Virus record (IMG/VR): IMGVR_UViG_3300035698_017630
Coordinates: 1-58,577 of that record
Direction: 5' to 3' (one strand)
DNA from: a virus
DNA: 58,577 nt
Shown: in pieces, positions 1 to 58,577 of the stretch
How positions within the stretch are numbered: the stretch's first letter is position 1
Layout of the letters: each line of letters opens with the position of its first letter
Program-made: the position numbers and the translations under genes
Notes under the pieces: model-generated
The model's database searches: none
What the model saw: the letters and a program-made list of their open reading frames with translations, nothing else
Told to the model about the DNA's origin: nothing

Positions 1-1
1 A

Positions 2-2320
2 GTAATGCGGCCATTTAAGAAAATAAAAGAAACTTTTAAATCGGTAAAAGAAAAATTCACATCTGCCAAAAAAAGTAAGCCATCTGTAAAAGAAAGATTA
101 TCATCAATAGGTAAAACCATTGGCGATAAGGTTTCTCCTGTGTTTGAAAAATCAAAAGAGGTTTTTGGTAAAGCGAAGGATGTAGCATCTAACACCGTAT
201 CTTCATCAGTTGAAAAAGTAAAAGGGATATTATCATCAATAGGTAAATCTGTTGTTGATACGACTTCATCAAGTAAACCATCTTCAGAATTGACAGAAAT
301 GAAAAGCAAATATGGACTTCCCGCTATTTACAATTTAATAAATGATTTTAGAAATGAGCAATTTGAAATTGGTACTAAAACTTTTCAAGTTCTTAAATTA
401 ACCGGATATGAAAAAGATGGAGTTTCTAATATTAAATTGAAATTCAAAAAACGAGGTATTGCAAAGGTCTCCGGTGGGCTTACGGATTTGCTTAGTACTT
501 TATTTGGAACAGCAAAAGATACGGGGATGGGCTTGATTTCAAAGATAACAGATTTTATAACTCCAGTAATAACGGGAGTTTTAGCGTCTTTTACCGCATC
601 TTCTGTATTTGGTATGACAACTACAGCATTAGCAACTTCAATATTGGGTGTTGCGGGTACAGTTATTTCATCATTGGGCGCTGGGTGGTTTCTCGGAAAA
701 GATATACAAAAAGGATTCTCAAAAGACGAAGCCGCAAGAATACATAATATTGATCCCGAAGATGTAACAACTTCTCACCGAGTAACTACTGGAATCGGAG
801 AAACTTTATTTGGTAGTGAAAGCGGGTTGGCAGAAGGTGGAAAGCAAGCAACCAAATGGGCGGTAGCGGGGGCAATGATTGGGTCTGCTTTTCCTGTGGT
901 TGGTACGGCGATTGGTGCCTTGCTTGGCGGAATTGCTGGATTTATTGGTGGATATTTTGGAGCCGGACCGGCAATGGCCCAATATATGCAAAAAACATGG
1001 GACGATTTGAAAGTAATTGCAGAATTTGCAAGTGAAAAGATTTGGGGTGGTATAACTTGGATATGGGATAGGCTTGGAGAACTTGGTACCGTTATTAAAG
1101 ATTGGGGTATTGTCAAGTGGAATGAATTAAAAACAATTACAAGTTTTGTGGGTGAAACGATTTGGAATAGCATAACTTGGGTATGGGATAAGATTGCTGG
1201 ACTTGGTACTTCTATTAAAGATTGGGTTGTTGGTAAATGGAATGAATTGAGTATAATTACAAGATTTGTAAGTGAAACAATAGTTGATGTAGTTATGTTT
1301 CCATTTGAAACAATAAAAAAAGCATTTACTTCTATAACCGAAAGTGTATCTCAAGTTTGGACTAATTTAAAAGAAAGTCTTCCATCTTTAGGTAGTTCAA
1401 TTGTCGATATAGTTATGTGGCCATTTAAAAAGATGAAAGAAGTATTTGTATCCGTAAAAGAAAAATTTGCATCCGTAACCGAAAGTATATCAGAACTTTG
1501 GACTAATTTAAAAGAAGATTTTAAGGGCACAATTGTTGGAGCAATTAAATCGTTAATAATTTCAGTCAAAGAATCTTTTGTGAGTTTAATAAAAACAATT
1601 ATTACAACTATTCCTAATATAGTAACAAATGCGGTTAAATCAATTAGTGGTTTTGCGGGTAAAATTTTAGATAAAGTAATGGGAAACAAAGCCCCAGTTG
1701 TAGATGTGGGTGATGATTTAAATAAAAAAGATGCTTCTTCGATTTCATTGTTTGATCGATTGTTTAAACCAAAGTATATGTATGAAACAAATGGTGAAAA
1801 AAAACCTACGGTTGTAGATGTTAATGAACTTTTAAATAAAAAAACAAATTTTTCTAATCCAGAAACTTATTCTCAACCGGAAGATTTTGTTCGAGGACAT
1901 TCTCGTGCACAAGTAGAAACTCCAAATTATGTAATGAAAGATGGAAATTTTGGTTTGAATGAATCGGAATTGGTTTCGAAATTGACACAGGACTCTACAA
2001 TACCTCGCCGTACGGAAGCGATTGAAGTTTCGGATGGTATGGGTGTAACTCAAGAAAAACTTGTCGGTACGGCGGTTGCAAACGAGATAGGAAAACAAGA
2101 GGCCGCTCTTAGTTCGGTGAAGAATGGATTAGATGATATTGCAGATAGACAAGATCAAGGATCACAAGTTCAAATTGCAACAATGAAATCTATAACATCA
2201 AATACAATTACAACGTTATCATCCTTGGCTAATAATATATCTGGAGGGAGTGGAACAAGAAGTGAAAGAAGTTTGGATGATACTGGAGATTTATTATTCT
2301 TTTCAGATTTTAGAGTATAA
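2..2320 (+). CDS. Tape-measure-like tail protein, 3' part (cut by window edge)
   Basis: About 773 codons are visible and the frame is open to the window edge. The first residues (VMRPFKKIKETF) match an internal repeat (VMWPFKKMKEVF, near residue 470), and a third copy reads VMFPFETIKKAF. The apparent first ATG is therefore inside a repeat and the gene very probably starts upstream of the window. Residues about 170-330 are Gly/Ala-rich and hydrophobic, like membrane-inserting parts of tape measures. They are followed by Trp-rich repeats (WNELKTITSFVGETIWNSI and relatives) and amphipathic helices. A long helical repeat protein with a hydrophobic core, followed by another virion gene, fits a tail tape measure that sets tail length. 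Tape measure is inferred from architecture, not from a motif; another long virion protein is possible. Confidence 0.5.
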   Translation, partial: VMRPFKKIKETFKSVKEKFTSAKKSKPSVKERLSSIGKTIGDKVSPVFEKSKEVFGKAKDVASNTVSSSVEKVKGILSSIGKSVVDTTSSSKPSSELTEMKSKYGLPAIYNLINDFRNEQFEIGTKTFQVLKLTGYEKDGVSNIKLKFKKRGIAKVSGGLTDLLSTLFGTAKDTGMGLISKITDFITPVITGVLASFTASSVFGMTTTALATSILGVAGTVISSLGAGWFLGKDIQKGFSKDEAARIHNIDPEDVTTSHRVTTGIGETLFGSESGLAEGGKQATKWAVAGAMIGSAFPVVGTAIGALLGGIAGFIGGYFGAGPAMAQYMQKTWDDLKVIAEFASEKIWGGITWIWDRLGELGTVIKDWGIVKWNELKTITSFVGETIWNSITWVWDKIAGLGTSIKDWVVGKWNELSIITRFVSETIVDVVMFPFETIKKAFTSITESVSQVWTNLKESLPSLGSSIVDIVMWPFKKMKEVFVSVKEKFASVTESISELWTNLKEDFKGTIVGAIKSLIISVKESFVSLIKTIITTIPNIVTNAVKSISGFAGKILDKVMGNKAPVVDVGDDLNKKDASSISLFDRLFKPKYMYETNGEKKPTVVDVNELLNKKTNFSNPETYSQPEDFVRGHSRAQVETPNYVMKDGNFGLNESELVSKLTQDSTIPRRTEAIEVSDGMGVTQEKLVGTAVANEIGKQEAALSSVKNGLDDIADRQDQGSQVQIATMKSITSNTITTLSSLANNISGGSGTRSERSLDDTGDLLFFSDFRV

Positions 2321-2341
2321 AAATCGAGAAAAAAATCTAAT

Positions 2342-2378
2342 GGTCATTTCTAATACTATAATTAGTTTGGAGATGACC
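2342..2378 (+). other. Hairpin between virion genes
   Basis: GGTCATTTC pairs with GAGATGACC (one G-U pair) around a second short stem (CTAAT/ATTAG). It lies 22 bases after the tape-measure-like gene. There is no T-run after it, so it may be an RNA processing or stability element rather than a terminator. Confidence 0.3.
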
Positions 2379-2513
2379 TTAGGAATCACCTCCAAACATA
2401 ACTTTCTAACACCAGTTTGCTACCAGCTTGTCTTTCAAAACAAGCGATTGCATAATAAGCCACCTTTCAGCATCGAATTATTGGTTACGTATTATTAAAA
2501 TAGTATCAATTAT

Positions 2514-2543
2514 AACAATTCATAATTTAATATATATAATCAA
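2514..2543 (+). promoter_or_regulatory. Motif B-like AT-rich promoter candidate
   Basis: AATTTAATATATATAATCAAA precedes a good ribosome site (TTGGAG) and the 844-residue virion gene. The layout is very like the element at 27714-27743: AT-rich core, TCAAA, then TTGGAG and ATG. Read on the other strand it resembles motif A, so orientation is uncertain. Confidence 0.35.
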
Positions 2544-2565
2544 ATCTCAATTATTGGAGTGATTA

Positions 2566-5100
2566 ATGAACAATATTGTAGCACAAAATAAATCAACTTC
2601 AGATTCCAATTCTGGTAATACCACAAACAATGATACTGCGTCGTTCAAAAAAACAACAACGAGATCTCCAGGATCAATAATTGGGTTACCTCCTCAGTTT
2701 GAATTTGAACCTCAAAGTAAGAATGAATTATATACCATTGCATCTATGCCAATTTGTAGAATATATCCAGCGGTAGCTTCTGCTTCGGGTCAGGATTCTG
2801 AAGGGTTGCATATTTATTCTTTAAATACAAACGCGGGAATTGCTAAATGGGCAGATATTTTAAAAACTACAAATCTTGGAATAACAAATCCTGGATCGTA
2901 TCTCGATATTGCTTATTTACATGAAACTTCAATATCCGAAACATTTAGTAATGAGTATGGTAATTCGAAATTTGAAGAATTTGGAAACATGGGATCAGGA
3001 GCGATTTCCGAATTACGACAAATTACGGGATCGAAAACTGCACAGGAGGCATTTGGAAAAATTGGAAAAGAATTGGGAAATATTCCCGCAATTGGTGGGT
3101 TGTTACAAACGGGGGCTAGTATTGGAGCCGGGGCAACTGGGATAGTTGAAAAGGGATTGAAGTCAACTGGTTTAGGATTAGAAAAACTGTTATCGGGTTC
3201 CAGAGTTGATTTTCCTCAAATTTGGAAAAACTCATCTTATCAATCTAATTATTCAATTACTTGCAGATTATATAATCCTGCGCCAAATAGTCTCAAATTA
3301 TATAGAGAACGTATTCTAATTCCAATGGCTAAAGTTTTATCATTTGTTATACCTCAATCTGATAAAGAAGCTATAACATATTACGTTCCTTTGTTATGCA
3401 AAGTTAAATGTCCAGGGTTATGGGAAATTAGAGGTGGGTTTATATCCTCAGTGGAAGTTATTAAGGGTGGTGAAGCAAATGATGTATCTTTTAAACAAAG
3501 ACCTGGAGTTGTTGATTTAAGAATTTCGTTTGGTGAATTATATGGTGTTGTAACGACAAGTACAGGAATAGATAATTCTTATGCGGATCGTCCTACATTG
3601 GGAAGATATCTTAATATTCTTAATCAATCTGCTTTGGGAGAAGGTCTTGATTTTACTGCTTCTCCAGATGATGATTTTTCAACAAATTCAACTTCAAACA
3701 GCATACCATATTCCCAAAATTCAAATAAGTTAGGATCCACAGTTCTTGCAAATTCCCGAATTAGTATTGATAAACTAAATGTAGTAAAACAACTTGGAGA
3801 TAAACTTAAAAATCCATCAATTTTAAGTAACATTGAAACTCTGAAAGGATATGGGTCAACATTATCCAATAAGTTATCAAATAGTGCAATCGCTTCTGTT
3901 GGAGATAGTAATGTTTCAAAATTAATTCTTGCTGGAGTTGGTTTGGGAGTGAATTCTGTAATTGAAAGTAATTTAGATACAATGGTTACCGATGCAGAAA
4001 CAAATTCTATTCTGGGAAAACTTAATACTCAAGTAGGTGAAGATTCCGCCAAGAGTTTAGCTCGTGCATGTGTTAGTATATCAAATTCATCAATTATGTT
4101 AAATGGAAACGAGGCTCTTGCTAATCATTTATTAAATATTTCAGATATTGAAGGTGGGATTGTTACAACAGAAATAACAAATATAAATACTACTTTAACA
4201 GGTATGAATCCAACAATTTCAAAAAATACAGGAACCAATTTATCAAGTTCGATATCCGGAATAAATTCAGGATTAATTGCTCAGGCATTATCCGAAGGTA
4301 GATTGGGTAAAACTGGAAAAGTACCAATTGATTTAGTGAAAGTATCATTGGTTGATAATAATTCATTAAAAAATAATATATCTGATATATCTCAAGCTGA
4401 TGGTGGGAGTAATACCGCATTAATAGAATTGGTCCAAATGATAATGAAACTATTAACTGGATTTGAAGCAACTAGAAGTTCTAATCCTGGTGAATTGCTT
4501 GGATTATCACCTTCACCAACTACTGGTTTGAGAGATACGGATGTAACTCAACCGGATACTTTATTAGTTGATGGTGGGGTGAGTGATTTGAATGCAAATT
4601 TAATGATAGATTCTTCCAATTCATTTAAATCGGTTGTTAATACAGTTGGGAATAATTATGCTAATGATTTAATATCCTTAATTAAAGCAAAACAACAGTA
4701 TGATGAGTCTCCTGCAACAGATGAATTATATTCAAATCTTGAATCTCAACGTAGTTTATTTGTTATTACTTCGAATAAGGTTAGTTCTGGTTTTTATGGA
4801 GATATTGTTAAATCTAATTCCTTAAATGAAATTTTAGAATTGATGAATGGGAATTTATCAGAATCACAATCTTCTGGTTTAATGGATGCAGTGGCAGATA
4901 CTTATGTTGAAAAATCAAACGCGATGGGTGGTTTGGTTGTTAGTTTGGGATTAGTATTGATTGCAGCGAGTGGTGCGGATGCAAGTGTAAAAGCTGGCAT
5001 TCAAGCAAATATAGATGCAGCAACCGATGCGCAAACTGATTTTAGTGATATGGCAACAACTCTTAGAGCTAATGCAACCGCGATTGAAATTGAGATTTAA
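2566..5100 (+). CDS. Large virion structural protein, possible tube-like or baseplate domain
   Basis: 844 residues. Ser/Thr/Asn-rich N-terminus (residues 1-35), a Gly-rich patch near 160-205, then a compact domain at about 225-345. That domain holds YNPAP, an arginine/leucine helix, paired P-G turns and FKQRPGVVDLRISFGELYG. From about 350 to the end the protein is low-complexity, Asn/Ser-rich and probably helical. The 225-345 pattern recalls tail-tube-like folds of baseplate caps (T4 gp48/gp54), but this is a pattern impression only. It follows the tape-measure-like gene and is closed by a strong terminator, which supports a tail or baseplate role. Start chosen at ATG 2566 with TTGGAG 9 bases upstream. 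Confidence 0.5.
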   Translation: MNNIVAQNKSTSDSNSGNTTNNDTASFKKTTTRSPGSIIGLPPQFEFEPQSKNELYTIASMPICRIYPAVASASGQDSEGLHIYSLNTNAGIAKWADILKTTNLGITNPGSYLDIAYLHETSISETFSNEYGNSKFEEFGNMGSGAISELRQITGSKTAQEAFGKIGKELGNIPAIGGLLQTGASIGAGATGIVEKGLKSTGLGLEKLLSGSRVDFPQIWKNSSYQSNYSITCRLYNPAPNSLKLYRERILIPMAKVLSFVIPQSDKEAITYYVPLLCKVKCPGLWEIRGGFISSVEVIKGGEANDVSFKQRPGVVDLRISFGELYGVVTTSTGIDNSYADRPTLGRYLNILNQSALGEGLDFTASPDDDFSTNSTSNSIPYSQNSNKLGSTVLANSRISIDKLNVVKQLGDKLKNPSILSNIETLKGYGSTLSNKLSNSAIASVGDSNVSKLILAGVGLGVNSVIESNLDTMVTDAETNSILGKLNTQVGEDSAKSLARACVSISNSSIMLNGNEALANHLLNISDIEGGIVTTEITNINTTLTGMNPTISKNTGTNLSSSISGINSGLIAQALSEGRLGKTGKVPIDLVKVSLVDNNSLKNNISDISQADGGSNTALIELVQMIMKLLTGFEATRSSNPGELLGLSPSPTTGLRDTDVTQPDTLLVDGGVSDLNANLMIDSSNSFKSVVNTVGNNYANDLISLIKAKQQYDESPATDELYSNLESQRSLFVITSNKVSSGFYGDIVKSNSLNEILELMNGNLSESQSSGLMDAVADTYVEKSNAMGGLVVSLGLVLIAASGADASVKAGIQANIDAATDAQTDFSDMATTLRANATAIEIEI

Positions 5101-5122
5101 ATATATTAATCTTAATCGAACT

Positions 5123-5165
5123 AATGTCCAACTCAAGTTATCAAATAATGAGTTGGACATTTTTT
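5123..5165 (+). terminator. Rho-independent terminator
   Basis: A perfect 13-bp stem (AATGTCCAACTCA / TGAGTTGGACATT) with a 13-base loop, followed by a run of T. It lies 22 bases after the 844-residue virion gene and ends the first virion unit. Confidence 0.85.
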
Positions 5166-5182
5166 CACGGGTTGGGTTTTGT

Positions 5183-5211
5183 AACTTTCAGTAATTTATA
5201 TGTATAGTCAA
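5183..5211 (+). promoter_or_regulatory. Motif B promoter element
   Basis: AACTTTCAGTAATTTATAT followed by GTATAGTCAA. Nearly the same sequence occurs at 27714 (+) and 52277-52250 (-). Here, as at 52.2 kb, it lies just before motif A in the same orientation. See the motif A entry at 5244. Confidence 0.5.
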
Positions 5212-5243
5212 ATTGCTTGATTTTACGTCAAAAAAATCCGTAT

Positions 5244-5262
5244 TTGACTATATATATTAAAA
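5244..5262 (+). promoter_or_regulatory. Motif A promoter element
   Basis: TTTGACTATATATATTAAA, then AACATGTAAGG. The same core precedes transcription units at 6247, 24208, 26691, 36083 and, on the minus strand, 52227-52209. Repeated occurrence just upstream of first genes, including the isolated microgene at 24282, argues for a phage promoter class. Confidence 0.6.
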
Positions 5263-5329
5263 CATGTAAGGATAGTTGTATACGGCAATTTATCCATACA
5301 CAACCTCTTAGTATGAACGGAGCATTATT

Positions 5330-6151
5330 ATGTCAAAATTCAAATCGGCAATGGTATTTGGTAGCATGAATGCGGCAGCAGAAATCGCCAAAATTTTAAA
5401 AATAGAAAATATAAGTTGTTTTCCTTGGAACGACGACTTGAAAATGTATCATATTTCGAAATGTTTGTGTATTTCGGAAGAAACAGCTTTAAAATATGCA
5501 AGGTTTACACATTGTGGGTCTGGTTATTATGCGCTTATACCCGAAATTTTAAATGAAAATGTGGTGATGTATAACAAACGGGAAACTCTAGAAATATTAA
5601 ATGCGACTTTTGATGAAGTTGATAGTAAACTCGTTGAAGATCTTTCAAGAATTTTGGAAGAGTTTGTTGGAGTTAAAATCGATGGGCAACCGATGTATAA
5701 TTGTGCCGAAATCATTACCAATTTATGTGAAGACTTGGCCAGGGAAAGCCGAATTGATAAAAAAGTTGACAATTGGATGTTTGGAATTGGTATGACAGAT
5801 ATTATAGCAAGCGGTGCAGTAATAGAGGGTATAAAAATGCAAATAATAAGATCTAAACCAGAGGATCCAGATGTAACTACACTCAAACTGTTTGTGTGGG
5901 ATGGATCGGAAAAAGCGAGGCTGGAAATAGAGGAAAATTTTCAAAATCGTGGATATGCGTTAAAAGTTATTGTTAATGAGGAGAATGAACTTCGAATTGT
6001 TTTCAATAGTCCAGATATTAAAGCTTCTTCCAAACTAAAACTTGGACAGTATTTGGTTGAAACAAAGGATGGGGGATGTTTTTGGAACTACTATTCCAAA
6101 GAAGATAACGCCAAGGATTGGGATCATTTAGATTTTCCAGCCCCTTGGTAA
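5330..6151 (+). CDS. Hypothetical protein, 273 aa
   Basis: First gene after the paired motif B/motif A element, with GGAG upstream of ATG 5330 and a hairpin after its stop, so it is probably its own unit. The protein is soluble-looking, with a mixed N-terminal part (residues 1-75; paired Cys and His around 35-62) and a helical, acidic middle (95-150). The C-terminus is aromatic (FWNYYSK...WDHLDFPAPW). I do not recognise the family. Its position next to a strong promoter suggests substantial expression. Confidence 0.75.
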   Translation: MSKFKSAMVFGSMNAAAEIAKILKIENISCFPWNDDLKMYHISKCLCISEETALKYARFTHCGSGYYALIPEILNENVVMYNKRETLEILNATFDEVDSKLVEDLSRILEEFVGVKIDGQPMYNCAEIITNLCEDLARESRIDKKVDNWMFGIGMTDIIASGAVIEGIKMQIIRSKPEDPDVTTLKLFVWDGSEKARLEIEENFQNRGYALKVIVNEENELRIVFNSPDIKASSKLKLGQYLVETKDGGCFWNYYSKEDNAKDWDHLDFPAPW

Positions 6152-6161
6152 CTCTTATATT

Positions 6162-6198
6162 AAACTCGGCTTACAATCTTCCTTTGTGAGTCGAGTTT
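6162..6198 (+). terminator. Hairpin, probable terminator
   Basis: 14-bp stem AAACTCGGCTTACA / TGTGAGTCGAGTTT with two G-U pairs and a 9-base loop. It begins 10 bases after the 273-aa gene. Only TTTG follows, so termination strength is uncertain. Confidence 0.5.
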
Positions 6199-6243
6199 GT
6201 CCAGTCCAAAGATGATTATTTTTGTTTGGAATTTTTAATCGGA

Positions 6244-6261
6244 TTAACTATATATATTAAA
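6244..6261 (+). promoter_or_regulatory. Motif A promoter element
   Basis: TTAACTATATATATTAAA followed by CAATGTAAAAG, about 55 bases before the start of the 103-aa gene. It matches the 5244 copy over 15 contiguous bases. Confidence 0.55.
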
Positions 6262-6314
6262 CAATGTAAAAGTTGTTAAACGACAATTTAATTTTAAACA
6301 TTGGAGAGTACAAA

Positions 6315-6626
6315 ATGATAAACCGTACATTGAGGTTCGCGTGTGAATGTGCAATGGATGAATTCATGCGAAACGGAAAAACCCCAATGGGTGTAATTGT
6401 ACATTCGAATAATTGGGGATTTGAGTTTTTTACTATCCGGGATGTTGATAACTTGAATGGTCCGGATGAAAGAGAACTTATCATGGGAATGGTATATGAC
6501 GTTAATAAAAATGGGTTTGGTAGATTTGCGCCATCCTCATTTGAAGAGGTTACCGCCTGTGCCAAGAAGTTAGCAAGATCTTTAATTAGAAAAATAAAAC
6601 CAAAAATTGGCATCCCCGCCGTTTAA
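6315..6626 (+). CDS. Hypothetical protein, 103 aa
   Basis: Start at ATG 6315 because GGAGAG lies 7 bases upstream; earlier in-frame TTG codons lack a ribosome site. Small soluble protein with an N-terminal RTLRFACECAMDEFMRNGK, a central IRDVDNLNGPDERELIMGMVYDV, and a basic C-terminus rich in Lys and Pro. Family not recognised. It has its own motif A promoter upstream and a weak inverted repeat at its stop, so it may be a single-gene unit. Confidence 0.65.
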   Translation: MINRTLRFACECAMDEFMRNGKTPMGVIVHSNNWGFEFFTIRDVDNLNGPDERELIMGMVYDVNKNGFGRFAPSSFEEVTACAKKLARSLIRKIKPKIGIPAV

Positions 6627-6642
6627 TTATACGTTGAACGGC
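6618..6642 (+). terminator. Weak terminator-like hairpin
   Basis: GCCGTTTAA pairs with TTGAACGGC (one G-U pair) and overlaps the stop of the 103-aa gene. A T-run (ATTTTTAA) follows only after about 11 bases, so this may also be a 3' stability hairpin. Confidence 0.35.
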
Positions 6643-6774
6643 AAGGATACAAATTTTTAAAATTGAACTTATGGGGCTTTTTGAATTCACCGTTTAAACA
6701 AAGCATATTGAAGATATTAGAACTTTGTTTGAATTTGGAAAGCCTCATTTAAAATTAAATTGAAAGGATTCAAA

Positions 6775-6951
6775 ATGATTATTCTTAAATTAGTTGGTAT
6801 TATTTTATTCTTTATTTTTGGGTTTGTACCATTGAGTTTGGGATTTACTTTTGGTTTTTTAAAGGATTCATTTCTTAGTGGGATAATTTGGGGAGAGTTG
6901 TTATATAGTAAAATATACAATAATTTGTTTTCAGATACTATCGATTATTAA
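6775..6951 (+). CDS. Small membrane protein, 58 aa
   Basis: ATG 6775 with AAAGG 8 bases upstream. Almost the whole protein is hydrophobic (residues 1-32, ILKLVGIILFFIFGFVPLSL onwards), with a polar C-terminus (SKIYNNLFSDTIDY). One or two membrane spans are likely. Function unknown. It begins a run of closely spaced genes leading to the ligase. Confidence 0.6.
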   Translation: MIILKLVGIILFFIFGFVPLSLGFTFGFLKDSFLSGIIWGELLYSKIYNNLFSDTIDY

Positions 6952-7006
6952 AATTCCCAATTTTTTTATTATTTTATTTATAAACCAAATTAAGAGGAGA
7001 AATAAA

Positions 7007-7501
7007 ATGTCAAATTGGTTACAAACCTTAGTGAAGTGTTTACGTCAAAAATCAAATAATATTCCTCCAACCGATGAAATAACATTTCCATTAACAGAAG
7101 GTGGTAAGAAAACAATAATAAAAGGAGCAAGGGAAATATCGAAAATAAAATCCAACTCTCCACCGGGTGCAGGTACACATCAAGAACAAAAAATAAGCGT
7201 GAAAATGTCCAAAAATGAAAATAAATATATTGATTTGTATTTACCCAAAGTAGAACATACGCCCCCAATGCCTCCTTGCAAGCCACCAAAACCCGACAAT
7301 GAAGAAGATGTTTCAATTCATACATTTACAAAAATTCCAATTTGTGTAAATGGAAAAGATGATAAATTTTGTGATATGAATTGTCCTCATTTAAGAGATT
7401 TGGAATACGGATTGTGTAGTGTGTTTGGTAAATTGATTTTTGAAAACGGTGAATTTAGGAGGAATGTTATGTGTCGAATGGGACAAATTGGAATTAAGTG
7501 A
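7007..7501 (+). CDS. Hypothetical protein with C-terminal Cys cluster
   Basis: 164 residues, with AGAGGAG upstream of ATG 7007. The first 60 residues are basic. A proline stretch near 85-95 (HTPPMPPCKPPKP) precedes a compact C-terminal domain (about 105-164) with CVNGKDDKFCDMNCPHL, then YGLCSVFG and MCRMG. These six cysteines and the His suggest a small metal-binding fold. The gene is in the run leading to the ligase. Function unknown. Confidence 0.65.
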   Translation: MSNWLQTLVKCLRQKSNNIPPTDEITFPLTEGGKKTIIKGAREISKIKSNSPPGAGTHQEQKISVKMSKNENKYIDLYLPKVEHTPPMPPCKPPKPDNEEDVSIHTFTKIPICVNGKDDKFCDMNCPHLRDLEYGLCSVFGKLIFENGEFRRNVMCRMGQIGIK

Positions 7502-7530
7502 GATATTAAATTTTTAAAGGAAAATTCAAA

Positions 7531-8256
7531 ATGAAATTTAAAGATGAAATATCCGAGTATATAGAAATATTGTACCAAACGGATATGAAAAGGTATGGAA
7601 AATTTTATAAAAAATATTTACCGATTAAGAAACATAGGCTTGATCAGCAAACTCATAGACTCACCGATGAAGAATGGTTTGAAATATACAAATCCGAAAA
7701 AATTCATAAAAAGTTAAAAAAATTAAAACGAAAGAAAATTAAATTGAAATATTTTTTACTTATATTAAAACATAAATGGTTTGTTTTTATTGCTGGATTA
7801 AAAATAAAAGCACCCATTTGGAGATTGATAACTCATGATTTATCCAAGTTTTCTCCAAAAGAATTTCCTTATTACAACAACCGTTTTTTTGGAGATGAAA
7901 AAGCATGTGATGAGTTTGAAAAGGCAGCATGGGATCATCATAAAGAAAATAATGATCATCATTTGGAATCGTGGATTCTGACACCCCACCGCTTTGCGGG
8001 TAAAAGTTATAAACCAAAAACACGCGAAATGTCAAATGGTGCAGTGTTGGAAATGATTGCAGATTGGATTGCCGGGAGCCGTATGTATGAAGGAGAGTGG
8101 CCGTATGATTATTGGCCATGGTTAGATGAAAAATTACCAAATATATTATCAACAGTACATCCATCCACAAGTAAAAAAATACTGGAAATCTTAAAAGTAA
8201 ATAACTTGATGACTTTATATATGAGAACATATATTAAAACAATGGAGAAAAAATAA
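7531..8256 (+). CDS. DUF5662-like protein
   Basis: 241 residues. A Lys-rich, probably helical N-terminal part (1-85) precedes the conserved block at about 97-185: THDLSKFSPKEFPYY, then AAWDHHKENNDHHLESW, then VLEMIADWIAG. This His/Asp-rich pattern is characteristic of the phage-borne DUF5662 family, whose His/Asp residues look able to bind metal (HD-like), although no activity is known to me. The long basic N-terminal extension may be particular to this phage. It sits two genes upstream of the ligase; a nucleic-acid role is only a guess. Confidence 0.75.
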   Translation: MKFKDEISEYIEILYQTDMKRYGKFYKKYLPIKKHRLDQQTHRLTDEEWFEIYKSEKIHKKLKKLKRKKIKLKYFLLILKHKWFVFIAGLKIKAPIWRLITHDLSKFSPKEFPYYNNRFFGDEKACDEFEKAAWDHHKENNDHHLESWILTPHRFAGKSYKPKTREMSNGAVLEMIADWIAGSRMYEGEWPYDYWPWLDEKLPNILSTVHPSTSKKILEILKVNNLMTLYMRTYIKTMEKK

Positions 8257-8257
8257 A

Positions 8258-10625
<2,368 letters not shown>

Positions 10626-10638
10626 AATTGAGAAATCA

Positions 10639-11052
10639 ATGACCGAAAAAGAATATGACCAATTGGCAATGGAAATGATAGAAGCGTATTCGTTTCCTGT
10701 TAACCTAAGTAATGATGAAATTGATGTTTGGTGGCATAATATGTGGGCAAATCCTTGTTTCTTTTGTAAAGAAATAAAATGCGAGGAATGCCCACTTCCT
10801 CATGAACCCGAAAAATGTTCCACTTTATGGGAATCTTTAGTCGATGAAATATATGATGAAAATTACGATGAATTTAAAATAATAATTAAATTGTTTATAG
10901 AATCTATTAAAAAAACAATCAATGATAAGAAGTTACTTTCTTCATACAATTTAAAATTTGAGGATGAGGTTATAACTAAAATTAAACAATTTTCGAGTTG
11001 TATGAATCGAATGATTTCAAAAAGGAAGAGTGATCATGATGACTATAGATGA
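10639..11052 (+). CDS. Cys-cluster protein, paralog of 8258 gene
   Basis: 137 residues, starting 13 bases after the ligase stop. Contains WWHNMWANPCFFCKEIKCEECPLP then CSTLW (residues about 31-66), the same Trp/Cys layout as the gene before the ligase. The C-terminal half is helical and charged, unlike its partner. A strong ribosome site for the next gene (AGGAAGAG) lies inside its last codons. Probably a small zinc protein. Function unknown. Confidence 0.65.
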   Translation: MTEKEYDQLAMEMIEAYSFPVNLSNDEIDVWWHNMWANPCFFCKEIKCEECPLPHEPEKCSTLWESLVDEIYDENYDEFKIIIKLFIESIKKTINDKKLLSSYNLKFEDEVITKIKQFSSCMNRMISKRKSDHDDYR

Positions 11053-11616
11053 AATTTTAGTGAAAAAGATTTGAAAGGTGCAGATTTAAGAAAAATTGAC
11101 TTTTCCAGATCAAATTTGTCAGATATTGATTTTTCGGGTATGGATCTTTCGGGTGCTGATTTTAGATTTTGCATTATGAAAAATTGTGATTTTAGAAAAA
11201 CGATTTTGAAGGGAACCAAATTGAGTGGTGCAAAATTAGAAAATGCGAATTTTAAAGATATGGATTTGAGGGCAAGAGATCTTAGATATATAACTTTGAA
11301 AAATGCAAACTTGGAAAATTGTAAGTTGATGAGAACTCAATTACATGATTCAGATTTAAGTAGTGCATTTTTGAAAAATGCAAATTTATCAAATGCAAAT
11401 TTAACCTACTCTCATTTGAATAATGCAGATCTTACAGATGCAATCTTCAAAAATTCAATAATTACTAACAGAACCTGCTTCAAAAAGACCACATATAGAA
11501 AAAAAGACCCCATAGACACAAATGACGAACTTGGGGTATTAACCGATACTCGAATTATCAACACCACGCCTGTACAAGCAGTAATTGACCCAAATTATAA
11601 ATCAAAAAAATTTTAA
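11036..11616 (+). CDS. Pentapeptide-repeat protein with an apparent -1 frameshift
   Basis: The best start is ATG 11036/11039, with AGGAAGAG upstream, but that frame stops after MTIDEILVKKI. A -1 shift at GTG AAA AAG gives MTIDEILVKKDLKGADLRK, which runs straight into a pentapeptide-repeat domain of about 110 residues (A[DN]LXX pattern, for example LSGADF and LKNANLENC). The intact frame alone (from TTG 11071) has no ribosome site. Pentapeptide repeats form right-handed beta helices; some mimic DNA and bind gyrase, but the function here is unknown. The shift is either programmed at the AAAAAG run or a one-base indel. A longer relative lies at 13366. Confidence 0.7.
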
Positions 11617-11635
11617 TAAAAATCGAAGGTGTATT

Positions 11636-11977
11636 ATGATTACGTTAAAACTTATATTTTCAAATCCTCTCCTTGTTTGTTTTTGTATTGTACTTAGTTG
11701 GTTACTAAACGCTTTTATTGACGCCATCGCGTTTGGGGGGAGGGATAGACGATTAAAAGAGTTATGGCATCTCGTCAAATTTATTTCGTATGGTATACCA
11801 TATGCGATTATCTTAATTAATATTTCTATTAAATGGTATTGGTTTGCAATGTTGATACTTATTTTGTTTTTAATTCATGAAGTTTCTTATTTATTCTTTA
11901 GACAACAACATGTTTGGAAACTTGATGAAAGATTCAAGTGTCGGTTCATTCGATTTATATGGAGACTAAAAAGATAA
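11636..11977 (+). CDS. Membrane protein, 113 aa
   Basis: ATG 11636 with GAAGGTG upstream. Three hydrophobic stretches (about residues 5-28, 50-66 and 70-88) are separated by short charged loops. The C-terminus is basic (RFKCRFIRFIWRLKR). An integral membrane protein is likely; family unknown. Confidence 0.6.
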   Translation: MITLKLIFSNPLLVCFCIVLSWLLNAFIDAIAFGGRDRRLKELWHLVKFISYGIPYAIILINISIKWYWFAMLILILFLIHEVSYLFFRQQHVWKLDERFKCRFIRFIWRLKR

Positions 11978-11983
11978 GGTGAT

Positions 11984-12280
11984 ATGATGGAAAATAAAAT
12001 AAAAATAGTACAGGAAATAGTCGAATATCCAGATATTAAATTTGTAAAACAATGGGATGAAACAAACAAAACACAAATGTTGTTAGAGGAGGTATTGTAT
12101 GGTACGGGGTTATCAATTGAAATAGATATATATGGAGATTTGATAATATCAAAACAGTATTGTTTACATATAACTCTTTCTCCCACAGATTACTTTACCA
12201 TAAATAGTTATGGTATGTACGGCAAAATAACCAAAGAAGAATTTGATAAAAAATATAAGATTAAAACGAAAGAAAAATAA
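11984..12280 (+). CDS. 'QWDG' family small protein, copy 1
   Basis: 98 residues, start at ATG 11984 or 11987 after AAGGTG. The pattern is I.FVKQWDE...L.I....YFTINSYGMYGKITKEEFDKKY. This matches a family common in phages, in which an (I/V).(F/W)(D/N)G strand is followed by a GDY-strand-G-turn and an F..+Y end. At least nine copies occur in this window. The next gene is its closest relative. Function of the family is unknown to me. Confidence 0.65.
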   Translation: MMENKIKIVQEIVEYPDIKFVKQWDETNKTQMLLEEVLYGTGLSIEIDIYGDLIISKQYCLHITLSPTDYFTINSYGMYGKITKEEFDKKYKIKTKEK

Positions 12281-12281
12281 A

Positions 12282-12569
12282 ATGTCGGAAGAACGAAATA
12301 TTGTATATAAATTGGTTGCAAAGCCAGCAATAAAATATGTGATTCAATGGGATGGATTGTTAAAAACAATGGATATAATATCTTGTTTATTTAGTGATAG
12401 CAATGCAACGTTTGACATGCGAGATGATAATGAATTGGTGATATTTAAAAGTGGTTGCTGGGTTATGAATCTTTCTTTTGGTAATTATTTCACTGTAGAT
12501 ATTTATGGTAACTACGGTCAAATGACAGAGAGAAAATTCAATTCCGAATATAAATTTGCAACAAACTAA
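12282..12569 (+). CDS. 'QWDG' family small protein, copy 2
   Basis: 95 residues, starting at ATG 12282 right after the previous stop. IKYVIQWDGLLKTMDII, then ELVIFKSG, then GNYFTVDIYGNYGQMTERKF. Similar over its whole length to copy 1, so probably a tandem duplicate. Confidence 0.65.
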   Translation: MSEERNIVYKLVAKPAIKYVIQWDGLLKTMDIISCLFSDSNATFDMRDDNELVIFKSGCWVMNLSFGNYFTVDIYGNYGQMTERKFNSEYKFATN

Positions 12570-12586
12570 AAAGAAATGAGTAAAGG

Positions 12587-12865
12587 ATGAAATATCTAAA
12601 AACCGGATAAATCGTTGATGTACTTGAAGAATTAGAAGGTGGTGGTTTCTTAGTTCAAAATCGATATGTTAGATATGATACAGCGTCTGATCCCGTCAAA
12701 TTTTCTGACGGTACACCATTTTATGTTGAAGCAGTGTATGATAACATTGCTACTCTTGAATGGGATACAAAAGTCGAAGATTTGAACCATGATATTAAAA
12801 ATACAAAGAAAAAACTTGTCCGAAATAATAAAAAGAACAAGCGAAGAAGAGATGAGACAAATTAA
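12587..12865 (+). pseudogene. Gene interrupted by an in-frame TAA
   Basis: ATG 12587 opens MKYLKTG, then TAA (12608-12610), then an uninterrupted 84-codon frame (IVDVLEELEGGGFLVQNRYV...) ending in KNKRRRDETN. The continuation has no ATG or GTG of its own near the break. The simplest reading is a nonsense change from CAA (Gln). The following gene's ATG overlaps its end, as expected for a formerly intact gene. Function unknown. Confidence 0.6.
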
Positions 12866-13388
12866 ACTTTTCAATAAATTTTTCATGTATGAAGGAGTAT
12901 CTACTTTATTGGAGTTTTTGGATGGTAAATTTACCCATTATGTTGCATTGGATTGTAATGGTATACCAGGAAGGATAGCTGAATTAAAATACAAGTATCA
13001 CATGTTAAAATTTTGTTATAAAGAGAATGTTCTATCAGTCGAATTAACCATGGGAAGGGGTGGGTGTGATATAGGAAAAATATTACTATTTCATTCTGCC
13101 GAGGAAGCAAAAAAAGAAATATCAAAATATATCATAAAAGAATTGGAACTTGGTAAACATGATAGCCGCATGCTTTCTATAGCAAAGAGTTACAAAATAC
13201 AACTTCCATTAGAAGCAATTGAAACTCAACGAAAACGTAAAATAGAAAATTTAAATTCCAGAAAAAAACAATGGGAGGAGGAGTTACTCGTTTTAAATGA
13301 TGAATATGTTAAAATTGAATCTGAGTATCAATCATCTTTAAAAGAAAATCTTCTTTCTCAATCAAATGAACAGAAGGATAGTGAATGA
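12852..13388 (+). CDS. Hypothetical protein with C-terminal coiled coil
   Basis: 178 residues. ATG 12852 follows GAAGAAGAG, so it is preferred over an upstream in-frame ATG at 12789. The N-terminal half is a mixed alpha/beta domain (residues 1-115). The C-terminal part (about 120-178) is a charged heptad-like helix (IENLNSRKKQWEEELLVLND). It overlaps the broken gene before it and the pentapeptide gene after it, so all three belong to one transcript. Family unknown. Confidence 0.6.
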   Translation: MRQIKLFNKFFMYEGVSTLLEFLDGKFTHYVALDCNGIPGRIAELKYKYHMLKFCYKENVLSVELTMGRGGCDIGKILLFHSAEEAKKEISKYIIKELELGKHDSRMLSIAKSYKIQLPLEAIETQRKRKIENLNSRKKQWEEELLVLNDEYVKIESEYQSSLKENLLSQSNEQKDSE

Positions 13389-14565
13389 TCCAAAAATGTT
13401 AAAATTTATCGATGGAAATATAAATCAAACCATCTCACCAAACTATTATTCTAAAACATATGGAGAAAATACATACGAGATGATGACACAAGAACAAGTA
13501 AATGAAATATATGATCTTCATACCACGTGGTTGAATGATAGGAAAACTGGAAAACCTGCAGATTTTAGTAACAAGACAATAAACCATCTCGATTTTTCGG
13601 GGAAAGATTTTTCATATGCAAATTTTTATAGAGCGGAAATGAATGGAATCAATTTTGAAAATTCAATTCTGAAAAACACAAATTTTGAAATAACCATATT
13701 AACAAATTGTAATTTTGAATTTGCACAATTAAACAGCTCTAATTTTAAGGATAGTGAAGTATCAAAATGTATCTTTGCAAATGCAAATCTTACTATGGGC
13801 AATTTCAAACAATCATTTGTCGAATTTGTAGATTTCGACTCTGCTGATCTAACATTTGCAGATTTTGAAAATGGTTCTTTTAAAAGGACAAATCTTAGAG
13901 ATGCGAATTGTTTTAAAACATCCTTTATAAACACCGAATTTTGGCAAATGGATTTTGACGGAGTGAAGTTTAATAATTGTTTTCTTAAAGATGCATATTT
14001 TAATCCAGGTAATGATTTTAATCGCGTTGAGTTTAAAAACTCAAATCTTGAAAATGCAACAATTGATGAATTTGAGTTTTCGAATGTAGATTTTTCATAT
14101 TCAAATTTGAGTGGGATAAATTTTGAAGGTTCTGGATTTGTTGCATGTGATTTTACAAATTCAATTTTACGAAATGCAAATCTATCTCATGCGGAATTTC
14201 AAGGTGATGAGATGTTAAATACAGATCTCACAAATGCAAATGTTCAAAATTCCAAATTTATTGGCGAAGATTTTTCGACTGCAACTCTTGAAAATATAAG
14301 GTGTGATAGTACTGAATTTTTGGAAAGTACTTTCAATGGAACAAATCTTACGAATTCGGATCTTCGATGTAGTAATTTTTCGAATTCGAGTTTTAAAGGA
14401 GCAAACCTTTCAAGAACAGTTTGGGCACATAGTAATTTTGAAGGTTGCAACTTCACGAATGCAATTCTCGATGGTGCAAATTTATCAAATGCAAATCTAA
14501 AGAATGTAATTTTAATTATTCCATCTAACAACTCACATAAACATAACCATCCAAATTTAATCTAA
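13366..14565 (+). CDS. Large pentapeptide-repeat protein
   Basis: 399 residues from ATG 13366, but the true start may be ATG 13396 (MLKFIDGN) or ATG 13480 (MMTQEQVNEIYDLH); no option has an ideal ribosome site. From about residue 65 to 385 it is almost entirely pentapeptide repeats (NHLDFSGKDFSYANF, FENSILKNTNFEI, NLSNANLKNVI). This is predicted to be a long right-handed quadrilateral beta helix. The N-terminal MTQEQVNEIYDLH parallels MTIDEIL of the 11036 gene, so both derive from one ancestor. A strong bidirectional terminator follows. Confidence 0.8.
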   Translation: MNRRIVNDPKMLKFIDGNINQTISPNYYSKTYGENTYEMMTQEQVNEIYDLHTTWLNDRKTGKPADFSNKTINHLDFSGKDFSYANFYRAEMNGINFENSILKNTNFEITILTNCNFEFAQLNSSNFKDSEVSKCIFANANLTMGNFKQSFVEFVDFDSADLTFADFENGSFKRTNLRDANCFKTSFINTEFWQMDFDGVKFNNCFLKDAYFNPGNDFNRVEFKNSNLENATIDEFEFSNVDFSYSNLSGINFEGSGFVACDFTNSILRNANLSHAEFQGDEMLNTDLTNANVQNSKFIGEDFSTATLENIRCDSTEFLESTFNGTNLTNSDLRCSNFSNSSFKGANLSRTVWAHSNFEGCNFTNAILDGANLSNANLKNVILIIPSNNSHKHNHPNLI

Positions 14566-14584
14566 CAATATTTATTAACGTGAA

Positions 14585-14635
14585 AATAAGTCTCTCAAGT
14601 TATTATTCCACACATTGAGAGACTTATTTTTTTTT
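14585..14635. terminator. Bidirectional terminator between convergent blocks
   Basis: Perfect 14-bp stem AATAAGTCTCTCAA / TTGAGAGACTTATT with a 16-base loop. T-runs follow on the + strand (nine T) and, more weakly, on the - strand. It separates the + accessory block from the - virion block. Confidence 0.85.
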
Positions 14636-14653
14636 CTACATATTTTACAAATA

Positions 14654-15727
14654 TTAACAAATACGATTACGAATATATATTGAGATATAATTAAATAATA
14701 ATAAAACTCTTTGTGTCTCATATATAGTATTGTATTGATAGGCATCCGGTAATGAATTTATTAACTTTAACATTTCCTCTTTTATTTCATATCTATTTAC
14801 TTTAACTTTTGCATTGATTTTTCTCAATAGAGATAGTCTTTTACTTTCTTTACAAAAGTCAGTCAGAGGAGCAACATGACCAAATAAAACAATAACAAAT
14901 TTGAGGGATTCTCTAAATTCAGAAGAAGAGAGATTTGTGATAATATCTATTCCTGCTTCCTTTCTAATTCCAGATTTAGTAATAGCTTGACTTAATGCAG
15001 ATTTATCAATATTTCTAAACGTACAAATTTGTTGAGATATTCTATCCGCAATTAATTGTACTTTATTTTTAGATTGATCTTCATCTGTTGATTTAACTCC
15101 AACTTTTCTTTCTTCGGATAATCTATAATATATATTGGCAAAGGATTTGAGTGATTGAGACAATCTATTTCTCATAGCATTCACGCCATATTTAACCAAT
15201 TGTTCATCTGTCAAATCATCGTGTTTGAAATATCTCCCAATACGTTTGAATTCTGAGTTTGCAACATGAGATACCGCGGACGATATTCCACCTTTCATTT
15301 TATATAAGTGTTTATATGATAATTCTTCCATTACCAATAAGAATATATCTTCATTACAATACTTACTAAAATATCTAAACATCAAACTAGATTGGAATTT
15401 TAATGCTAGAAAAACATAAAACAATCTGGATAATTCTTCTTTACCTTCTCGCGCAAAATATAAAGCCGCGATTAAAAATAATAAATTATGTTTACTATTG
15501 AATACAAGAAATGATTTATATTTTGGAGATATGTTTACATCTCTAAATTTTTTAATTTCTGAATCTGGTAAATCGAGTAATTTTTTAAGATCTTCATAAT
15601 ATTTAATGAATTGACCATAGTAACATGGTTTGGTTAAATTAGTTATTTCTTTTCCAATTGAAGTCGTAACGTATTTCTGCAAATTATAATTAAATTTTAA
15701 TTCAGGAACATAAGTAATTTTTCTCAT
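14654..15727 (-). CDS. Hypothetical protein, likely virion-associated, 357 aa
   Basis: Last gene of the minus virion block, 20 bases after the gp6-like gene, with GGAGGAT upstream. It looks mostly helical and basic. The C-terminal part (about 240-357) has long amphipathic helices ending in RVLLLFNYISIYIRNRIC. No recognised family. Co-transcription with baseplate genes suggests a structural or assembly role, but this is inferred from position only. Confidence 0.65.
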   Translation of the reverse strand: MRKITYVPELKFNYNLQKYVTTSIGKEITNLTKPCYYGQFIKYYEDLKKLLDLPDSEIKKFRDVNISPKYKSFLVFNSKHNLLFLIAALYFAREGKEELSRLFYVFLALKFQSSLMFRYFSKYCNEDIFLLVMEELSYKHLYKMKGGISSAVSHVANSEFKRIGRYFKHDDLTDEQLVKYGVNAMRNRLSQSLKSFANIYYRLSEERKVGVKSTDEDQSKNKVQLIADRISQQICTFRNIDKSALSQAITKSGIRKEAGIDIITNLSSSEFRESLKFVIVLFGHVAPLTDFCKESKRLSLLRKINAKVKVNRYEIKEEMLKLINSLPDAYQYNTIYETQRVLLLFNYISIYIRNRIC

Positions 15728-15747
15728 TATCTTTTAGATTATCCTCC

Positions 15748-18252
15748 TTATCTCAATTCAATTGTTATACTGCTTGTATCAAAATAAACAAGTTGTGGAG
15801 AATAAACCAACAAATCGGATCGTTCAAAATCTGCATTAATATCATATGAAAAGAAAATATCATGTGTTGGATTTTGTATTTCACAATGAGATACGCCACT
15901 AATTTCTTGAACAACTCTAATTATTTCAGATTGATAAATTGATATATCATAACCAAATCTTGACATAAAATGATCTACAAGAGCATCTTTTATCATATCA
16001 ACCAAAACTTGAGAATTATAACTAATCGCATCATCTTTCCATACTACAATTTTTATTTCAAATGGAATGGTATTTGTATCCATTCTAACCATAACCTTGC
16101 CATTATATATTAATTTAATTGCCTCGTCCGTTATATAAATTATATCATTTGTTTTCAAATACTCATATACGTATTTTGTATTTGAAAGATCATATGATGC
16201 TATAAATGGAGAAGTAAGATCCCATGGGTTTACATCTGAAGTTACCAAATATCTTCTTCCTGAAACAGGAGGTGAAGGTAATGCCTCGGGAATTTGTCGA
16301 GTATATGCCGCAGTCTTTGTAACTGGATTATAATTCATATTAGTCAACATACCGGTCGTATTAGAGAATTTCAAATTTACAAAATCGGTAAGCATTTTAT
16401 ATTGCATAATATCAAAAGAAACAATTTTCTGTAAAACATTTAAGGTAAAATCATTACTTTCAACCAAATCATAATAATCTTTCTTTATTGTAGGAACATC
16501 ATACACTACTGCAAGCAAAGATGTTCCAACAGTTGAAGTCTTTACTTGGCTATACATGAATTCACTCAAATCACGTTTGATAACAATTTCTGCTTGAGAA
16601 TCTACATAAAAATGAGTTGCGTCTTGTCTCATACTAAAATTAAAAGTTTGATCATCATCTGGGATATCACTTAATAACATATCATATGTAAAATATTTAC
16701 CAACATAATTATGAGTCATTGTGTATAATGTAGTATCGAATGATGAAGAAACAACCGCCTGCATTGACGAATAATCTCCAGTTTGTACTTGTTGATAGTA
16801 TAAATAAATACGCACATAATCCGTAACCGAGGACCCCGTAGAAACAACATTAAAATTCGAATAGGTTGGAAGAACTTCGGTAATTGTTGTATACGTTCTT
16901 AGTATTGTGAGCGCAACATTTGTATCTTTGATAACATAATAATAATTTGATTCTTTAACCAACACATCAACATCTATATCAAACAAACTATAATAATCTT
17001 CTCCATCTATTGTTATTGTATCATTTGCATGAATTTGATAATTCGCACTGCTATCCAAACTCCAAACCGCATTTCTAGTTGGGACTACAACATTTTCAAA
17101 TATCATATCTGTAAAAAGGGCAATTTCACTATTTTTAATATCTGATTGTTTAAGTACATAAGTTGAATGTTGTACGGGTAAATCATCAACTATACTATCT
17201 ATATTTTGATAATCCCATTCACTAACAATTCTTTTTGAAGCGGAAACATTTAACATTGCACCCGATCTAATTTCATTGAGAGAGGGGAAATCAAGTCCAC
17301 CGGTTGCGGGGGAAGTGTTTATTACATCTAACTTTATTGGTTTAAGTACGGGTGTTCCAGATCCATCATCACTCTGACTAAATAAACGAGCAGCCGAGGT
17401 TATCGATCCAGAAATAACATTACCATCAAATCCTGAAGTTGTTCCAATATCAACAGTAATAATATCTCCAGACTTTGGTTGTTTTCCAATTACATCATTT
17501 CCAAAAAATAATTGTATCCCATTTTCTTTTGCTCTATATGTATACCCCGGTGATTTAGCTGGAATTAAAAATAAAGAATCGTAATTTTTCCAAAGCGTAC
17601 CATTTATTGATACATCCAAACTTGACAAACTTCCTTCGAATTCACAATTGACATTATAAAATTCATATGGATTTAGAGTTGGGACTGTATATTCGAGTGG
17701 GACTATAGTTTCCTGTGTTGCTTCAGCCACAAAGAAAATATAACTTTTATCACTGTTATATTGAAATGGTAAAATTCTCGTTCCACCCTCATCCAATATT
17801 TCGGTTGTGGTTACGACAATTGAAGCCGTACCTGGATTTAAAATTGTAATTTGAATTTCGTTGTTTTGTTCAAAAATTACATCATTCGCTGAATATTTAA
17901 AATGTTGAGGTAACGCGATGGTTGTATCATCTGTAAAGCCCAAAGGTAATGATACCAATATACTAACAACGGATGGTGTAGCAAGATCTGGATTATATCC
18001 AAGCATAGATGACCAATTTAAAATTGATTCTTTTTCTATTGCTTTTGTTAAAAAAAATTCTCTATAAACTGAACTAGAATAATAAACTAAATTCGACGTA
18101 AGTGCGGAAAATATATTAATCAAATAAGACAAGTATGAAGTTTTGGATAAATCTATATTGTCTAATTCTAAATATGTTTCCATATACTCAATGATTTGAT
18201 TTCGAATTTTATCCCTATCCGAAAAAATGGTTACTGGATTACTCTCAAACAT
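15748..18252 (-). CDS. Baseplate wedge protein, T4 gp6-like
   Basis: 834 residues (T4 gp6 is 660). The N-terminal part (RDKIRNQIIEYMETYLEL to SILNWSSMLGYNPDLATPS) and the region with GIQLFFGNDVIGKQPKSGD, plus the later VSHCEIQNP near the C-terminus, match the gp6/baseplate-J class. These proteins form the wedge ring that transmits the contraction signal. The middle carries extra beta-rich sequence (about 330-600) beyond the T4 protein. It is transcribed with the gp25-like and gp26-like genes upstream. GGAG lies 12 bases before ATG 18252. Confidence 0.8.
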   Translation of the reverse strand: MFESNPVTIFSDRDKIRNQIIEYMETYLELDNIDLSKTSYLSYLINIFSALTSNLVYYSSSVYREFFLTKAIEKESILNWSSMLGYNPDLATPSVVSILVSLPLGFTDDTTIALPQHFKYSANDVIFEQNNEIQITILNPGTASIVVTTTEILDEGGTRILPFQYNSDKSYIFFVAEATQETIVPLEYTVPTLNPYEFYNVNCEFEGSLSSLDVSINGTLWKNYDSLFLIPAKSPGYTYRAKENGIQLFFGNDVIGKQPKSGDIITVDIGTTSGFDGNVISGSITSAARLFSQSDDGSGTPVLKPIKLDVINTSPATGGLDFPSLNEIRSGAMLNVSASKRIVSEWDYQNIDSIVDDLPVQHSTYVLKQSDIKNSEIALFTDMIFENVVVPTRNAVWSLDSSANYQIHANDTITIDGEDYYSLFDIDVDVLVKESNYYYVIKDTNVALTILRTYTTITEVLPTYSNFNVVSTGSSVTDYVRIYLYYQQVQTGDYSSMQAVVSSSFDTTLYTMTHNYVGKYFTYDMLLSDIPDDDQTFNFSMRQDATHFYVDSQAEIVIKRDLSEFMYSQVKTSTVGTSLLAVVYDVPTIKKDYYDLVESNDFTLNVLQKIVSFDIMQYKMLTDFVNLKFSNTTGMLTNMNYNPVTKTAAYTRQIPEALPSPPVSGRRYLVTSDVNPWDLTSPFIASYDLSNTKYVYEYLKTNDIIYITDEAIKLIYNGKVMVRMDTNTIPFEIKIVVWKDDAISYNSQVLVDMIKDALVDHFMSRFGYDISIYQSEIIRVVQEISGVSHCEIQNPTHDIFFSYDINADFERSDLLVYSPQLVYFDTSSITIELR

Positions 18253-18294
18253 GTATATAATTCTCCATTCTAGTTTTTAATCATATTGATATAA

Positions 18295-18335
18295 TTTTAC
18301 TCCCCCACTTAGATTGACTTGGTGAGGGAGTAAAA
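18295..18335 (-). other. Strong hairpin upstream of the gp6-like gene
   Basis: TTTTACTCCCCCAC pairs with GTGAGGGAGTAAAA (one mismatch) around a 13-base loop. It lies between the H1-like gene and the gp6-like gene. Neither strand has a T-run after the stem, so it may stabilise or process the mRNA rather than terminate it. Confidence 0.45.
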
Positions 18336-18360
18336 AATTGAATCTAAAATTACTTAATCA

Positions 18361-19278
18361 TTAAGAATTTCTTTGTCTTTCTTTAAGATTATTAACTCTG
18401 GTTTGTAATGTTGAGACGTAATTATCAAGTTGTGTTTTGCACTTATCGGTTTGACATTTTGACTTTTTCGAACTGACCGTAGAAATTGCTTTGGTAAGTG
18501 CCGCAATCTGACAATCGATTTTTGGGGCACCTCTCTTGAACATACATTTCTTTGCTTCGATTGTAAGAATTTTACGAATTGCATATATAAGAGCCATAGT
18601 ACCAACTACTGCGCCTGCAGTTTTTTTCTTTCCAAATTTAGTAATTGTATCTTTGGATGTACGATAAGCGGCTTTGCTTGCGGTAGCAGTTGCTTGACTT
18701 GCCCCGGCAGCGGCTTTCTTAATACCCCGCCCAGTTGCACCCGCGGCTTTTCCTGCGGCTTTCTTAATACCCCGCCCAGTTGCACCCGCAACGTTTTTAG
18801 TTCCGACCGCGGCTTTTCCTGCGGCTTTCTTAATACCACGCCCAGTTGCACCCGCAACGTTTTTAGTTCCGACCGCGGCTTTCTTAATACCACGCCGAGT
18901 TGCACCCACGGCTTTTTTAGTTGCGACTGAAACTTGACCTCTTTTTTTTCTAAGAGCATCCCTACCTTTTTCTAGATTCTTTTTTGTTTCAGCATCAACT
19001 TCTTGCAATATTTCGCCACCCACGGCATCCATAGTCATTTCATAAATAATATCGTCAATCCAATCAACCATTTCTTCATCACTCTCATCAAGCTCAAAAT
19101 CCTCACCTGCTAAATCTCCATCTCCATCTCCATCTCCATCTCCATCTACTCCGGGGCTCGCGTCCGACTTATCAATATCGAGAGGACTATTGTCCGGCTC
19201 AAAATCTTCACCCGCAAGATAAACATCATCGGTATCTTCAATATCACCTTCGAGAAAACGCTGTATATATGATTTCAT
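18361..19278 (-). CDS. Histone-H1-like repeat protein with acidic N-terminus
   Basis: 305 residues in four parts. First, a leader MKSYIQRFLEGD that resembles the T4 capsid-targeting sequence (MKTYQEF). Second, an acidic region (20-75) with a DGDGDGDGD run. Third, a Lys/Ala/Gly repeat region (about 110-215) built from GATGRGIKKAAGKAA and VGTKNVA units, like histone-H1-type bacterial proteins. Fourth, a hydrophobic segment (AGAVVGTMALIYAI) and a four-Cys helical tail. The basic repeats should bind or condense DNA. Position among virion genes plus the leader suggest an internal head protein. No enzyme motif. The repeats are also visible as DNA repeats at 18700-18910. Confidence 0.6.
   Translation of the reverse strand: MKSYIQRFLEGDIEDTDDVYLAGEDFEPDNSPLDIDKSDASPGVDGDGDGDGDGDLAGEDFELDESDEEMVDWIDDIIYEMTMDAVGGEILQEVDAETKKNLEKGRDALRKKRGQVSVATKKAVGATRRGIKKAAVGTKNVAGATGRGIKKAAGKAAVGTKNVAGATGRGIKKAAGKAAGATGRGIKKAAAGASQATATASKAAYRTSKDTITKFGKKKTAGAVVGTMALIYAIRKILTIEAKKCMFKRGAPKIDCQIAALTKAISTVSSKKSKCQTDKCKTQLDNYVSTLQTRVNNLKERQRNS
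18700..18910. repeat. Tandem DNA repeats coding for the H1-like units
   Basis: Units such as GCGGCTTTCTTAATACC and CGCCCAGTTGCACCCGC recur three to four times at near identity. The spacing alternates between shorter and longer units. This array is prone to slippage and length change. Confidence 0.75.
19107..19146. repeat. Hexanucleotide repeat coding for acidic DG run
   Basis: The unit ATCTCC repeats about six times. On the coding strand it gives alternating Asp and Gly. It is a simple-sequence tract likely to vary in length between isolates. Confidence 0.75.
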
Positions 19279-19384
19279 AACTTATAAACTCCTTTTAAAT
19301 TAATTTATTATTCGATATGCATACAACAATAAATAAAATATTTCATTGTTTCATATTTGAAGTGCTCCTTATTATAAGTTGTTT

Positions 19385-19754
19385 TTATTTGGATTGGTTT
19401 AATATCAGATTTGGATTTCCAAGAATTCTTCCTGTATTTTCTTCTACTTGAACAGCACGATCATCGAAAATTAAAATACAAGAAAATGTTTTTATATTAG
19501 TTATTTCTAAAATTGGTAAATTGTTATCAGATAGCCATTGTTTAATAGTTGGAATATGTTCAAGTACAGATGCTCTTGTAGTAAAGATTTTGCATATAAA
19601 ACCTCTTGATAAATAATAACGAAGTAAAACAATCATTTTTTCAATTGGTTTGCCTATTTTGGATATATCTCCATTTGAGTGATATTCTGCCAAAGTTCCA
19701 TCCAAATCAAATCCAAGGAGAGGATGGATGATTAAGAGTACTTTTTATCTCCAT
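19385..19754 (-). CDS. HAD-superfamily hydrolase with a frameshift at its 5' end
   Basis: The main frame encodes FDLDGTLAEYHSNGD (HAD motif I, DxDGT), then ICKIFTTRAS (motif II threonine) and ILIFDDRAVQV (acidic motif), about 110 residues. That is typical of small phage HAD phosphatases. The only canonical ATG giving a full N-terminus is at 19754 (MEIK), but its frame is off by one at the A5 run (19742-19746). With four A it would read MEIKVLLIIHPLLGFDLDGT. Starting at the in-frame TTG 19705 would delete the catalytic first Asp. So either an indel or recoding is involved. Substrate unknown; small phosphoesters or nucleotides are typical of the superfamily. Confidence 0.65.
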
Positions 19755-19776
19755 TGTTTTTTCTTTTAAAATATTA

Positions 19777-19962
19777 TCAATCAACATGACCACCTGCCGC
19801 CAAAATTCGATAACCACGAAGATACTTATAAGAGATAGTAGAAGCAATTCCAAGTCTACCATCTTTTCCGGAAGCTTTCCATTGTTCGTCCATACCAAAC
19901 GCCCCATTGTATTGGGGTATATCTAGTTCATCGACATTTCTAATGTCGGGGGACCGAGGCAT
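19777..19962 (-). CDS. Small hypothetical protein, 61 aa
   Basis: ATG 19962 with a strong AAGGAG 8 bases upstream, which picks this frame over an overlapping longer one. Sequence MPRSPDIRNVDELDIPQYN, then GKDGRLGIASTISYKYLRG and ending in GGHVD. Looks compact and soluble. It lies between the pyrophosphatase-domain gene and the HAD gene. Function unknown. Confidence 0.6.
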   Translation of the reverse strand: MPRSPDIRNVDELDIPQYNGAFGMDEQWKASGKDGRLGIASTISYKYLRGYRILAAGGHVD

Positions 19963-19998
19963 AATCTTCTCCTTTTTACAATCAAATATTACTTTTAC

Positions 19999-20535
19999 TT
20001 ATTTGTCCAAAATAATATTAAATATATTTTTTTCTAAATTTTCTTTAATAAACCCAATAATTGGTTTTTTAATATTATGATTTTTAATCCAATCTTTGAA
20101 TTGTTCTATTGTAACCGAAATAATGGAATCATATCTATCCCATCCTTTTTCATAATTTTTTAAATACATACGTTCTGCTTGATCTTTTGTATCTGCTCCT
20201 AGTATAACTTTATGTTCATCAAACTCCCCTTTCTTATTTGTTTGATTAACAACAAATATAATTTCTGATTTTTTATTTGGACCCATAAATATATCAAGTT
20301 GATCGCCATCTATTGCTTTTGTTCCACAGATATAACCATAATCATAATATATTTTTTGTCTCCACTTAATACCATCCCCATCGGTCCCAGAACGATAAGA
20401 ATTTGCCGGATTCTCAATACTTATATTTAAACCATTCCAAGTAATATGTTTCATTTTATAGTTACCTGCTTTTTTCTGGACATCAGTGGGTTCATCTTCT
20501 TGTAACATTCCAAGATAAAACTCATATAATTTCAT
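19999..20535 (-). CDS. Inorganic-pyrophosphatase-like domain of polyvalent proteins
   Basis: 178 residues. After a leader (MKLYEFYLGMLQEDEPTD), residues about 35-165 match the pyrophosphatase-like domain found in phage and plasmid polyvalent proteins. Matching blocks are ISIENPANSYRSGTDGDG, YGYICGTKAIDGDQLDIFMG, FVVNQTNKKGEFDEHKVILG and YLKNYEKGWDRY, then IEQFKDWIKN. In polyvalent proteins such domains are thought to enter the host with the DNA. Here it is a stand-alone gene in the virion block. Its leader has LQE, a possible T4-type prohead protease site (LxE). Activity on pyrophosphate is inferred from the family only. Confidence 0.75.
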   Translation of the reverse strand: MKLYEFYLGMLQEDEPTDVQKKAGNYKMKHITWNGLNISIENPANSYRSGTDGDGIKWRQKIYYDYGYICGTKAIDGDQLDIFMGPNKKSEIIFVVNQTNKKGEFDEHKVILGADTKDQAERMYLKNYEKGWDRYDSIISVTIEQFKDWIKNHNIKKPIIGFIKENLEKNIFNIILDK

Positions 20536-20551
20536 ATTATAATTGTTCCCA

Positions 20552-21241
20552 TTATCGTCTTGCTAAAGTTTTTGCAAAATTAGAAAAAGAAAAAACCAAA
20601 ATGTTATACACAAACCACAAGGAACGAACATCGACTTCCTGTTTTAGTTTTGAGTTCATTATATCTTTTTCCTTGCCTTTTTGAACAGAAGAAATATATG
20701 ATTGAAAATCAAAATCAATCTCAAAACTATCTTCTTTCTTACGAACTGAAATAAATTTCTTTGAAGGATAAACCAACGAATTTATAAAAACAATAGATAC
20801 GAGTTTGGCTAGAAGCCCCGGCAAACTTAACATCTTCTTCATTATAAAAGTCGTAAGTCTCTCTATATACGAATCGACAAACATCAAAAAAAAATCCGAA
20901 ATATCTTCGTTGTTCATATCTTTTATTGAAGATAGATGTTTGATGATATACGAATTAAAACAAGATACCATAGAATTTGAAACTATAGAAACAATTTTTT
21001 TGGAATCAATATCTGATATAGATTTAATTGTATCCGAAATAAAAATGGGATTTCTCGTCATTGTTTTCTTTATGTATTTTCCCGTATATTCATCAATAAT
21101 AAATTTATGAATTCCAAATTTGTTTAATCTTCTTTCAGATTTAGATTTCCAAAATTTTAGTTTATCAAACCCATAATTTATTAATTTTCTTGTAATACCA
21201 ACTATTTTTGCTCCCGTCAAATATTTCTCTGAAATATACAT
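20552..21241 (-). CDS. Hypothetical protein with YI-type leader, 229 aa
   Basis: Begins MYISEKYLTGAKIVG, similar in style to the leaders of the 18361 and 21909 genes. The rest is basic and helical, with a hydrophobic segment (about 140-165, LPGLLAKLVSIVFINSLVY) and a second one near the C-terminus (LWFVYNILVFSFSNF). Its start overlaps the previous gene's stop. No known domain. Candidate internal or membrane-active virion protein, by context. Confidence 0.6.
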   Translation of the reverse strand: MYISEKYLTGAKIVGITRKLINYGFDKLKFWKSKSERRLNKFGIHKFIIDEYTGKYIKKTMTRNPIFISDTIKSISDIDSKKIVSIVSNSMVSCFNSYIIKHLSSIKDMNNEDISDFFLMFVDSYIERLTTFIMKKMLSLPGLLAKLVSIVFINSLVYPSKKFISVRKKEDSFEIDFDFQSYISSVQKGKEKDIMNSKLKQEVDVRSLWFVYNILVFSFSNFAKTLARR

Positions 21242-21906
21242 TATATGCTCGTTTTCTGTATATACAAACCCAATGGATTTGTCATTTCATAAAATTTAGA
21301 ATCCAATGTTTCGTTTTTTTGTTGTAGATTTAACAAGATCGCTGCTGTTCTTATATCATGTATTTGTTTTGTAAATTCCAAAAACATAAACCTATCTGAA
21401 ATTTGTTGTTCTAAATCAAGTAATGTACTAGATGAAACTTTAAGTGATAACTTGTATAAATTTATATCTCCATATGTAGCCAACTCTGTATTTCTCACAA
21501 CAAAAATTGGTTTAAAATCAATTGTTTCCATCATAAAATCTTGACTGAAATGAATAATATCATACTCGTTTGGTTTCAACCCATATGTCGTGGGAAAACT
21601 TATAGATCCAAACTCCGCATCTTTTAAAGTTAAACCTTTTTCATCTCCGTTATAAACAGGTTGAATACTTTCTACATTATAGGCGGGTAACATTTGTATT
21701 TTTTTAAAACGAAAACCGGACAAGGCACCAATGCCATATTTCTCGTATGACCCCGCCATTAGCTTTTTATCATAATGATCTTTCGTATAATCCCAATCAA
21801 TGGAATAATATGTAACTGGAAACGCAGGATATAATTTGGAGTATAAATTATATGCCGTATTGTAATAATCTGCAATATAATTATATTTTCTTATCCAGGG
21901 TTGCAT
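21241..21906 (-). CDS. Hypothetical virion-associated protein, 221 aa
   Basis: Rich in Tyr and aromatic residues (WIRKYNYIADYYNTAYNLYSK at the start), with a beta-rich middle and a C-terminal helix (LEQQISDRFMFLEFTKQIHDI). Unlike its neighbours it has no leader and no hydrophobic segment. It looks like a structural tail or connector protein but I recognise no family. It is tightly packed between the peptidase-like gene and the 229-aa gene. Confidence 0.6.
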   Translation of the reverse strand: MQPWIRKYNYIADYYNTAYNLYSKLYPAFPVTYYSIDWDYTKDHYDKKLMAGSYEKYGIGALSGFRFKKIQMLPAYNVESIQPVYNGDEKGLTLKDAEFGSISFPTTYGLKPNEYDIIHFSQDFMMETIDFKPIFVVRNTELATYGDINLYKLSLKVSSSTLLDLEQQISDRFMFLEFTKQIHDIRTAAILLNLQQKNETLDSKFYEMTNPLGLYIQKTSI

Positions 21907-21908
21907 TA

Positions 21909-22739
21909 TTATCCTTCTGTAGTTTTTGATAGTTTTTGAAATAATTTAGAAAGAAATCCAAATTTTTTAGTTTTGACTGCATTGACAACTATGGGGGAAT
22001 TTAATATTCGATCAATTCTAACTTCAGTAGATGCTTTTTTGGGTATTTTTTTCTCATATTTTGCAATTATTCGTCGGCATTGATCTGCGTTATCCGAGTA
22101 CAAACATATTTGTCTATGTAACCAATTATCAACTTTATTTAGCGAGGACGCTAACTCTTTCCCATATCCAAGTTTGGAAGCATAAGAATCTGCAACATAG
22201 TCATACTTGTATGTTTTGGGAGAATGAATAACACCAATTCCAATCACTCCAAGCATAGTAACTATAAATTTGGAGTTCTGATTATATTTATCATTAAACA
22301 CATAAGAAATAATAAATGATACAATAGCCGCTTTTATAATTGAAACTAGGTTCTTATTTCTATTTACTTTTTGTACTGATTTATTAAGATAATGACCCCA
22401 AACACTAACAATAACTGAAATCAACTCTTTTTCATTTAGTATGTTTCGTAACCCAGTCGAATAGTATAAATCCTTTTGTCCCCAAGTTGTAGAGTTTGGT
22501 ATTTTAGAATCAACACTATATATCATTACTTCGTCATTTGAAACAATATCTCTTATTTTTTTAGTAAGTTCGTTATCAATAACCGCATGTTTTTTTTGTT
22601 CAAAATTGAGTTTGGATGATTTAGATAGGAAAGCAAACAAACCAGCGAGAATTGGAAGTATCCAAACAAATTTAGATATGGCATCATTGGAGTTTTGTTT
22701 TTGCTCCATCAAAAATTGTTCACTTATATACCTTTTCAT
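21909..22739 (-). CDS. Inactive M48-type metallopeptidase paralog
   Basis: 276 residues, clearly related to the next gene (22743): KELISV...GH, YVADSYASKLGYGKEL, and the shared tail IVVNAVKTKKFGFLSKLF. The zinc motif is lost. Where the partner has HEYSH, this protein has SVWGH (residues 112-116), and the partner's third-ligand Glu is Lys (K178). Hydrophobic segments near 24-40 and 133-148 suggest membrane association. It begins with MKRYISEQFLME, a leader of the type shared in this cluster, including LME as a possible prohead protease site. Probably a pseudo-enzyme acting as partner or regulator. Spacing to its paralog is 3 bases. Confidence 0.7.
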   Translation of the reverse strand: MKRYISEQFLMEQKQNSNDAISKFVWILPILAGLFAFLSKSSKLNFEQKKHAVIDNELTKKIRDIVSNDEVMIYSVDSKIPNSTTWGQKDLYYSTGLRNILNEKELISVIVSVWGHYLNKSVQKVNRNKNLVSIIKAAIVSFIISYVFNDKYNQNSKFIVTMLGVIGIGVIHSPKTYKYDYVADSYASKLGYGKELASSLNKVDNWLHRQICLYSDNADQCRRIIAKYEKKIPKKASTEVRIDRILNSPIVVNAVKTKKFGFLSKLFQKLSKTTEG

Positions 22740-22742
22740 TTA

Positions 22743-23711
22743 TTAGGATTTCCCAATTTTAGATTTTATTTTATTTTTAATATCTCCAAATAAGTCTGAA
22801 AGGAATCCAAATTTTTTAGCTTTGGCTGCATTGACAACAGTCGGTGTATTTAATAACTTCTCAATTCTTTTGTTTACTTCTGGATTTGTTTTTTCATGTT
22901 TCTTTATTAAGAGAACGCATTCTTTTTTATTTTTTCCAAAACATATTTGATCATATACTTCATTTTCAAGTTTGTTTAACGCAGATATTAATTCCTTTCC
23001 ATATCCCTTTTTGGCAGCATAAGAATCTGCAACATAATCTCTTTCAAAATTTTTTGATTTCATTGCATATTTATAAATAATTCCACCAATAGAAGTCGAT
23101 ACGGCAAGAGCAATACTAGATTTATATAATATTTTGTTTTTGAAAAGTTGAAGTCTTCTGACTAAAAATAAAACAAAGGCTGCGCTCATTATAGTAAATA
23201 TAGATTTTTCTCTACTTTTTTTAGAGGAAGTTTTATTGGCAACATGACTATATTCGTGAAGAAGAACTGCAATCAATTCCTTTTTCGTAAAAAGATGTTG
23301 TAATTTAGTTGTATAAAAAAAATTATTATCTCCATAATTAATTACATTTAACTTATCTGAATCAAATTTCCAAATTATAACATTTTCATTTTTGGTAGCA
23401 TTTCGTATAATATTTGTTAAATTCAAATCCTTAGTAGAATTATGATATAAATTTTCATCTTTATTTATGTCATCTTCATCCTTGGATAATATATGAATCA
23501 ATAAATGAATAGCCATAAATGCATAATACAAAGGTATTAAAATTCGATCTTTATTAGATTTAGTTTTTAATGAATAATCAAAATCTAAGTTCCCATCTTC
23601 ACTTTTAGTACCACCAAAAAATGAAAGTAAACTATCCGACACATCCATTTCATTAAGAAGATTATCGCTCAACACATTCGTTATATATCGCTTTGATAAT
23701 TTATTTTTCAC
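22743..23711 (-). CDS. M48-type (HtpX/Ste24-like) zinc metallopeptidase
   Basis: 322 residues. HEYSH at 152-156 supplies two zinc His and the catalytic Glu. ERDYVADSYAAKKGYG (from E223) matches the downstream E...AD motif carrying the third ligand in M48 enzymes. Hydrophobic segments near 57-75, 170-185 and 198-215 suggest a membrane protein, as for HtpX. The N-terminus (SKRYITNVLSDNLLNE) resembles the leaders of neighbouring genes. M48 peptidases degrade or process membrane proteins. A phage copy in a virion block could act on the host envelope at entry, but this is inference. Its inactive paralog follows directly. Confidence 0.8.
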   Translation of the reverse strand: MKNKLSKRYITNVLSDNLLNEMDVSDSLLSFFGGTKSEDGNLDFDYSLKTKSNKDRILIPLYYAFMAIHLLIHILSKDEDDINKDENLYHNSTKDLNLTNIIRNATKNENVIIWKFDSDKLNVINYGDNNFFYTTKLQHLFTKKELIAVLLHEYSHVANKTSSKKSREKSIFTIMSAAFVLFLVRRLQLFKNKILYKSSIALAVSTSIGGIIYKYAMKSKNFERDYVADSYAAKKGYGKELISALNKLENEVYDQICFGKNKKECVLLIKKHEKTNPEVNKRIEKLLNTPTVVNAAKAKKFGFLSDLFGDIKNKIKSKIGKS

Positions 23712-23726
23712 TTTATAATCTCCGAA

Positions 23727-24155
23727 TTATGATGTACTTGTATTTAATAGGGATTCGTCAATTGGAATACTTACTTTTTTAGTTTCGCTTTGATAGTTTA
23801 TTTCTATGTTTATAACAAAACCACGACGGCTCCCAGATAAAAATTTGGCATCATATGTTATATTCCCACGACTCTCATATCTGCTCAATGAAATTGCTAT
23901 TTCTTGCAATATGGTTTCTTTCGTTATATCGTCGTTGGGATCAAATACAAACTTATATAAATCACACCCATAATCAGGATCAAATATATAAGTACCTCTT
24001 GCGGTCAATAATAAATTCATAACACTACGAACGATGGCGTTCACACCGAGAAGTTTTCTAAAATCACCTCGTTGTGAAAAACTATCACCCATATCCTTGA
24101 TTTCGTTTCTTTTACCAGAAACATCATATAAAAAATTACCCATTCCATCTGACAT
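23727..24155 (-). CDS. Baseplate wedge protein, T4 gp25-like
   Basis: 142 residues (T4 gp25 is 132). Typical family elements: the polar start, FRKLLGVNAIVRSVMNLLLTARGTYIFDPDYGCDLYKFVFD (here split for reading: NAIVRSVMNLLLT and GTYIFDPDYGCDLYKF), an amphipathic helix ISLSRYES, and a C-terminal strand INIEINY. gp25 family proteins join the wedge to the first sheath ring. The nearby gp6-like and gp26-like genes agree. Confidence 0.85.
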   Translation of the reverse strand: MSDGMGNFLYDVSGKRNEIKDMGDSFSQRGDFRKLLGVNAIVRSVMNLLLTARGTYIFDPDYGCDLYKFVFDPNDDITKETILQEIAISLSRYESRGNITYDAKFLSGSRRGFVINIEINYQSETKKVSIPIDESLLNTSTS

Positions 24156-24207
24156 ATTTTCACCAAATTATTTAATTGTTGTTTTTAATTTGTCCTGTGG
24201 AAAGTTA

Positions 24208-24222
24208 ACTATATATATTAAA
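24208..24222 (+). promoter_or_regulatory. Motif A promoter element for the microgene
   Basis: ACTATATATATTAAA, preceded by GTTA and followed by TTGTAATAAGG. It lies 60 bases before a 31-residue + strand gene that stands alone inside the minus virion block. This is the clearest case for motif A being a promoter. Confidence 0.6.
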
Positions 24223-24281
24223 TTGTAATAAGGTATTGTATTTTCCACAAAATTTAAATTCTTATCTTAGGGAGAATCAAA

Positions 24282-24377
24282 ATGATGAAACGGAAGAAGA
24301 TTAAACCGAACATGGAAAAAAGAAATACCGATTACTTGGAGACCGAAACCGACATAAAAAAATCGGCTCCATTTTAA
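24282..24377 (+). CDS. Isolated 31-residue basic microprotein
   Basis: ATG 24282 (or 24285) with GGAGA 8 bases upstream. It encodes MMKRKKIKPNMEKRNTDY followed by an acidic stretch and KKSAPF. It has a motif A promoter, a ribosome site and a terminator, and so is a complete single-gene unit on the opposite strand to its neighbours. The charge pattern (basic start, acidic middle) suggests a nucleic-acid- or protein-binding peptide. Function unknown. Confidence 0.55.
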   Translation: MMKRKKIKPNMEKRNTDYLETETDIKKSAPF

Positions 24378-24414
24378 GTTTTACCAACCCAATACCAACT
24401 TAAAATAAAAATGA

Positions 24415-24445
24415 GTGCAACCCGCAAGGGTGCACCCAATTTTTT
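24415..24445. terminator. Bidirectional terminator
   Basis: GTGCAACCC and GGGTGCAC pair around GCAA, with one bulged A. It is followed on + by TTTTTTA, and on - by TTTTTATTTT. It separates the + microgene from the 66-aa minus gene. Confidence 0.75.
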
Positions 24446-24455
24446 ATTATGCAAA

Positions 24456-24656
24456 TTATCTGCCTCGTTGTTTTAATGCGTTGCTAGCCTTGTTTTTTGG
24501 AGATTTCTTGGCTTCCTCAATCCTCTTTCGTTTTTCTTCCTCCAAATCAATTTTCCATTTCAAGTCAGACATAAACGCATCATACGGCATTAACATCACA
24601 TCAATCCAGGATACAGATCTTAACTCCATATAGTTTTTGATATTGTTATCAAACAC
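24456..24656 (-). CDS. Small helical protein, possible frameshift extension of the gp26-like gene
   Basis: 66 residues if started at GTG 24656, but AAGG abuts that GTG, which is too close to work well. The frame is open upstream into the end of the gp26-like gene. A +1 shift at CAG TTT TTT C there would join it as ...LQFFEWFASTKSINNFTR and then VFDNNIKNYMEL. Content: SWIDVMLMPYDAFMSDLKWK, then a charged coiled-coil-like helix (EEEKRKRIEEAKK). Size and pattern are like tail assembly chaperone C-terminal parts. Either a separate short gene or the tail of a recoded fusion of about 430 residues. Confidence 0.55.
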   Translation of the reverse strand: MFDNNIKNYMELRSVSWIDVMLMPYDAFMSDLKWKIDLEEEKRKRIEEAKKSPKNKASNALKQRGR

Positions 24657-24678
24657 CCTTGTGAAGTTATTTATACTC

Positions 24679-25749
24679 TTAGTGGAAGCGAACCATTCGA
24701 AAAAACTGAAGCATAATATCTAAATCTACCTCATTTTCAAACCCACACTTAGAACACTCATATCCAGTTTTAAGAGTAATTCCATATTTTGAAATCTCTT
24801 TTTCAAATATTTCAAGTAGTTGAATTTTATCTCTTGGAGGAAGAGATTGGTATCCAAAAAGAATATCTTCTCGTGAACTAACTACATTTGGAATTTTGCT
24901 ATCTCGCGAAAATTCTTCAAATCTAGCAATTATCATAGTTTCACTAAGTAGTTCTGTTTGCTTCTTACTATTAAAACTCAATGAACCAATTAATCTTTCT
25001 TCTTGTTCCATGGTTGGTGCTCTTAAAACTGCAACAACTTTGGAAATATTCAATATGACACGGATTTCTTTTTTAAGAATATCATCTTGATTAACCAAAT
25101 CCGGTTCTTCCAAAGGAACTTCTATTTTTGATGGAATAGGTTTTTGTTTTTTTAATTCACCTGCGGCGGTTACTGTAATCCCATCATCATCTTCTTTATT
25201 AATATCCAAATTTTCAAGTTTTCGCAAATGATCTGGCATACCAGGAGGTGCTTCGTTTGCAGTTGATGCAAGCATATCCTTTCTCAAAGATAGTTCTATT
25301 TCAGGATCCATTCCCATATCATCATCCGCATTCTTTGCCATAACATATGATTTTTTAAGATTTGTAGATCCGGGATACGCCTCCATTTTAAAAATACTAT
25401 TGAGATCAATTGTGATCATTTCATCATTACTACATGAACCACAAGAAACATTAAACTTTCGCTCATTTCCAAATGTTGCCTGAAACAATCCATACATCAA
25501 AGCATTACGATCCATAATTGTAATTGTTTGTTTGAAATATTTCTTTGTCATTCCGGCTGGTTTATTTTCAATTGCATCCCAAAGTAGATCATTAAGAATT
25601 ACAGTTACCCGATTTGGAGTGACGATTGAAGATTTTAATTTGCTAACTTCAGATACGTTAAGAGATCGAACTTCAAATGTCTTTCCTGTCTGTGGTGTAA
25701 TTACAGTATACACAGGAAGTTTGAAATTGAAACCTTTGAATGGTGACAT
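24679..25749 (-). CDS. T4 gp26-like baseplate hub/assembly protein
   Basis: 356 residues with AAGGGG upstream of ATG 25749. Resembles the T4 bacteriophage baseplate protein family (gp26 type): the start (FNFKLPVYTVITPQTGKTFEVRSL is the first strand region), a Cys pair in CGSCSNDEMITIDL near 105, and a second in YECSKCGFENEVDLDI near the end. The two Cys pairs probably bind one metal. The acidic, Pro-rich middle (about 165-225) looks like an insertion. gp26-type proteins act in baseplate hub or tail-tube assembly. It heads the minus virion block. A T6C run close to its stop is a candidate recoding site (see 24456). Confidence 0.65.
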   Translation of the reverse strand: MSPFKGFNFKLPVYTVITPQTGKTFEVRSLNVSEVSKLKSSIVTPNRVTVILNDLLWDAIENKPAGMTKKYFKQTITIMDRNALMYGLFQATFGNERKFNVSCGSCSNDEMITIDLNSIFKMEAYPGSTNLKKSYVMAKNADDDMGMDPEIELSLRKDMLASTANEAPPGMPDHLRKLENLDINKEDDDGITVTAAGELKKQKPIPSKIEVPLEEPDLVNQDDILKKEIRVILNISKVVAVLRAPTMEQEERLIGSLSFNSKKQTELLSETMIIARFEEFSRDSKIPNVVSSREDILFGYQSLPPRDKIQLLEIFEKEISKYGITLKTGYECSKCGFENEVDLDIMLQFFRMVRFH

Positions 25750-25900
25750 TGTTAATACCCCTTATTTTTAAAAAAGTTATTTGATCAAAAAGAATAACAT
25801 TAAACCTTCTTTTTAGTTTGTCCTTTTTTTAATTGGAAAAGTAAATGGTTTGAATTAGTCATGATTGGACAAATTTTTAAATTTAAATTAGGAGAAATAA

Positions 25901-26677
25901 ATGTATAACTTATCAATACACGAGATTTCGGATTATATAATTGTACAATCTCGAAATGAAAACATGACCGTTAGTAATTTAAAATTGCAACAATTGCTTT
26001 ATTATGCACAAGGTTGGCATTTAGCTTTATGGGGAAATAAATTATTTAATGAAAGAATTGAAGCTTGGATTATGGGTCCAGTTATACCTGCTGTTTATCA
26101 TAAATTCAAATTATATGGGGGTTCCATAATAAGTGAATCTGATTTAAATCCGATTGTTTCGGACAAAGATGTTAAAACAGTTCAATTATTAAAAACTGTT
26201 TGGGATATTTATGGTGGTTTTAATGGTTTTCAATTATCAAATATTGCTCATGAAAAAGGAACCCCTTGGTACAAAACAAAACAAATCGGATGTAATTTTA
26301 TTAAAAATAAAGCAATACAAGACTATTTTATTTCACAAATGAAAACTTTACAAGAAGAATCTAACCCACAATACTCAATTACAATAGATGATAAAAACAA
26401 TGATTATTGTAATTTTGAATGTAAAGGGAAAACAATAGTACAATATTCAATGCACGATAAACACAAATGTAAATATTTCAATCGAATATTAGCCGAGATT
26501 TATGATATAAAAACGGGGGAATTACTTCATTTTATGAGATGTTCCGAATGTAAAAGTTTAAGAAAGGAACCAACTATTTCTGAAATTAAAGAAGAAAATA
26601 TAAATTTAAAAAAAAGAAATGAAGAATTGGAAAAAGAACTAGAAATCTACTCTTCGTGTGGATTAAATTCTAAATAA
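25901..26677 (+). CDS. Panacea-domain (SocA/DUF4065-like) protein with C-terminal zinc motif
   Basis: 258 residues, with AGGAG upstream of ATG 25901. Residues 1-150 carry the Panacea/SocA signature: LKLQQLLYYAQGWHLALWG, IEAWIMGPVIPAVYHKFKLYG, and LSNIAHEKGTPW. These domains are antitoxins that can neutralise unrelated toxins. The C-terminal part adds a Cys/His set (YCNFEC, HDKHKCKYF, RCSEC) and a coiled coil (residues about 225-250). I see no toxin gene next to it; the following genes are small membrane proteins. A lone antitoxin in a phage could block host toxin-antitoxin or retron-type defence. That role is inferred. Confidence 0.75.
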   Translation: MYNLSIHEISDYIIVQSRNENMTVSNLKLQQLLYYAQGWHLALWGNKLFNERIEAWIMGPVIPAVYHKFKLYGGSIISESDLNPIVSDKDVKTVQLLKTVWDIYGGFNGFQLSNIAHEKGTPWYKTKQIGCNFIKNKAIQDYFISQMKTLQEESNPQYSITIDDKNNDYCNFECKGKTIVQYSMHDKHKCKYFNRILAEIYDIKTGELLHFMRCSECKSLRKEPTISEIKEENINLKKRNEELEKELEIYSSCGLNSK

Positions 26678-26690
26678 AATTAGTTGAGTT

Positions 26691-26705
26691 ACTATATATA
26701 TTAAA
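26691..26705 (+). promoter_or_regulatory. Motif A promoter element
   Basis: ACTATATATATTAAA, about 60 bases before a run of small membrane-protein genes. Identical over 15 bases to the copies at 5247, 6247 and 24208. Confidence 0.55.
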
Positions 26706-26766
26706 TAATAAGTTATGATTGTATACCATTCACTAATATGTTAATTTATGGAAAGGTTTTTTGATT

Positions 26767-27147
26767 ATGTGGTTATATATTTTTTCTTTTTTGTTTGTTT
26801 TCACGTTCATGTTTCTTGGTTTTTATGTTATAATCAGAAATCAATTATCGATAGATTTCAAAATTATGTTATGCATGGACGAATTGTATAAAGTGAAAGA
26901 AGAAGTTACAACTCAAGATTATAATGATGGTTTTTTCAGAAATAAAAGTATAACAATTGATATGAGCAAAAGAAAGAAAATACCTTTTGCAAAAATTAGA
27001 GAAGTCATTACAAATACATTCACAGATTTTAATTCATTGGAAACAGAAATGAATTCATTATCATTCAAAAATAAATATTTGGTATATTTAGTAAGATATT
27101 GGAAACATAAACATGATTTGGAAACAGAAAAGGGGAAATCCCAATGA
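26767..27147 (+). CDS. Membrane-anchored protein, 126 aa
   Basis: ATG 26767 after GGAAAGG. Residues 1-24 form a membrane span (WLYIFSFLFVFTFMFLGFYV). The rest is cytoplasmic-looking, charged and helical (KEEVTTQDYNDGFF, then a basic tail). First of a run of small membrane proteins. Its stop overlaps the next ATG. Family unknown. Confidence 0.6.
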   Translation: MWLYIFSFLFVFTFMFLGFYVIIRNQLSIDFKIMLCMDELYKVKEEVTTQDYNDGFFRNKSITIDMSKRKKIPFAKIREVITNTFTDFNSLETEMNSLSFKNKYLVYLVRYWKHKHDLETEKGKSQ

Positions 27148-27341
27148 AAATATTAAAATGGGCAGAATATCTTTTTTATTCGTTTTTAATATTCGGTGCG
27201 TATTTATGTCTTCAAATAACGCTGGTTATAATATGGCCTTACATTACACCAATTAAATTCATGTTACTTAGTCTATTTGCAATTAGTTCGATTGCAAGTA
27301 CGATGTATGTTAATGGGAAAATGGATATATTTGTCTGTTAA
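27144..27341 (+). CDS. Small membrane protein, 65 aa
   Basis: ATGA overlap with the previous gene. Two hydrophobic spans (about 8-32 and 36-55), ending MYVNGKMDIFVC. The open but start-less frame that follows (27342-27481) encodes a similar two-span sequence. Function unknown. Confidence 0.55.
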   Translation: MKILKWAEYLFYSFLIFGAYLCLQITLVIIWPYITPIKFMLLSLFAISSIASTMYVNGKMDIFVC

Positions 27342-27481
27342 AGGCATGTATTGTATATGCGATATTTTGGGTTGTTCAAGTTGTATTAGCTTATTCAACT
27401 CCTTCACCTTCAATTCTTCTTATACTTAGTATTTTTATAATTGGAATTGGAGCAAATGCGTTGTATTGGAGGTATGAATAA
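27342..27481 (+). pseudogene. Start-less membrane-protein frame
   Basis: In the frame ending at TAA 27479-27481 the sequence reads VYAIFWVVQVVLAYS, then PSILLILSIFIIGIGANALY and WRYE. This looks like a real membrane protein, similar in its end to the previous gene. It has no ATG, GTG or TTG start; an ATT or CTG start, or a frameshift from the previous gene, would be needed. Real status uncertain. Confidence 0.3.
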
Positions 27482-27484
27482 AAA

Positions 27485-27706
27485 ATGGGAAAATTGTTTA
27501 GATTATTATTTAGTTTTTATATTTCCGCAAGAATAGCTGATTTTATTCATACGACTTATATAATTAATGTTGATACGTATGATTATTTCAGTATATCTGA
27601 TTCGGTTGGTATTTATATTTTATTTCTTCTTTCGTTGATTCCAATGTTTACACTTATGATCAATCCGTTATTGAAAAAATTGTTTGTTTGGTTAAACGAA
27701 AGTTGA
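27485..27706 (+). CDS. Small membrane protein, 73 aa
   Basis: ATG 27485 with TGGAGG upstream. Two membrane spans (about 4-14 with 18-26, and 42-66) and a short polar loop. Third of the membrane-protein run after the motif A promoter at 26691. Function unknown. Confidence 0.55.
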   Translation: MGKLFRLLFSFYISARIADFIHTTYIINVDTYDYFSISDSVGIYILFLLSLIPMFTLMINPLLKKLFVWLNES

Positions 27707-27713
27707 AATTTTT

Positions 27714-35765: not shown

Positions 35766-36058
35766 AAAATAAAGACTTTGTCGAATTTACAGATATATAT
35801 TTGGAATCTAAGGTAACCATTGTCGTTTCAAAAATTGAGAGTTATACCAAAATTAAAGAAGGATTCATATTCAACGGAGCAGGATGGACACCCTTCTCAA
35901 ATTATACCACAATAAAAACAAGTAAGAGAACATATCATGTAGCTGAAAAATATAAAAAGGTTAAAAAATTAATCGAAAATTTCAAAGCTAAAAATGATCC
36001 CCCCAAAAAAACAATCGATTCCGTACCGAATATGGTGACGGTAAAAGAATACCCATGA
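35762..36058 (+). CDS. Hypothetical protein, 98 aa
   Basis: ATGA overlap with the previous gene. FVEFTDIYLESKVTIVVSKI and TTIKTSKRTYHVAEKYKKVK are like small phage proteins in which a strand-rich sheet is followed by a helix. C-terminal proline-rich tail. No name to give. Confidence 0.55.
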   Translation: MKNKDFVEFTDIYLESKVTIVVSKIESYTKIKEGFIFNGAGWTPFSNYTTIKTSKRTYHVAEKYKKVKKLIENFKAKNDPPKKTIDSVPNMVTVKEYP

Positions 36059-36082
36059 TCACAAGTTTTAAATAATTACAAC

Positions 36083-36097
36083 ATTATATATATTAAA
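36083..36097 (+). promoter_or_regulatory. Motif A promoter element
   Basis: ATTATATATATTAAA followed by TAGTAAGG, 19 bases before the ATG at 36116. It differs from the consensus by one base (ATT for ACT). Confidence 0.5.
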
Positions 36098-36115
36098 TAG
36101 TAAGGAAAGAAAAAC

Positions 36116-36265
36116 ATGGTAACATTAAATGAATATCATACTTGTCCTTTTTGTGGTGTGCAATATACCCATATTGATCTTTGTTTGTATTTTGAAAGAA
36201 GAAAAGAATTAATGAAAGAAATAATTAATGGGGGGCGAGAGCACAAGAAGAATTTGATTTCCTAA
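36116..36265 (+). CDS. Zinc-finger fragment, apparent 5' part of the next gene
   Basis: 49 residues: HTCPFCGVQYTHIDLCLYFE, then a helix RRKELMKEIINGG. The frame stops soon after a run of six G (36230-36235). Shifting -1 there gives GGARAQEEFDFLNYHSCEKI, which supplies the missing HxxC half of a zinc finger and runs into the 36310 gene. So it is probably one gene split by an indel or recoding. Confidence 0.5.
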   Translation: MVTLNEYHTCPFCGVQYTHIDLCLYFERRKELMKEIINGGREHKKNLIS

Positions 36266-36309
36266 ACTATCATAGTTGTGAAAAAATAATTATTTTGGTG
36301 AATTCGGCT

Positions 36310-36921
36310 ATGTGTCGGGTAAAACAACATGAAGCTGATGATTTTTGTCAATGTCTCAATGACGCAGTACTCGAATGTGAATTGACCTTGGATAACCTTA
36401 AATTTGTTTTGATAGAAAGTGTTATGAATGGTGTGTATATTCCCGACGAAATAGAAAATATTGCGTCTCTTTTATTCGAGGAAAGAAAGAGAGATAAAGA
36501 AGAAATAGCAATTGAAAATTGTGGATTTTGTTCTAAATTAGAAAATGGACAATATGCTCTTGCTCATTTAGATTCATATTTTGAAAAAAGGCACGAAATA
36601 ATAAAATCAATTGCGAACGAAGAACCTGGTGCAAAAGAAAAATTAGATTCTCACTATTTTCATACCAATAAGAAAATAGTGATTGAAGTGGATTCAAATG
36701 TTAGTGACATAAAACCAGAATATCTGAAAGCCTGGGTAAAGTGTCTTAATAAAGTAGCAATCGAGTGCAACTTAACAGCAGATCAAATTGAATTTGTTTC
36801 GGTTAACTTTGTAACTATTGAAATTAGAATTCCTGAAGTTTTAAACATACTTGCCGCAGTTATGTTTGATGAAGAATTTGAAAGGAGGGATGACTTATAT
36901 TTAGTCTCAAGAAATTATTAA
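36310..36921 (+). CDS. Helical protein with two similar halves
   Basis: About 204 residues if started at ATG 36310, which lacks a ribosome site; TTG 36295 and GTG 36298 are alternatives. It more likely continues the zinc finger at 36116. Two halves look alike: ECELTLDNLKFVLIESVMNG with IPDEIENIASLLFEE, and ECNLTADQIEFVSVNFVTIE with IPEVLNILAAVMFDE. So it carries an internal duplication. Function unknown. Confidence 0.6.
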   Translation: MCRVKQHEADDFCQCLNDAVLECELTLDNLKFVLIESVMNGVYIPDEIENIASLLFEERKRDKEEIAIENCGFCSKLENGQYALAHLDSYFEKRHEIIKSIANEEPGAKEKLDSHYFHTNKKIVIEVDSNVSDIKPEYLKAWVKCLNKVAIECNLTADQIEFVSVNFVTIEIRIPEVLNILAAVMFDEEFERRDDLYLVSRNY

Positions 36922-37027
36922 AGAAAATTGGAAATTTAATGTTAAAGCTCAAAAACGCATTAAAGAGTATAGGAAGAACAATATAAACTGTGCTTGTATT
37001 TGTGGTATGAATGGCACAACATTTTAA
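36890..37027 (+). pseudogene. Short frame interrupted by in-frame TAG
   Basis: ATG 36890 opens MTYI, then TAG (36902-36904), then SQEIIKENWKFNVKAQKRIK and NINCACICGMNGTTF. AAAGGAGG lies one base before this ATG, closer than usual. A Gln codon (CAG) at the TAG would restore about 45 residues. Weak case. Confidence 0.3.
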
Positions 37028-37133
37028 ATTTATTGATATTGAAATTATAGATATTTGGTGCGTAATTATAATTTTGATTGGTTCATTTGTTCTTGTACAG
37101 TTAATAAATGAACTCATCGAAGATTATTTTTAA
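37011..37133 (+). CDS. Small membrane protein, 40 aa
   Basis: ATG 37011: MAQHFKFIDIEIIDIW, span CVIIILIGSFVLVQL, then INELIEDYF. One clear span with an acidic end on each side. GTGG is 5 bases upstream. It overlaps the previous broken frame. Confidence 0.4.
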   Translation: MAQHFKFIDIEIIDIWCVIIILIGSFVLVQLINELIEDYF

Positions 37134-37155
37134 AACTCAAAGGAAATTTTTTCTC

Positions 37156-37395
37156 ATGACAGTAAACGAATTACGAAAGAAATTAAAAGAATTCGATGGT
37201 GACCTTGTAGTAAGACTTGCCGTTCAACCCGATTACCCAATGGCAAGTGGTGTTGGTGAAGTAAAGGAATTTAGTCAACCAAATTATAAAACATATGGAG
37301 AAGATACTTTTGTCTATATACAAGAGGTTGGACATAAAGGATATTTGCCCGCGGAAATATGTCGATGTCTTGGTTGGACGGAAATAAAAATTTAA
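37156..37395 (+). CDS. 'GYLP' family small protein, copy 1
   Basis: 79 residues, ATG 37156 with AAAGGAAA about 14 bases upstream. MTVNELRKKLKEFDGDLVVR, QPDYPMASGVGEV, VYIQEVGHKGYLPAEI and a final GW. This layout (TV.EL...L, acidic turn, YP, then GYLP and GW) is common in phage small proteins. Three copies lie here in a row. Confidence 0.65.
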   Translation: MTVNELRKKLKEFDGDLVVRLAVQPDYPMASGVGEVKEFSQPNYKTYGEDTFVYIQEVGHKGYLPAEICRCLGWTEIKI

Positions 37396-37423
37396 ATTGT
37401 AGTTTAATAGAAAGTAAAAGAAT

Positions 37424-37667
37424 ATGAAAGTAAAAGAACTAATTGAACAATTACAAAAATGTGAGCCGGAAAACGATGTTCTGATTTCAATGAGTGCAAA
37501 TTACCCACAAGCAAGTGAAGTCTTATGGATAAAAGAAATTAGCAACAGGGTGATCGAAAATGAATATGTTGAAAGTGCCGTATATTATAAAAGAAGGAAT
37601 TGGTTTGGGTTATTTGCCTCCAAAAGTAAGAACTGAAATATGGCCTTCCACAAAAGAAGATGTTTGA
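37424..37667 (+). CDS. 'GYLP' family small protein, copy 2, with apparent frameshift
   Basis: As read from ATG 37424 the protein ends at TGA 37636 (VKELIEQLQKCEPENDVLIS...). The family's C-terminus is in the +1 frame: KEGIGLGYLPPKVRTEIW, ending at TGA 37667. A one-base deletion near 37577-37585 would restore the family pattern. So it is either broken or carries an indel error. Confidence 0.55.
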
Positions 37668-37680
37668 AAGGGGAATATAT

Positions 37681-37962
37681 ATGATAACTGTTTCAGAAAT
37701 GATTGGTATGCTAGAAGATTATGACCCAAATAGTGAAGTTCGGTTTGGATCTCAACCCAGTTGGCCTTTTGAATATGAAATCGAGACATTAATGGAAATT
37801 AATGTCAACAAAGAATTTGTGGACAAAAGAGATTTGGATGAGGACTATGAGGAAGATCCTGATTGGGAAGAAGAGGAAGAAGAACATCTTGTTGTTTACG
37901 TAAAAGAATTAAAACAAGTTGGATATTTGCCTGGTGTAGTTAAAGAAGAATTTGGATGGTAA
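37681..37962 (+). CDS. 'GYLP' family small protein, copy 3
   Basis: 93 residues, ATG 37681 with AAAGGGG 9 bases upstream, preferred over an earlier in-frame ATG. MITVSEMIGMLEDYDPNSEV, QPSWPFEYEIETL, an acidic insert (EEDPDWEEEEEEH), then VGYLPGVV and GW at the end. Confidence 0.65.
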   Translation: MITVSEMIGMLEDYDPNSEVRFGSQPSWPFEYEIETLMEINVNKEFVDKRDLDEDYEEDPDWEEEEEEHLVVYVKELKQVGYLPGVVKEEFGW

Positions 37963-37992
37963 CAATTTTTTAAAATTTAAAAGGAAAATAAA

Positions 37993-38439
37993 ATGAAAAA
38001 TTTGACTTATGAAAAAGAACCAATATCAAAAGAAATAACCAAAAAGCATATAACGGGCAAAAGCTATGTTCATCATTTGAAAGATTTAAACAATGAATAT
38101 TACGGAACGGTCCTAATGTTTGCAAAAGAAAAGAAACTCTTTATTGGGTTTTCAATGTGTCATCGGGAACTTGGAGATGTTTTTGGAAGAAAACGTGGAG
38201 GGGGAATTGCTCGGGGAAGAGCAATTAAATATAATGATGTACCCAAAATACATATAAAAATGCGAGGGGAAAATTCAGACCCATCTGGAAAACATCAACT
38301 GGATATTCCTGTATCCATGGTTGATCCGTTGAAGAGAATGTGGAACAACGCAGTTCCCGAAGTCCAGTTTAAGTTAACTCTACCCGAATGGTTTAAAACT
38401 TTCCTCGAAATGGTAGACGGGCAAATCCCTGTTACCTAA
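37993..38439 (+). CDS. Hypothetical protein, 148 aa
   Basis: ATG 37993 after AAAGGAAA. Notable stretch: FIGFSMCHRELGDVFGRKRG, then GGIARGRAIKY. A later IPVSMVDPLKRMWNN and a helix follow. The glycine/arginine-rich middle could touch nucleic acid. No family recognised. Confidence 0.6.
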   Translation: MKNLTYEKEPISKEITKKHITGKSYVHHLKDLNNEYYGTVLMFAKEKKLFIGFSMCHRELGDVFGRKRGGGIARGRAIKYNDVPKIHIKMRGENSDPSGKHQLDIPVSMVDPLKRMWNNAVPEVQFKLTLPEWFKTFLEMVDGQIPVT

Positions 38440-38464
38440 AGTTTTAATTTTAAAAAATCCAACT

Positions 38465-38504
38465 AATATGACTACCCTTTATACAATAAATCGGCAGTCA
38501 TATT
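38465..38504 (+). other. Hairpin before the RNA methyltransferase gene
   Basis: AATATGACTACC pairs with GGCAGTCATATT (one mismatch) around a 16-base loop. It sits just before the ribosome site AAAAAAAGGAG of the 38521 gene. No T-run on the 3' side. Could affect translation of that gene. Confidence 0.4.
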
Positions 38505-38520
38505 TAAAAAAAGGAGTAAA

Positions 38521-38973
38521 ATGAATAAGCGGGGCTATTTTGGAATAGGAATATATAAATCCAAAACAAAAGCTAATTATGAAACTTTATGTCGATCCGC
38601 ATATGGTTTTGGTGCCTCTTTCATATTTATGATTGGAGCACGTTACAAAAAACAAAACTCTGATACATCTGTTACATTCGAACACATTCCAATTTTTAAT
38701 TATAAAACATTTGATGAGATGTATTTAAACATCCCAGTCGATTGTAAATTAATTGGAATGGTAAGACTAAGTCAAGCAGAAAATCTACAATCATATAATC
38801 ATCCGGAACGAGCAATTTACTTATTGGCGGGGGAGGATTATGGATTACCACCAGTTATCCACAACCAATGTCATTCGTTACTTAACATTCAAAGTAGAAT
38901 ATGTTTAAATGTAGCAACGACGTGGTCGATTGTAATGCATGATCGTATGTCTAAGGGAATGCCGTTTTACTAA
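38521..38973 (+). CDS. SPOUT-class (TrmH/SpoU-like) RNA 2'-O-methyltransferase
   Basis: 150 residues, AAGGAG upstream of ATG 38521. All three SPOUT motifs are visible: NYETLCRSAYGFGASFIF (N19, R25), LLAGEDYGLPP (101-111), and CLNVATTWSIVMHDRM (128-143). These form the trefoil-knot AdoMet site. Size is that of the minimal catalytic domain (TrmL type) without an added RNA-binding domain. Members methylate ribose in tRNA or rRNA. A phage copy could alter or repair host tRNA, for example against anticodon nucleases; that is inference. Confidence 0.8.
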   Translation: MNKRGYFGIGIYKSKTKANYETLCRSAYGFGASFIFMIGARYKKQNSDTSVTFEHIPIFNYKTFDEMYLNIPVDCKLIGMVRLSQAENLQSYNHPERAIYLLAGEDYGLPPVIHNQCHSLLNIQSRICLNVATTWSIVMHDRMSKGMPFY

Positions 38974-39002
38974 AATAAAAATATTATGAAAAGAAATTAA
39001 AA

Positions 39003-39125
39003 ATGTGTGAAGAGGCTGAGACCAAATTATGCTATGGAGATGATAAAATGGCAGAAGTTAAACTTGTCAGTGTGTTAATATGTATTGCTCGAGAAGCCCA
39101 AACTATGAGAAAATGGAAGGTTTAA
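39003..39125 (+). CDS. Small hypothetical protein, 40 aa
   Basis: ATG 39003: MCEEAETKLCYGDDKMAEVK, then LVSVLICIAREAQTMRKWKV. The ribosome site is weak (AAATTAAAA). It fills the gap between two genes at short spacing. Weak candidate. Confidence 0.35.
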   Translation: MCEEAETKLCYGDDKMAEVKLVSVLICIAREAQTMRKWKV

Positions 39126-39128
39126 AAA

Positions 39129-39548
39129 ATGAATGGATGGATTATAGTATTAATAATAATATTTATTTTGGAATTGGGTAGTTGTATAAATAATTTTATT
39201 AACCACAAATATCGAAAAAAGACAGTAATTAGAGATAGGAAAGATAATTACCAAAATAAGATACCACTCGATTATAGTGATAGCGAAGGTATGGATCAAA
39301 TATGGGGTGAAACAAAGTATGTGACCGATGGTAAAAGTCCTTTTATCCTTATTATAAATGGCTACAGCTATGAACTCGATGAAAGTATCTGTGGAACAAA
39401 TGAAATAACCTTAAGACAGAGAGATTATAAATTCCAAAAAGATCCAAATATTAAAACTTTAGAAATTGAAATTGAACTTTCAATTGAACCGGGTCACTCA
39501 TATACTAGAAGTATTATGCTTCCCGTGTTGAACGTAACAAAAATATAA
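39129..39548 (+). CDS. Membrane-anchored protein, 139 aa
   Basis: One N-terminal span (IIVLIIIFILELGSC, residues 5-20), then a basic linker and a soluble beta-rich domain (FILIINGYSYELDES, LEIEIELSIEPGHSYTRSIM). Starts 3 bases after the 40-aa gene. Function unknown. Confidence 0.6.
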   Translation: MNGWIIVLIIIFILELGSCINNFINHKYRKKTVIRDRKDNYQNKIPLDYSDSEGMDQIWGETKYVTDGKSPFILIINGYSYELDESICGTNEITLRQRDYKFQKDPNIKTLEIEIELSIEPGHSYTRSIMLPVLNVTKI

Positions 39549-39561
39549 AGGAGATGTAAAA

Positions 39562-39783
39562 ATGGAAGAATCTCACTATTCTAATATGATAAAAAAACTC
39601 GATGAAACCCAGCAACAAATAATCAAACAATACCCAGAAATTTTCAGCAATCTCACCCATATAGAAATGGTGAAACATCAAACTGCCTTGGGACCCGAAA
39701 AAATGATTAAACAGTTTCAAGCAACTGCCATATCAGAAAAAAAAAATTTACAAACAAACTATCTGTCCCACTTTCTCCTTTAG
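39562..39783 (+). CDS. 5' part of a gene split at an A10 run
   Basis: 73 residues as read, with GGAG upstream of ATG 39562. The run of ten A at 39739-39748 marks the break. A -1 shift gives SEKKKFTNKLSVPLSPLETT and continues without a stop into the frame at 39825-40061. The apparent TAG stop at 39781-39783 is therefore out of frame. N-terminal content is helical and charged. Confidence 0.5.
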   Translation: MEESHYSNMIKKLDETQQQIIKQYPEIFSNLTHIEMVKHQTALGPEKMIKQFQATAISEKKNLQTNYLSHFLL

Positions 39784-39824
39784 AAACAACCGATACAAAA
39801 GAAAAACTCGAAAGCGTCGAACAA

Positions 39825-40061
39825 ATGATACTTGCCATAAACGCAGAAATTATATTAATAAGAACAACAAGTATGATGGGGGAGAAACTGGAACTGAGTT
39901 CAAGTATAATCTTTAAAATTGAAGAAATTTTGATATATATGACAATTATTGCGTTGTCAAGCCAATCGACTGAATGGATTCAAAAAATTATTGATGATAT
40001 TTTGGATGAGATGAGAGAAATGATTATCGCCGAATCAATCAAAAACCCAAATGATTTATAA
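39825..40061 (+). CDS. 3' part of the gene split at an A10 run
   Basis: This frame is open from just after the A10 run and includes AINAEIILIRTTSMMGEKLE and a helical end (MREMIIAESIKNPNDL). ATG 39825 has no ribosome site, which supports one fused gene of about 165 residues with 39562. I(L/I)...(S)ILEL-like helices also occur in the next two genes. Confidence 0.5.
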   Translation: MILAINAEIILIRTTSMMGEKLELSSSIIFKIEEILIYMTIIALSSQSTEWIQKIIDDILDEMREMIIAESIKNPNDL

Positions 40062-40072
40062 AAGAAAGAATT

Positions 40073-40453
40073 ATGACAATCGATAAATTGGAATATTGTA
40101 TGAGGAGCATTATATATCACTTGGACGCAATGAAAGTAACCGCGGAGAGAAAGGGTATTAATATTAAAACATTCGATCCTCATTTTTCAGACAAGAAAAT
40201 TTTACACGAAGAATCAAAGGTATTAATTGAAAACGGAGAGTATGAAAAAGCCGAATCAAAAATTGTCAGTATACTCGCAAACATTGCTATTAATGAGATT
40301 TTAGTAAATGCTTCAATTCTCGAATTAAATAATATAAATGAGGATTGGATTGATAAAATGGTTAGTTTATTAATAGAAGACATGAGTTGTATTTATAATG
40401 ACTTTCTTACATCTATCGAACTAATGAATAGTATGGGCAAGAATCATAATTAA
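40073..40453 (+). CDS. Helical protein, 126 aa
   Basis: All-helical look. NEILVNASILELNNINEDWI resembles two segments of the 40620 protein (FEAILVQTSILELNDKKGD and YQSILVSRLILELNNVDSA), so it shares a module with it. Between 39.5 and 42.4 kb these helical modules seem to have spread by duplication. Function unknown. Confidence 0.55.
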   Translation: MTIDKLEYCMRSIIYHLDAMKVTAERKGINIKTFDPHFSDKKILHEESKVLIENGEYEKAESKIVSILANIAINEILVNASILELNNINEDWIDKMVSLLIEDMSCIYNDFLTSIELMNSMGKNHN

Positions 40454-40468
40454 AAAAGGATTTTAAAA

Positions 40469-40651
40469 ATGAGCAATTCTTTTTCAAAAATGGTTAACAG
40501 CAGAATTAAAGAATCTTTGTGGTTAATACACGGTGTAAGTATGAATCTTCAGGATGACCAATTAATTAAATTCCATCCCAATTCGGAAAGTAGTTTATCC
40601 GAATACAAAAACGTTTTAATTGGAAAAAGGGGAGATTTTAGAAAATCGTAA
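40469..40651 (+). CDS. Apparent 5' part of the 592-aa gene
   Basis: 60 residues, AAAAGGA upstream of ATG 40469. MSNSFSKMVNSRIKESLWLI, later SLSEYKNVLIGKRGDF. The last codons overlap the next frame. A +1 shift at the A5G4 run (40624-40632) would join them as NVLIGKGEILENRKLEVTKL. The next frame otherwise has only TTG 40620 as start. Confidence 0.5.
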   Translation: MSNSFSKMVNSRIKESLWLIHGVSMNLQDDQLIKFHPNSESSLSEYKNVLIGKRGDFRKS

Positions 40652-42398
40652 ACTTGAAGTAACAAAACTAAAATCTGTAGATGGAAACATACAACCCGAA
40701 GATGTATTAGTTTCTCCATTTGAAATTAAAGTAACTCAGGGCGAATTTGAAAAATATCCATTTTATTGTTGGATTGGTGATGAAGATGTCGAATTTCGTT
40801 TTCCAATTGTTGAAGGATATGATGAAACAAAAGAACATATTTTTCGATTAAAAAGAGATCTTGAAACAATAAATTGTCTAATACATGATATTGAAATAAG
40901 AAAGGGTTATTTACCAATAATAAGAAGTATGTCAAATATGTTGGAAATGGATCTTGATATTGTTGATACGTTTGAAGCAATTTTGGTTCAAACTTCAATT
41001 TTGGAATTGAACGATAAAAAAGGAGATTTAGAAAGTTTGGTAAATTTGGAATATATACAAGTGAAAACAATCGAGGAAATGATTCGATTGGCTGATATAA
41101 TCGAACAAGTCAAAAAAGAACAACTCGACAATATAATCAATCAAGTCAAGATCGAAAATACAAGAAGAGAAGATTGGTTGAAGGATCTTGGAAAAGACGA
41201 CAAATCAAAAGAGGAATTGAAAAATGGAAACCCCCCCAGACTTGAGTTTGTGACTAAATTAAAAGATTTAATAAATAATTATAGTATTGAAAATGAAAGT
41301 AATACACCAGATTATATTTTAGCAGAATATATTATGTTGTGTTTAACAAATTTCACCCTAACAATACATGACAGAGATGGTGATGAATTGAGTTATCATC
41401 AAAACTTTCTCTTTAGTCTCACAAGCAACCAACACTTATCAGAATTTGAAATTGGTTTAAAAGACTTGTTGAATAAATACAATTTTGGAGATACAATTCA
41501 TACAAAAACTGAGGTTTTAGTTTCTTATATTAAGAGATGTTTGGATACATTTTCGGTTATTGGTGCAAAACGAGATAGATGGTATGGTCGAAATCATTCT
41601 TCTCCCAGAATTACAACCCTATCAGGTGAACAACAACAACAACAACAACAACTTGTACTGTCTAAATTGAAATCTTTGGATTTAGAACTTCAAAATCATC
41701 GATCTGTTCGAAGTTCAGATTATAAGAAATTAACATTGAAAGATTTTAAAGAAAAATTAACATCGGAAGAATTGGCATTAAGAGAAAGGTCACTTGTCTT
41801 GTTTGTTGTTCCAAGTGGACAATCGTTTTCAAAAGAGATGAAGTTTCGGTATATGGAAATGGACAAAATAACCGAACCAATTAAAAATCCAAATATTGCT
41901 TACGCTTATGACAAAGCAATAATTCATGCAAACAATAATCACTATCGCACAAGAGCAGATTTTAAATCGTTGCACGAGACTCTCCAAAAAATACAACAAA
42001 GAGTCAACTTATTAAAATTAATAATTCCCCAAATTGAATCAAACATTGTAAATTTTGAAAAACTCAAAATTGGTTTGGCAAACAATGATTTAAATCAACC
42101 AATTTTAAATTCATATCAATCAATTTTAGTTTCAAGATTGATTTTGGAATTAAACAATGTTGACTCTGCAACTTCTTACCAAAAGAAGATATTCCTTTTA
42201 AAAATGGACATTTTGAGTATTGTGGATAGTCAAAATGCACCAATTGGAAATAGTATGGATCTCTTCCATGTTGATGGTTTCAATCCTCAACCTCAACTTC
42301 AAACTATTGCAGATGTGATGCAGAACGAGTTAAATTCTCCACCTCGAACTCAAACTATTGCAGATCTCGAATATGCTGAAGGTTTAACAAAAACATAA
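40620..42398 (+). CDS. Large helical protein with two copies of a phage WYG domain
   Basis: 592 residues from TTG 40620, or longer if joined to 40469. Residues about 210-255 (LKDLINNYSIENESNTPDYI) and 280-325 (LKDLLNKYNFGDTIHTKTEV, ending in RDRWYGR) are two copies of a small domain seen alone in many phages (pattern L..LLN..S.EN.SNTPD...L, ending WYG). A poly-Gln tract from a CAA repeat follows. The C-terminal half contains LVLFVVPSGQSFSKEMKFRY and repeated QTIADV/QTIADL motifs. Helical throughout. Possibly a scaffold or sequestration protein. Function unknown. Confidence 0.6.
   Translation: MEKGEILENRKLEVTKLKSVDGNIQPEDVLVSPFEIKVTQGEFEKYPFYCWIGDEDVEFRFPIVEGYDETKEHIFRLKRDLETINCLIHDIEIRKGYLPIIRSMSNMLEMDLDIVDTFEAILVQTSILELNDKKGDLESLVNLEYIQVKTIEEMIRLADIIEQVKKEQLDNIINQVKIENTRREDWLKDLGKDDKSKEELKNGNPPRLEFVTKLKDLINNYSIENESNTPDYILAEYIMLCLTNFTLTIHDRDGDELSYHQNFLFSLTSNQHLSEFEIGLKDLLNKYNFGDTIHTKTEVLVSYIKRCLDTFSVIGAKRDRWYGRNHSSPRITTLSGEQQQQQQQLVLSKLKSLDLELQNHRSVRSSDYKKLTLKDFKEKLTSEELALRERSLVLFVVPSGQSFSKEMKFRYMEMDKITEPIKNPNIAYAYDKAIIHANNNHYRTRADFKSLHETLQKIQQRVNLLKLIIPQIESNIVNFEKLKIGLANNDLNQPILNSYQSILVSRLILELNNVDSATSYQKKIFLLKMDILSIVDSQNAPIGNSMDLFHVDGFNPQPQLQTIADVMQNELNSPPRTQTIADLEYAEGLTKT
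41629..41651. repeat. CAA trinucleotide repeat (poly-Gln)
   Basis: About seven tandem CAA units coding for a Gln run inside the 592-aa protein, between the WYG domains and the C-terminal half. Likely variable in length. Confidence 0.8.
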
Positions 42399-42406
42399 AC
42401 TAAAAG

Positions 42407-42442
42407 TTGGTGGGGTCATTTTATAGATTTGATTCCCACCAA
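42407..42442 (+). other. Intergenic hairpin
   Basis: TTGGTGGG pairs with CCCACCAA around a 20-base loop, between the 592-aa gene and the 200-aa gene. No T-run. It ends 18 bases before the next ATG. Confidence 0.4.
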
Positions 42443-42460
42443 ATGATAAAGGAGAACTAA

Positions 42461-43063
42461 ATGTTTTATACTCTACTTGGATTAATTATAGTATGTGCCG
42501 CATTGGGATTATGGGTTATGTGTTTGAGAGCTGAACTTGGTGTTTATTCGGTGGCTGTCAATGATCTTACAACAAGATTAATTAAAATTCAAAATAAATA
42601 TCTTTGGGAATTAAAAAATAGTCAGAGATCATATAACAGAGATATTAAATTGTTAAATTTATATGGTGATACCTTAGCCAAAATGGTCTTGGCAGTCAAA
42701 CCATATGATGTCAAAAAACTAATACCAGAATCACTCCAGACAGAATTACTTCAAATAGTACAAAATCTCGAAGCAGAAGAAAAGAAACCAATTATATGTA
42801 AAATCATCAAAGATACAGTTATAGAAAAAATTTCATATTATGATAAAGATATGAAACAAATCAATATACCATTGAATATATCATTGGATGATGAATCACT
42901 TTTTGAAAAGTTTCAACGTCTGGGTTATACAAAAGAAGAAATATCCAATATTGTATATGAAATAATTGATGAGACTCAAAAAACAACTTATTCTTTATGG
43001 GCAGGTGGAATTTCAAAAAAGTCATTCGAATATATAACACCCACAAAATCAGAGGAGAAATAA
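42461..43063 (+). CDS. Membrane-anchored protein with one 'GYT' module
   Basis: 200 residues, AAGGAG upstream of ATG 42461. Span at 2-22 (LLGLIIVCAALGLWVMCL), a helical linker, then at about 110-165 the GYT module: IEKISYYDKDMKQINIPLN, FEKFQRLGYTKEEISNIVYE. This module is the repeated unit of the five genes that follow, so this protein ties it to the membrane. Confidence 0.65.
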   Translation: MFYTLLGLIIVCAALGLWVMCLRAELGVYSVAVNDLTTRLIKIQNKYLWELKNSQRSYNRDIKLLNLYGDTLAKMVLAVKPYDVKKLIPESLQTELLQIVQNLEAEEKKPIICKIIKDTVIEKISYYDKDMKQINIPLNISLDDESLFEKFQRLGYTKEEISNIVYEIIDETQKTTYSLWAGGISKKSFEYITPTKSEEK

Positions 43064-43119
43064 TGTTTTTACAAGTAGTGTCTGCCGCAGTTGTTGGGGC
43101 TGGAACCACTCAATTATAA
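43063..43119 (+). CDS. 18-residue hydrophobic peptide
   Basis: ATG 43063 overlaps the previous stop (TAATG) after a strong GAGGAG. Encodes MFLQVVSAAVVGAGTTQL. The strong ribosome site makes real translation plausible. No further gene is seen up to 43271. Confidence 0.35.
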   Translation: MFLQVVSAAVVGAGTTQL

Positions 43120-43271
43120 AAACCCGAGATAATTTATAATATTGAAAACTCTTTATTGAACTTATCTATAATGGAAACAATTGATGTTATATCTTGGGGT
43201 AACAGGAATGTGTTTTAATTCAAGAAACAAACCTTTTGTTTTAAAATACTCAAATAAAAAGGATGATTAAT

Positions 43272-44096
43272 TTGAAACCAACAATTTGGAAAATAGTCGG
43301 AGATAACGAAAAAACACTTGCATACGATAAGAAAAAGAATATCCTAAACATTTATCCAGGTGATAGGTACATACTTGGAACTTTAATAGCAATGGGATAT
43401 ACTAATAAAGAATTGAAAAAAATCAAGTGGAGATATAAACTAAAAGCTGGTGTTTGTTTTCTCAAATATTGCAAGCGGGGGAGTGAAGTAAGACTTGAAC
43501 TAGATCACTGCAAATTGGAAAATAAAAAAATACAAAGTTTTAGTTTTGATTATAACAAGATCAAAATCATAGAATGGGATAGAGCCCTTCTTTTATCGGA
43601 ACGACTTGCAGATTATGTATTTGTTCCGGGGAGCGATTTTAACAACATATTTGAACCTTTTAAATCAAAACCAATATCCAGAATACGATTGGGTGCTAAT
43701 TGGGTTCTACATGATATGAAAGGGGATATTAGTCATCCCTTACCCGATGATTCTGGTAATTTTGTAGAAATGTTTGATGAGGATTCAAAAATACTCCATA
43801 CGCAATTTCAATCGGCTAAAACTATAATACATGATTTGAACGCTTTAGGGTGGTGGGATGAATTAGAAGAAGTTGAATGGGAATACGTCCTTTCTTCTAT
43901 GACTGTACAGTTAGAATATTCAAAGGGTGGTCTCGTATTCAAAAAACGAGATATACCTCATCTATGTAAAACAAATGAAGTTATTACGTATACAGAAGAA
44001 ATCACAATTGAAAAAATTGAGAAAGATGATATTAATTCAAATACAGAAAAAGTGAAACTCTCAATATGCGATCACCCAAATCCAGAAAAGAGTTAA
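43272..44096 (+). CDS. 'GYT' module protein, two modules
   Basis: About 274 residues. TTG 43272 is preferred (AAGGAT 6-7 bases upstream) because the N-terminus then aligns with its paralogs (KPTIWKIVGDN beside KKQIYQIVGDK). Module 1: IVGDN...LIAMGYTNKELKKIKWRYK, VCFLKYC. Module 2: WVLHDMKG...IIHDLNALGWWDELEEVEWEY, with a following VQLEYSKGG. Each module has an Asp-turn start, a GYT.(E/Q)L helix, an I.W strand and an LEY strand. Family function unknown. Confidence 0.65.
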   Translation: MKPTIWKIVGDNEKTLAYDKKKNILNIYPGDRYILGTLIAMGYTNKELKKIKWRYKLKAGVCFLKYCKRGSEVRLELDHCKLENKKIQSFSFDYNKIKIIEWDRALLLSERLADYVFVPGSDFNNIFEPFKSKPISRIRLGANWVLHDMKGDISHPLPDDSGNFVEMFDEDSKILHTQFQSAKTIIHDLNALGWWDELEEVEWEYVLSSMTVQLEYSKGGLVFKKRDIPHLCKTNEVITYTEEITIEKIEKDDINSNTEKVKLSICDHPNPEKS

Positions 44097-44097
44097 A

Positions 44098-44595
44098 ATG
44101 AGAAAACAAATTCATACGGTTCGGTTTTGTAATAAAGGGACAATTCGAAACGAAAAAATTGAATATGATCAATCATTAATAGATGGACAATCGGTTGCGT
44201 TTGATAGCTTTATGAACCCTATTCAGTTAAATGTCATTTCTAAAGATAAACCAATTGAGTGTTTAAAATCTCTAGGTTATACAGATGAAGAATTGGAAAA
44301 AATTGAATGGAAATTTGAAATAAATTCGGACACTTTAATTCTTGAATATCGACAAGGTCGACTTGAACTCACAGACTGTAAATTGAATAAAAACCATACA
44401 TATAAAATAGATAAATCTAAAATTTTACAAAATGATTTTTTATGTATTATAGAAATCAATGGACCTCTTTGGGATAATTTGCTTATTAAAGATGAAGATT
44501 TTAACAATCAAGCAAAACCGTTCCTAACATCAGAAGATCAATACGAATTGATAGTACCCGCTATATTAGTTCGACTCCAAAAACATTCAAAATAA
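44098..44595 (+). CDS. 'GYT' module protein, one full module plus remnant
   Basis: 165 residues. QIHTVRFCNKG start, LKSLGYTDEELEKIEWKFE, LILEYRQGRLELTDCKL. The block RQGRLELTDCKL is nearly identical to RQDRLELTDCKL in the next gene, also at DNA level (44346-44390 against 44817-44861), so the duplication is recent. The second half is shortened and ends with IVPAILVRLQKHSK. Confidence 0.65.
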   Translation: MRKQIHTVRFCNKGTIRNEKIEYDQSLIDGQSVAFDSFMNPIQLNVISKDKPIECLKSLGYTDEELEKIEWKFEINSDTLILEYRQGRLELTDCKLNKNHTYKIDKSKILQNDFLCIIEINGPLWDNLLIKDEDFNNQAKPFLTSEDQYELIVPAILVRLQKHSK

Positions 44596-44620
44596 TTTAA
44601 AACTCAGAAAAGAGTAAACA

Positions 44621-45442
44621 ATGAAAAAACAAATTTATCAAATTGTTGGTGATAAAGAACAAACAAACGCGAGCGACATTTGTGGAAACCCAATAAAAAT
44701 CACGTCCAATGGGGGAGACATAATTGATAATTTAAAAAAAATGGGTTATACCAATGCTGAGTTAAAAGAAATTAATTGGAGATTGGAAATTGAATCATGC
44801 ACTTTATATTTTGAATATCGACAAGATCGACTTGAACTCACAGACTGTAAATTGGATAAAGACAACTCTTACAAAATTAATCGTTATGAAGTGCTTGAAA
44901 TTGTAAAACGAGATGATTTCATGGTGTCGCCTGATAAGGTTAGTGATTCTTTTCTTACTCAAGATAGTAATTATACTTGTCAATTTAAATCATTTCCCCT
45001 TACCAAAATATACAAAGTTTGCTTGGGAAGTACTCAGGATAGCACATCTCAACATATCGGCGAAAAATGGACTTGTATGGATAGAGTGTATGTGTACGAT
45101 GAGGAGATGAAACTTATGAATTTGAATATTAAACATATAAAAGATGTAATAAAAGAGTTAAAGAATTTGGGGTACACTGATGCACAATTAGCAATAATTA
45201 ACTGGGAATATTTTCTGGAGCATGGTAACGCAACTCTTACATATGTTTTCGATGAACTTGGTACTCTCAATAATAACATGGGTGGGCTTAAATTCAAAAA
45301 CATAAGAATTGATGAGGGATATACGATTACTCAGTATGTCGAAGAAATAGAAATCAAAAATATCAATGATGTTGAAATGGAAGATCATAAATATTTTCCT
45401 TCTGAAAAATTAAAATTGGTTATTAATAACCCAGACTTTTAA
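44621..45442 (+). CDS. 'GYT' module protein, two modules
   Basis: 273 residues. Module 1: QIYQIVGDKEQ, LKKMGYTNAELKEINWRLE, LYFEYRQDRLELTDCKL. Module 2: YVYDEEMKLMNLNI, LKNLGYTDAQLAIINWEYF, ATLTYVF. Both modules keep all pattern positions. The closing block (EIEIKNINDVEMEDHK) resembles that of the 43272 protein. Confidence 0.65.
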   Translation: MKKQIYQIVGDKEQTNASDICGNPIKITSNGGDIIDNLKKMGYTNAELKEINWRLEIESCTLYFEYRQDRLELTDCKLDKDNSYKINRYEVLEIVKRDDFMVSPDKVSDSFLTQDSNYTCQFKSFPLTKIYKVCLGSTQDSTSQHIGEKWTCMDRVYVYDEEMKLMNLNIKHIKDVIKELKNLGYTDAQLAIINWEYFLEHGNATLTYVFDELGTLNNNMGGLKFKNIRIDEGYTITQYVEEIEIKNINDVEMEDHKYFPSEKLKLVINNPDF

Positions 45443-45460
45443 AAGATTCGAGATATTCAA

Positions 45461-45925
45461 ATGGCAACACAAATTCATAAAATTATTTTTAGTTTAGACA
45501 AAGCAATCGTATTAGATACAAGTGGTCTTGTAAGAACTCTCCAAATGGGAATATACTCGGATATAGTTGAGTTTTTAAAAATGAATAATTACACAGAAGA
45601 GGATTTGAAGAAAATTAAATGGGAATTTAAAATAGGAAACGATATATTAATTTTAGACTATATCGATGGTGATTTTAAATTCAGAAATAAAAAAGTCAAA
45701 ACTGAAATTTATAAAATCGTTTGTGCCATAGATAAAGTTTCAATATTTGCACCAGATGGAAATTATATAAATTGGGAAATTTCCGATCATCATACAATAA
45801 TCAAATTGTTACAGAATAAATTGTACACCGAAGAAGAAATAAAAAATATCATATGGAATCTACAAATTGGAAATCGTTGGTTTGATCTTGAATATAAGGA
45901 TGGAGAACTTCAACTTAAAGATTAA
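45461..45925 (+). CDS. 'GYT' module protein, two short modules
   Basis: 154 residues. Module 1: IHKIIFSLDKAIVLDTSG, FLKMNNYTEEDLKKIKWEFK, LILDYIDGDF. Module 2: IYKIVCAIDKVSIFAPDG, LLQNKLYTEEEIKNIIWNLQ, WFDLEYKDGEL. Gly of GYT is replaced (NNYT, KLYT), which makes this the most divergent two-module member. Confidence 0.6.
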   Translation: MATQIHKIIFSLDKAIVLDTSGLVRTLQMGIYSDIVEFLKMNNYTEEDLKKIKWEFKIGNDILILDYIDGDFKFRNKKVKTEIYKIVCAIDKVSIFAPDGNYINWEISDHHTIIKLLQNKLYTEEEIKNIIWNLQIGNRWFDLEYKDGELQLKD

Positions 45926-45942
45926 AAGGGAAAATTTTAAAA

Positions 45943-46203
45943 ATGAACAAACAATCAGACGAACAACAAACTAAGTATCTCTATACTACCGTAAATAATA
46001 TTACAAAAGAACAAGCGAAATTAATAACAATTGGTGTACATGAAATTGTTGGAACTACTGCGATTTTCGAAGAATCCTCAAATGGTTATAGTTTTTACGA
46101 AGGAGATGATCGGGGGGTTTGTATACCATTGCGCTATGTAACAACTTCTTTTATTAATGGAGCCGTTTTCATCCTAAAAAATAAAAAGGAAATAAATAAA
46201 TAA
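45943..46203 (+). CDS. Hypothetical protein, 86 aa
   Basis: ATG 45943 after AAGGGAAA. Not a GYT module. Contains NNITKEQAKLITIGVHEIVG and YEGDDRGVCIPLRYVTTSF. Mixed alpha/beta. It interrupts the GYT gene array. Family unknown. Confidence 0.55.
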   Translation: MNKQSDEQQTKYLYTTVNNITKEQAKLITIGVHEIVGTTAIFEESSNGYSFYEGDDRGVCIPLRYVTTSFINGAVFILKNKKEINK

Positions 46204-46204
46204 A

Positions 46205-46954
46205 TTGAAACCCAAGATCTATAAAGTAATCGCTACATACAATGGAACAGTCGCGTATGATCAAAATAGAAATATCATTAATTTAAATATTTTTCCTCAA
46301 GACAATGTAATACGTGGTTTGAAATCAATTGGTTATAGCGAGAAGGAATTGAAAAACATTATTTGGAACTTCGAGATAAATTCTGGAACGATATTTCTTG
46401 AATATTGGAACGGGAAACTCAGATTTAAAAAATGGGAACTATGGAAACTAGACAGTAAGGCCGCATATAAAGTTGTTCATCATGAAAGTCTTCAGATTTC
46501 AGAATATAAAACTTGGACTTCTCTTGGTTACAAAAATACAAAAATAAAAGATGAATTCATAGTTCCAGATGCTGACTACATCAATATATTAAAACCATTT
46601 GTATATTCCAAACCGAAAAAAATTTACAAAATTATTATGGGAACGGAAAGAATTATATATGATGAGGATATGAATCCCATGGATATACCATTTCTGAATA
46701 GTGATGATATAATAAAATTGTTGAAATCGCGCGGATATACGAACGAAGAGTTAGAAACCGTTTTTTGGGAACTTAAATTGGAATATGGTGTTGTATATCT
46801 TGATTATTTTAAGAATTATCTCAGAATTGAAAAATGGAAGTTAGACAAAAATTATAAAGCTTCGTGCTCACAGATATTCGATATAACCAAAATTAATGAT
46901 GATGGTATTCCCGTAACCATCGAAAATATAGTATTGAACACCATGGATGAATAA
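46205..46954 (+). CDS. 'GYT' module protein, two modules, TTG start
   Basis: 249 residues. TTG 46205 follows AAGGAAATAAATAAA, and the N-terminus aligns with paralogs (KPKIYKVIATYNG). Module 1: LKSIGYSEKELKNIIWNFE, IFLEYWNGKL. Module 2: IIYDEDMNPMDIPF, LKSRGYTNEELETVFWELK, VYLDYFKNYL. Last gene of the + block, followed by a strong terminator. Confidence 0.65.
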   Translation: MKPKIYKVIATYNGTVAYDQNRNIINLNIFPQDNVIRGLKSIGYSEKELKNIIWNFEINSGTIFLEYWNGKLRFKKWELWKLDSKAAYKVVHHESLQISEYKTWTSLGYKNTKIKDEFIVPDADYINILKPFVYSKPKKIYKIIMGTERIIYDEDMNPMDIPFLNSDDIIKLLKSRGYTNEELETVFWELKLEYGVVYLDYFKNYLRIEKWKLDKNYKASCSQIFDITKINDDGIPVTIENIVLNTMDE

Positions 46955-47010
46955 CCTTTTAAATTCAACAAAAAAATAAAATTGCAATTTTATCCCACTC
47001 GTATCAAAAT

Positions 47011-47060
47011 AAAAAACCAACATTAGATATACATTTCCTTAATGTTGGTTTTTTATTTTT
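47011..47060. terminator. Bidirectional terminator between convergent blocks
   Basis: A 15-bp perfect stem AAAAAACCAACATTA / TAATGTTGGTTTTTT, with a 14-base loop, followed on + by ATTTTTTTA. The A-run on the left gives a U-run on the minus strand. It separates the + accessory block from the minus one. Confidence 0.85.
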
Positions 47061-47072
47061 TTATCTATTTTT

Positions 47073-47480
47073 TTATTTTATTATCTCATTACCGATATTT
47101 TCTTCGTATGTACCATTATATTCTTGGATTGCTTGTTTGCATTTAAGCAACCACTCATTACTTCGAACAATTAAATATTTTGGCACATCGCTACAAAAAA
47201 GTAATACTTTAAATTTATCACAAAACATTTCAGATTGTCCAGAGGACTGAAGAATGAACCCATTAGATGCTACGGAGCAAGTAGAATCATAATCGCGCTC
47301 GCGCCCAAAATCATAACGAAAACGTGTTTGATGTTTAACAGTTATAATTTTAACAATATCATTATTAAATTTAAATGACTTAACTTCAATAATCAATTTT
47401 TTGTTATCATTATTATATCTCCGAATTAGCATCATTGTATTCTCGAACTGCTTGTCTACAATCTTCAAGCCACTCATCAC
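47073..47480 (-). CDS. 'VPNEKW' family protein, last of a tandem array
   Basis: 135 residues as a continuous frame, but the family domain starts only at about residue 27: KKLIIEVKSFKFNNDIVKII. The first 26 residues lie over the end of the previous paralog and may not be translated. The better ribosome site (GGAG) points to ATG 47410, which is out of frame by one at an A6 run. Then TVKHQTRFRYDF, NGFILQSSGQ, and YLIVRSNEWLLKCKQAIQEY with the NGT end. Function unknown. Confidence 0.6.
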   Translation of the reverse strand: MMSGLKIVDKQFENTMMLIRRYNNDNKKLIIEVKSFKFNNDIVKIITVKHQTRFRYDFGRERDYDSTCSVASNGFILQSSGQSEMFCDKFKVLLFCSDVPKYLIVRSNEWLLKCKQAIQEYNGTYEENIGNEIIK

Positions 47481-47720
47481 TTGGAATCAAATGAAGTTCG
47501 AGTCCTTCACTGAATGCATGATCGGGGCACATTCAACCTATCAACAAAAGCACCAGTATGTCCATATGACTGCAAAATAAAATCATTTGATGCCTTAAAA
47601 AAAATACTACCGTTACCAAAACTATGACAAAAATGACTTTGATATTTAAACCCCAAAACCTTAAAGGGGAGGTTATTAAATTTAAAAGTCTTAACTTCAA
47701 GTACTAACTTTTTTTTTCAT
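47413..47720 (-). pseudogene. 'VPNEKW' family copy broken by two frameshifts
   Basis: ATG 47720 overlaps the previous gene's stop (ATGA). The A9 run just after it shifts the frame. The next frame reads KKKLVLEVKTFKFNN...SNDFILQSYGHTGAF up to NVP; at a C4 run the frame shifts again to DHAFSEGLELHLIPSDEW, LEDCRQAVREYNDANSEI and TAA at 47413. With both runs corrected, the gene aligns over its full length with its paralogs. Confidence 0.65.
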
Positions 47721-48115
47721 TCAATTACCTCAATTAAATCTTCCATATCATTATCAGTAACTGTACCATTGTATTCCTGAACCGCACGTCTACACGCAAC
47801 AAGCCAGGCTTTACTTGGAATAACATGATATGTATTTGGTGAATCTTTGCCATCTCTTACCCCCAAACCATATTGTCTTATTTCATCACAACCACCAAAT
47901 ATAACAAAATCATTTGATGCCTTGAATCTACCACCAAAATGCCATACACCATCCCCAAGGGGATAACATACAAATTCCTCATCAAAATGAGTTTGTTCGG
48001 AAACAGTCATAATTTGAATTATATCATTATCAAAATAAATCGTTTTAATTCTCAAAATCAAATGTCTTTTTTCATGTCTTCTTTCATATTTTGTATCTTC
48101 AAATTCCGGATTCAT
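47717..48115 (-). CDS. 'VPNEKW' family protein, intact
   Basis: 132 residues; its ATG overlaps the previous stop by 4 bases. KRHLILRIKTIYFDNDIIQI, MTVSEQTHFDEEFVCYPLG, SNDFVIFGGCDEI, HVIPSKAWLVACRRAVQEYN and GT. The most complete member of the array. Looks like a small beta-sandwich followed by a helix. Function unknown. Confidence 0.65.
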   Translation of the reverse strand: MNPEFEDTKYERRHEKRHLILRIKTIYFDNDIIQIMTVSEQTHFDEEFVCYPLGDGVWHFGGRFKASNDFVIFGGCDEIRQYGLGVRDGKDSPNTYHVIPSKAWLVACRRAVQEYNGTVTDNDMEDLIEVIE

Positions 48116-48514
48116 TCAATTACCTCAATTTTTCCATCACAACTCTCTTGTGCACTAAGTGTACCATTGTATTCTTTAACTGCTCGTTCACAATACATGA
48201 GCCACTTCTCGTTTGGAACAACACAATATATGGGTTTTGAATCTGGCATTTCTTTTACATTAAAACCATTTTGACGTATACAACTTTTTCCACTGGAAAT
48301 CAAAAGAAAATTATCAGAAGATTTAAATTGATTAAGAAAATTTGTATTTGTTCCTCCCCTCGGACACACAACAAACAAAATTATGATCAAAATGAGTTTG
48401 TTTGGAAACGGTTATAATTTTAATTACTTCATTCTCAAAGAAAACAGTTTTAACTTTTAATACTAAGTGTCTTATTATCCGTTTAGTATAAAAGTTTGGA
48501 TGTGATGGATTCAT
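48112..48514 (-). CDS. 'VPNEKW' family copy with one frameshift
   Basis: ATG 48514 gives IIRHLVLKVKTVFFENEVIK and IITVSKQTHFDHNFVC, then the frame is lost in a TGTTGTGTGT stretch near 48365. The other frame resumes with PRGGTNTNFLNQFKSSDNFL and CVVPNEKWLMYCERAVKEYN, ending with TGA 48112. A one-base change would restore the family sequence. It overlaps both neighbours by ATGA. Confidence 0.6.
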
Positions 48515-48873
48515 TGTATTATCTCCAATTCCAAATCATCGTTATTGATGCTCAGTTTTTGTATAATTTCATTTTCAGGTACATCATTGTATTCCATAAC
48601 CGCTCTTTTGAAATCGTGAAACCATGTCTCATTTGGGATAGGTTCGTATTGAGTCATTTCGTATCTGGTAGCTTTTACATTATACTCACCAGATCCGATA
48701 CCACTTGGGGCCCTTGATTGTAAAACAAACCCCGTGGATGATTCAAATTTTGAATATTCATCCTCCGAAAATTGCATTTTGTAATGAGTTTGTGTTAAGA
48801 TTTTTACGAATTTGATTTCTTCATTTTTAAATCCCGTTGTTCTAACAACACCAAACATCAAATGTCTTTTCAT
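48511..48873 (-). CDS. 'VPNEKW' family protein, first of the array
   Basis: 120 residues. KRHLMFGVVRTTGFKNEEIK, ILTQTHYKMQF, FVLQSRAPSG, EPIPNETWFHDFKRAVMEYN, then an acidic extension. Intact. All five members of the array are joined by ATGA overlaps, pointing to stepwise tandem duplication within one transcript. Confidence 0.65.
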   Translation of the reverse strand: MKRHLMFGVVRTTGFKNEEIKFVKILTQTHYKMQFSEDEYSKFESSTGFVLQSRAPSGIGSGEYNVKATRYEMTQYEPIPNETWFHDFKRAVMEYNDVPENEIIQKLSINNDDLELEIIQ

Positions 48874-48878
48874 TTTTA

Positions 48879-49190
48879 TTAATCTCCATCATTAGTCAAT
48901 CCTTTCCATATATTAAACCTCGGTTTTATCAAAATATCAAAACCATCAGACAATTCTTTTTCTGTTAGCAAACCATAATTTTTGCCTTCTTTGTAAAGAT
49001 AATGTCCCAAGGGTATATTAAGCAAAGGCCGTGATTCAATTGATATTTCTAAATATCCGCCACCACTATCATGATCTTTGTAAACTATCAGCGTTCTTGA
49101 TGGAAGCAAATTTTCGATTTTATTAATACTTCGGATTGTTCCATCAAACAAAATGGCTATAATCTCAACACTTTTTCTTCTTATTCTCAT
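48879..49190 (-). CDS. 'QWDG' family small protein, copy 7
   Basis: 103 residues; ATG 49190 with AAAGG 8 bases upstream. RRKSVEIIAILFDGTIRSIN, YLEISIESRPLL, then PLGHYLYKEGKNYGLLTEKE, which is the GDY-turn of the family. Forms a minus-strand group with the copies at 49919 and 50191. Confidence 0.65.
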   Translation of the reverse strand: MRIRRKSVEIIAILFDGTIRSINKIENLLPSRTLIVYKDHDSGGGYLEISIESRPLLNIPLGHYLYKEGKNYGLLTEKELSDGFDILIKPRFNIWKGLTNDGD

Positions 49191-49241
49191 CACAAAAACC
49201 TTTTTATTTATTAATTATATATTTATCAATATCTAAAAATT

Positions 49242-49919
49242 TTATAATGGCATTACAATTACATAAGTGTTTTTTACTAATTGCCTATCCAAGCGTAAAA
49301 GCCAATTTCTTACAATATTACTATTTGCTTCAAGCATTTCATCAATACTCGCATCTTTATAAATAGTAATAAATATTCCCTCAATACCTTCCTCAGAATC
49401 ATTCTCAAACTCTATTGTGATTTTTTTGAATTTATTGTTTAACAATCCAGAGATTATTCTTTTCCCATCAATTAATAATTCGATCAGTTCTTGTTGAGAA
49501 TAAAGAAATTCGAATATCCGATTTTTATTTATTAATTCATATTCTTTATCAAGATCTTTAAACCTTAACTGCTTTACCATATTTGATCCATATTCAGTCC
49601 ATAATTCATTCTTTATTAAAAGTTCTTTAACTCTGGATATATTTACAAATTCGATCTTATTCAGAAATGGATATGGGGACGTATATTTCATAAAATATGC
49701 AAATGCTTCATGTGCAAAAGAAGGACTAATTTGTTTAACATTATCAAAATCTAAAACAATATACTCTTCATTAAAATCCCACGCATCTTTCCGATCCAAA
49801 TCCTTTAAGTATTTATTTTTAAAATCGATAGCTGTGTGTTTCCCATCCCCACGCGATTCATCTTTGTTTTTAAGAAGATGATAAAAATCTTTACCAACAT
49901 CAATTACTTTTGTTTTCAT
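49242..49919 (-). CDS. STAS-like DUF4325 domain protein
   Basis: 225 residues. Residues about 45-85 hold YIVLDFDNVKQISPSFAHEA followed by FAYFMK, the signature of the DUF4325 STAS-like domain (DF..V..I.PSF..EA). The rest is helical (ISRVKELLIKNELW, FLYSQQELIELLIDGK) with a C-terminal IRNWLLRLDR-like segment and VIVMPL. DUF4325 proteins often pair with histidine-kinase-type ATPases in bacterial defence or signalling loci; none is seen here. Start ATG 49919 overlaps the next gene's stop. Confidence 0.6.
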   Translation of the reverse strand: MKTKVIDVGKDFYHLLKNKDESRGDGKHTAIDFKNKYLKDLDRKDAWDFNEEYIVLDFDNVKQISPSFAHEAFAYFMKYTSPYPFLNKIEFVNISRVKELLIKNELWTEYGSNMVKQLRFKDLDKEYELINKNRIFEFLYSQQELIELLIDGKRIISGLLNNKFKKITIEFENDSEEGIEGIFITIYKDASIDEMLEANSNIVRNWLLRLDRQLVKNTYVIVMPL

Positions 49920-50194
49920 TATATAAAAACCTCCTCGTAATGTTTATTTAAATCTTGAGAATTCATAACAATAAATTTTTTATCTTGCAAACCAACACAA
50001 AGACACTCTCTAATCCCAACTGCATGAGTTTCTTCTGGATTCTTTAATTCCACTTTTAAAAAGACAGTATTATACTCAATCACTTTTGAAAAATCAAATC
50101 TATCTCCTGCCAATTTTTCAATTTCAGCAATACTTTCTCTACTACCATCAAAAAATGCAGCATTTATAATATCTACTCGTCTCTTATATTTCAT
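49919..50194 (-). CDS. 'QWDG' family small protein, copy 8
   Basis: 91 residues. YKRRVDIINAAFFDGSRESI, AEIEKLAG, FLKVELKNPEETHAVGIREC, FIVMNSQDLNKHYEEVF. The conserved GDY is IREC here, so it is divergent. ATGA overlap with the small gene before it. Confidence 0.6.
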   Translation of the reverse strand: MKYKRRVDIINAAFFDGSRESIAEIEKLAGDRFDFSKVIEYNTVFLKVELKNPEETHAVGIRECLCVGLQDKKFIVMNSQDLNKHYEEVFI

Positions 50195-50370
50195 TTAATC
50201 CACCTGATCATAAATTCTACGTTTAAAAACTTAGTTCTTGAATTTATTACATTTAAAGATACAAATCTTCCACTCATTCGCATCAACCTTTTAATATCAT
50301 CGATACTTTTTTTACTACCATTGAATTCGGCAGCGTTCATCGATTTTACTTTTCGTTGATATCTCTGCAT
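50191..50370 (-). CDS. 'QWDG' family protein, truncated copy 9
   Basis: 59 residues: MQRYQRKVKSMNAAEFNGSK, KSIDDIKRLMRMSG, TKFLNVEF, ending MIRWIK. It matches the N-terminal half of its neighbour (YKRRVDIINAAFFDGSRESI) and stops before the GDY part, so it is either a short form or a remnant. Its stop overlaps the next ATG. Confidence 0.5.
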   Translation of the reverse strand: MQRYQRKVKSMNAAEFNGSKKSIDDIKRLMRMSGRFVSLNVINSRTKFLNVEFMIRWIK

Positions 50371-50379
50371 TTTATACTC

Positions 50380-50856
50380 TCATCTTATTTGAGGATTACA
50401 AATAACAACCTCAATATTTTTATCCAAACAATCCAAATATAATTCCATATAATATAAAACGGTAGTCCACTTTAATCCTCCCAAACCACATCCCAATGCA
50501 GGAATTCCAATTGATAGAATATCAAGTTCAACCACATTCTTTCTTATTGATACAAGTAAGTTTCTTATATAAACTAACGTACTTTTTTCTCTCCAATGAT
50601 TCTTTGTTGCACAGTTAAATATATAATGTGGAAATTGCACAAATTCATTATTTGATTGATAACGTTTACATATAAATATTTCACCTGGGAGAAGTTTCTT
50701 ATTGAGACAATATAATTTATACTGTTCAAAATTATCAGGGTATTTGTTTTTAAATTCAAGAGCCAAACCTTTTCCACTCACCCCAATACAATTTACAGGA
50801 TTAACAATTGCCTGAACATTTATATTCATAATACTACTATTTGTATAGTAAATCAT
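50380..50856 (-). CDS. DarG-like macrodomain protein
   Basis: 158 residues, essentially one macrodomain. AIVNPVNCIGVSGKGLALEF (16-35) is the ADP-ribose loop. YPDNFEQYKLYCLNKKLLPG, NCATKNHWREKS (81-92) and IPALGCGLGGLKW (118-130) are the marks of the DarG-type subgroup. These remove ADP-ribose that DarT toxins add to thymidine in DNA. GGAG lies 14 bases before ATG 50856. There is no DarT neighbour. DarTG is an anti-phage system, so a phage copy would be expected to protect phage DNA from it; that role is inferred. An RNA- or protein-directed ADP-ribose hydrolase is the alternative. Confidence 0.8.
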   Translation of the reverse strand: MIYYTNSSIMNINVQAIVNPVNCIGVSGKGLALEFKNKYPDNFEQYKLYCLNKKLLPGEIFICKRYQSNNEFVQFPHYIFNCATKNHWREKSTLVYIRNLLVSIRKNVVELDILSIGIPALGCGLGGLKWTTVLYYMELYLDCLDKNIEVVICNPQIR

Positions 50857-50884
50857 TTTTTATTCAATGTCTCCTATATTCAAC

Positions 50885-50926
50885 GATCTGGTTAATAACT
50901 GTGTGTGTACATGTAATAACCAGATC
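50885..50926 (-). other. Hairpin in the leader of the macrodomain gene
   Basis: GATCTGGTTA / TAACCAGATC, a perfect 10-bp stem with a 22-base loop, 28 bases upstream of the macrodomain start. No T-run. May mark mRNA processing or control of this gene. The rest of 50927-51039 holds no gene I can support. Confidence 0.4.
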
Positions 50927-51039
50927 ATCGAAGTTTGACTATGGTCTGTATTGTTATATCAAGTATGACTTACTTTTAGTTACAATCACCCATGACAGTT
51001 CGAATATCCTTAGTTTTAATCATCCCTGGCTTGTCAAAT

Positions 51040-51783
51040 TCAAGAACAAATAAAATCTTCAAGTTCTTCCTTCCTCACCTTTTTACTTTTCTTTTTCTTA
51101 CAAATCATATTGTTTTCACGTCTTAACTTAGCATTCTTTTTCTTTAAATCAACATTGCTAATTTGTAGTTTATAAAATTTCAAAACTTCTGTAATAACCC
51201 CAATATCAAATCGAGAAAGACGTTTGGTCAAATATTCATTTTGCGTTTCCAGTTTTGCGTTTGCAGATGTCAAATTTTCATTTTCGATTTTTAATTTAAA
51301 ATTGTTTTTACGTAATTCTTCTAATTCTTTTTTTGTATCATTATGCAACCATTCGCTCAAACCTTCATTAATAGGCGGAAAAATTTGTTTGGCTCTTGGT
51401 TGTAACTCATCCAGAAAATCGCATACGAGTTGTCGCTGTACAACAGGCATCAAACCATCGAAACAATCCGCTTTAAATTTCTGTGAATCATCCCATTTAA
51501 GAGATTGAATTCCCGACAATTGTTCGGATAATACCAATTCGCAATTAGAAAATTCAATATCTTTATATAATTGAGTCGGACAAATCACCGTAGTTTGAAA
51601 ATCGTCACTAACAATTAAAAATTCATATAATTGTACAGTCTGAACAATCCCTCTTTCAATTATCATTAATGTTTCATCATCTCTACTTACTTCAATTCGA
51701 TAAGGATTTTCTTCAAAATAATCAACAATCTCTTCGTATTGATCGTCGGATCCTGTCCACATCGTATACTCGTATTTTTTCAT
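51040..51783 (-). CDS. Coiled-coil protein, 247 aa
   Basis: ATG 51783. N-terminal beta-rich half (residues 1-95: MIIERGIVQTVQLYEFLIVS), then a helical half with a long coiled coil (about 145-190: LKIENENLTSANAKLETQNE). Basic C-terminus (KKKKSKKVRKEELEDF). Position 30-50 shows GSDDQYEEIVDYF near the start. Function unknown. It is the second gene of the minus block when read from the promoter at 52.2 kb. Confidence 0.6.
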   Translation of the reverse strand: MKKYEYTMWTGSDDQYEEIVDYFEENPYRIEVSRDDETLMIIERGIVQTVQLYEFLIVSDDFQTTVICPTQLYKDIEFSNCELVLSEQLSGIQSLKWDDSQKFKADCFDGLMPVVQRQLVCDFLDELQPRAKQIFPPINEGLSEWLHNDTKKELEELRKNNFKLKIENENLTSANAKLETQNEYLTKRLSRFDIGVITEVLKFYKLQISNVDLKKKNAKLRRENNMICKKKKSKKVRKEELEDFICS

Positions 51784-51809
51784 TATAACAATTCTCAATT
51801 TTTTAAGGT

Positions 51810-51946
51810 TTATTTTGGAGGATTTAAAAAAATGTTTACTTGAGGGGGAGTTTTGTGTGGAGGAGGAGGAGGAGGAGGTTTCGGTCTATATTTAACATTG
51901 GGAGGAGGGGGGGGTTTGATTGTTTTGATCCTTTAACTTCAAACAT
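51810..51946 (-). pseudogene. Proline-rich peptide frameshifted at a C8 run
   Basis: ATG 51946 has a good GAGGTAAC ribosome site and opens MFEVKGSKQSN. In that frame the C8 run (51907-51914) leads to a Leu-rich nonsense tail. In the shifted frame it reads PPPPPNVKYRPKPPPPPPPH, then KTPPQVNIFLNPPK and a stop at 51810. The latter has the makeup of a real proline-rich peptide. Probably one gene with an indel or slippage at the C-run. Confidence 0.45.
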
Positions 51947-52035
51947 GTTGTTACCTCTTTCTTTTAAAATACATTTTGTTTTTGTTGAGAAAAATAATTA
52001 CAAAAAATAATATTGTTATTATGTTCAAAACACGG

Positions 52036-52152
52036 TTAACATAAAATCAAAAGTATGTCAACCGCGTTTAAAATTATTCCCCCATGTGCTCGAATTTTCA
52101 TCATTTCAAGTTCTTCGAACTCAATTTCGTCAACCAAATCCCGAATTTTCAT
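52036..52152 (-). CDS. Small acidic protein, 38 aa
   Basis: ATG 52152 with TGGAGAAG about 6 bases upstream. MKIRDLVDEIEFEELEMMKI, then RAHGGIILNAVDILLILC. First gene after the left-facing promoter pair at 52.2 kb. Function unknown. Confidence 0.5.
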   Translation of the reverse strand: MKIRDLVDEIEFEELEMMKIRAHGGIILNAVDILLILC

Positions 52153-52208
52153 TTTGCTTCTCCATTTTTTAATGATTTAATAGATTGCCGTTTACAATCT
52201 TTACACAA

Positions 52209-52227
52209 TTTAATATATATAATCAAA
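52209..52227 (-). promoter_or_regulatory. Motif A promoter element (left-facing)
   Basis: On the minus strand TTTGATTATATATATTAAA, then TTGTGTAAAG, 57 bases before the 38-aa gene. It heads the minus block 52.1-47.1 kb. Preceded in the same orientation by motif B (52277-52250), the same arrangement as at 5183-5262. Confidence 0.6.
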
Positions 52228-52249
52228 TATGCTTATTAGAACAAAAAAC

Positions 52250-52277
52250 GACTATATATATAAATTACTGAAAGTTA
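52250..52277 (-). promoter_or_regulatory. Motif B promoter element (left-facing)
   Basis: On the minus strand AACTTTCAGTAATTTATAT then ATATAGTC. The first 19 bases match those at 5183 and 27714. It lies 22 bases upstream of motif A. Confidence 0.55.
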
Positions 52278-52378
52278 CAAAACTAGGCTCACGAAATAAA
52301 AATATCGGATATATAACATAATGACTTGGACAAATAACAAATGTATGGAAAAGTACTTTTGAAAATAATGGGGGAATT

Positions 52379-54442
52379 ATGGAATTTGTTTTGGTAGAAA
52401 GAAAAATTCTTAAAAACGAACTAATATCAATTTTAGAAAGTAGATATGGAAAGGGGTTAGATTTTGAGAAAAACATACAAAAATATTTGGGTTATTTTAG
52501 CGTCAATACAAAAAATTTAATTGTAATTAAAATTCGAAAAAAATTAATTGATATGTATTCAGTTTTACCAAACAAAAAATGTTCTATTTCAGAAGCTTTT
52601 TATTGTATTATGAATAATATTAATATTCATCCAAAATGTTTAACATGTGACTCGGATTTAAAATATCAAAATTATAAAATTGGATATTCAGAATTTTGCT
52701 CCAACCGTTGTTTTTCTTTATACTTGAATGCAATAAGAGAAGATTCTGAAATTGAAGATAAAGAATTATATATACATAATATCAACTTAAAATTTCGAGA
52801 TTATATGATTGATAGATTTGGCGAAGACTATATTACAAAGAATATAGTATCGATTGCTAAACGTTTAAGTTTGAATTTTAGGAGCGAAAAGGATGCCAAA
52901 ATTGCCAAATTAATATTTAAATGTAAAAATTTATTATTTGATTCTAATACAAATATAAGTGAAGCTTTATATTTAATTACAAACCAAATGATCGAAAAAT
53001 CTAAATGTGTAGTGTGTAGTAATTTAGTCAAATTTGATGGTTTTCACAATGGATATAGAAAACACTGTAGTACGAGATGTACAAACTTGGATCCCATAGT
53101 TCAAAAAAAATGTAAAAATACAAATTTAAAAAAATATGGAGTTGAAAATGTTTTTCAAAATGAAAATATTAAATCCAAGTTTAAAAATACTAATATGAAA
53201 AAATACGGATATGAATATCCTGCTCAACGAGACGATATTAAAGAAAAATGTAAAAAGACTTGCATAGAAAAATATGGAGTTGAGTTTTTTTTTCAGAAGG
53301 AAGAATTTAAATCTAAAAGCAAAAAAACAAATTTGGAAAAATATGGAGTTGAAAATTATTCTTTAAGCAAAGAGTTCAAAGAAAAAATTAAAATAACGTT
53401 TTTTCAAAAATTGTTTTCTTCTGATAGATTACGAGATAAATGTATTCCATTATTTACCATCAATGATTATACCGGAGTAAGTCCCAACAATCCGTATAGA
53501 TTCAAATGTACCAAATGTAATAATGAATTTGAAGATAATTTAGATAATGGTCATATTCCAAGATGTCCTATTTGTTATCCAAAATTGAGTGTTACCTCCA
53601 AAGCCGAAAATGAAGTTTTTGAATTCTGTCAATCTTTGATATCCAACGCCGAACAATCAAATAGGTCGATTTTGGGGCGGGGAGAGATTGATATTTATAT
53701 TCCCGATTATAATTTAGCAATTGAGTTTGATGGATTGTATTGGCATAGTGAATCTTTAGGTAAACATAAAAAATATCACCTCTCCAAAACAATCGAATGT
53801 CTCAAACAAAATATACAACTCATTCACATATTTGAAGATGAATGGATGTACAAACAAGATATTGTCAAATCAATAATTTCCTCAAAATTATCCAAGTACA
53901 AGAATCGATATTTTGCTCGTAAATGCACAATTCGAGAAATCGACAATTCTGATACAACACAATTTTTATTTGATAATCACTTACAAGGTCCTATTAATTC
54001 CAAAATTAACATTGGATTATTCAGTCTAGATAATGAATTAATATCATTAATGACGTTTTCCAAGCCTCGGTACAATAAAAATTACGAATGGGAAATAATT
54101 AGATCTTGCTCCAAATTGAATACTCAAATTTTGGGAGGAATGGGAAAACTTTTTTCGTATTTCAAAAAGAAATATAATCCAATTTCTATAATTACTTATT
54201 GTGATCGAAGATATGGAGAAGGTCATTCTTACGAAAAAATTGGATTTGAATTTTTGAAATCAAGTGAACCATCTTATTTTTATACAAACAATTTAAAAAG
54301 AGAATCTCGTATAAAATATCAAAAACATAAGTTGGGTGGATTATTGGAATCGTTTGATTCGAACTTGACAGAATGGCAAAATATGCAATTAAACGGTTAT
54401 GATCGAATATGGGATTGTGGTCACAATGTGTACGGGATTTGA
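52379..54442 (+). CDS. Vsr/EDxHD-type homing endonuclease with repeated DNA-binding modules
   Basis: 687 residues. The N-terminal part has two Cys clusters (CLTCDSDLKYQNYKIGYSEF...CSNRC and CVVCSNLVKFDGFHNGYRKH...CSTRC). Next come four repeats of the NUMOD-like type: KKYGVENVFQNENIKSK, KKYGYEYPAQRDDIKEK, EKYGVEFFFQKEEFKSK, EKYGVENYSLSKEFKEK. A zinc ribbon (CTKCNNEFEDN...CPIC) follows. The nuclease domain (about 425-500) has GRGEIDIYIPDYNLAIEFDG, then LYWHSE and LIHIFEDEW, matching Vsr-like homing nucleases. A C-terminal GNAT-like conserved block ends in WDCGHNVYG. Intact, so probably active. It is a mobile gene inserted before the tail tube gene. Confidence 0.85.
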   Translation: MEFVLVERKILKNELISILESRYGKGLDFEKNIQKYLGYFSVNTKNLIVIKIRKKLIDMYSVLPNKKCSISEAFYCIMNNINIHPKCLTCDSDLKYQNYKIGYSEFCSNRCFSLYLNAIREDSEIEDKELYIHNINLKFRDYMIDRFGEDYITKNIVSIAKRLSLNFRSEKDAKIAKLIFKCKNLLFDSNTNISEALYLITNQMIEKSKCVVCSNLVKFDGFHNGYRKHCSTRCTNLDPIVQKKCKNTNLKKYGVENVFQNENIKSKFKNTNMKKYGYEYPAQRDDIKEKCKKTCIEKYGVEFFFQKEEFKSKSKKTNLEKYGVENYSLSKEFKEKIKITFFQKLFSSDRLRDKCIPLFTINDYTGVSPNNPYRFKCTKCNNEFEDNLDNGHIPRCPICYPKLSVTSKAENEVFEFCQSLISNAEQSNRSILGRGEIDIYIPDYNLAIEFDGLYWHSESLGKHKKYHLSKTIECLKQNIQLIHIFEDEWMYKQDIVKSIISSKLSKYKNRYFARKCTIREIDNSDTTQFLFDNHLQGPINSKINIGLFSLDNELISLMTFSKPRYNKNYEWEIIRSCSKLNTQILGGMGKLFSYFKKKYNPISIITYCDRRYGEGHSYEKIGFEFLKSSEPSYFYTNNLKRESRIKYQKHKLGGLLESFDSNLTEWQNMQLNGYDRIWDCGHNVYGI

Positions 54443-54644
54443 AATAGATATATTCATAAGAAACTTCTCATAGTACCACTTGAATGTATAAGATAACGTT
54501 TTTCCTTAAGAACAAACTATTAAAAACTGGATTGCCTAAAGTAACAACCCCTCATAGGTAATCAGGGGTGTGTATCTGACATGGTCATGCCCCACTTTAT
54601 TTGTAAATTATTTATTATTATTTTTCTTAAGGAGATATATAACT

Positions 54645-55376
54645 ATGGCAATGACAAACAGTTTTGCCGCTGTGCAATCTAATAGGTTTACAAGAAAATG
54701 GGCTGGGTCAAACGGTGGTACCGTGGATCCTCATCTCACCGGTTATTTCTTTACTCATTGGTCTTTTTTGCCTCCCATGTTAGGAGCGGCAATTGCGGCC
54801 ACCGGCGGACCCGACACAATCTCTGCTAACTCAGAAGCGGCTGCGGTTTTACACGCCTCATGCTTATCAGTAACCCTCCCAGGTGGAACCGTTAACAAAA
54901 CCGAATTTTCAGGTCTTGGTGGAGTTAAATGGTCGGCACCCACAAACGTGGAATTTGATAACACTATAACTTTGAGACTTTTAGAATTTCAAAGCATTCC
55001 CGTTTTTGCCATTCTTCATGGTTGGGTTAGGTTGATTAGAGATAGTCGAACTGGAGTTTCTCATTTTTTAACTGGGGATAATTATAGTAAATCTTCATAT
55101 ACTGGAGTTCTTTATTATTTCTCAACTAGGCCAGATGGATTAACTGTTGAGCAATCAACTTGTGCATCAGGTCTTTATCCGATGAAAGATCCGACTGATT
55201 TGTATGGTGGAGATCTTGCAACCATTGATAAGTTAGAAGTCGATATTGATTTTTCGCTGGATTATCTGTGGCAGGAACCTTGGGTAAAAACAAGATGTGA
55301 CGCAATTGCAACAATGATCGCTGGTGATAAAGATAAGATCGATCTCAATTATGGTCAGGGTGAGCCAGCCTTATAA
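54645..55376 (+). CDS. Probable tail tube protein (T4 gp19-like)
   Basis: 243 residues. Start at ATG 54645 because AAGGAGATATAT lies upstream; an earlier in-frame ATG at 54570 has no ribosome site. The C-terminal part recalls gp19: GLYPMKDPTDLYGGDLATID, then KLEVDIDFSLDYLWQEPW, beside T4's LWPTNVGELQLD and FEVTLALDYW. A central ILHGWVRLIRDSRTG fits the loop and helix of tube proteins. A strong ribosome site and GC-richer codons fit a major virion protein. It is convergent with the tail sheath. Tail tube is inferred from these weak matches and position. It might instead be another major virion protein. Confidence 0.55.
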   Translation: MAMTNSFAAVQSNRFTRKWAGSNGGTVDPHLTGYFFTHWSFLPPMLGAAIAATGGPDTISANSEAAAVLHASCLSVTLPGGTVNKTEFSGLGGVKWSAPTNVEFDNTITLRLLEFQSIPVFAILHGWVRLIRDSRTGVSHFLTGDNYSKSSYTGVLYYFSTRPDGLTVEQSTCASGLYPMKDPTDLYGGDLATIDKLEVDIDFSLDYLWQEPWVKTRCDAIATMIAGDKDKIDLNYGQGEPAL

Positions 55377-55400
55377 TCATATTATTAAGTTTGGAAAATT

Positions 55401-55437
55401 AAGAATCCAATTTTGTATTTCTTGGGTTCTTTTTTTC
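55401..55437 (+). terminator. Rho-independent terminator of the tube gene
   Basis: AAGAATCCAA pairs with TTGGGTTCTT (one G-U pair) around an 11-base loop, then T7. It lies 25 bases after the probable tail tube gene. Confidence 0.8.
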
Positions 55438-55449
55438 CACGTCGGCGTG

Positions 55450-55492
55450 GAAAATTGAGTGATGAATTTATATCCACCACTCAATTTCCAAA
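55450..55492 (-). terminator. Terminator-like hairpin of the sheath gene
   Basis: GGAAAATTGAGTG pairs with CACTCAATTTCC (one bulged A). It lies 29 bases after the sheath stop on the minus strand. TTTT is inside the 3' arm rather than after it, so strength is uncertain. A short CCACG/CGTGG stem lies next to it. Confidence 0.5.
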
Positions 55493-55520
55493 TATTTATT
55501 TCTACTTCAACTAAATAATC

Positions 55521-57194
55521 TTAGAGAATGTAGAAATTAAGATTTATAATTTCTACCAATTTAATCGGTGTTAAGGTTACATCGACATGGAACTGTTTTG
55601 TCTTTTTCTCATAATCGGTTGCAGAAACATCAATAGTAAACGTTTCCAAGCCGAGTCTGTTCTGAACATCTTTCAAAAATCTCGAAACTTCAGTTTTAAC
55701 CGAAGACCACGTAATACCAATATTCTTATCAAAGATATAATTGTTGGTATACTGTTCTAATGCACGTTTCACATATAAAACCATATATACAACATTTAAA
55801 TCCTGAAGTGCCGAAGGTTTCTTCTGAGTGGTTAACTGTCCCCAAATAGTATATCCCGTTGAGAATTTTACTATTGGATTTAACTGATTAAGATATAATC
55901 GATCCCTGTCACCCTGAAGTGGATTAAACCTAAGCTGCTTAATAGTACCAATACTACCTCGATTGGCTCCTACTGGGGTATCCCAAACTTCGCCCTGTAT
56001 ATTATTTGCAGGAATAGCTTTAGCCAAATGGGTAATTGGAGTTATCCAAATATCTCTACCAGTAAATGAATCATATATTTTATTATATGGCTCATATAAT
56101 GCCATGTATTTGGTATTGTAGGTATGAGTACCAACTCTCATAGCAATCGCTGCTGTCACATTTGTATTGTCACCATTGTCACAAATTCCAATACAATCCT
56201 GTCTTGTAATAACCAAAGTATAAATACCCGATGTTTTAACATCCGAAGGATATCCACCATCATAAACCGTAGTAAAGTAATAATTATCTTTATCAAGAAC
56301 TTCATTCATTACATTACCATCGGTTTTGAGCAGTGTACCATTATATGCCTGAGTAAGAATTTGAGTGGCAACTGTACCATCGATATCCCCATTCACATCA
56401 AACAATGTTCCAGATGTACCATTTTGAAGATTAACCGGCCCGGCAACAAATGGTTCGGAAAAATCTGCACCATTTGCAATTGCATCCAAACAAACAGATT
56501 GATCTGCATAACATCTTATATATCTCGAAAATCTATTGATAACATCTTCAATAAATATAGATTCACCCGAATCATCTAATTCACGATAATCAAAAGAAAC
56601 TTCCACCGTTTTAATTATTCCATAGGAAGCGAGATCGGTTATGGGATCATTGTCAAGCTGTCTCTGATAAATATCTAAAACATAAATTCCTTCTTTTTGA
56701 ACATTCGAATTTTCAGAAATTTTTATTTGGAACTCATTGTATTTTTCACCTCTACCAACTCCGTATATAACAAGACACGCACCCGAAATTGCAGTAACAT
56801 TTGATTCCAATTCGGCATCAGTATTTAAAGCCGCGGTTGAGGTAGATGTGATATTTGCAGTTCCGTCTACACCAAGTTCACCAGTGATTTCACCATCAAG
56901 TCTCAAATTTGAAAAAGCGGCATCGGTCGGTAATACACGAACAGTATAAAGAGAATCAGATTCCTGCAAAAATGAATTTGCAATATAAGGACCGCCACCA
57001 TATGCTTTTCCAGCATAATTAACATTAGGCAAACCAAAATCTAAAAAAAAATCTTGAGAATTAGTAAAAACTAATTGATTATCAGGGCCCAATTCCGATA
57101 TAATTGGAATAAAGCCTATTGCGGATGGTGTTCTCTGAACATAAGTAGACAAATCTATGATCTTAGAATATACTCCCGGGGAAATATTCGCCAT
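55521..57194 (-). CDS. Tail sheath protein (T4 gp18-like)
   Basis: 557 residues (T4 gp18 is 659). Start MANISPGVYSKIIDLSTYVQ with AAGGAGG upstream. Family marks: ISPGVY...D.S at the N-terminus, the GGGPYIANSFLQESDSLYTV segment, and a C-terminal domain with TTQKKPSALQDLNVVYMVLY, then FDKNIGITWSSVKTEV and IINLNFYIL at the end. The sheath forms the contracting outer layer around the tube. The middle (about 130-320) is variable, as in other sheaths. Confirms a contractile tail. Confidence 0.92.
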   Translation of the reverse strand: MANISPGVYSKIIDLSTYVQRTPSAIGFIPIISELGPDNQLVFTNSQDFFLDFGLPNVNYAGKAYGGGPYIANSFLQESDSLYTVRVLPTDAAFSNLRLDGEITGELGVDGTANITSTSTAALNTDAELESNVTAISGACLVIYGVGRGEKYNEFQIKISENSNVQKEGIYVLDIYQRQLDNDPITDLASYGIIKTVEVSFDYRELDDSGESIFIEDVINRFSRYIRCYADQSVCLDAIANGADFSEPFVAGPVNLQNGTSGTLFDVNGDIDGTVATQILTQAYNGTLLKTDGNVMNEVLDKDNYYFTTVYDGGYPSDVKTSGIYTLVITRQDCIGICDNGDNTNVTAAIAMRVGTHTYNTKYMALYEPYNKIYDSFTGRDIWITPITHLAKAIPANNIQGEVWDTPVGANRGSIGTIKQLRFNPLQGDRDRLYLNQLNPIVKFSTGYTIWGQLTTQKKPSALQDLNVVYMVLYVKRALEQYTNNYIFDKNIGITWSSVKTEVSRFLKDVQNRLGLETFTIDVSATDYEKKTKQFHVDVTLTPIKLVEIINLNFYIL

Positions 57195-57367
57195 TATTTA
57201 AACCTCCTTGAAAATTGTTATGATTATATATTTTATAATCACGATCGTAGTTTAAATGTTTGTCCTGAAATCGTGAGAGTGAAAATAAAACCCATAACCC
57301 CGTTTAAATAATGGCGTTTACAACGTTTTTTCATTATATCGAGAAAAAAATAAATTGTAAATTTTTC

Positions 57368-58144
57368 TTAAAAATAAACTAACCATGTAAATGTTAGTTC
57401 TCTACGAGAATCTTTTCTAATTGTTGAGAAACATACCCGAGAGAATATTTCAACTGTTAATGTGGCTGGAGCTATGGAAGGCGCAGTATACAATGCCGCC
57501 TCATTGATATCCTGATAACTTTCTCCGGTTAATGGTCCGGTAGCATAAATACCACATCCCGTAGATACACCGTCACCATTGGCTTCGGTTGATTCGATTG
57601 TTGTTTGTGTTTGACCAATTAAAAATTGATCGCAAGGATAAGGGTCCGAATCATTTGGATCTGTTTCCGTGCAACCAACAGGGAAACTTGCAACAATATC
57701 AGGGTCGTGTAAAAAATTTGGATATCCCGCATCAAAAAAATGATAATCTTTTGCGTCCACAGTTACATATCTTTCCCCCGCGCCAATTATTCCATGTCCA
57801 TGTCCATCTCCACCCAAGCCGATATCTACAAGAGCCGGAACTTTCGGAGTAAGGGGAGTTGCGGCTTCTGCACCAAGAACACCAACTGCTAATAAATTAA
57901 TATATCTGGATTTCCACCCAGCACGACTTGACAAATCGTCATTAAACGCTCTCTGTACAAGCCAGTTTCTGCCGCGATAAACAATCAAATTAGAAATATC
58001 ATGAATTACTTTTTTATTATCCTTTTGTCCCACCGGATTACTTTGAATAATAACTCTACCTTTCAAACCACTCCCCAATCTATCTTTTAAATTCATACGT
58101 TCATTGTCATTAATGTTTATGTTTGTTTTCCGAATACTCGACAT
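57368..58144 (-). CDS. Virion structural protein, 258 aa
   Basis: Start at ATG 58144 (MSSIRKTNINI) with AAGGAGAAA upstream, which is preferred to an earlier in-frame ATG at 58189 inside the previous gene. Gly-rich and beta-rich, with RNWLVQRAFNDDL, YINLLAVGVLGAEAATPLTP and an end TLTVEIFSRVCFSTIRKDSR, then RELTFTWLVYF. I have an impression of similar proteins next to sheath genes in other large myoviruses, but cannot name the family. Baseplate or tail role by context. Confidence 0.6.
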   Translation of the reverse strand: MSSIRKTNININDNERMNLKDRLGSGLKGRVIIQSNPVGQKDNKKVIHDISNLIVYRGRNWLVQRAFNDDLSSRAGWKSRYINLLAVGVLGAEAATPLTPKVPALVDIGLGGDGHGHGIIGAGERYVTVDAKDYHFFDAGYPNFLHDPDIVASFPVGCTETDPNDSDPYPCDQFLIGQTQTTIESTEANGDGVSTGCGIYATGPLTGESYQDINEAALYTAPSIAPATLTVEIFSRVCFSTIRKDSRRELTFTWLVYF

Positions 58145-58170
58145 TTCAAATTTCTCCTTAATATTATTAT

Positions 58171-58577
58171 TTATGGCCAGGAATACCAATCGTTTTCATC
58201 AACTAATAAACCCGAACTAACATCATATACTTCAATTGCTAACGAATCCCCAGTTACCGCATCATCAAATGGAAAAGCTCCTTTATCATCAAATATAGTA
58301 GATATTCTTATTTGATCAACTTCCTCCGTTTCTACAATTTCACTATCTAGTTGTTGTGATATTAAATAGATTGTATTTTCTTCCATATTTGTATCTACAT
58401 GTTCTGGAAAAATATTATTAATGTTTAAAGTGAACTCATCGGTTACCATCGCATCATCGAATGGAAACGGACCTTTTTCAACAAAAATTTCACCAGTTGA
58501 TATAGTAAGAGCATCTTCTTCAAGATCAAGACTATCTTCTTCATCTTGTTTTATTTCCACAAAAGTTAAATCATCAG
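58171..58577 (-). CDS. Virion-associated protein, C-terminal part (cut by window edge)
   Basis: The frame is open to the right edge, so the gene starts outside the window; only the last 135 residues or so are visible. Acidic. It contains a repeat: EKGPFPFDDAMVTDEFTLNI and DKGAFPFDDAVTGDSLAIEV, about 70 residues apart, suggesting duplicated beta domains. It is 26 bases upstream of the 258-aa structural gene and in the same direction. Role unknown. Confidence 0.55.
   Translation of the reverse strand, partial: DDLTFVEIKQDEEDSLDLEEDALTISTGEIFVEKGPFPFDDAMVTDEFTLNINNIFPEHVDTNMEENTIYLISQQLDSEIVETEEVDQIRISTIFDDKGAFPFDDAVTGDSLAIEVYDVSSGLLVDENDWYSWP

Follow-up and report, generated by a model that had tools for sequence, protein, structure and literature searches.

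Does the gene cassette at positions 18,361 to 23,711 of this viral DNA encode proteins that share an N-terminal address and enter the phage head together? The initial annotation had suggested this from five similar leaders that it likened to the start of T4 internal head proteins. We analysed the whole stretch of 58,577 nucleotides (the window), a giant-phage fragment, together with its relatives (denoted by G numbers). We consider it likely that the cassette forms part of a larger set of genes, spread over several loci across the lineage, for head-addressed cargo proteins that share a leader, would mostly be cleaved and would be injected with the DNA.

Results

Gene content of the locus

The cassette is flanked by two baseplate genes (Table 1), of which the gp6-like gene has homologs in G002, G003, G010, G016 and G018. 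All open reading frames listed in the initial annotation were present at the positions given, and its pyrophosphatase and M48 peptidase calls were upheld by matches to the profiles InPase PF18823 and Peptidase_M48 PF01435. The InPase match spans profile positions 2-135 of 135 with 173.5 bits. A homologous pyrophosphatase, G016 93834, bears the leader MNMFISEDFIDDK and lies at the same locus with U221 and gp6 as neighbours. The InPase family is also that of the polyvalent proteins (Iyer et al. 2017), and according to PMC5512222 domains of helicases and metallopeptidases also occur in polyvalent effector sets. Phage and plasmid polyvalent proteins, however, unite these domains in a single large chain, whereas here they are separate small proteins sharing a leader; moreover, the peptidase is of the M48 type here and a polyvalent zincin there.

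Table 1. Features of the gp25-gp6 locus and its leaders (window coordinates; matrix scores from relatives only)
Feature	Position	Strand	Evidence
gp6-like baseplate wedge protein, opposite locus edge	15748..18252	-	phrog_219 1.6e-23
H1-like protein	18361..19278	-	sequence, charges
Putative leader of H1-like protein, MKSYIQRFLEGD, unproven	19243..19278	-	matrix -10.2, 32% of background
HAD-type phosphatase ORF, without leader or clear start	19385..19705	-	phrog_1238 3.5e-8
Stand-alone polyvalent-type inorganic pyrophosphatase	19999..20535	-	PF18823 2.5e-51
Putative leader of pyrophosphatase, MKLYEFYLGMLQE, unproven	20497..20535	-	matrix -10.1, 32% of background
U229, basic, leader-bearing	20552..21241	-	sequence
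Leader of U229, MYISEKYLTG, secure, without final Glu	21212..21241	-	matrix 16.1
U221, conserved in gp25-gp6 locus, without leader	21241..21906	-	homologs in G002, G003, G016, G018, G010, G011
Degenerate M48 twin	21909..22739	-	37% identity to 22743-23711; HE of HExxH lost
Leader of twin, MKRYISEQFLME, secure	22704..22739	-	matrix 15.9, 0/347 background starts as high
M48 membrane metallopeptidase, GTG start	22743..23711	-	PF01435 8.6e-8; homologs in G002
Leader of M48 protein, MKNKLSKRYITNVLSDNLLNE, borderline	23649..23711	-	matrix -0.6, 1.2% of background
gp25-like baseplate wedge protein, one locus edge	23727..24155	-	PF04965 8.2e-10; homologs in G002, G003, G016, G018

The M48 protein carries the motif HEYSH and has Asp at the third ligand position, where its homolog G002 204187 has Glu; in G002 190150 the motif reads HEYGE. 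These three proteins passed the Pfam M48 cut-off and the twin remained below it. A profile built from four sequences matched Ste24p in the PDB (E 1.6e-4). Neither the M48 protein nor its twin had a match among annotated phages.

The H1-like protein consists of an acidic first third (-31), Lys/Ala repeats, a hydrophobic helix and a four-Cys C-terminus, which resembles that of the leader protein G016 35493 (blastp E 5e-5). U229 had no PHROG or Pfam match and no homolog among the relatives compared with it. A HAD hydrolase had been placed in the same run of genes: a G003 homolog at the same locus (E 7e-20) speaks for it, but the frame has no good start. IMG/VR searches with single window proteins (gp6-like, M48/twin, pyrophosphatase, sheath) returned nothing or five pyrophosphatase-domain loci; for two of the five the frame was visible in the ORF table and exceeded 5,000 codons.

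Leaders within the window

The window leaders were scored with a matrix built from relatives only, without window sequences, against a background of 347 starts, the highest of which reached 6.5; most strict leaders scored 10-31. Because of these scores, two leaders, those of U229 and the twin, count as certain by sequence criteria, that of the M48 protein as borderline, and those of the H1-like protein and the pyrophosphatase as not demonstrable from sequence alone. Thus, the five similar leaders of the initial annotation hold for U229 and the twin, and for the M48 protein with the aid of homology, as G002 204187 opens with MYISEKYVKE. The twin leader ends in an xE cleavage-type site and that of U229 does not.

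When the window is considered alone, the similarity of the leaders is modest and certain other groups of window genes outscore them. The leaders of U229 and the twin gave a pair score of 29, and among 3570 background pairs 0.4% scored as high; the corresponding value is 2.8% for the homologous M48-twin pair and 1.8% to 41% for the remaining pairs. The mean of the four independent window leaders was matched by 1.2% of random four-gene draws.

A leader family in the relatives

Searching other genes for the same leader, as had been suggested, revealed it on many unrelated proteins of the relatives. The shared leader is acidic, 10-13 residues long and confined to N-termini. Its consensus M(x0-2)[YF][IV]SEx[YF][ILV]xE, which was drawn up after part of the leader set had already been seen, describes 25 proteins, which fall into 22 families and are encoded by the window and four relatives. 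Gene starts carried the motif 11 and 13 times, where 0.05 and 0.09 occurrences were expected. It was absent from the N-termini of 169 proteins encoded by twelve further sheath relatives and of 258 proteins encoded on segments of six known phages. When MYISExYxxE was searched as a DNA pattern, it was found in seven stretches on four IMG/VR contigs, and each of the seven begins an open frame of 107-271 codons. Bacterial and archaeal genomes, 257 billion bases in total, contained 20 matching stretches, among which only L215 starts a frame of at least 60 codons (127 aa, no clear ribosome site).

The more T4-like form MKxYIxxFLxE was rejected. It matched 32 IMG/VR stretches, most of which looked like chance, internal or very-short-frame matches, and is therefore not the real consensus. 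One of these stretches, L014, encodes 489 aa after MKEYIEDFLVEND with 95 open codons upstream, and we suspect that it is a capsid protein.

Among the cargo are membrane proteases of the M48 and PrsW-like types, small basic proteins, an SNF2 helicase and a pyrophosphatase; InPase and SNF2 helicase are found among the leader-bearing proteins of the relatives. The leader-bearing helicase of G017 is 54% identical to a leaderless helicase of G002. As their alignment begins only at residue 23, the leader behaves as a module. The bodies behind the leader are basic, with +5.4 per 100 residues compared to 0.0 (23 vs 764 proteins, p 1.4e-6). A membrane-type helix is present in 12 of 33 leader or leader-like proteins compared to 20% of 694 genes, which would be an uncommon share in proteins packaged into heads. 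Neither the MCP nor the genes assigned by eye to RNA polymerase beta' carry a leader.

The prohead protease

A gp21-type (S77) prohead protease is present in leader-bearing relatives. It was found in G016, G017, G018 and G019, and its His, Ser and Asp are invariant in comparison with gp21 of T4 and Melnitz. The gp21-like protease for which the initial annotation had advised a search was thus found in relatives but not in the window fragment or G002; G003 and five smaller records likewise gave no S77 match, all of these records being called linear and possibly fragments. Eighteen of the 25 leaders terminate in a gp21-like [ILVF]xE, and seven, including U229, have no xE site. T4 gp21 cleaves Alt at ITE and LTE (PMC5694885).

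Discussion

Similar systems have been described for other phages. As in the IPI-III/Alt system of T-even phages (PMC12373910, PMC3012670), unrelated accessory proteins share only a short leader, which here mostly ends in aliphatic-x-Glu, together with an S77 protease (here in the relatives), basic bodies and variable cargo loci. The same leader on many unrelated proteins, InPase and SNF2 helicase among them, the protease in leader-bearing relatives, the [ILVF]xE ends and the basic bodies strongly favour the proposed targeting leader. However, a likeness to T4 MKTYQEF itself is unsupported because consensus and spacing differ (YISExYLxE here, YQEFIAE in T4). T4 ipII and ipIII open with MKTYQEFIAEA, and in the relatives-only matrix ipIII scored only 3.4 and ipI -6.5. 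In contrast to T4, the cargo described here is also larger, enzymatic and includes membrane proteases, and its site lies beside baseplate genes. On our best reading, the leader would work like T4 internal-protein capsid targeting, but with another consensus and for a cargo of enzymes, some of them membrane proteases.

The giant phages phiKZ and SPN3US package many proteins, among them inner-body and ejection proteins, with removable N-termini (PMC5694885, PMC10052503). Most of their propeptides are long and are cut at A/S/G-x-E by an S80 protease, whereas the leaders in our study are short, mostly end in aliphatic-x-Glu and go along with an S77 protease. A phmmer search for SPN3US gp245 gave no homolog in these contigs.

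Other explanations of the leader have to be weighed. It could be a docking tag that leads not to the head but to the tail tube, to the baseplate or to a compartment made by the phage, for example a phage nucleus. In the window, G003 and G016 the cassette site is surrounded by baseplate genes, and by bit score phiR1-37 has the sheath closest to that of the window; phiR1-37 is a nucleus-forming phage. However, leader genes are also distant from baseplate genes in G002, G016 and G017, and a terminal xE as well as an S77 protease would suit the head. Besides, the sheath, tube, terminase, UvsX-like, ribonucleotide reductase and clamp-loader-like proteins of G002 have no leader. Since replication proteins do not carry it, a signal for import into the phage nucleus is disfavoured, and docking at any site other than the head appears unlikely.

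Its place at the extreme start of many small accessory genes would also suit a lineage-specific feature of translation initiation, or a tag for protein stability, without a targeting role. Yet synonymous codons differ at the fixed leader residues, with TCA, TCT, TCG and AGT for Ser, and therefore it is the peptide that is kept. Many adjacent late genes without the leader and the frequent xE site at its end argue in the same direction and make such a tag very unlikely. Chance, combined with homology of the M48 protein and its twin, hardly accounts for the window leaders as a whole. This reading stands for the pyrophosphatase and the H1-like protein, whose leaders are no better than background. 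It is refuted for U229 and the twin, which lie far above every background start, and there is no relationship between U229 and the M48 pair.

We favour cargo addressed to the head. The leader would most likely dock the cargo proteins onto the prohead core while the head assembles, and the gp21-type protease would then cleave after the final Glu in most of them. The basic mature proteins may remain with the DNA, enter the host alongside it and act on the host after entry. A broader reading is more tentative, and we hold it at somewhat less than even chances. Uncultured giant phages of the T4 superfamily may have their own modular head-address leader, different from that of T4, on more than 20 unrelated proteins. 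At entry these would reshape the membrane of the host as well as its nucleotide pools, and they would shield the DNA. The cargo would then include M48 peptidases with degenerate twins, PrsW-like intramembrane proteases, the pyrophosphatase and the SNF2 helicase.

If this is right, leader-based capsid addressing, which is best known from T4, would also operate, under a different code, in a second lineage. A short leader would suffice to read from sequence which proteins an entire lineage of giant phages injects, and the head contents of these phages would be open to testing. Leader proteins of unknown fold would be promising candidates for a part in anti-defence or host takeover.

A shared N-terminal leader

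The initial annotation had proposed a T4-like leader on five genes of the window, with the caution that the similarity could be chance. Judged on the window alone, this caution was fair. Among 90 N-termini compared from 92 called genes (two questionable ORFs in the HAD region were left out, and the start of the degenerate M48 twin, missed by the simple gene caller, was set by hand to 22739), U229 and the twin were the sole outstanding leader pair, with 0.4% of 3570 background pairs scoring as high. Of the random sets, 1.2% reached the mean of the four independent leaders (M48 excluded as homolog), and other gene groups of the window exceeded it. A scoring matrix built without window sequences, a fairer test than a motif count, gave 16.1 for U229 and 15.9 for the twin against a background maximum of 6.5, while M48 lay at 1.2% of background and the H1-like protein and the pyrophosphatase both at 32%. 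The shared leader therefore held for U229 and the twin, was borderline for M48 and could not be demonstrated from sequence for the other two.

A sheath alignment search of IMG/VR, in which the best 80 of 122 loci were examined, revealed three contigs with 56-61% sheath identity and matching tail genes, G001 (9.8 kb), G002 (236 kb) and G003 (30.7 kb). Many proteins of the relatives carry the same leader, including MYISEKYLEE, MYISEKYVKE, MMKYVSEEYIEE and others in G002 and MYISETYIEE, MYISESFIEE, MYTSEQYLNE and MYISGLYLCE in the gp25-gp6 locus of G003. A degenerate DNA pattern for MYISExYxxE matched seven IMG/VR stretches in four contigs, namely G002, G003 and the giant contigs G016 (201 kb; MCP 69% identical to that of G002) and G017 (183 kb), which were found in this way. 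Since G016 and G017 have identical leader proteins in common, these are not independent genomes at such genes, and duplicates were removed from counts.

The motif [YF][IVLT][ST][EQ]x[YFL][ILVT] starting at residues 2-10, which was composed after part of the set had been seen, occurred at the N-termini of 11 of 519 proteins of the window and G001-G003 and of 13 of 364 proteins of G016/G017, with 0.05 and 0.09 expected from the rate inside the same proteins. None of 169 proteins from twelve further sheath relatives has it at the N-terminus, nor did it occur in 258 proteins from stretches of T4, Melnitz, S-CAM3, phiKZ, SPN3US and Rb1. A search of bacterial and archaeal genomes (257 billion bases) with the DNA pattern, likewise a fairer test, gave 20 matches in 20 contigs, one of which (L215) starts a frame of at least 60 codons, as compared with 7/7 in IMG/VR. 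Conservation acts on the leader peptide, because its Ser codons differ (TCA, TCT, TCG, AGT).

Proteins behind the leader

The 25 strict leader proteins fall into 22 families (phmmer of bodies), and those given a name are M48, PrsW-like, InPase (pyrophosphatase), SNF2 helicase, EF-Tu domain-2-like and, weakly, C92 amidase. Their charge behind the leader is a median of +5.4 per 100 residues versus 0.0 (23 vs 764 proteins, p 1.4e-6), and a simple hydropathy scan found a membrane-type helix in 12/33 leader or leader-like proteins versus 20% of 694 genes. M48 relatives were encoded in one of 15 records searched, G002, whose two proteins again form a pair with one degenerate member (HEYGH and HEYGE). 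The G017 helicase shares 54% identity with a leaderless G002 protein, and the alignment starts at its residue 23; such homologs with and without leader point to gain or loss of the address.

Features of the window and of related contigs (number alone, gene start)
Feature	Contig	Position	Strand	Remark
gp6-like	window	15748-18252		borders gene run
H1-like repeat protein	window	18361-19278	minus	
HAD-type ORF	window	19385-19705	minus	19385-19907: no good start in own frame
61-codon ORF	window	19777-19962		ribosome-site-like sequence upstream
PF18823 pyrophosphatase	window	19999-20535	minus	
U229	window	20552-21241	minus	without family
U221	window	21241-21906	minus	without family, but conserved in relatives
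Degenerate M48 twin	window	21909-22739	minus	homologous to G002 204187
M48 peptidase	window	22743-23711	minus	
gp25-like	window	23727-24155		borders gene run
Past tail genes	window	25901-26677	plus	phrog_1281 (5.5e-39), phrog_10390 (3.2e-34); function unknown
Related proteins	window	43263-46954		similar IYKIV-type N-termini; paralogs by look of N-terminus comparison
Macro-domain protein	window	50380-50856		by eye, IVNPVN...GKGLALEFKNKYP
Endonuclease-like	window	52379-54442		name by eye
M48 leader protein	G002	204187		PF01435, 7.5e-15
PrsW-like leader protein	G002	222114		9.5e-5, slightly under Pfam cut-off; two related G016 proteins
EF-Tu domain-2-like leader protein	G002	200491		7.6e-6, under cut-off
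Pyrophosphatase with leader	G016	93834		2.5e-47
SNF2 helicase with leader	G017 (L176)	130646-132610		1.9e-16
Helicase homolog	G002 (L138)	202206-204173		leaderless
Leader protein, weak C92 amidase match	G017	120277		1e-3, under cut-off
S77 protease	G016	50530-51246		2.4e-10
Acidic-basic protein	L162	15177-16463		leaderless, large
Acidic-basic protein	L132	9116-10642		leaderless, large
Acidic-basic protein	G018 (L204-L203)	7854-9077		leaderless, large; mildly acidic-basic
Open frame, 489 codons	L014 (48.7-kb contig)	288-1757		after MKEYIEDFLVEND

The gp25-gp6 locus

The window, a 58.6-kb virus record, has a contractile-tail module (tape measure, sheath, tube-like, gp25-like, gp6-like and hub proteins), and the gene run of interest, entirely on the minus strand, lies between its two wedge genes. 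As these directly adjoin each other in two Kyanoviridae records, the run is extra. In G016, gp25 (89369) is followed by a gene for 795 aa and a leader gene (93156), and then by the pyrophosphatase with its leader, U221 (94377) and gp6 (95054); G003 has four leader genes and a HAD gene between gp6 and U221-gp25. Just one endonuclease-like gene separates U221 from gp6 in G002, and in the related contig G018 (MCP 53%) gp25, U221 and gp6 follow one another directly, leaving the site empty. The site is thus a hotspot that these contigs share. Homologs of the window pyrophosphatase and HAD gene occur there in relatives, although neither window protein has a canonical leader at its own N-terminus.

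A short upstream ORF in another frame, ending at 19707, could be the start of the HAD ORF, whose G003 homolog has a normal start, MGKTIAVDLDSTLAEY. The 61-codon ORF had no homolog in the relatives compared. The family of large endonuclease-like proteins, also present in G002, G003, G016, G017 and small relatives, is expanded (23 matches in the contigs compared, 12 in G002), and several members adjoin structural genes.

Protease and possible cleavage site

The initial annotation had advised a search for a gp21-like prohead protease, which was not found in the window but in the relatives G016, G017, G018 and G019. PF03420 (S77, T4 gp21) had no match in the window, G002, G003 and five smaller records, and the G016 protease as query found no homolog in G002. 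T4 gp21 as query matched the G016 protease (40.7 bits, cut-off 27) and its G017 copy; S77 proteases also occur in G018 (8.4e-8) and the related contig G019 (1.7e-29). His70, Ser129 and Asp161 are invariant between the relatives' proteases, T4 gp21 and Melnitz gp21, and are probably the catalytic residues, judging from the H-S-D order given where SPN3US gp245 is aligned to gp21 (PMC5694885).

[ILVF]xE stands at the leader end in 18/25, in either of two registers; since the motif had already fixed an aliphatic residue or Thr at the P3 place, the Glu alone is free evidence for a cleavage site. This Glu occupies core position 9 in 13/23 leaders versus 6.4% in proteins. The DNA pattern itself required it in 6/25 leaders, and with these removed the site is kept in 12/19. 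The MCPs of G002, G016 and G018 begin MKHLL[QN]EAY, another possible cleavage site.

The H1-like protein is acidic in its first third (net -31) and basic in the rest, with a hydrophobic helix, four Cys in the C-terminus and ILQE at residues 90-93, close to the acidic-basic boundary. Its C-terminus resembles that of G016 35493, which is a true leader protein (E 5e-5 by blastp). The large, leaderless G016 75177, likewise acidic then basic, is related to G016 35493 (1e-10), G002 89116 (4e-21) and G018 7854 (4e-6), the last of which is basic only in its last third. G016 75177 also weakly matches the window H1-like C-terminus (E 0.014). These features would fit an internal head protein that loses its acidic part. 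The leaderless acidic-basic proteins of L162, L132 and L204-L203 are candidate head core proteins. G016 75177 has a leader gene on each side.

Proposed mechanism

The T4 proteins Ip1-3 are described as having only the N-terminal leader, which directs packaging, in common and as inhibiting GmrSD restriction enzymes (PMC12373910, PMC3012670). In the open-access literature on capsid targeting, giant-phage and internal proteins and M48/PrsW in phages, no paper on this leader was among the matches listed; novelty is not proven by this open-access comparison. Several differences count against a purely T4-like story: 7/25 leaders are without an xE site, the leader is absent from the MCP and from the genes presumed, by eye, to encode RNA polymerase beta', and several cargo proteins look membrane-bound. 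By analogy with T4, the packaging of cargo proposed in the initial annotation would most likely proceed through docking of the leader on the prohead core; the protease would cut the leader off where an xE site is present, and the basic cargo would exit together with the DNA.

Follow-up and report, generated by a model that had tools for sequence, protein, structure and literature searches.

A stand-alone DarG-class macrodomain in a viral genome fragment is a candidate eraser of DarT marks

DarTG is a phage defense that works by modifying DNA; phage DNA replication is blocked by it, and anti-DarT factors occur in phages (PMC11481870). The known phage answers are binding of DarT or an enzyme of a different fold. 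A gene in a 58,577-nucleotide (nt) viral sequence (positions 1 to 58,577 of IMG/VR record IMGVR_UViG_3300035698_017630; here, the window) raises the question of whether a phage may carry a hydrolase of the DarG type on its own and what such an enzyme would do during infection. The first-pass annotation of this locus had described a DarG-like macrodomain without DarT and proposed that it serves in counter-defense. The open reading frame lies on the minus strand exactly where it had been placed (Table 1), and all four peptides quoted from it (NPVNCIGVSGKGLALEF, FEQYKLYC, TKNHWREKS, and GCGLGGLKW) are present in the translation.

Table 1. Features of the window discussed in the text
Feature	Position	Strand	Remarks
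Stand-alone DarG-class macrodomain gene	50380..50856	-	ATG at 50856, stop at 50380; 158 aa; intact
AGGAG, candidate ribosome-binding site	50871..50875	-	14 nt 5′ of the ATG; spacing above ideal
NPVN motif, residues 19-22	50791..50802	-	N22 = TaqDarG N22; P20 in place of DarG T20
TKNHW motif, residues 84-88	50593..50607	-	K85 = TaqDarG catalytic K80; W88 = W83 (alignment)
GCGLGGLKW ADP-ribose-binding loop, residues 122-130	50467..50493	-	Without TARG1-type Asp125
Panacea (SocA/DUF4065) antitoxin-domain protein, 258 aa	25901..26677	+	PF13274, E value of 6e-18

The protein was recognized by the Pfam Macro profile (E value of 2e-15), by the PHROG 335 profile (E value of 1.2e-25), and, over residues 1 to 156, by the PADLOC DarG model (E value of 7.1e-49), which was matched at positions 1 to 146 of 329 and hence in its macrodomain half only. 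The best sequence matches in the PDB were the crystal structures of the DarG macrodomains of Thermus aquaticus (TaqDarG) and Mycobacterium tuberculosis (E values of approximately 1e-27). An AlphaFold (AF2) model built from 38 aligned relatives reached a pLDDT of 95.4, and the solved structure closest to this model was T. aquaticus DarG with ADP-ribose (5m3e; Z score of 27.1, 1.0 Å over 150 residues, 37% identity), followed by M. tuberculosis DarG (Z score of 26.9) and T. africanus DarTG. TARG1 and SCO6735, which are ALC1-like macrodomains, share the fold at about 20% identity, and TARG1 ranked far below the DarGs (Z score of 20.1). Collectively, the profile and structure comparisons identify the product as an intact DarG-class macrodomain, with a match far above chance level.

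Other assignments fared less well. A macrodomain of the MacroD/YmdB type could be discarded, since DarG is closer in both structure and sequence (YmdB, Z score of 18.1 and 13% identity, versus 27.1 and 37% for DarG). The label "phosphatase" attached to PHROG 335 finds no support in the closest structures and is probably misleading for the stand-alone branch. In a phylogenetic tree, we looked for the grouping with unrelated macrodomains that would have spoken against the DarG-like assignment of the first-pass annotation; instead, the window protein was placed within the DarG-class sequences, to the exclusion of TARG1 and MacroD, and the assignment was borne out by profile, structure, and active-site alignment for a single-domain protein. 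Support for the exact position of the window protein is weak and branches are long, and the members from phiEco32 and the Agricanvirus phages sit on longer branches.

The likeness to the DarG macrodomains of T. aquaticus and M. tuberculosis (5m3e, 5m31, and 5m3i) extends from the fold to the catalytic lysine, N22, W83, and the glycine loop. In TaqDarG, K80 is essential, N22A is the next most damaging substitution, and K29 and G119 matter as well (PMC5179494). In the alignment, the window protein retains each of the TaqDarG residues K29, K80, N22, T79, H82, W83, G117, G119, and G121, and their equivalents include K85, N22, K29, W88, G122, G124, and G126. TARG1 relies on a Lys84/Asp125 dyad, and SCO6735 has Gln85 where the lysine stands; in the window protein, the position of Asp125 is occupied by Gly126, which leaves the dyad incomplete and removes TARG1 as an identity for this protein. 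With the key TaqDarG residues kept and Asp125 absent as it is in DarG, the protein looks like an active DarG-type enzyme. Its net charge of +5, compared with a mean of approximately +2 among its relatives, is compatible with nucleic-acid binding and decides nothing.

The pocket nevertheless departs from that of DarG. The window protein has Pro20, Glu34, and Ala120 where DarG has Thr, Gln, and Pro, respectively, and it carries a five-residue insertion ahead of the TK motif. At position 20, which contacts ADP-ribose, Thr (or Ser/Ala) would be expected of a DarG, and DarT-paired DarGs read NTVN; thus, the quoted peptides do mark the protein as DarG class, while NPVN is atypical of DarG itself. 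Pro20 was shared by the window protein and 29 of 55 stand-alone proteins versus none of 104 DarGs, and it was absent from the motif-bearing members of the evenly drawn cellular sample described below. Changes at positions 31, 34, and 115 accompany it (PLEA in the window protein versus TIQP in 76 DarGs), a comparison that is a description rather than a statistical test, the sequences being related and the stand-alone forms not forming one clade. Relative to DarG, the stand-alone branch thus shows T20P, Q34E, and P115A (window position 120), the first two at ADP-ribose-contacting residues. These linked changes may be inherited from an ancestor or may mark a change in the ligand that the pocket accommodates, and on these alignments NPVN distinguishes the stand-alone phage branch from true DarG.

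The second half of the first-pass description, the lack of DarT, also held for the window. Neither the Pfam DarT model (PF14487) nor our own DarT profile, run against all six frames of the 58.6 kb, gave a significant match (best E value of 0.18 for the latter), and an analogous profile of the DarG C-terminal domain (CTD) likewise found nothing significant in the six frames (best E value of 0.74). The 158-residue frame ends right after the macrodomain, without the DarT-binding CTD. Hence, in contrast to the DarG genes of T. aquaticus and M. tuberculosis, the window gene has neither of the two features of a DarTG pair, a CTD and a darT gene directly upstream. Since the window is a linear virus fragment, a DarT might lie elsewhere in the genome.

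A search of viral contigs revealed no close relatives of the macrodomain gene and, judged by the tail sheath, none of the phage itself; the best named phages by tail sheath, phiR1-37 and the AR9-like jumbo phages, are only about 27% identical. More distant relatives of the macrodomain are present in 255 named phage records. Among the 80 best viral loci, 50 held the short stand-alone form without DarT and 30 held complete DarTG pairs, in which the two genes are adjacent and DarG is approximately 350 residues long with its CTD. DarT was found in none of the 50 whole records carrying the short form, several of which were deposited as complete genomes. The window gene resembles in this respect the PHROG 335 phage macrodomains (phiEco32 gp37, Eowyn, Agricanvirus, and Vibrio phages), which are single-domain proteins with no DarT in the record; labeled "phosphatase" or "Appr-1-p processing," they are divergent, at approximately 32 to 38% identity to the window protein. 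The hypothesis that all stand-alone forms constitute one clade was rejected (AU test, P = 0.001; 13 changes), and therefore the short form has been gained or lost on several occasions.

Cells presented a different picture. In 592 genomes drawn evenly from two bacterial phyla, we obtained 42 strong matches, 39 of which adjoin DarT, and two of the three remaining ones retain the CTD; the best 80 genome-contig loci, chosen by similarity, agreed with this sample. The class therefore appears tied to DarT chemistry in cells: it travels with DarT in the sampled cells and is often alone in phages. For this gene, the analysis shows the fold, the family, the catalytic residues, the absence of the partner domain and of the toxin from the window, and how widely phages carry this form. 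In a raw tally with no background rate, mainly DNA-handling genes surround the viral stand-alone genes: DNA methylases, UvsX/RecA, exonucleases, DNA polymerase, and Mom. The families listed for these neighbors did not include an ADP-ribosyltransferase, a sirtuin, or KptA. As a separate observation, some DarT-paired DarGs (from a Klebsiella plasmid, L013, and from viral loci of the L051/L077 type) have a C-terminal part that does not match the usual DarG CTD, and the DarT-binding half may therefore have been exchanged in some DarG lineages.

The best explanation of the gene, and one that we regard as fairly probable, is counter-defense against DarTG through de-ADP-ribosylation of thymidine. In a host armed with a thymidine-modifying DarTG (DarT2), DarT would place ADP-ribose on thymine bases of single-stranded phage DNA; the gene product, as a single-domain DarG-class ADP-ribosyl glycohydrolase, would take it off during infection, so that phage replication could continue. 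We infer the substrate (thymidine-linked ADP-ribose), the timing, and the counter-defense role. Because the DarT-binding CTD is absent, the protein would not bind DarT but would repair the DNA enzymatically, relying on K85 and N22. The TaqDarG macrodomain alone, without its CTD, rescues cells from DarT, and the K80A variant does not (PMC5179494), which argues that removal of the mark suffices without the CTD; DarT toxicity is likewise relieved by SCO6735, a distant relative (PMC9411070).

In its proposed role as a phage answer to DarTG, the gene is comparable to the anti-DarT factors AdfB (ICP1 gp145) and AdfA (of RB69) (PMC11481870). It differs from AdfB, a protein of 77 residues that blocks DarT, probably through direct interaction, and is not a macrodomain enzyme (PMC11481870). 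Erasing the mark with a stand-alone DarG-class hydrolase, if this is what the protein does, would be the simplest possible answer to DarTG. A phage NADAR protein, AdfN, reportedly acts as an orphan antitoxin against DarTG1; like the window gene product, it is a stand-alone, antitoxin-like, phage-borne enzyme, but one with the NADAR fold and directed at a guanine base.

Macrodomains are common in phages: Iyer et al. found them in approximately 40% of medium phages and 56% of jumbo phages, and they have already proposed that some may oppose the ADP-ribosylation of DNA by toxin-antitoxin systems (PMC9503650). A paper testing a phage macrodomain against DarTG was not found in the largely open-access literature searched. 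The gene makes a good candidate, but one of a type already known and common in phages rather than a new phenomenon; under this proposal, an imprecise "phage phosphatase" annotation would become a counter-defense family that can be tested, with NPVN as its sequence mark.

The altered pocket (T20P, Q34E, and P115A) counts against this proposal and may signal another ADP-ribose substrate. The protein might instead target small soluble ADP-ribose derivatives, either by degrading or soaking up signals of the TIR/Thoeris type or by clearing what NAD+ depletion or RNA repair leaves behind. Iyer et al. favor such soluble targets for phage macrodomains generally, with DNA as the exception (PMC9503650), the pocket residues are unlike those of DarG, and the 118 neighbor genes include one YpsA/SLOG, one NUDIX, and one RNA ligase gene. 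However, by family and structure the closest proteins by a wide margin are the DNA-acting DarGs and not MacroD/YmdB or Appr-1′′-p enzymes, and no KptA, 2H, sirtuin, or TIR protein was seen among the neighbor families listed or the scanned window proteins, so we consider a small-molecule target unlikely. Slightly less probable still is the removal of ADP-ribose from other macromolecules, such as proteins of the host or the phage, mRNA or structured RNA, or guanine or uracil bases, placed there by other ADP-ribosyltransferase defenses. Such defenses exist, among them the mRNA-modifying CmdTAC (PMC11618068), and SCO6735 works on both protein and DNA; the same study, however, sets SCO6735 apart from DarG where protein substrates are concerned (PMC9411070), and the Lys/Asp dyad that TARG1 uses for protein substrates is incomplete here, with Gly at the position of Asp125. 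Finally, and very improbably, the gene may belong to a DarTG or DarT-like toxin-antitoxin pair of the phage, with a toxin gene beyond the ends of the fragment or too divergent to detect: the window is a fragment and 30 of the 80 best viral loci hold complete DarTG, but complete pairs consist of neighboring genes, with a DarG of approximately 350 residues that includes its CTD, whereas the window gene is short and alone and the whole records of its relatives also lack DarT.

Beyond the macrodomain gene, the window encodes an antitoxin-domain protein of the Panacea family (Table 1) whose fold matches the DarG CTD. A profile-profile comparison of 44 Panacea domains with 102 DarG CTDs yielded a P value of 1.3e-5 and a probability of 81%, compared with 0.4% at most for the controls (unrelated profiles and eight column shuffles). 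A repeat with a 39-row alignment gave a P value of 2.4e-5, and 40-row subsamples on the DarG side gave P values of 4e-5 to 3e-4, versus 0.0018 for the best of 30 shuffles. When an AlphaFold model of the phage Panacea protein was compared with the whole PDB, the top match was the DarG CTD in the M. tuberculosis DarTG complex (7yk3, chains B and D), with a Z score of 8.4 versus 4.1 for the next match; Foldseek also ranked the DarG CTD first, with a weak E value of 0.71 and a probability of 0.54. Pfam Panacea had no direct match on the DarG CTDs, and the link therefore rests on the profile-profile and structure comparisons. On these grounds, the DarT-binding CTD of DarG is likely homologous to Panacea, as a divergent Panacea domain; no paper stating this homology was found in the literature searched. 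If true, the link would place DarG inside a large modular antitoxin network.

It is tempting to see in the two window genes a split DarG, in which the macrodomain and the Panacea protein jointly counter DarT by repair and binding and DarG itself is an old macrodomain-Panacea fusion, but we give this reading very little credence. The phage Panacea protein is an ordinary one (approximately 31 to 42% identical to other Panacea proteins), its gene lies 24 kb from the macrodomain gene, and the two occur together in only 2 of 50 comparable records besides the window, so that a functional pairing is not supported. In viral contig IMGVR_UViG_2756170199_000004 (L018), a stand-alone NPVN macrodomain (6001-6498) and a Panacea gene (8329-8916) are approximately 2 kb apart. 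Directly 3′ of the Panacea gene of the window, positions 26761-27147 (+) encode a small protein that is hydrophobic over a stretch near its N terminus, which is likely a membrane helix; several PanT toxins are membrane proteins, and this product could be the toxin partner of the Panacea protein or unrelated to it.

Several further elements were observed around these genes. Just upstream of the macrodomain gene, a perfect 10-bp inverted repeat at 50885-50926 (GATCTGGTTA ... TAACCAGATC) may form a terminator or regulatory hairpin, and the upstream open reading frame at 51040-51798 matched neither Pfam nor PHROG. A 225-residue DUF4325 (STAS-like) protein (49242-49919, -; PF14213, E value of 7e-11), without a PHROG match, is encoded on the same strand, with the macrodomain gene three genes upstream. 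By eye, the translations revealed two runs of tandem paralogous small proteins (43263-46954, +, and 47073-48873, -), and a complete NAD+-dependent DNA ligase is encoded at 8589-10625 (+; PHROG 3869, E value of 5e-182). Outside the window, an Erythrobacter aureus plasmid (L195, 2200-6122) carries a gene that combines a DprA/SLOG-like part (weak match) with a C-terminal macrodomain; no more than 4 kb downstream are two SocA/Panacea genes and one for an RNase H.
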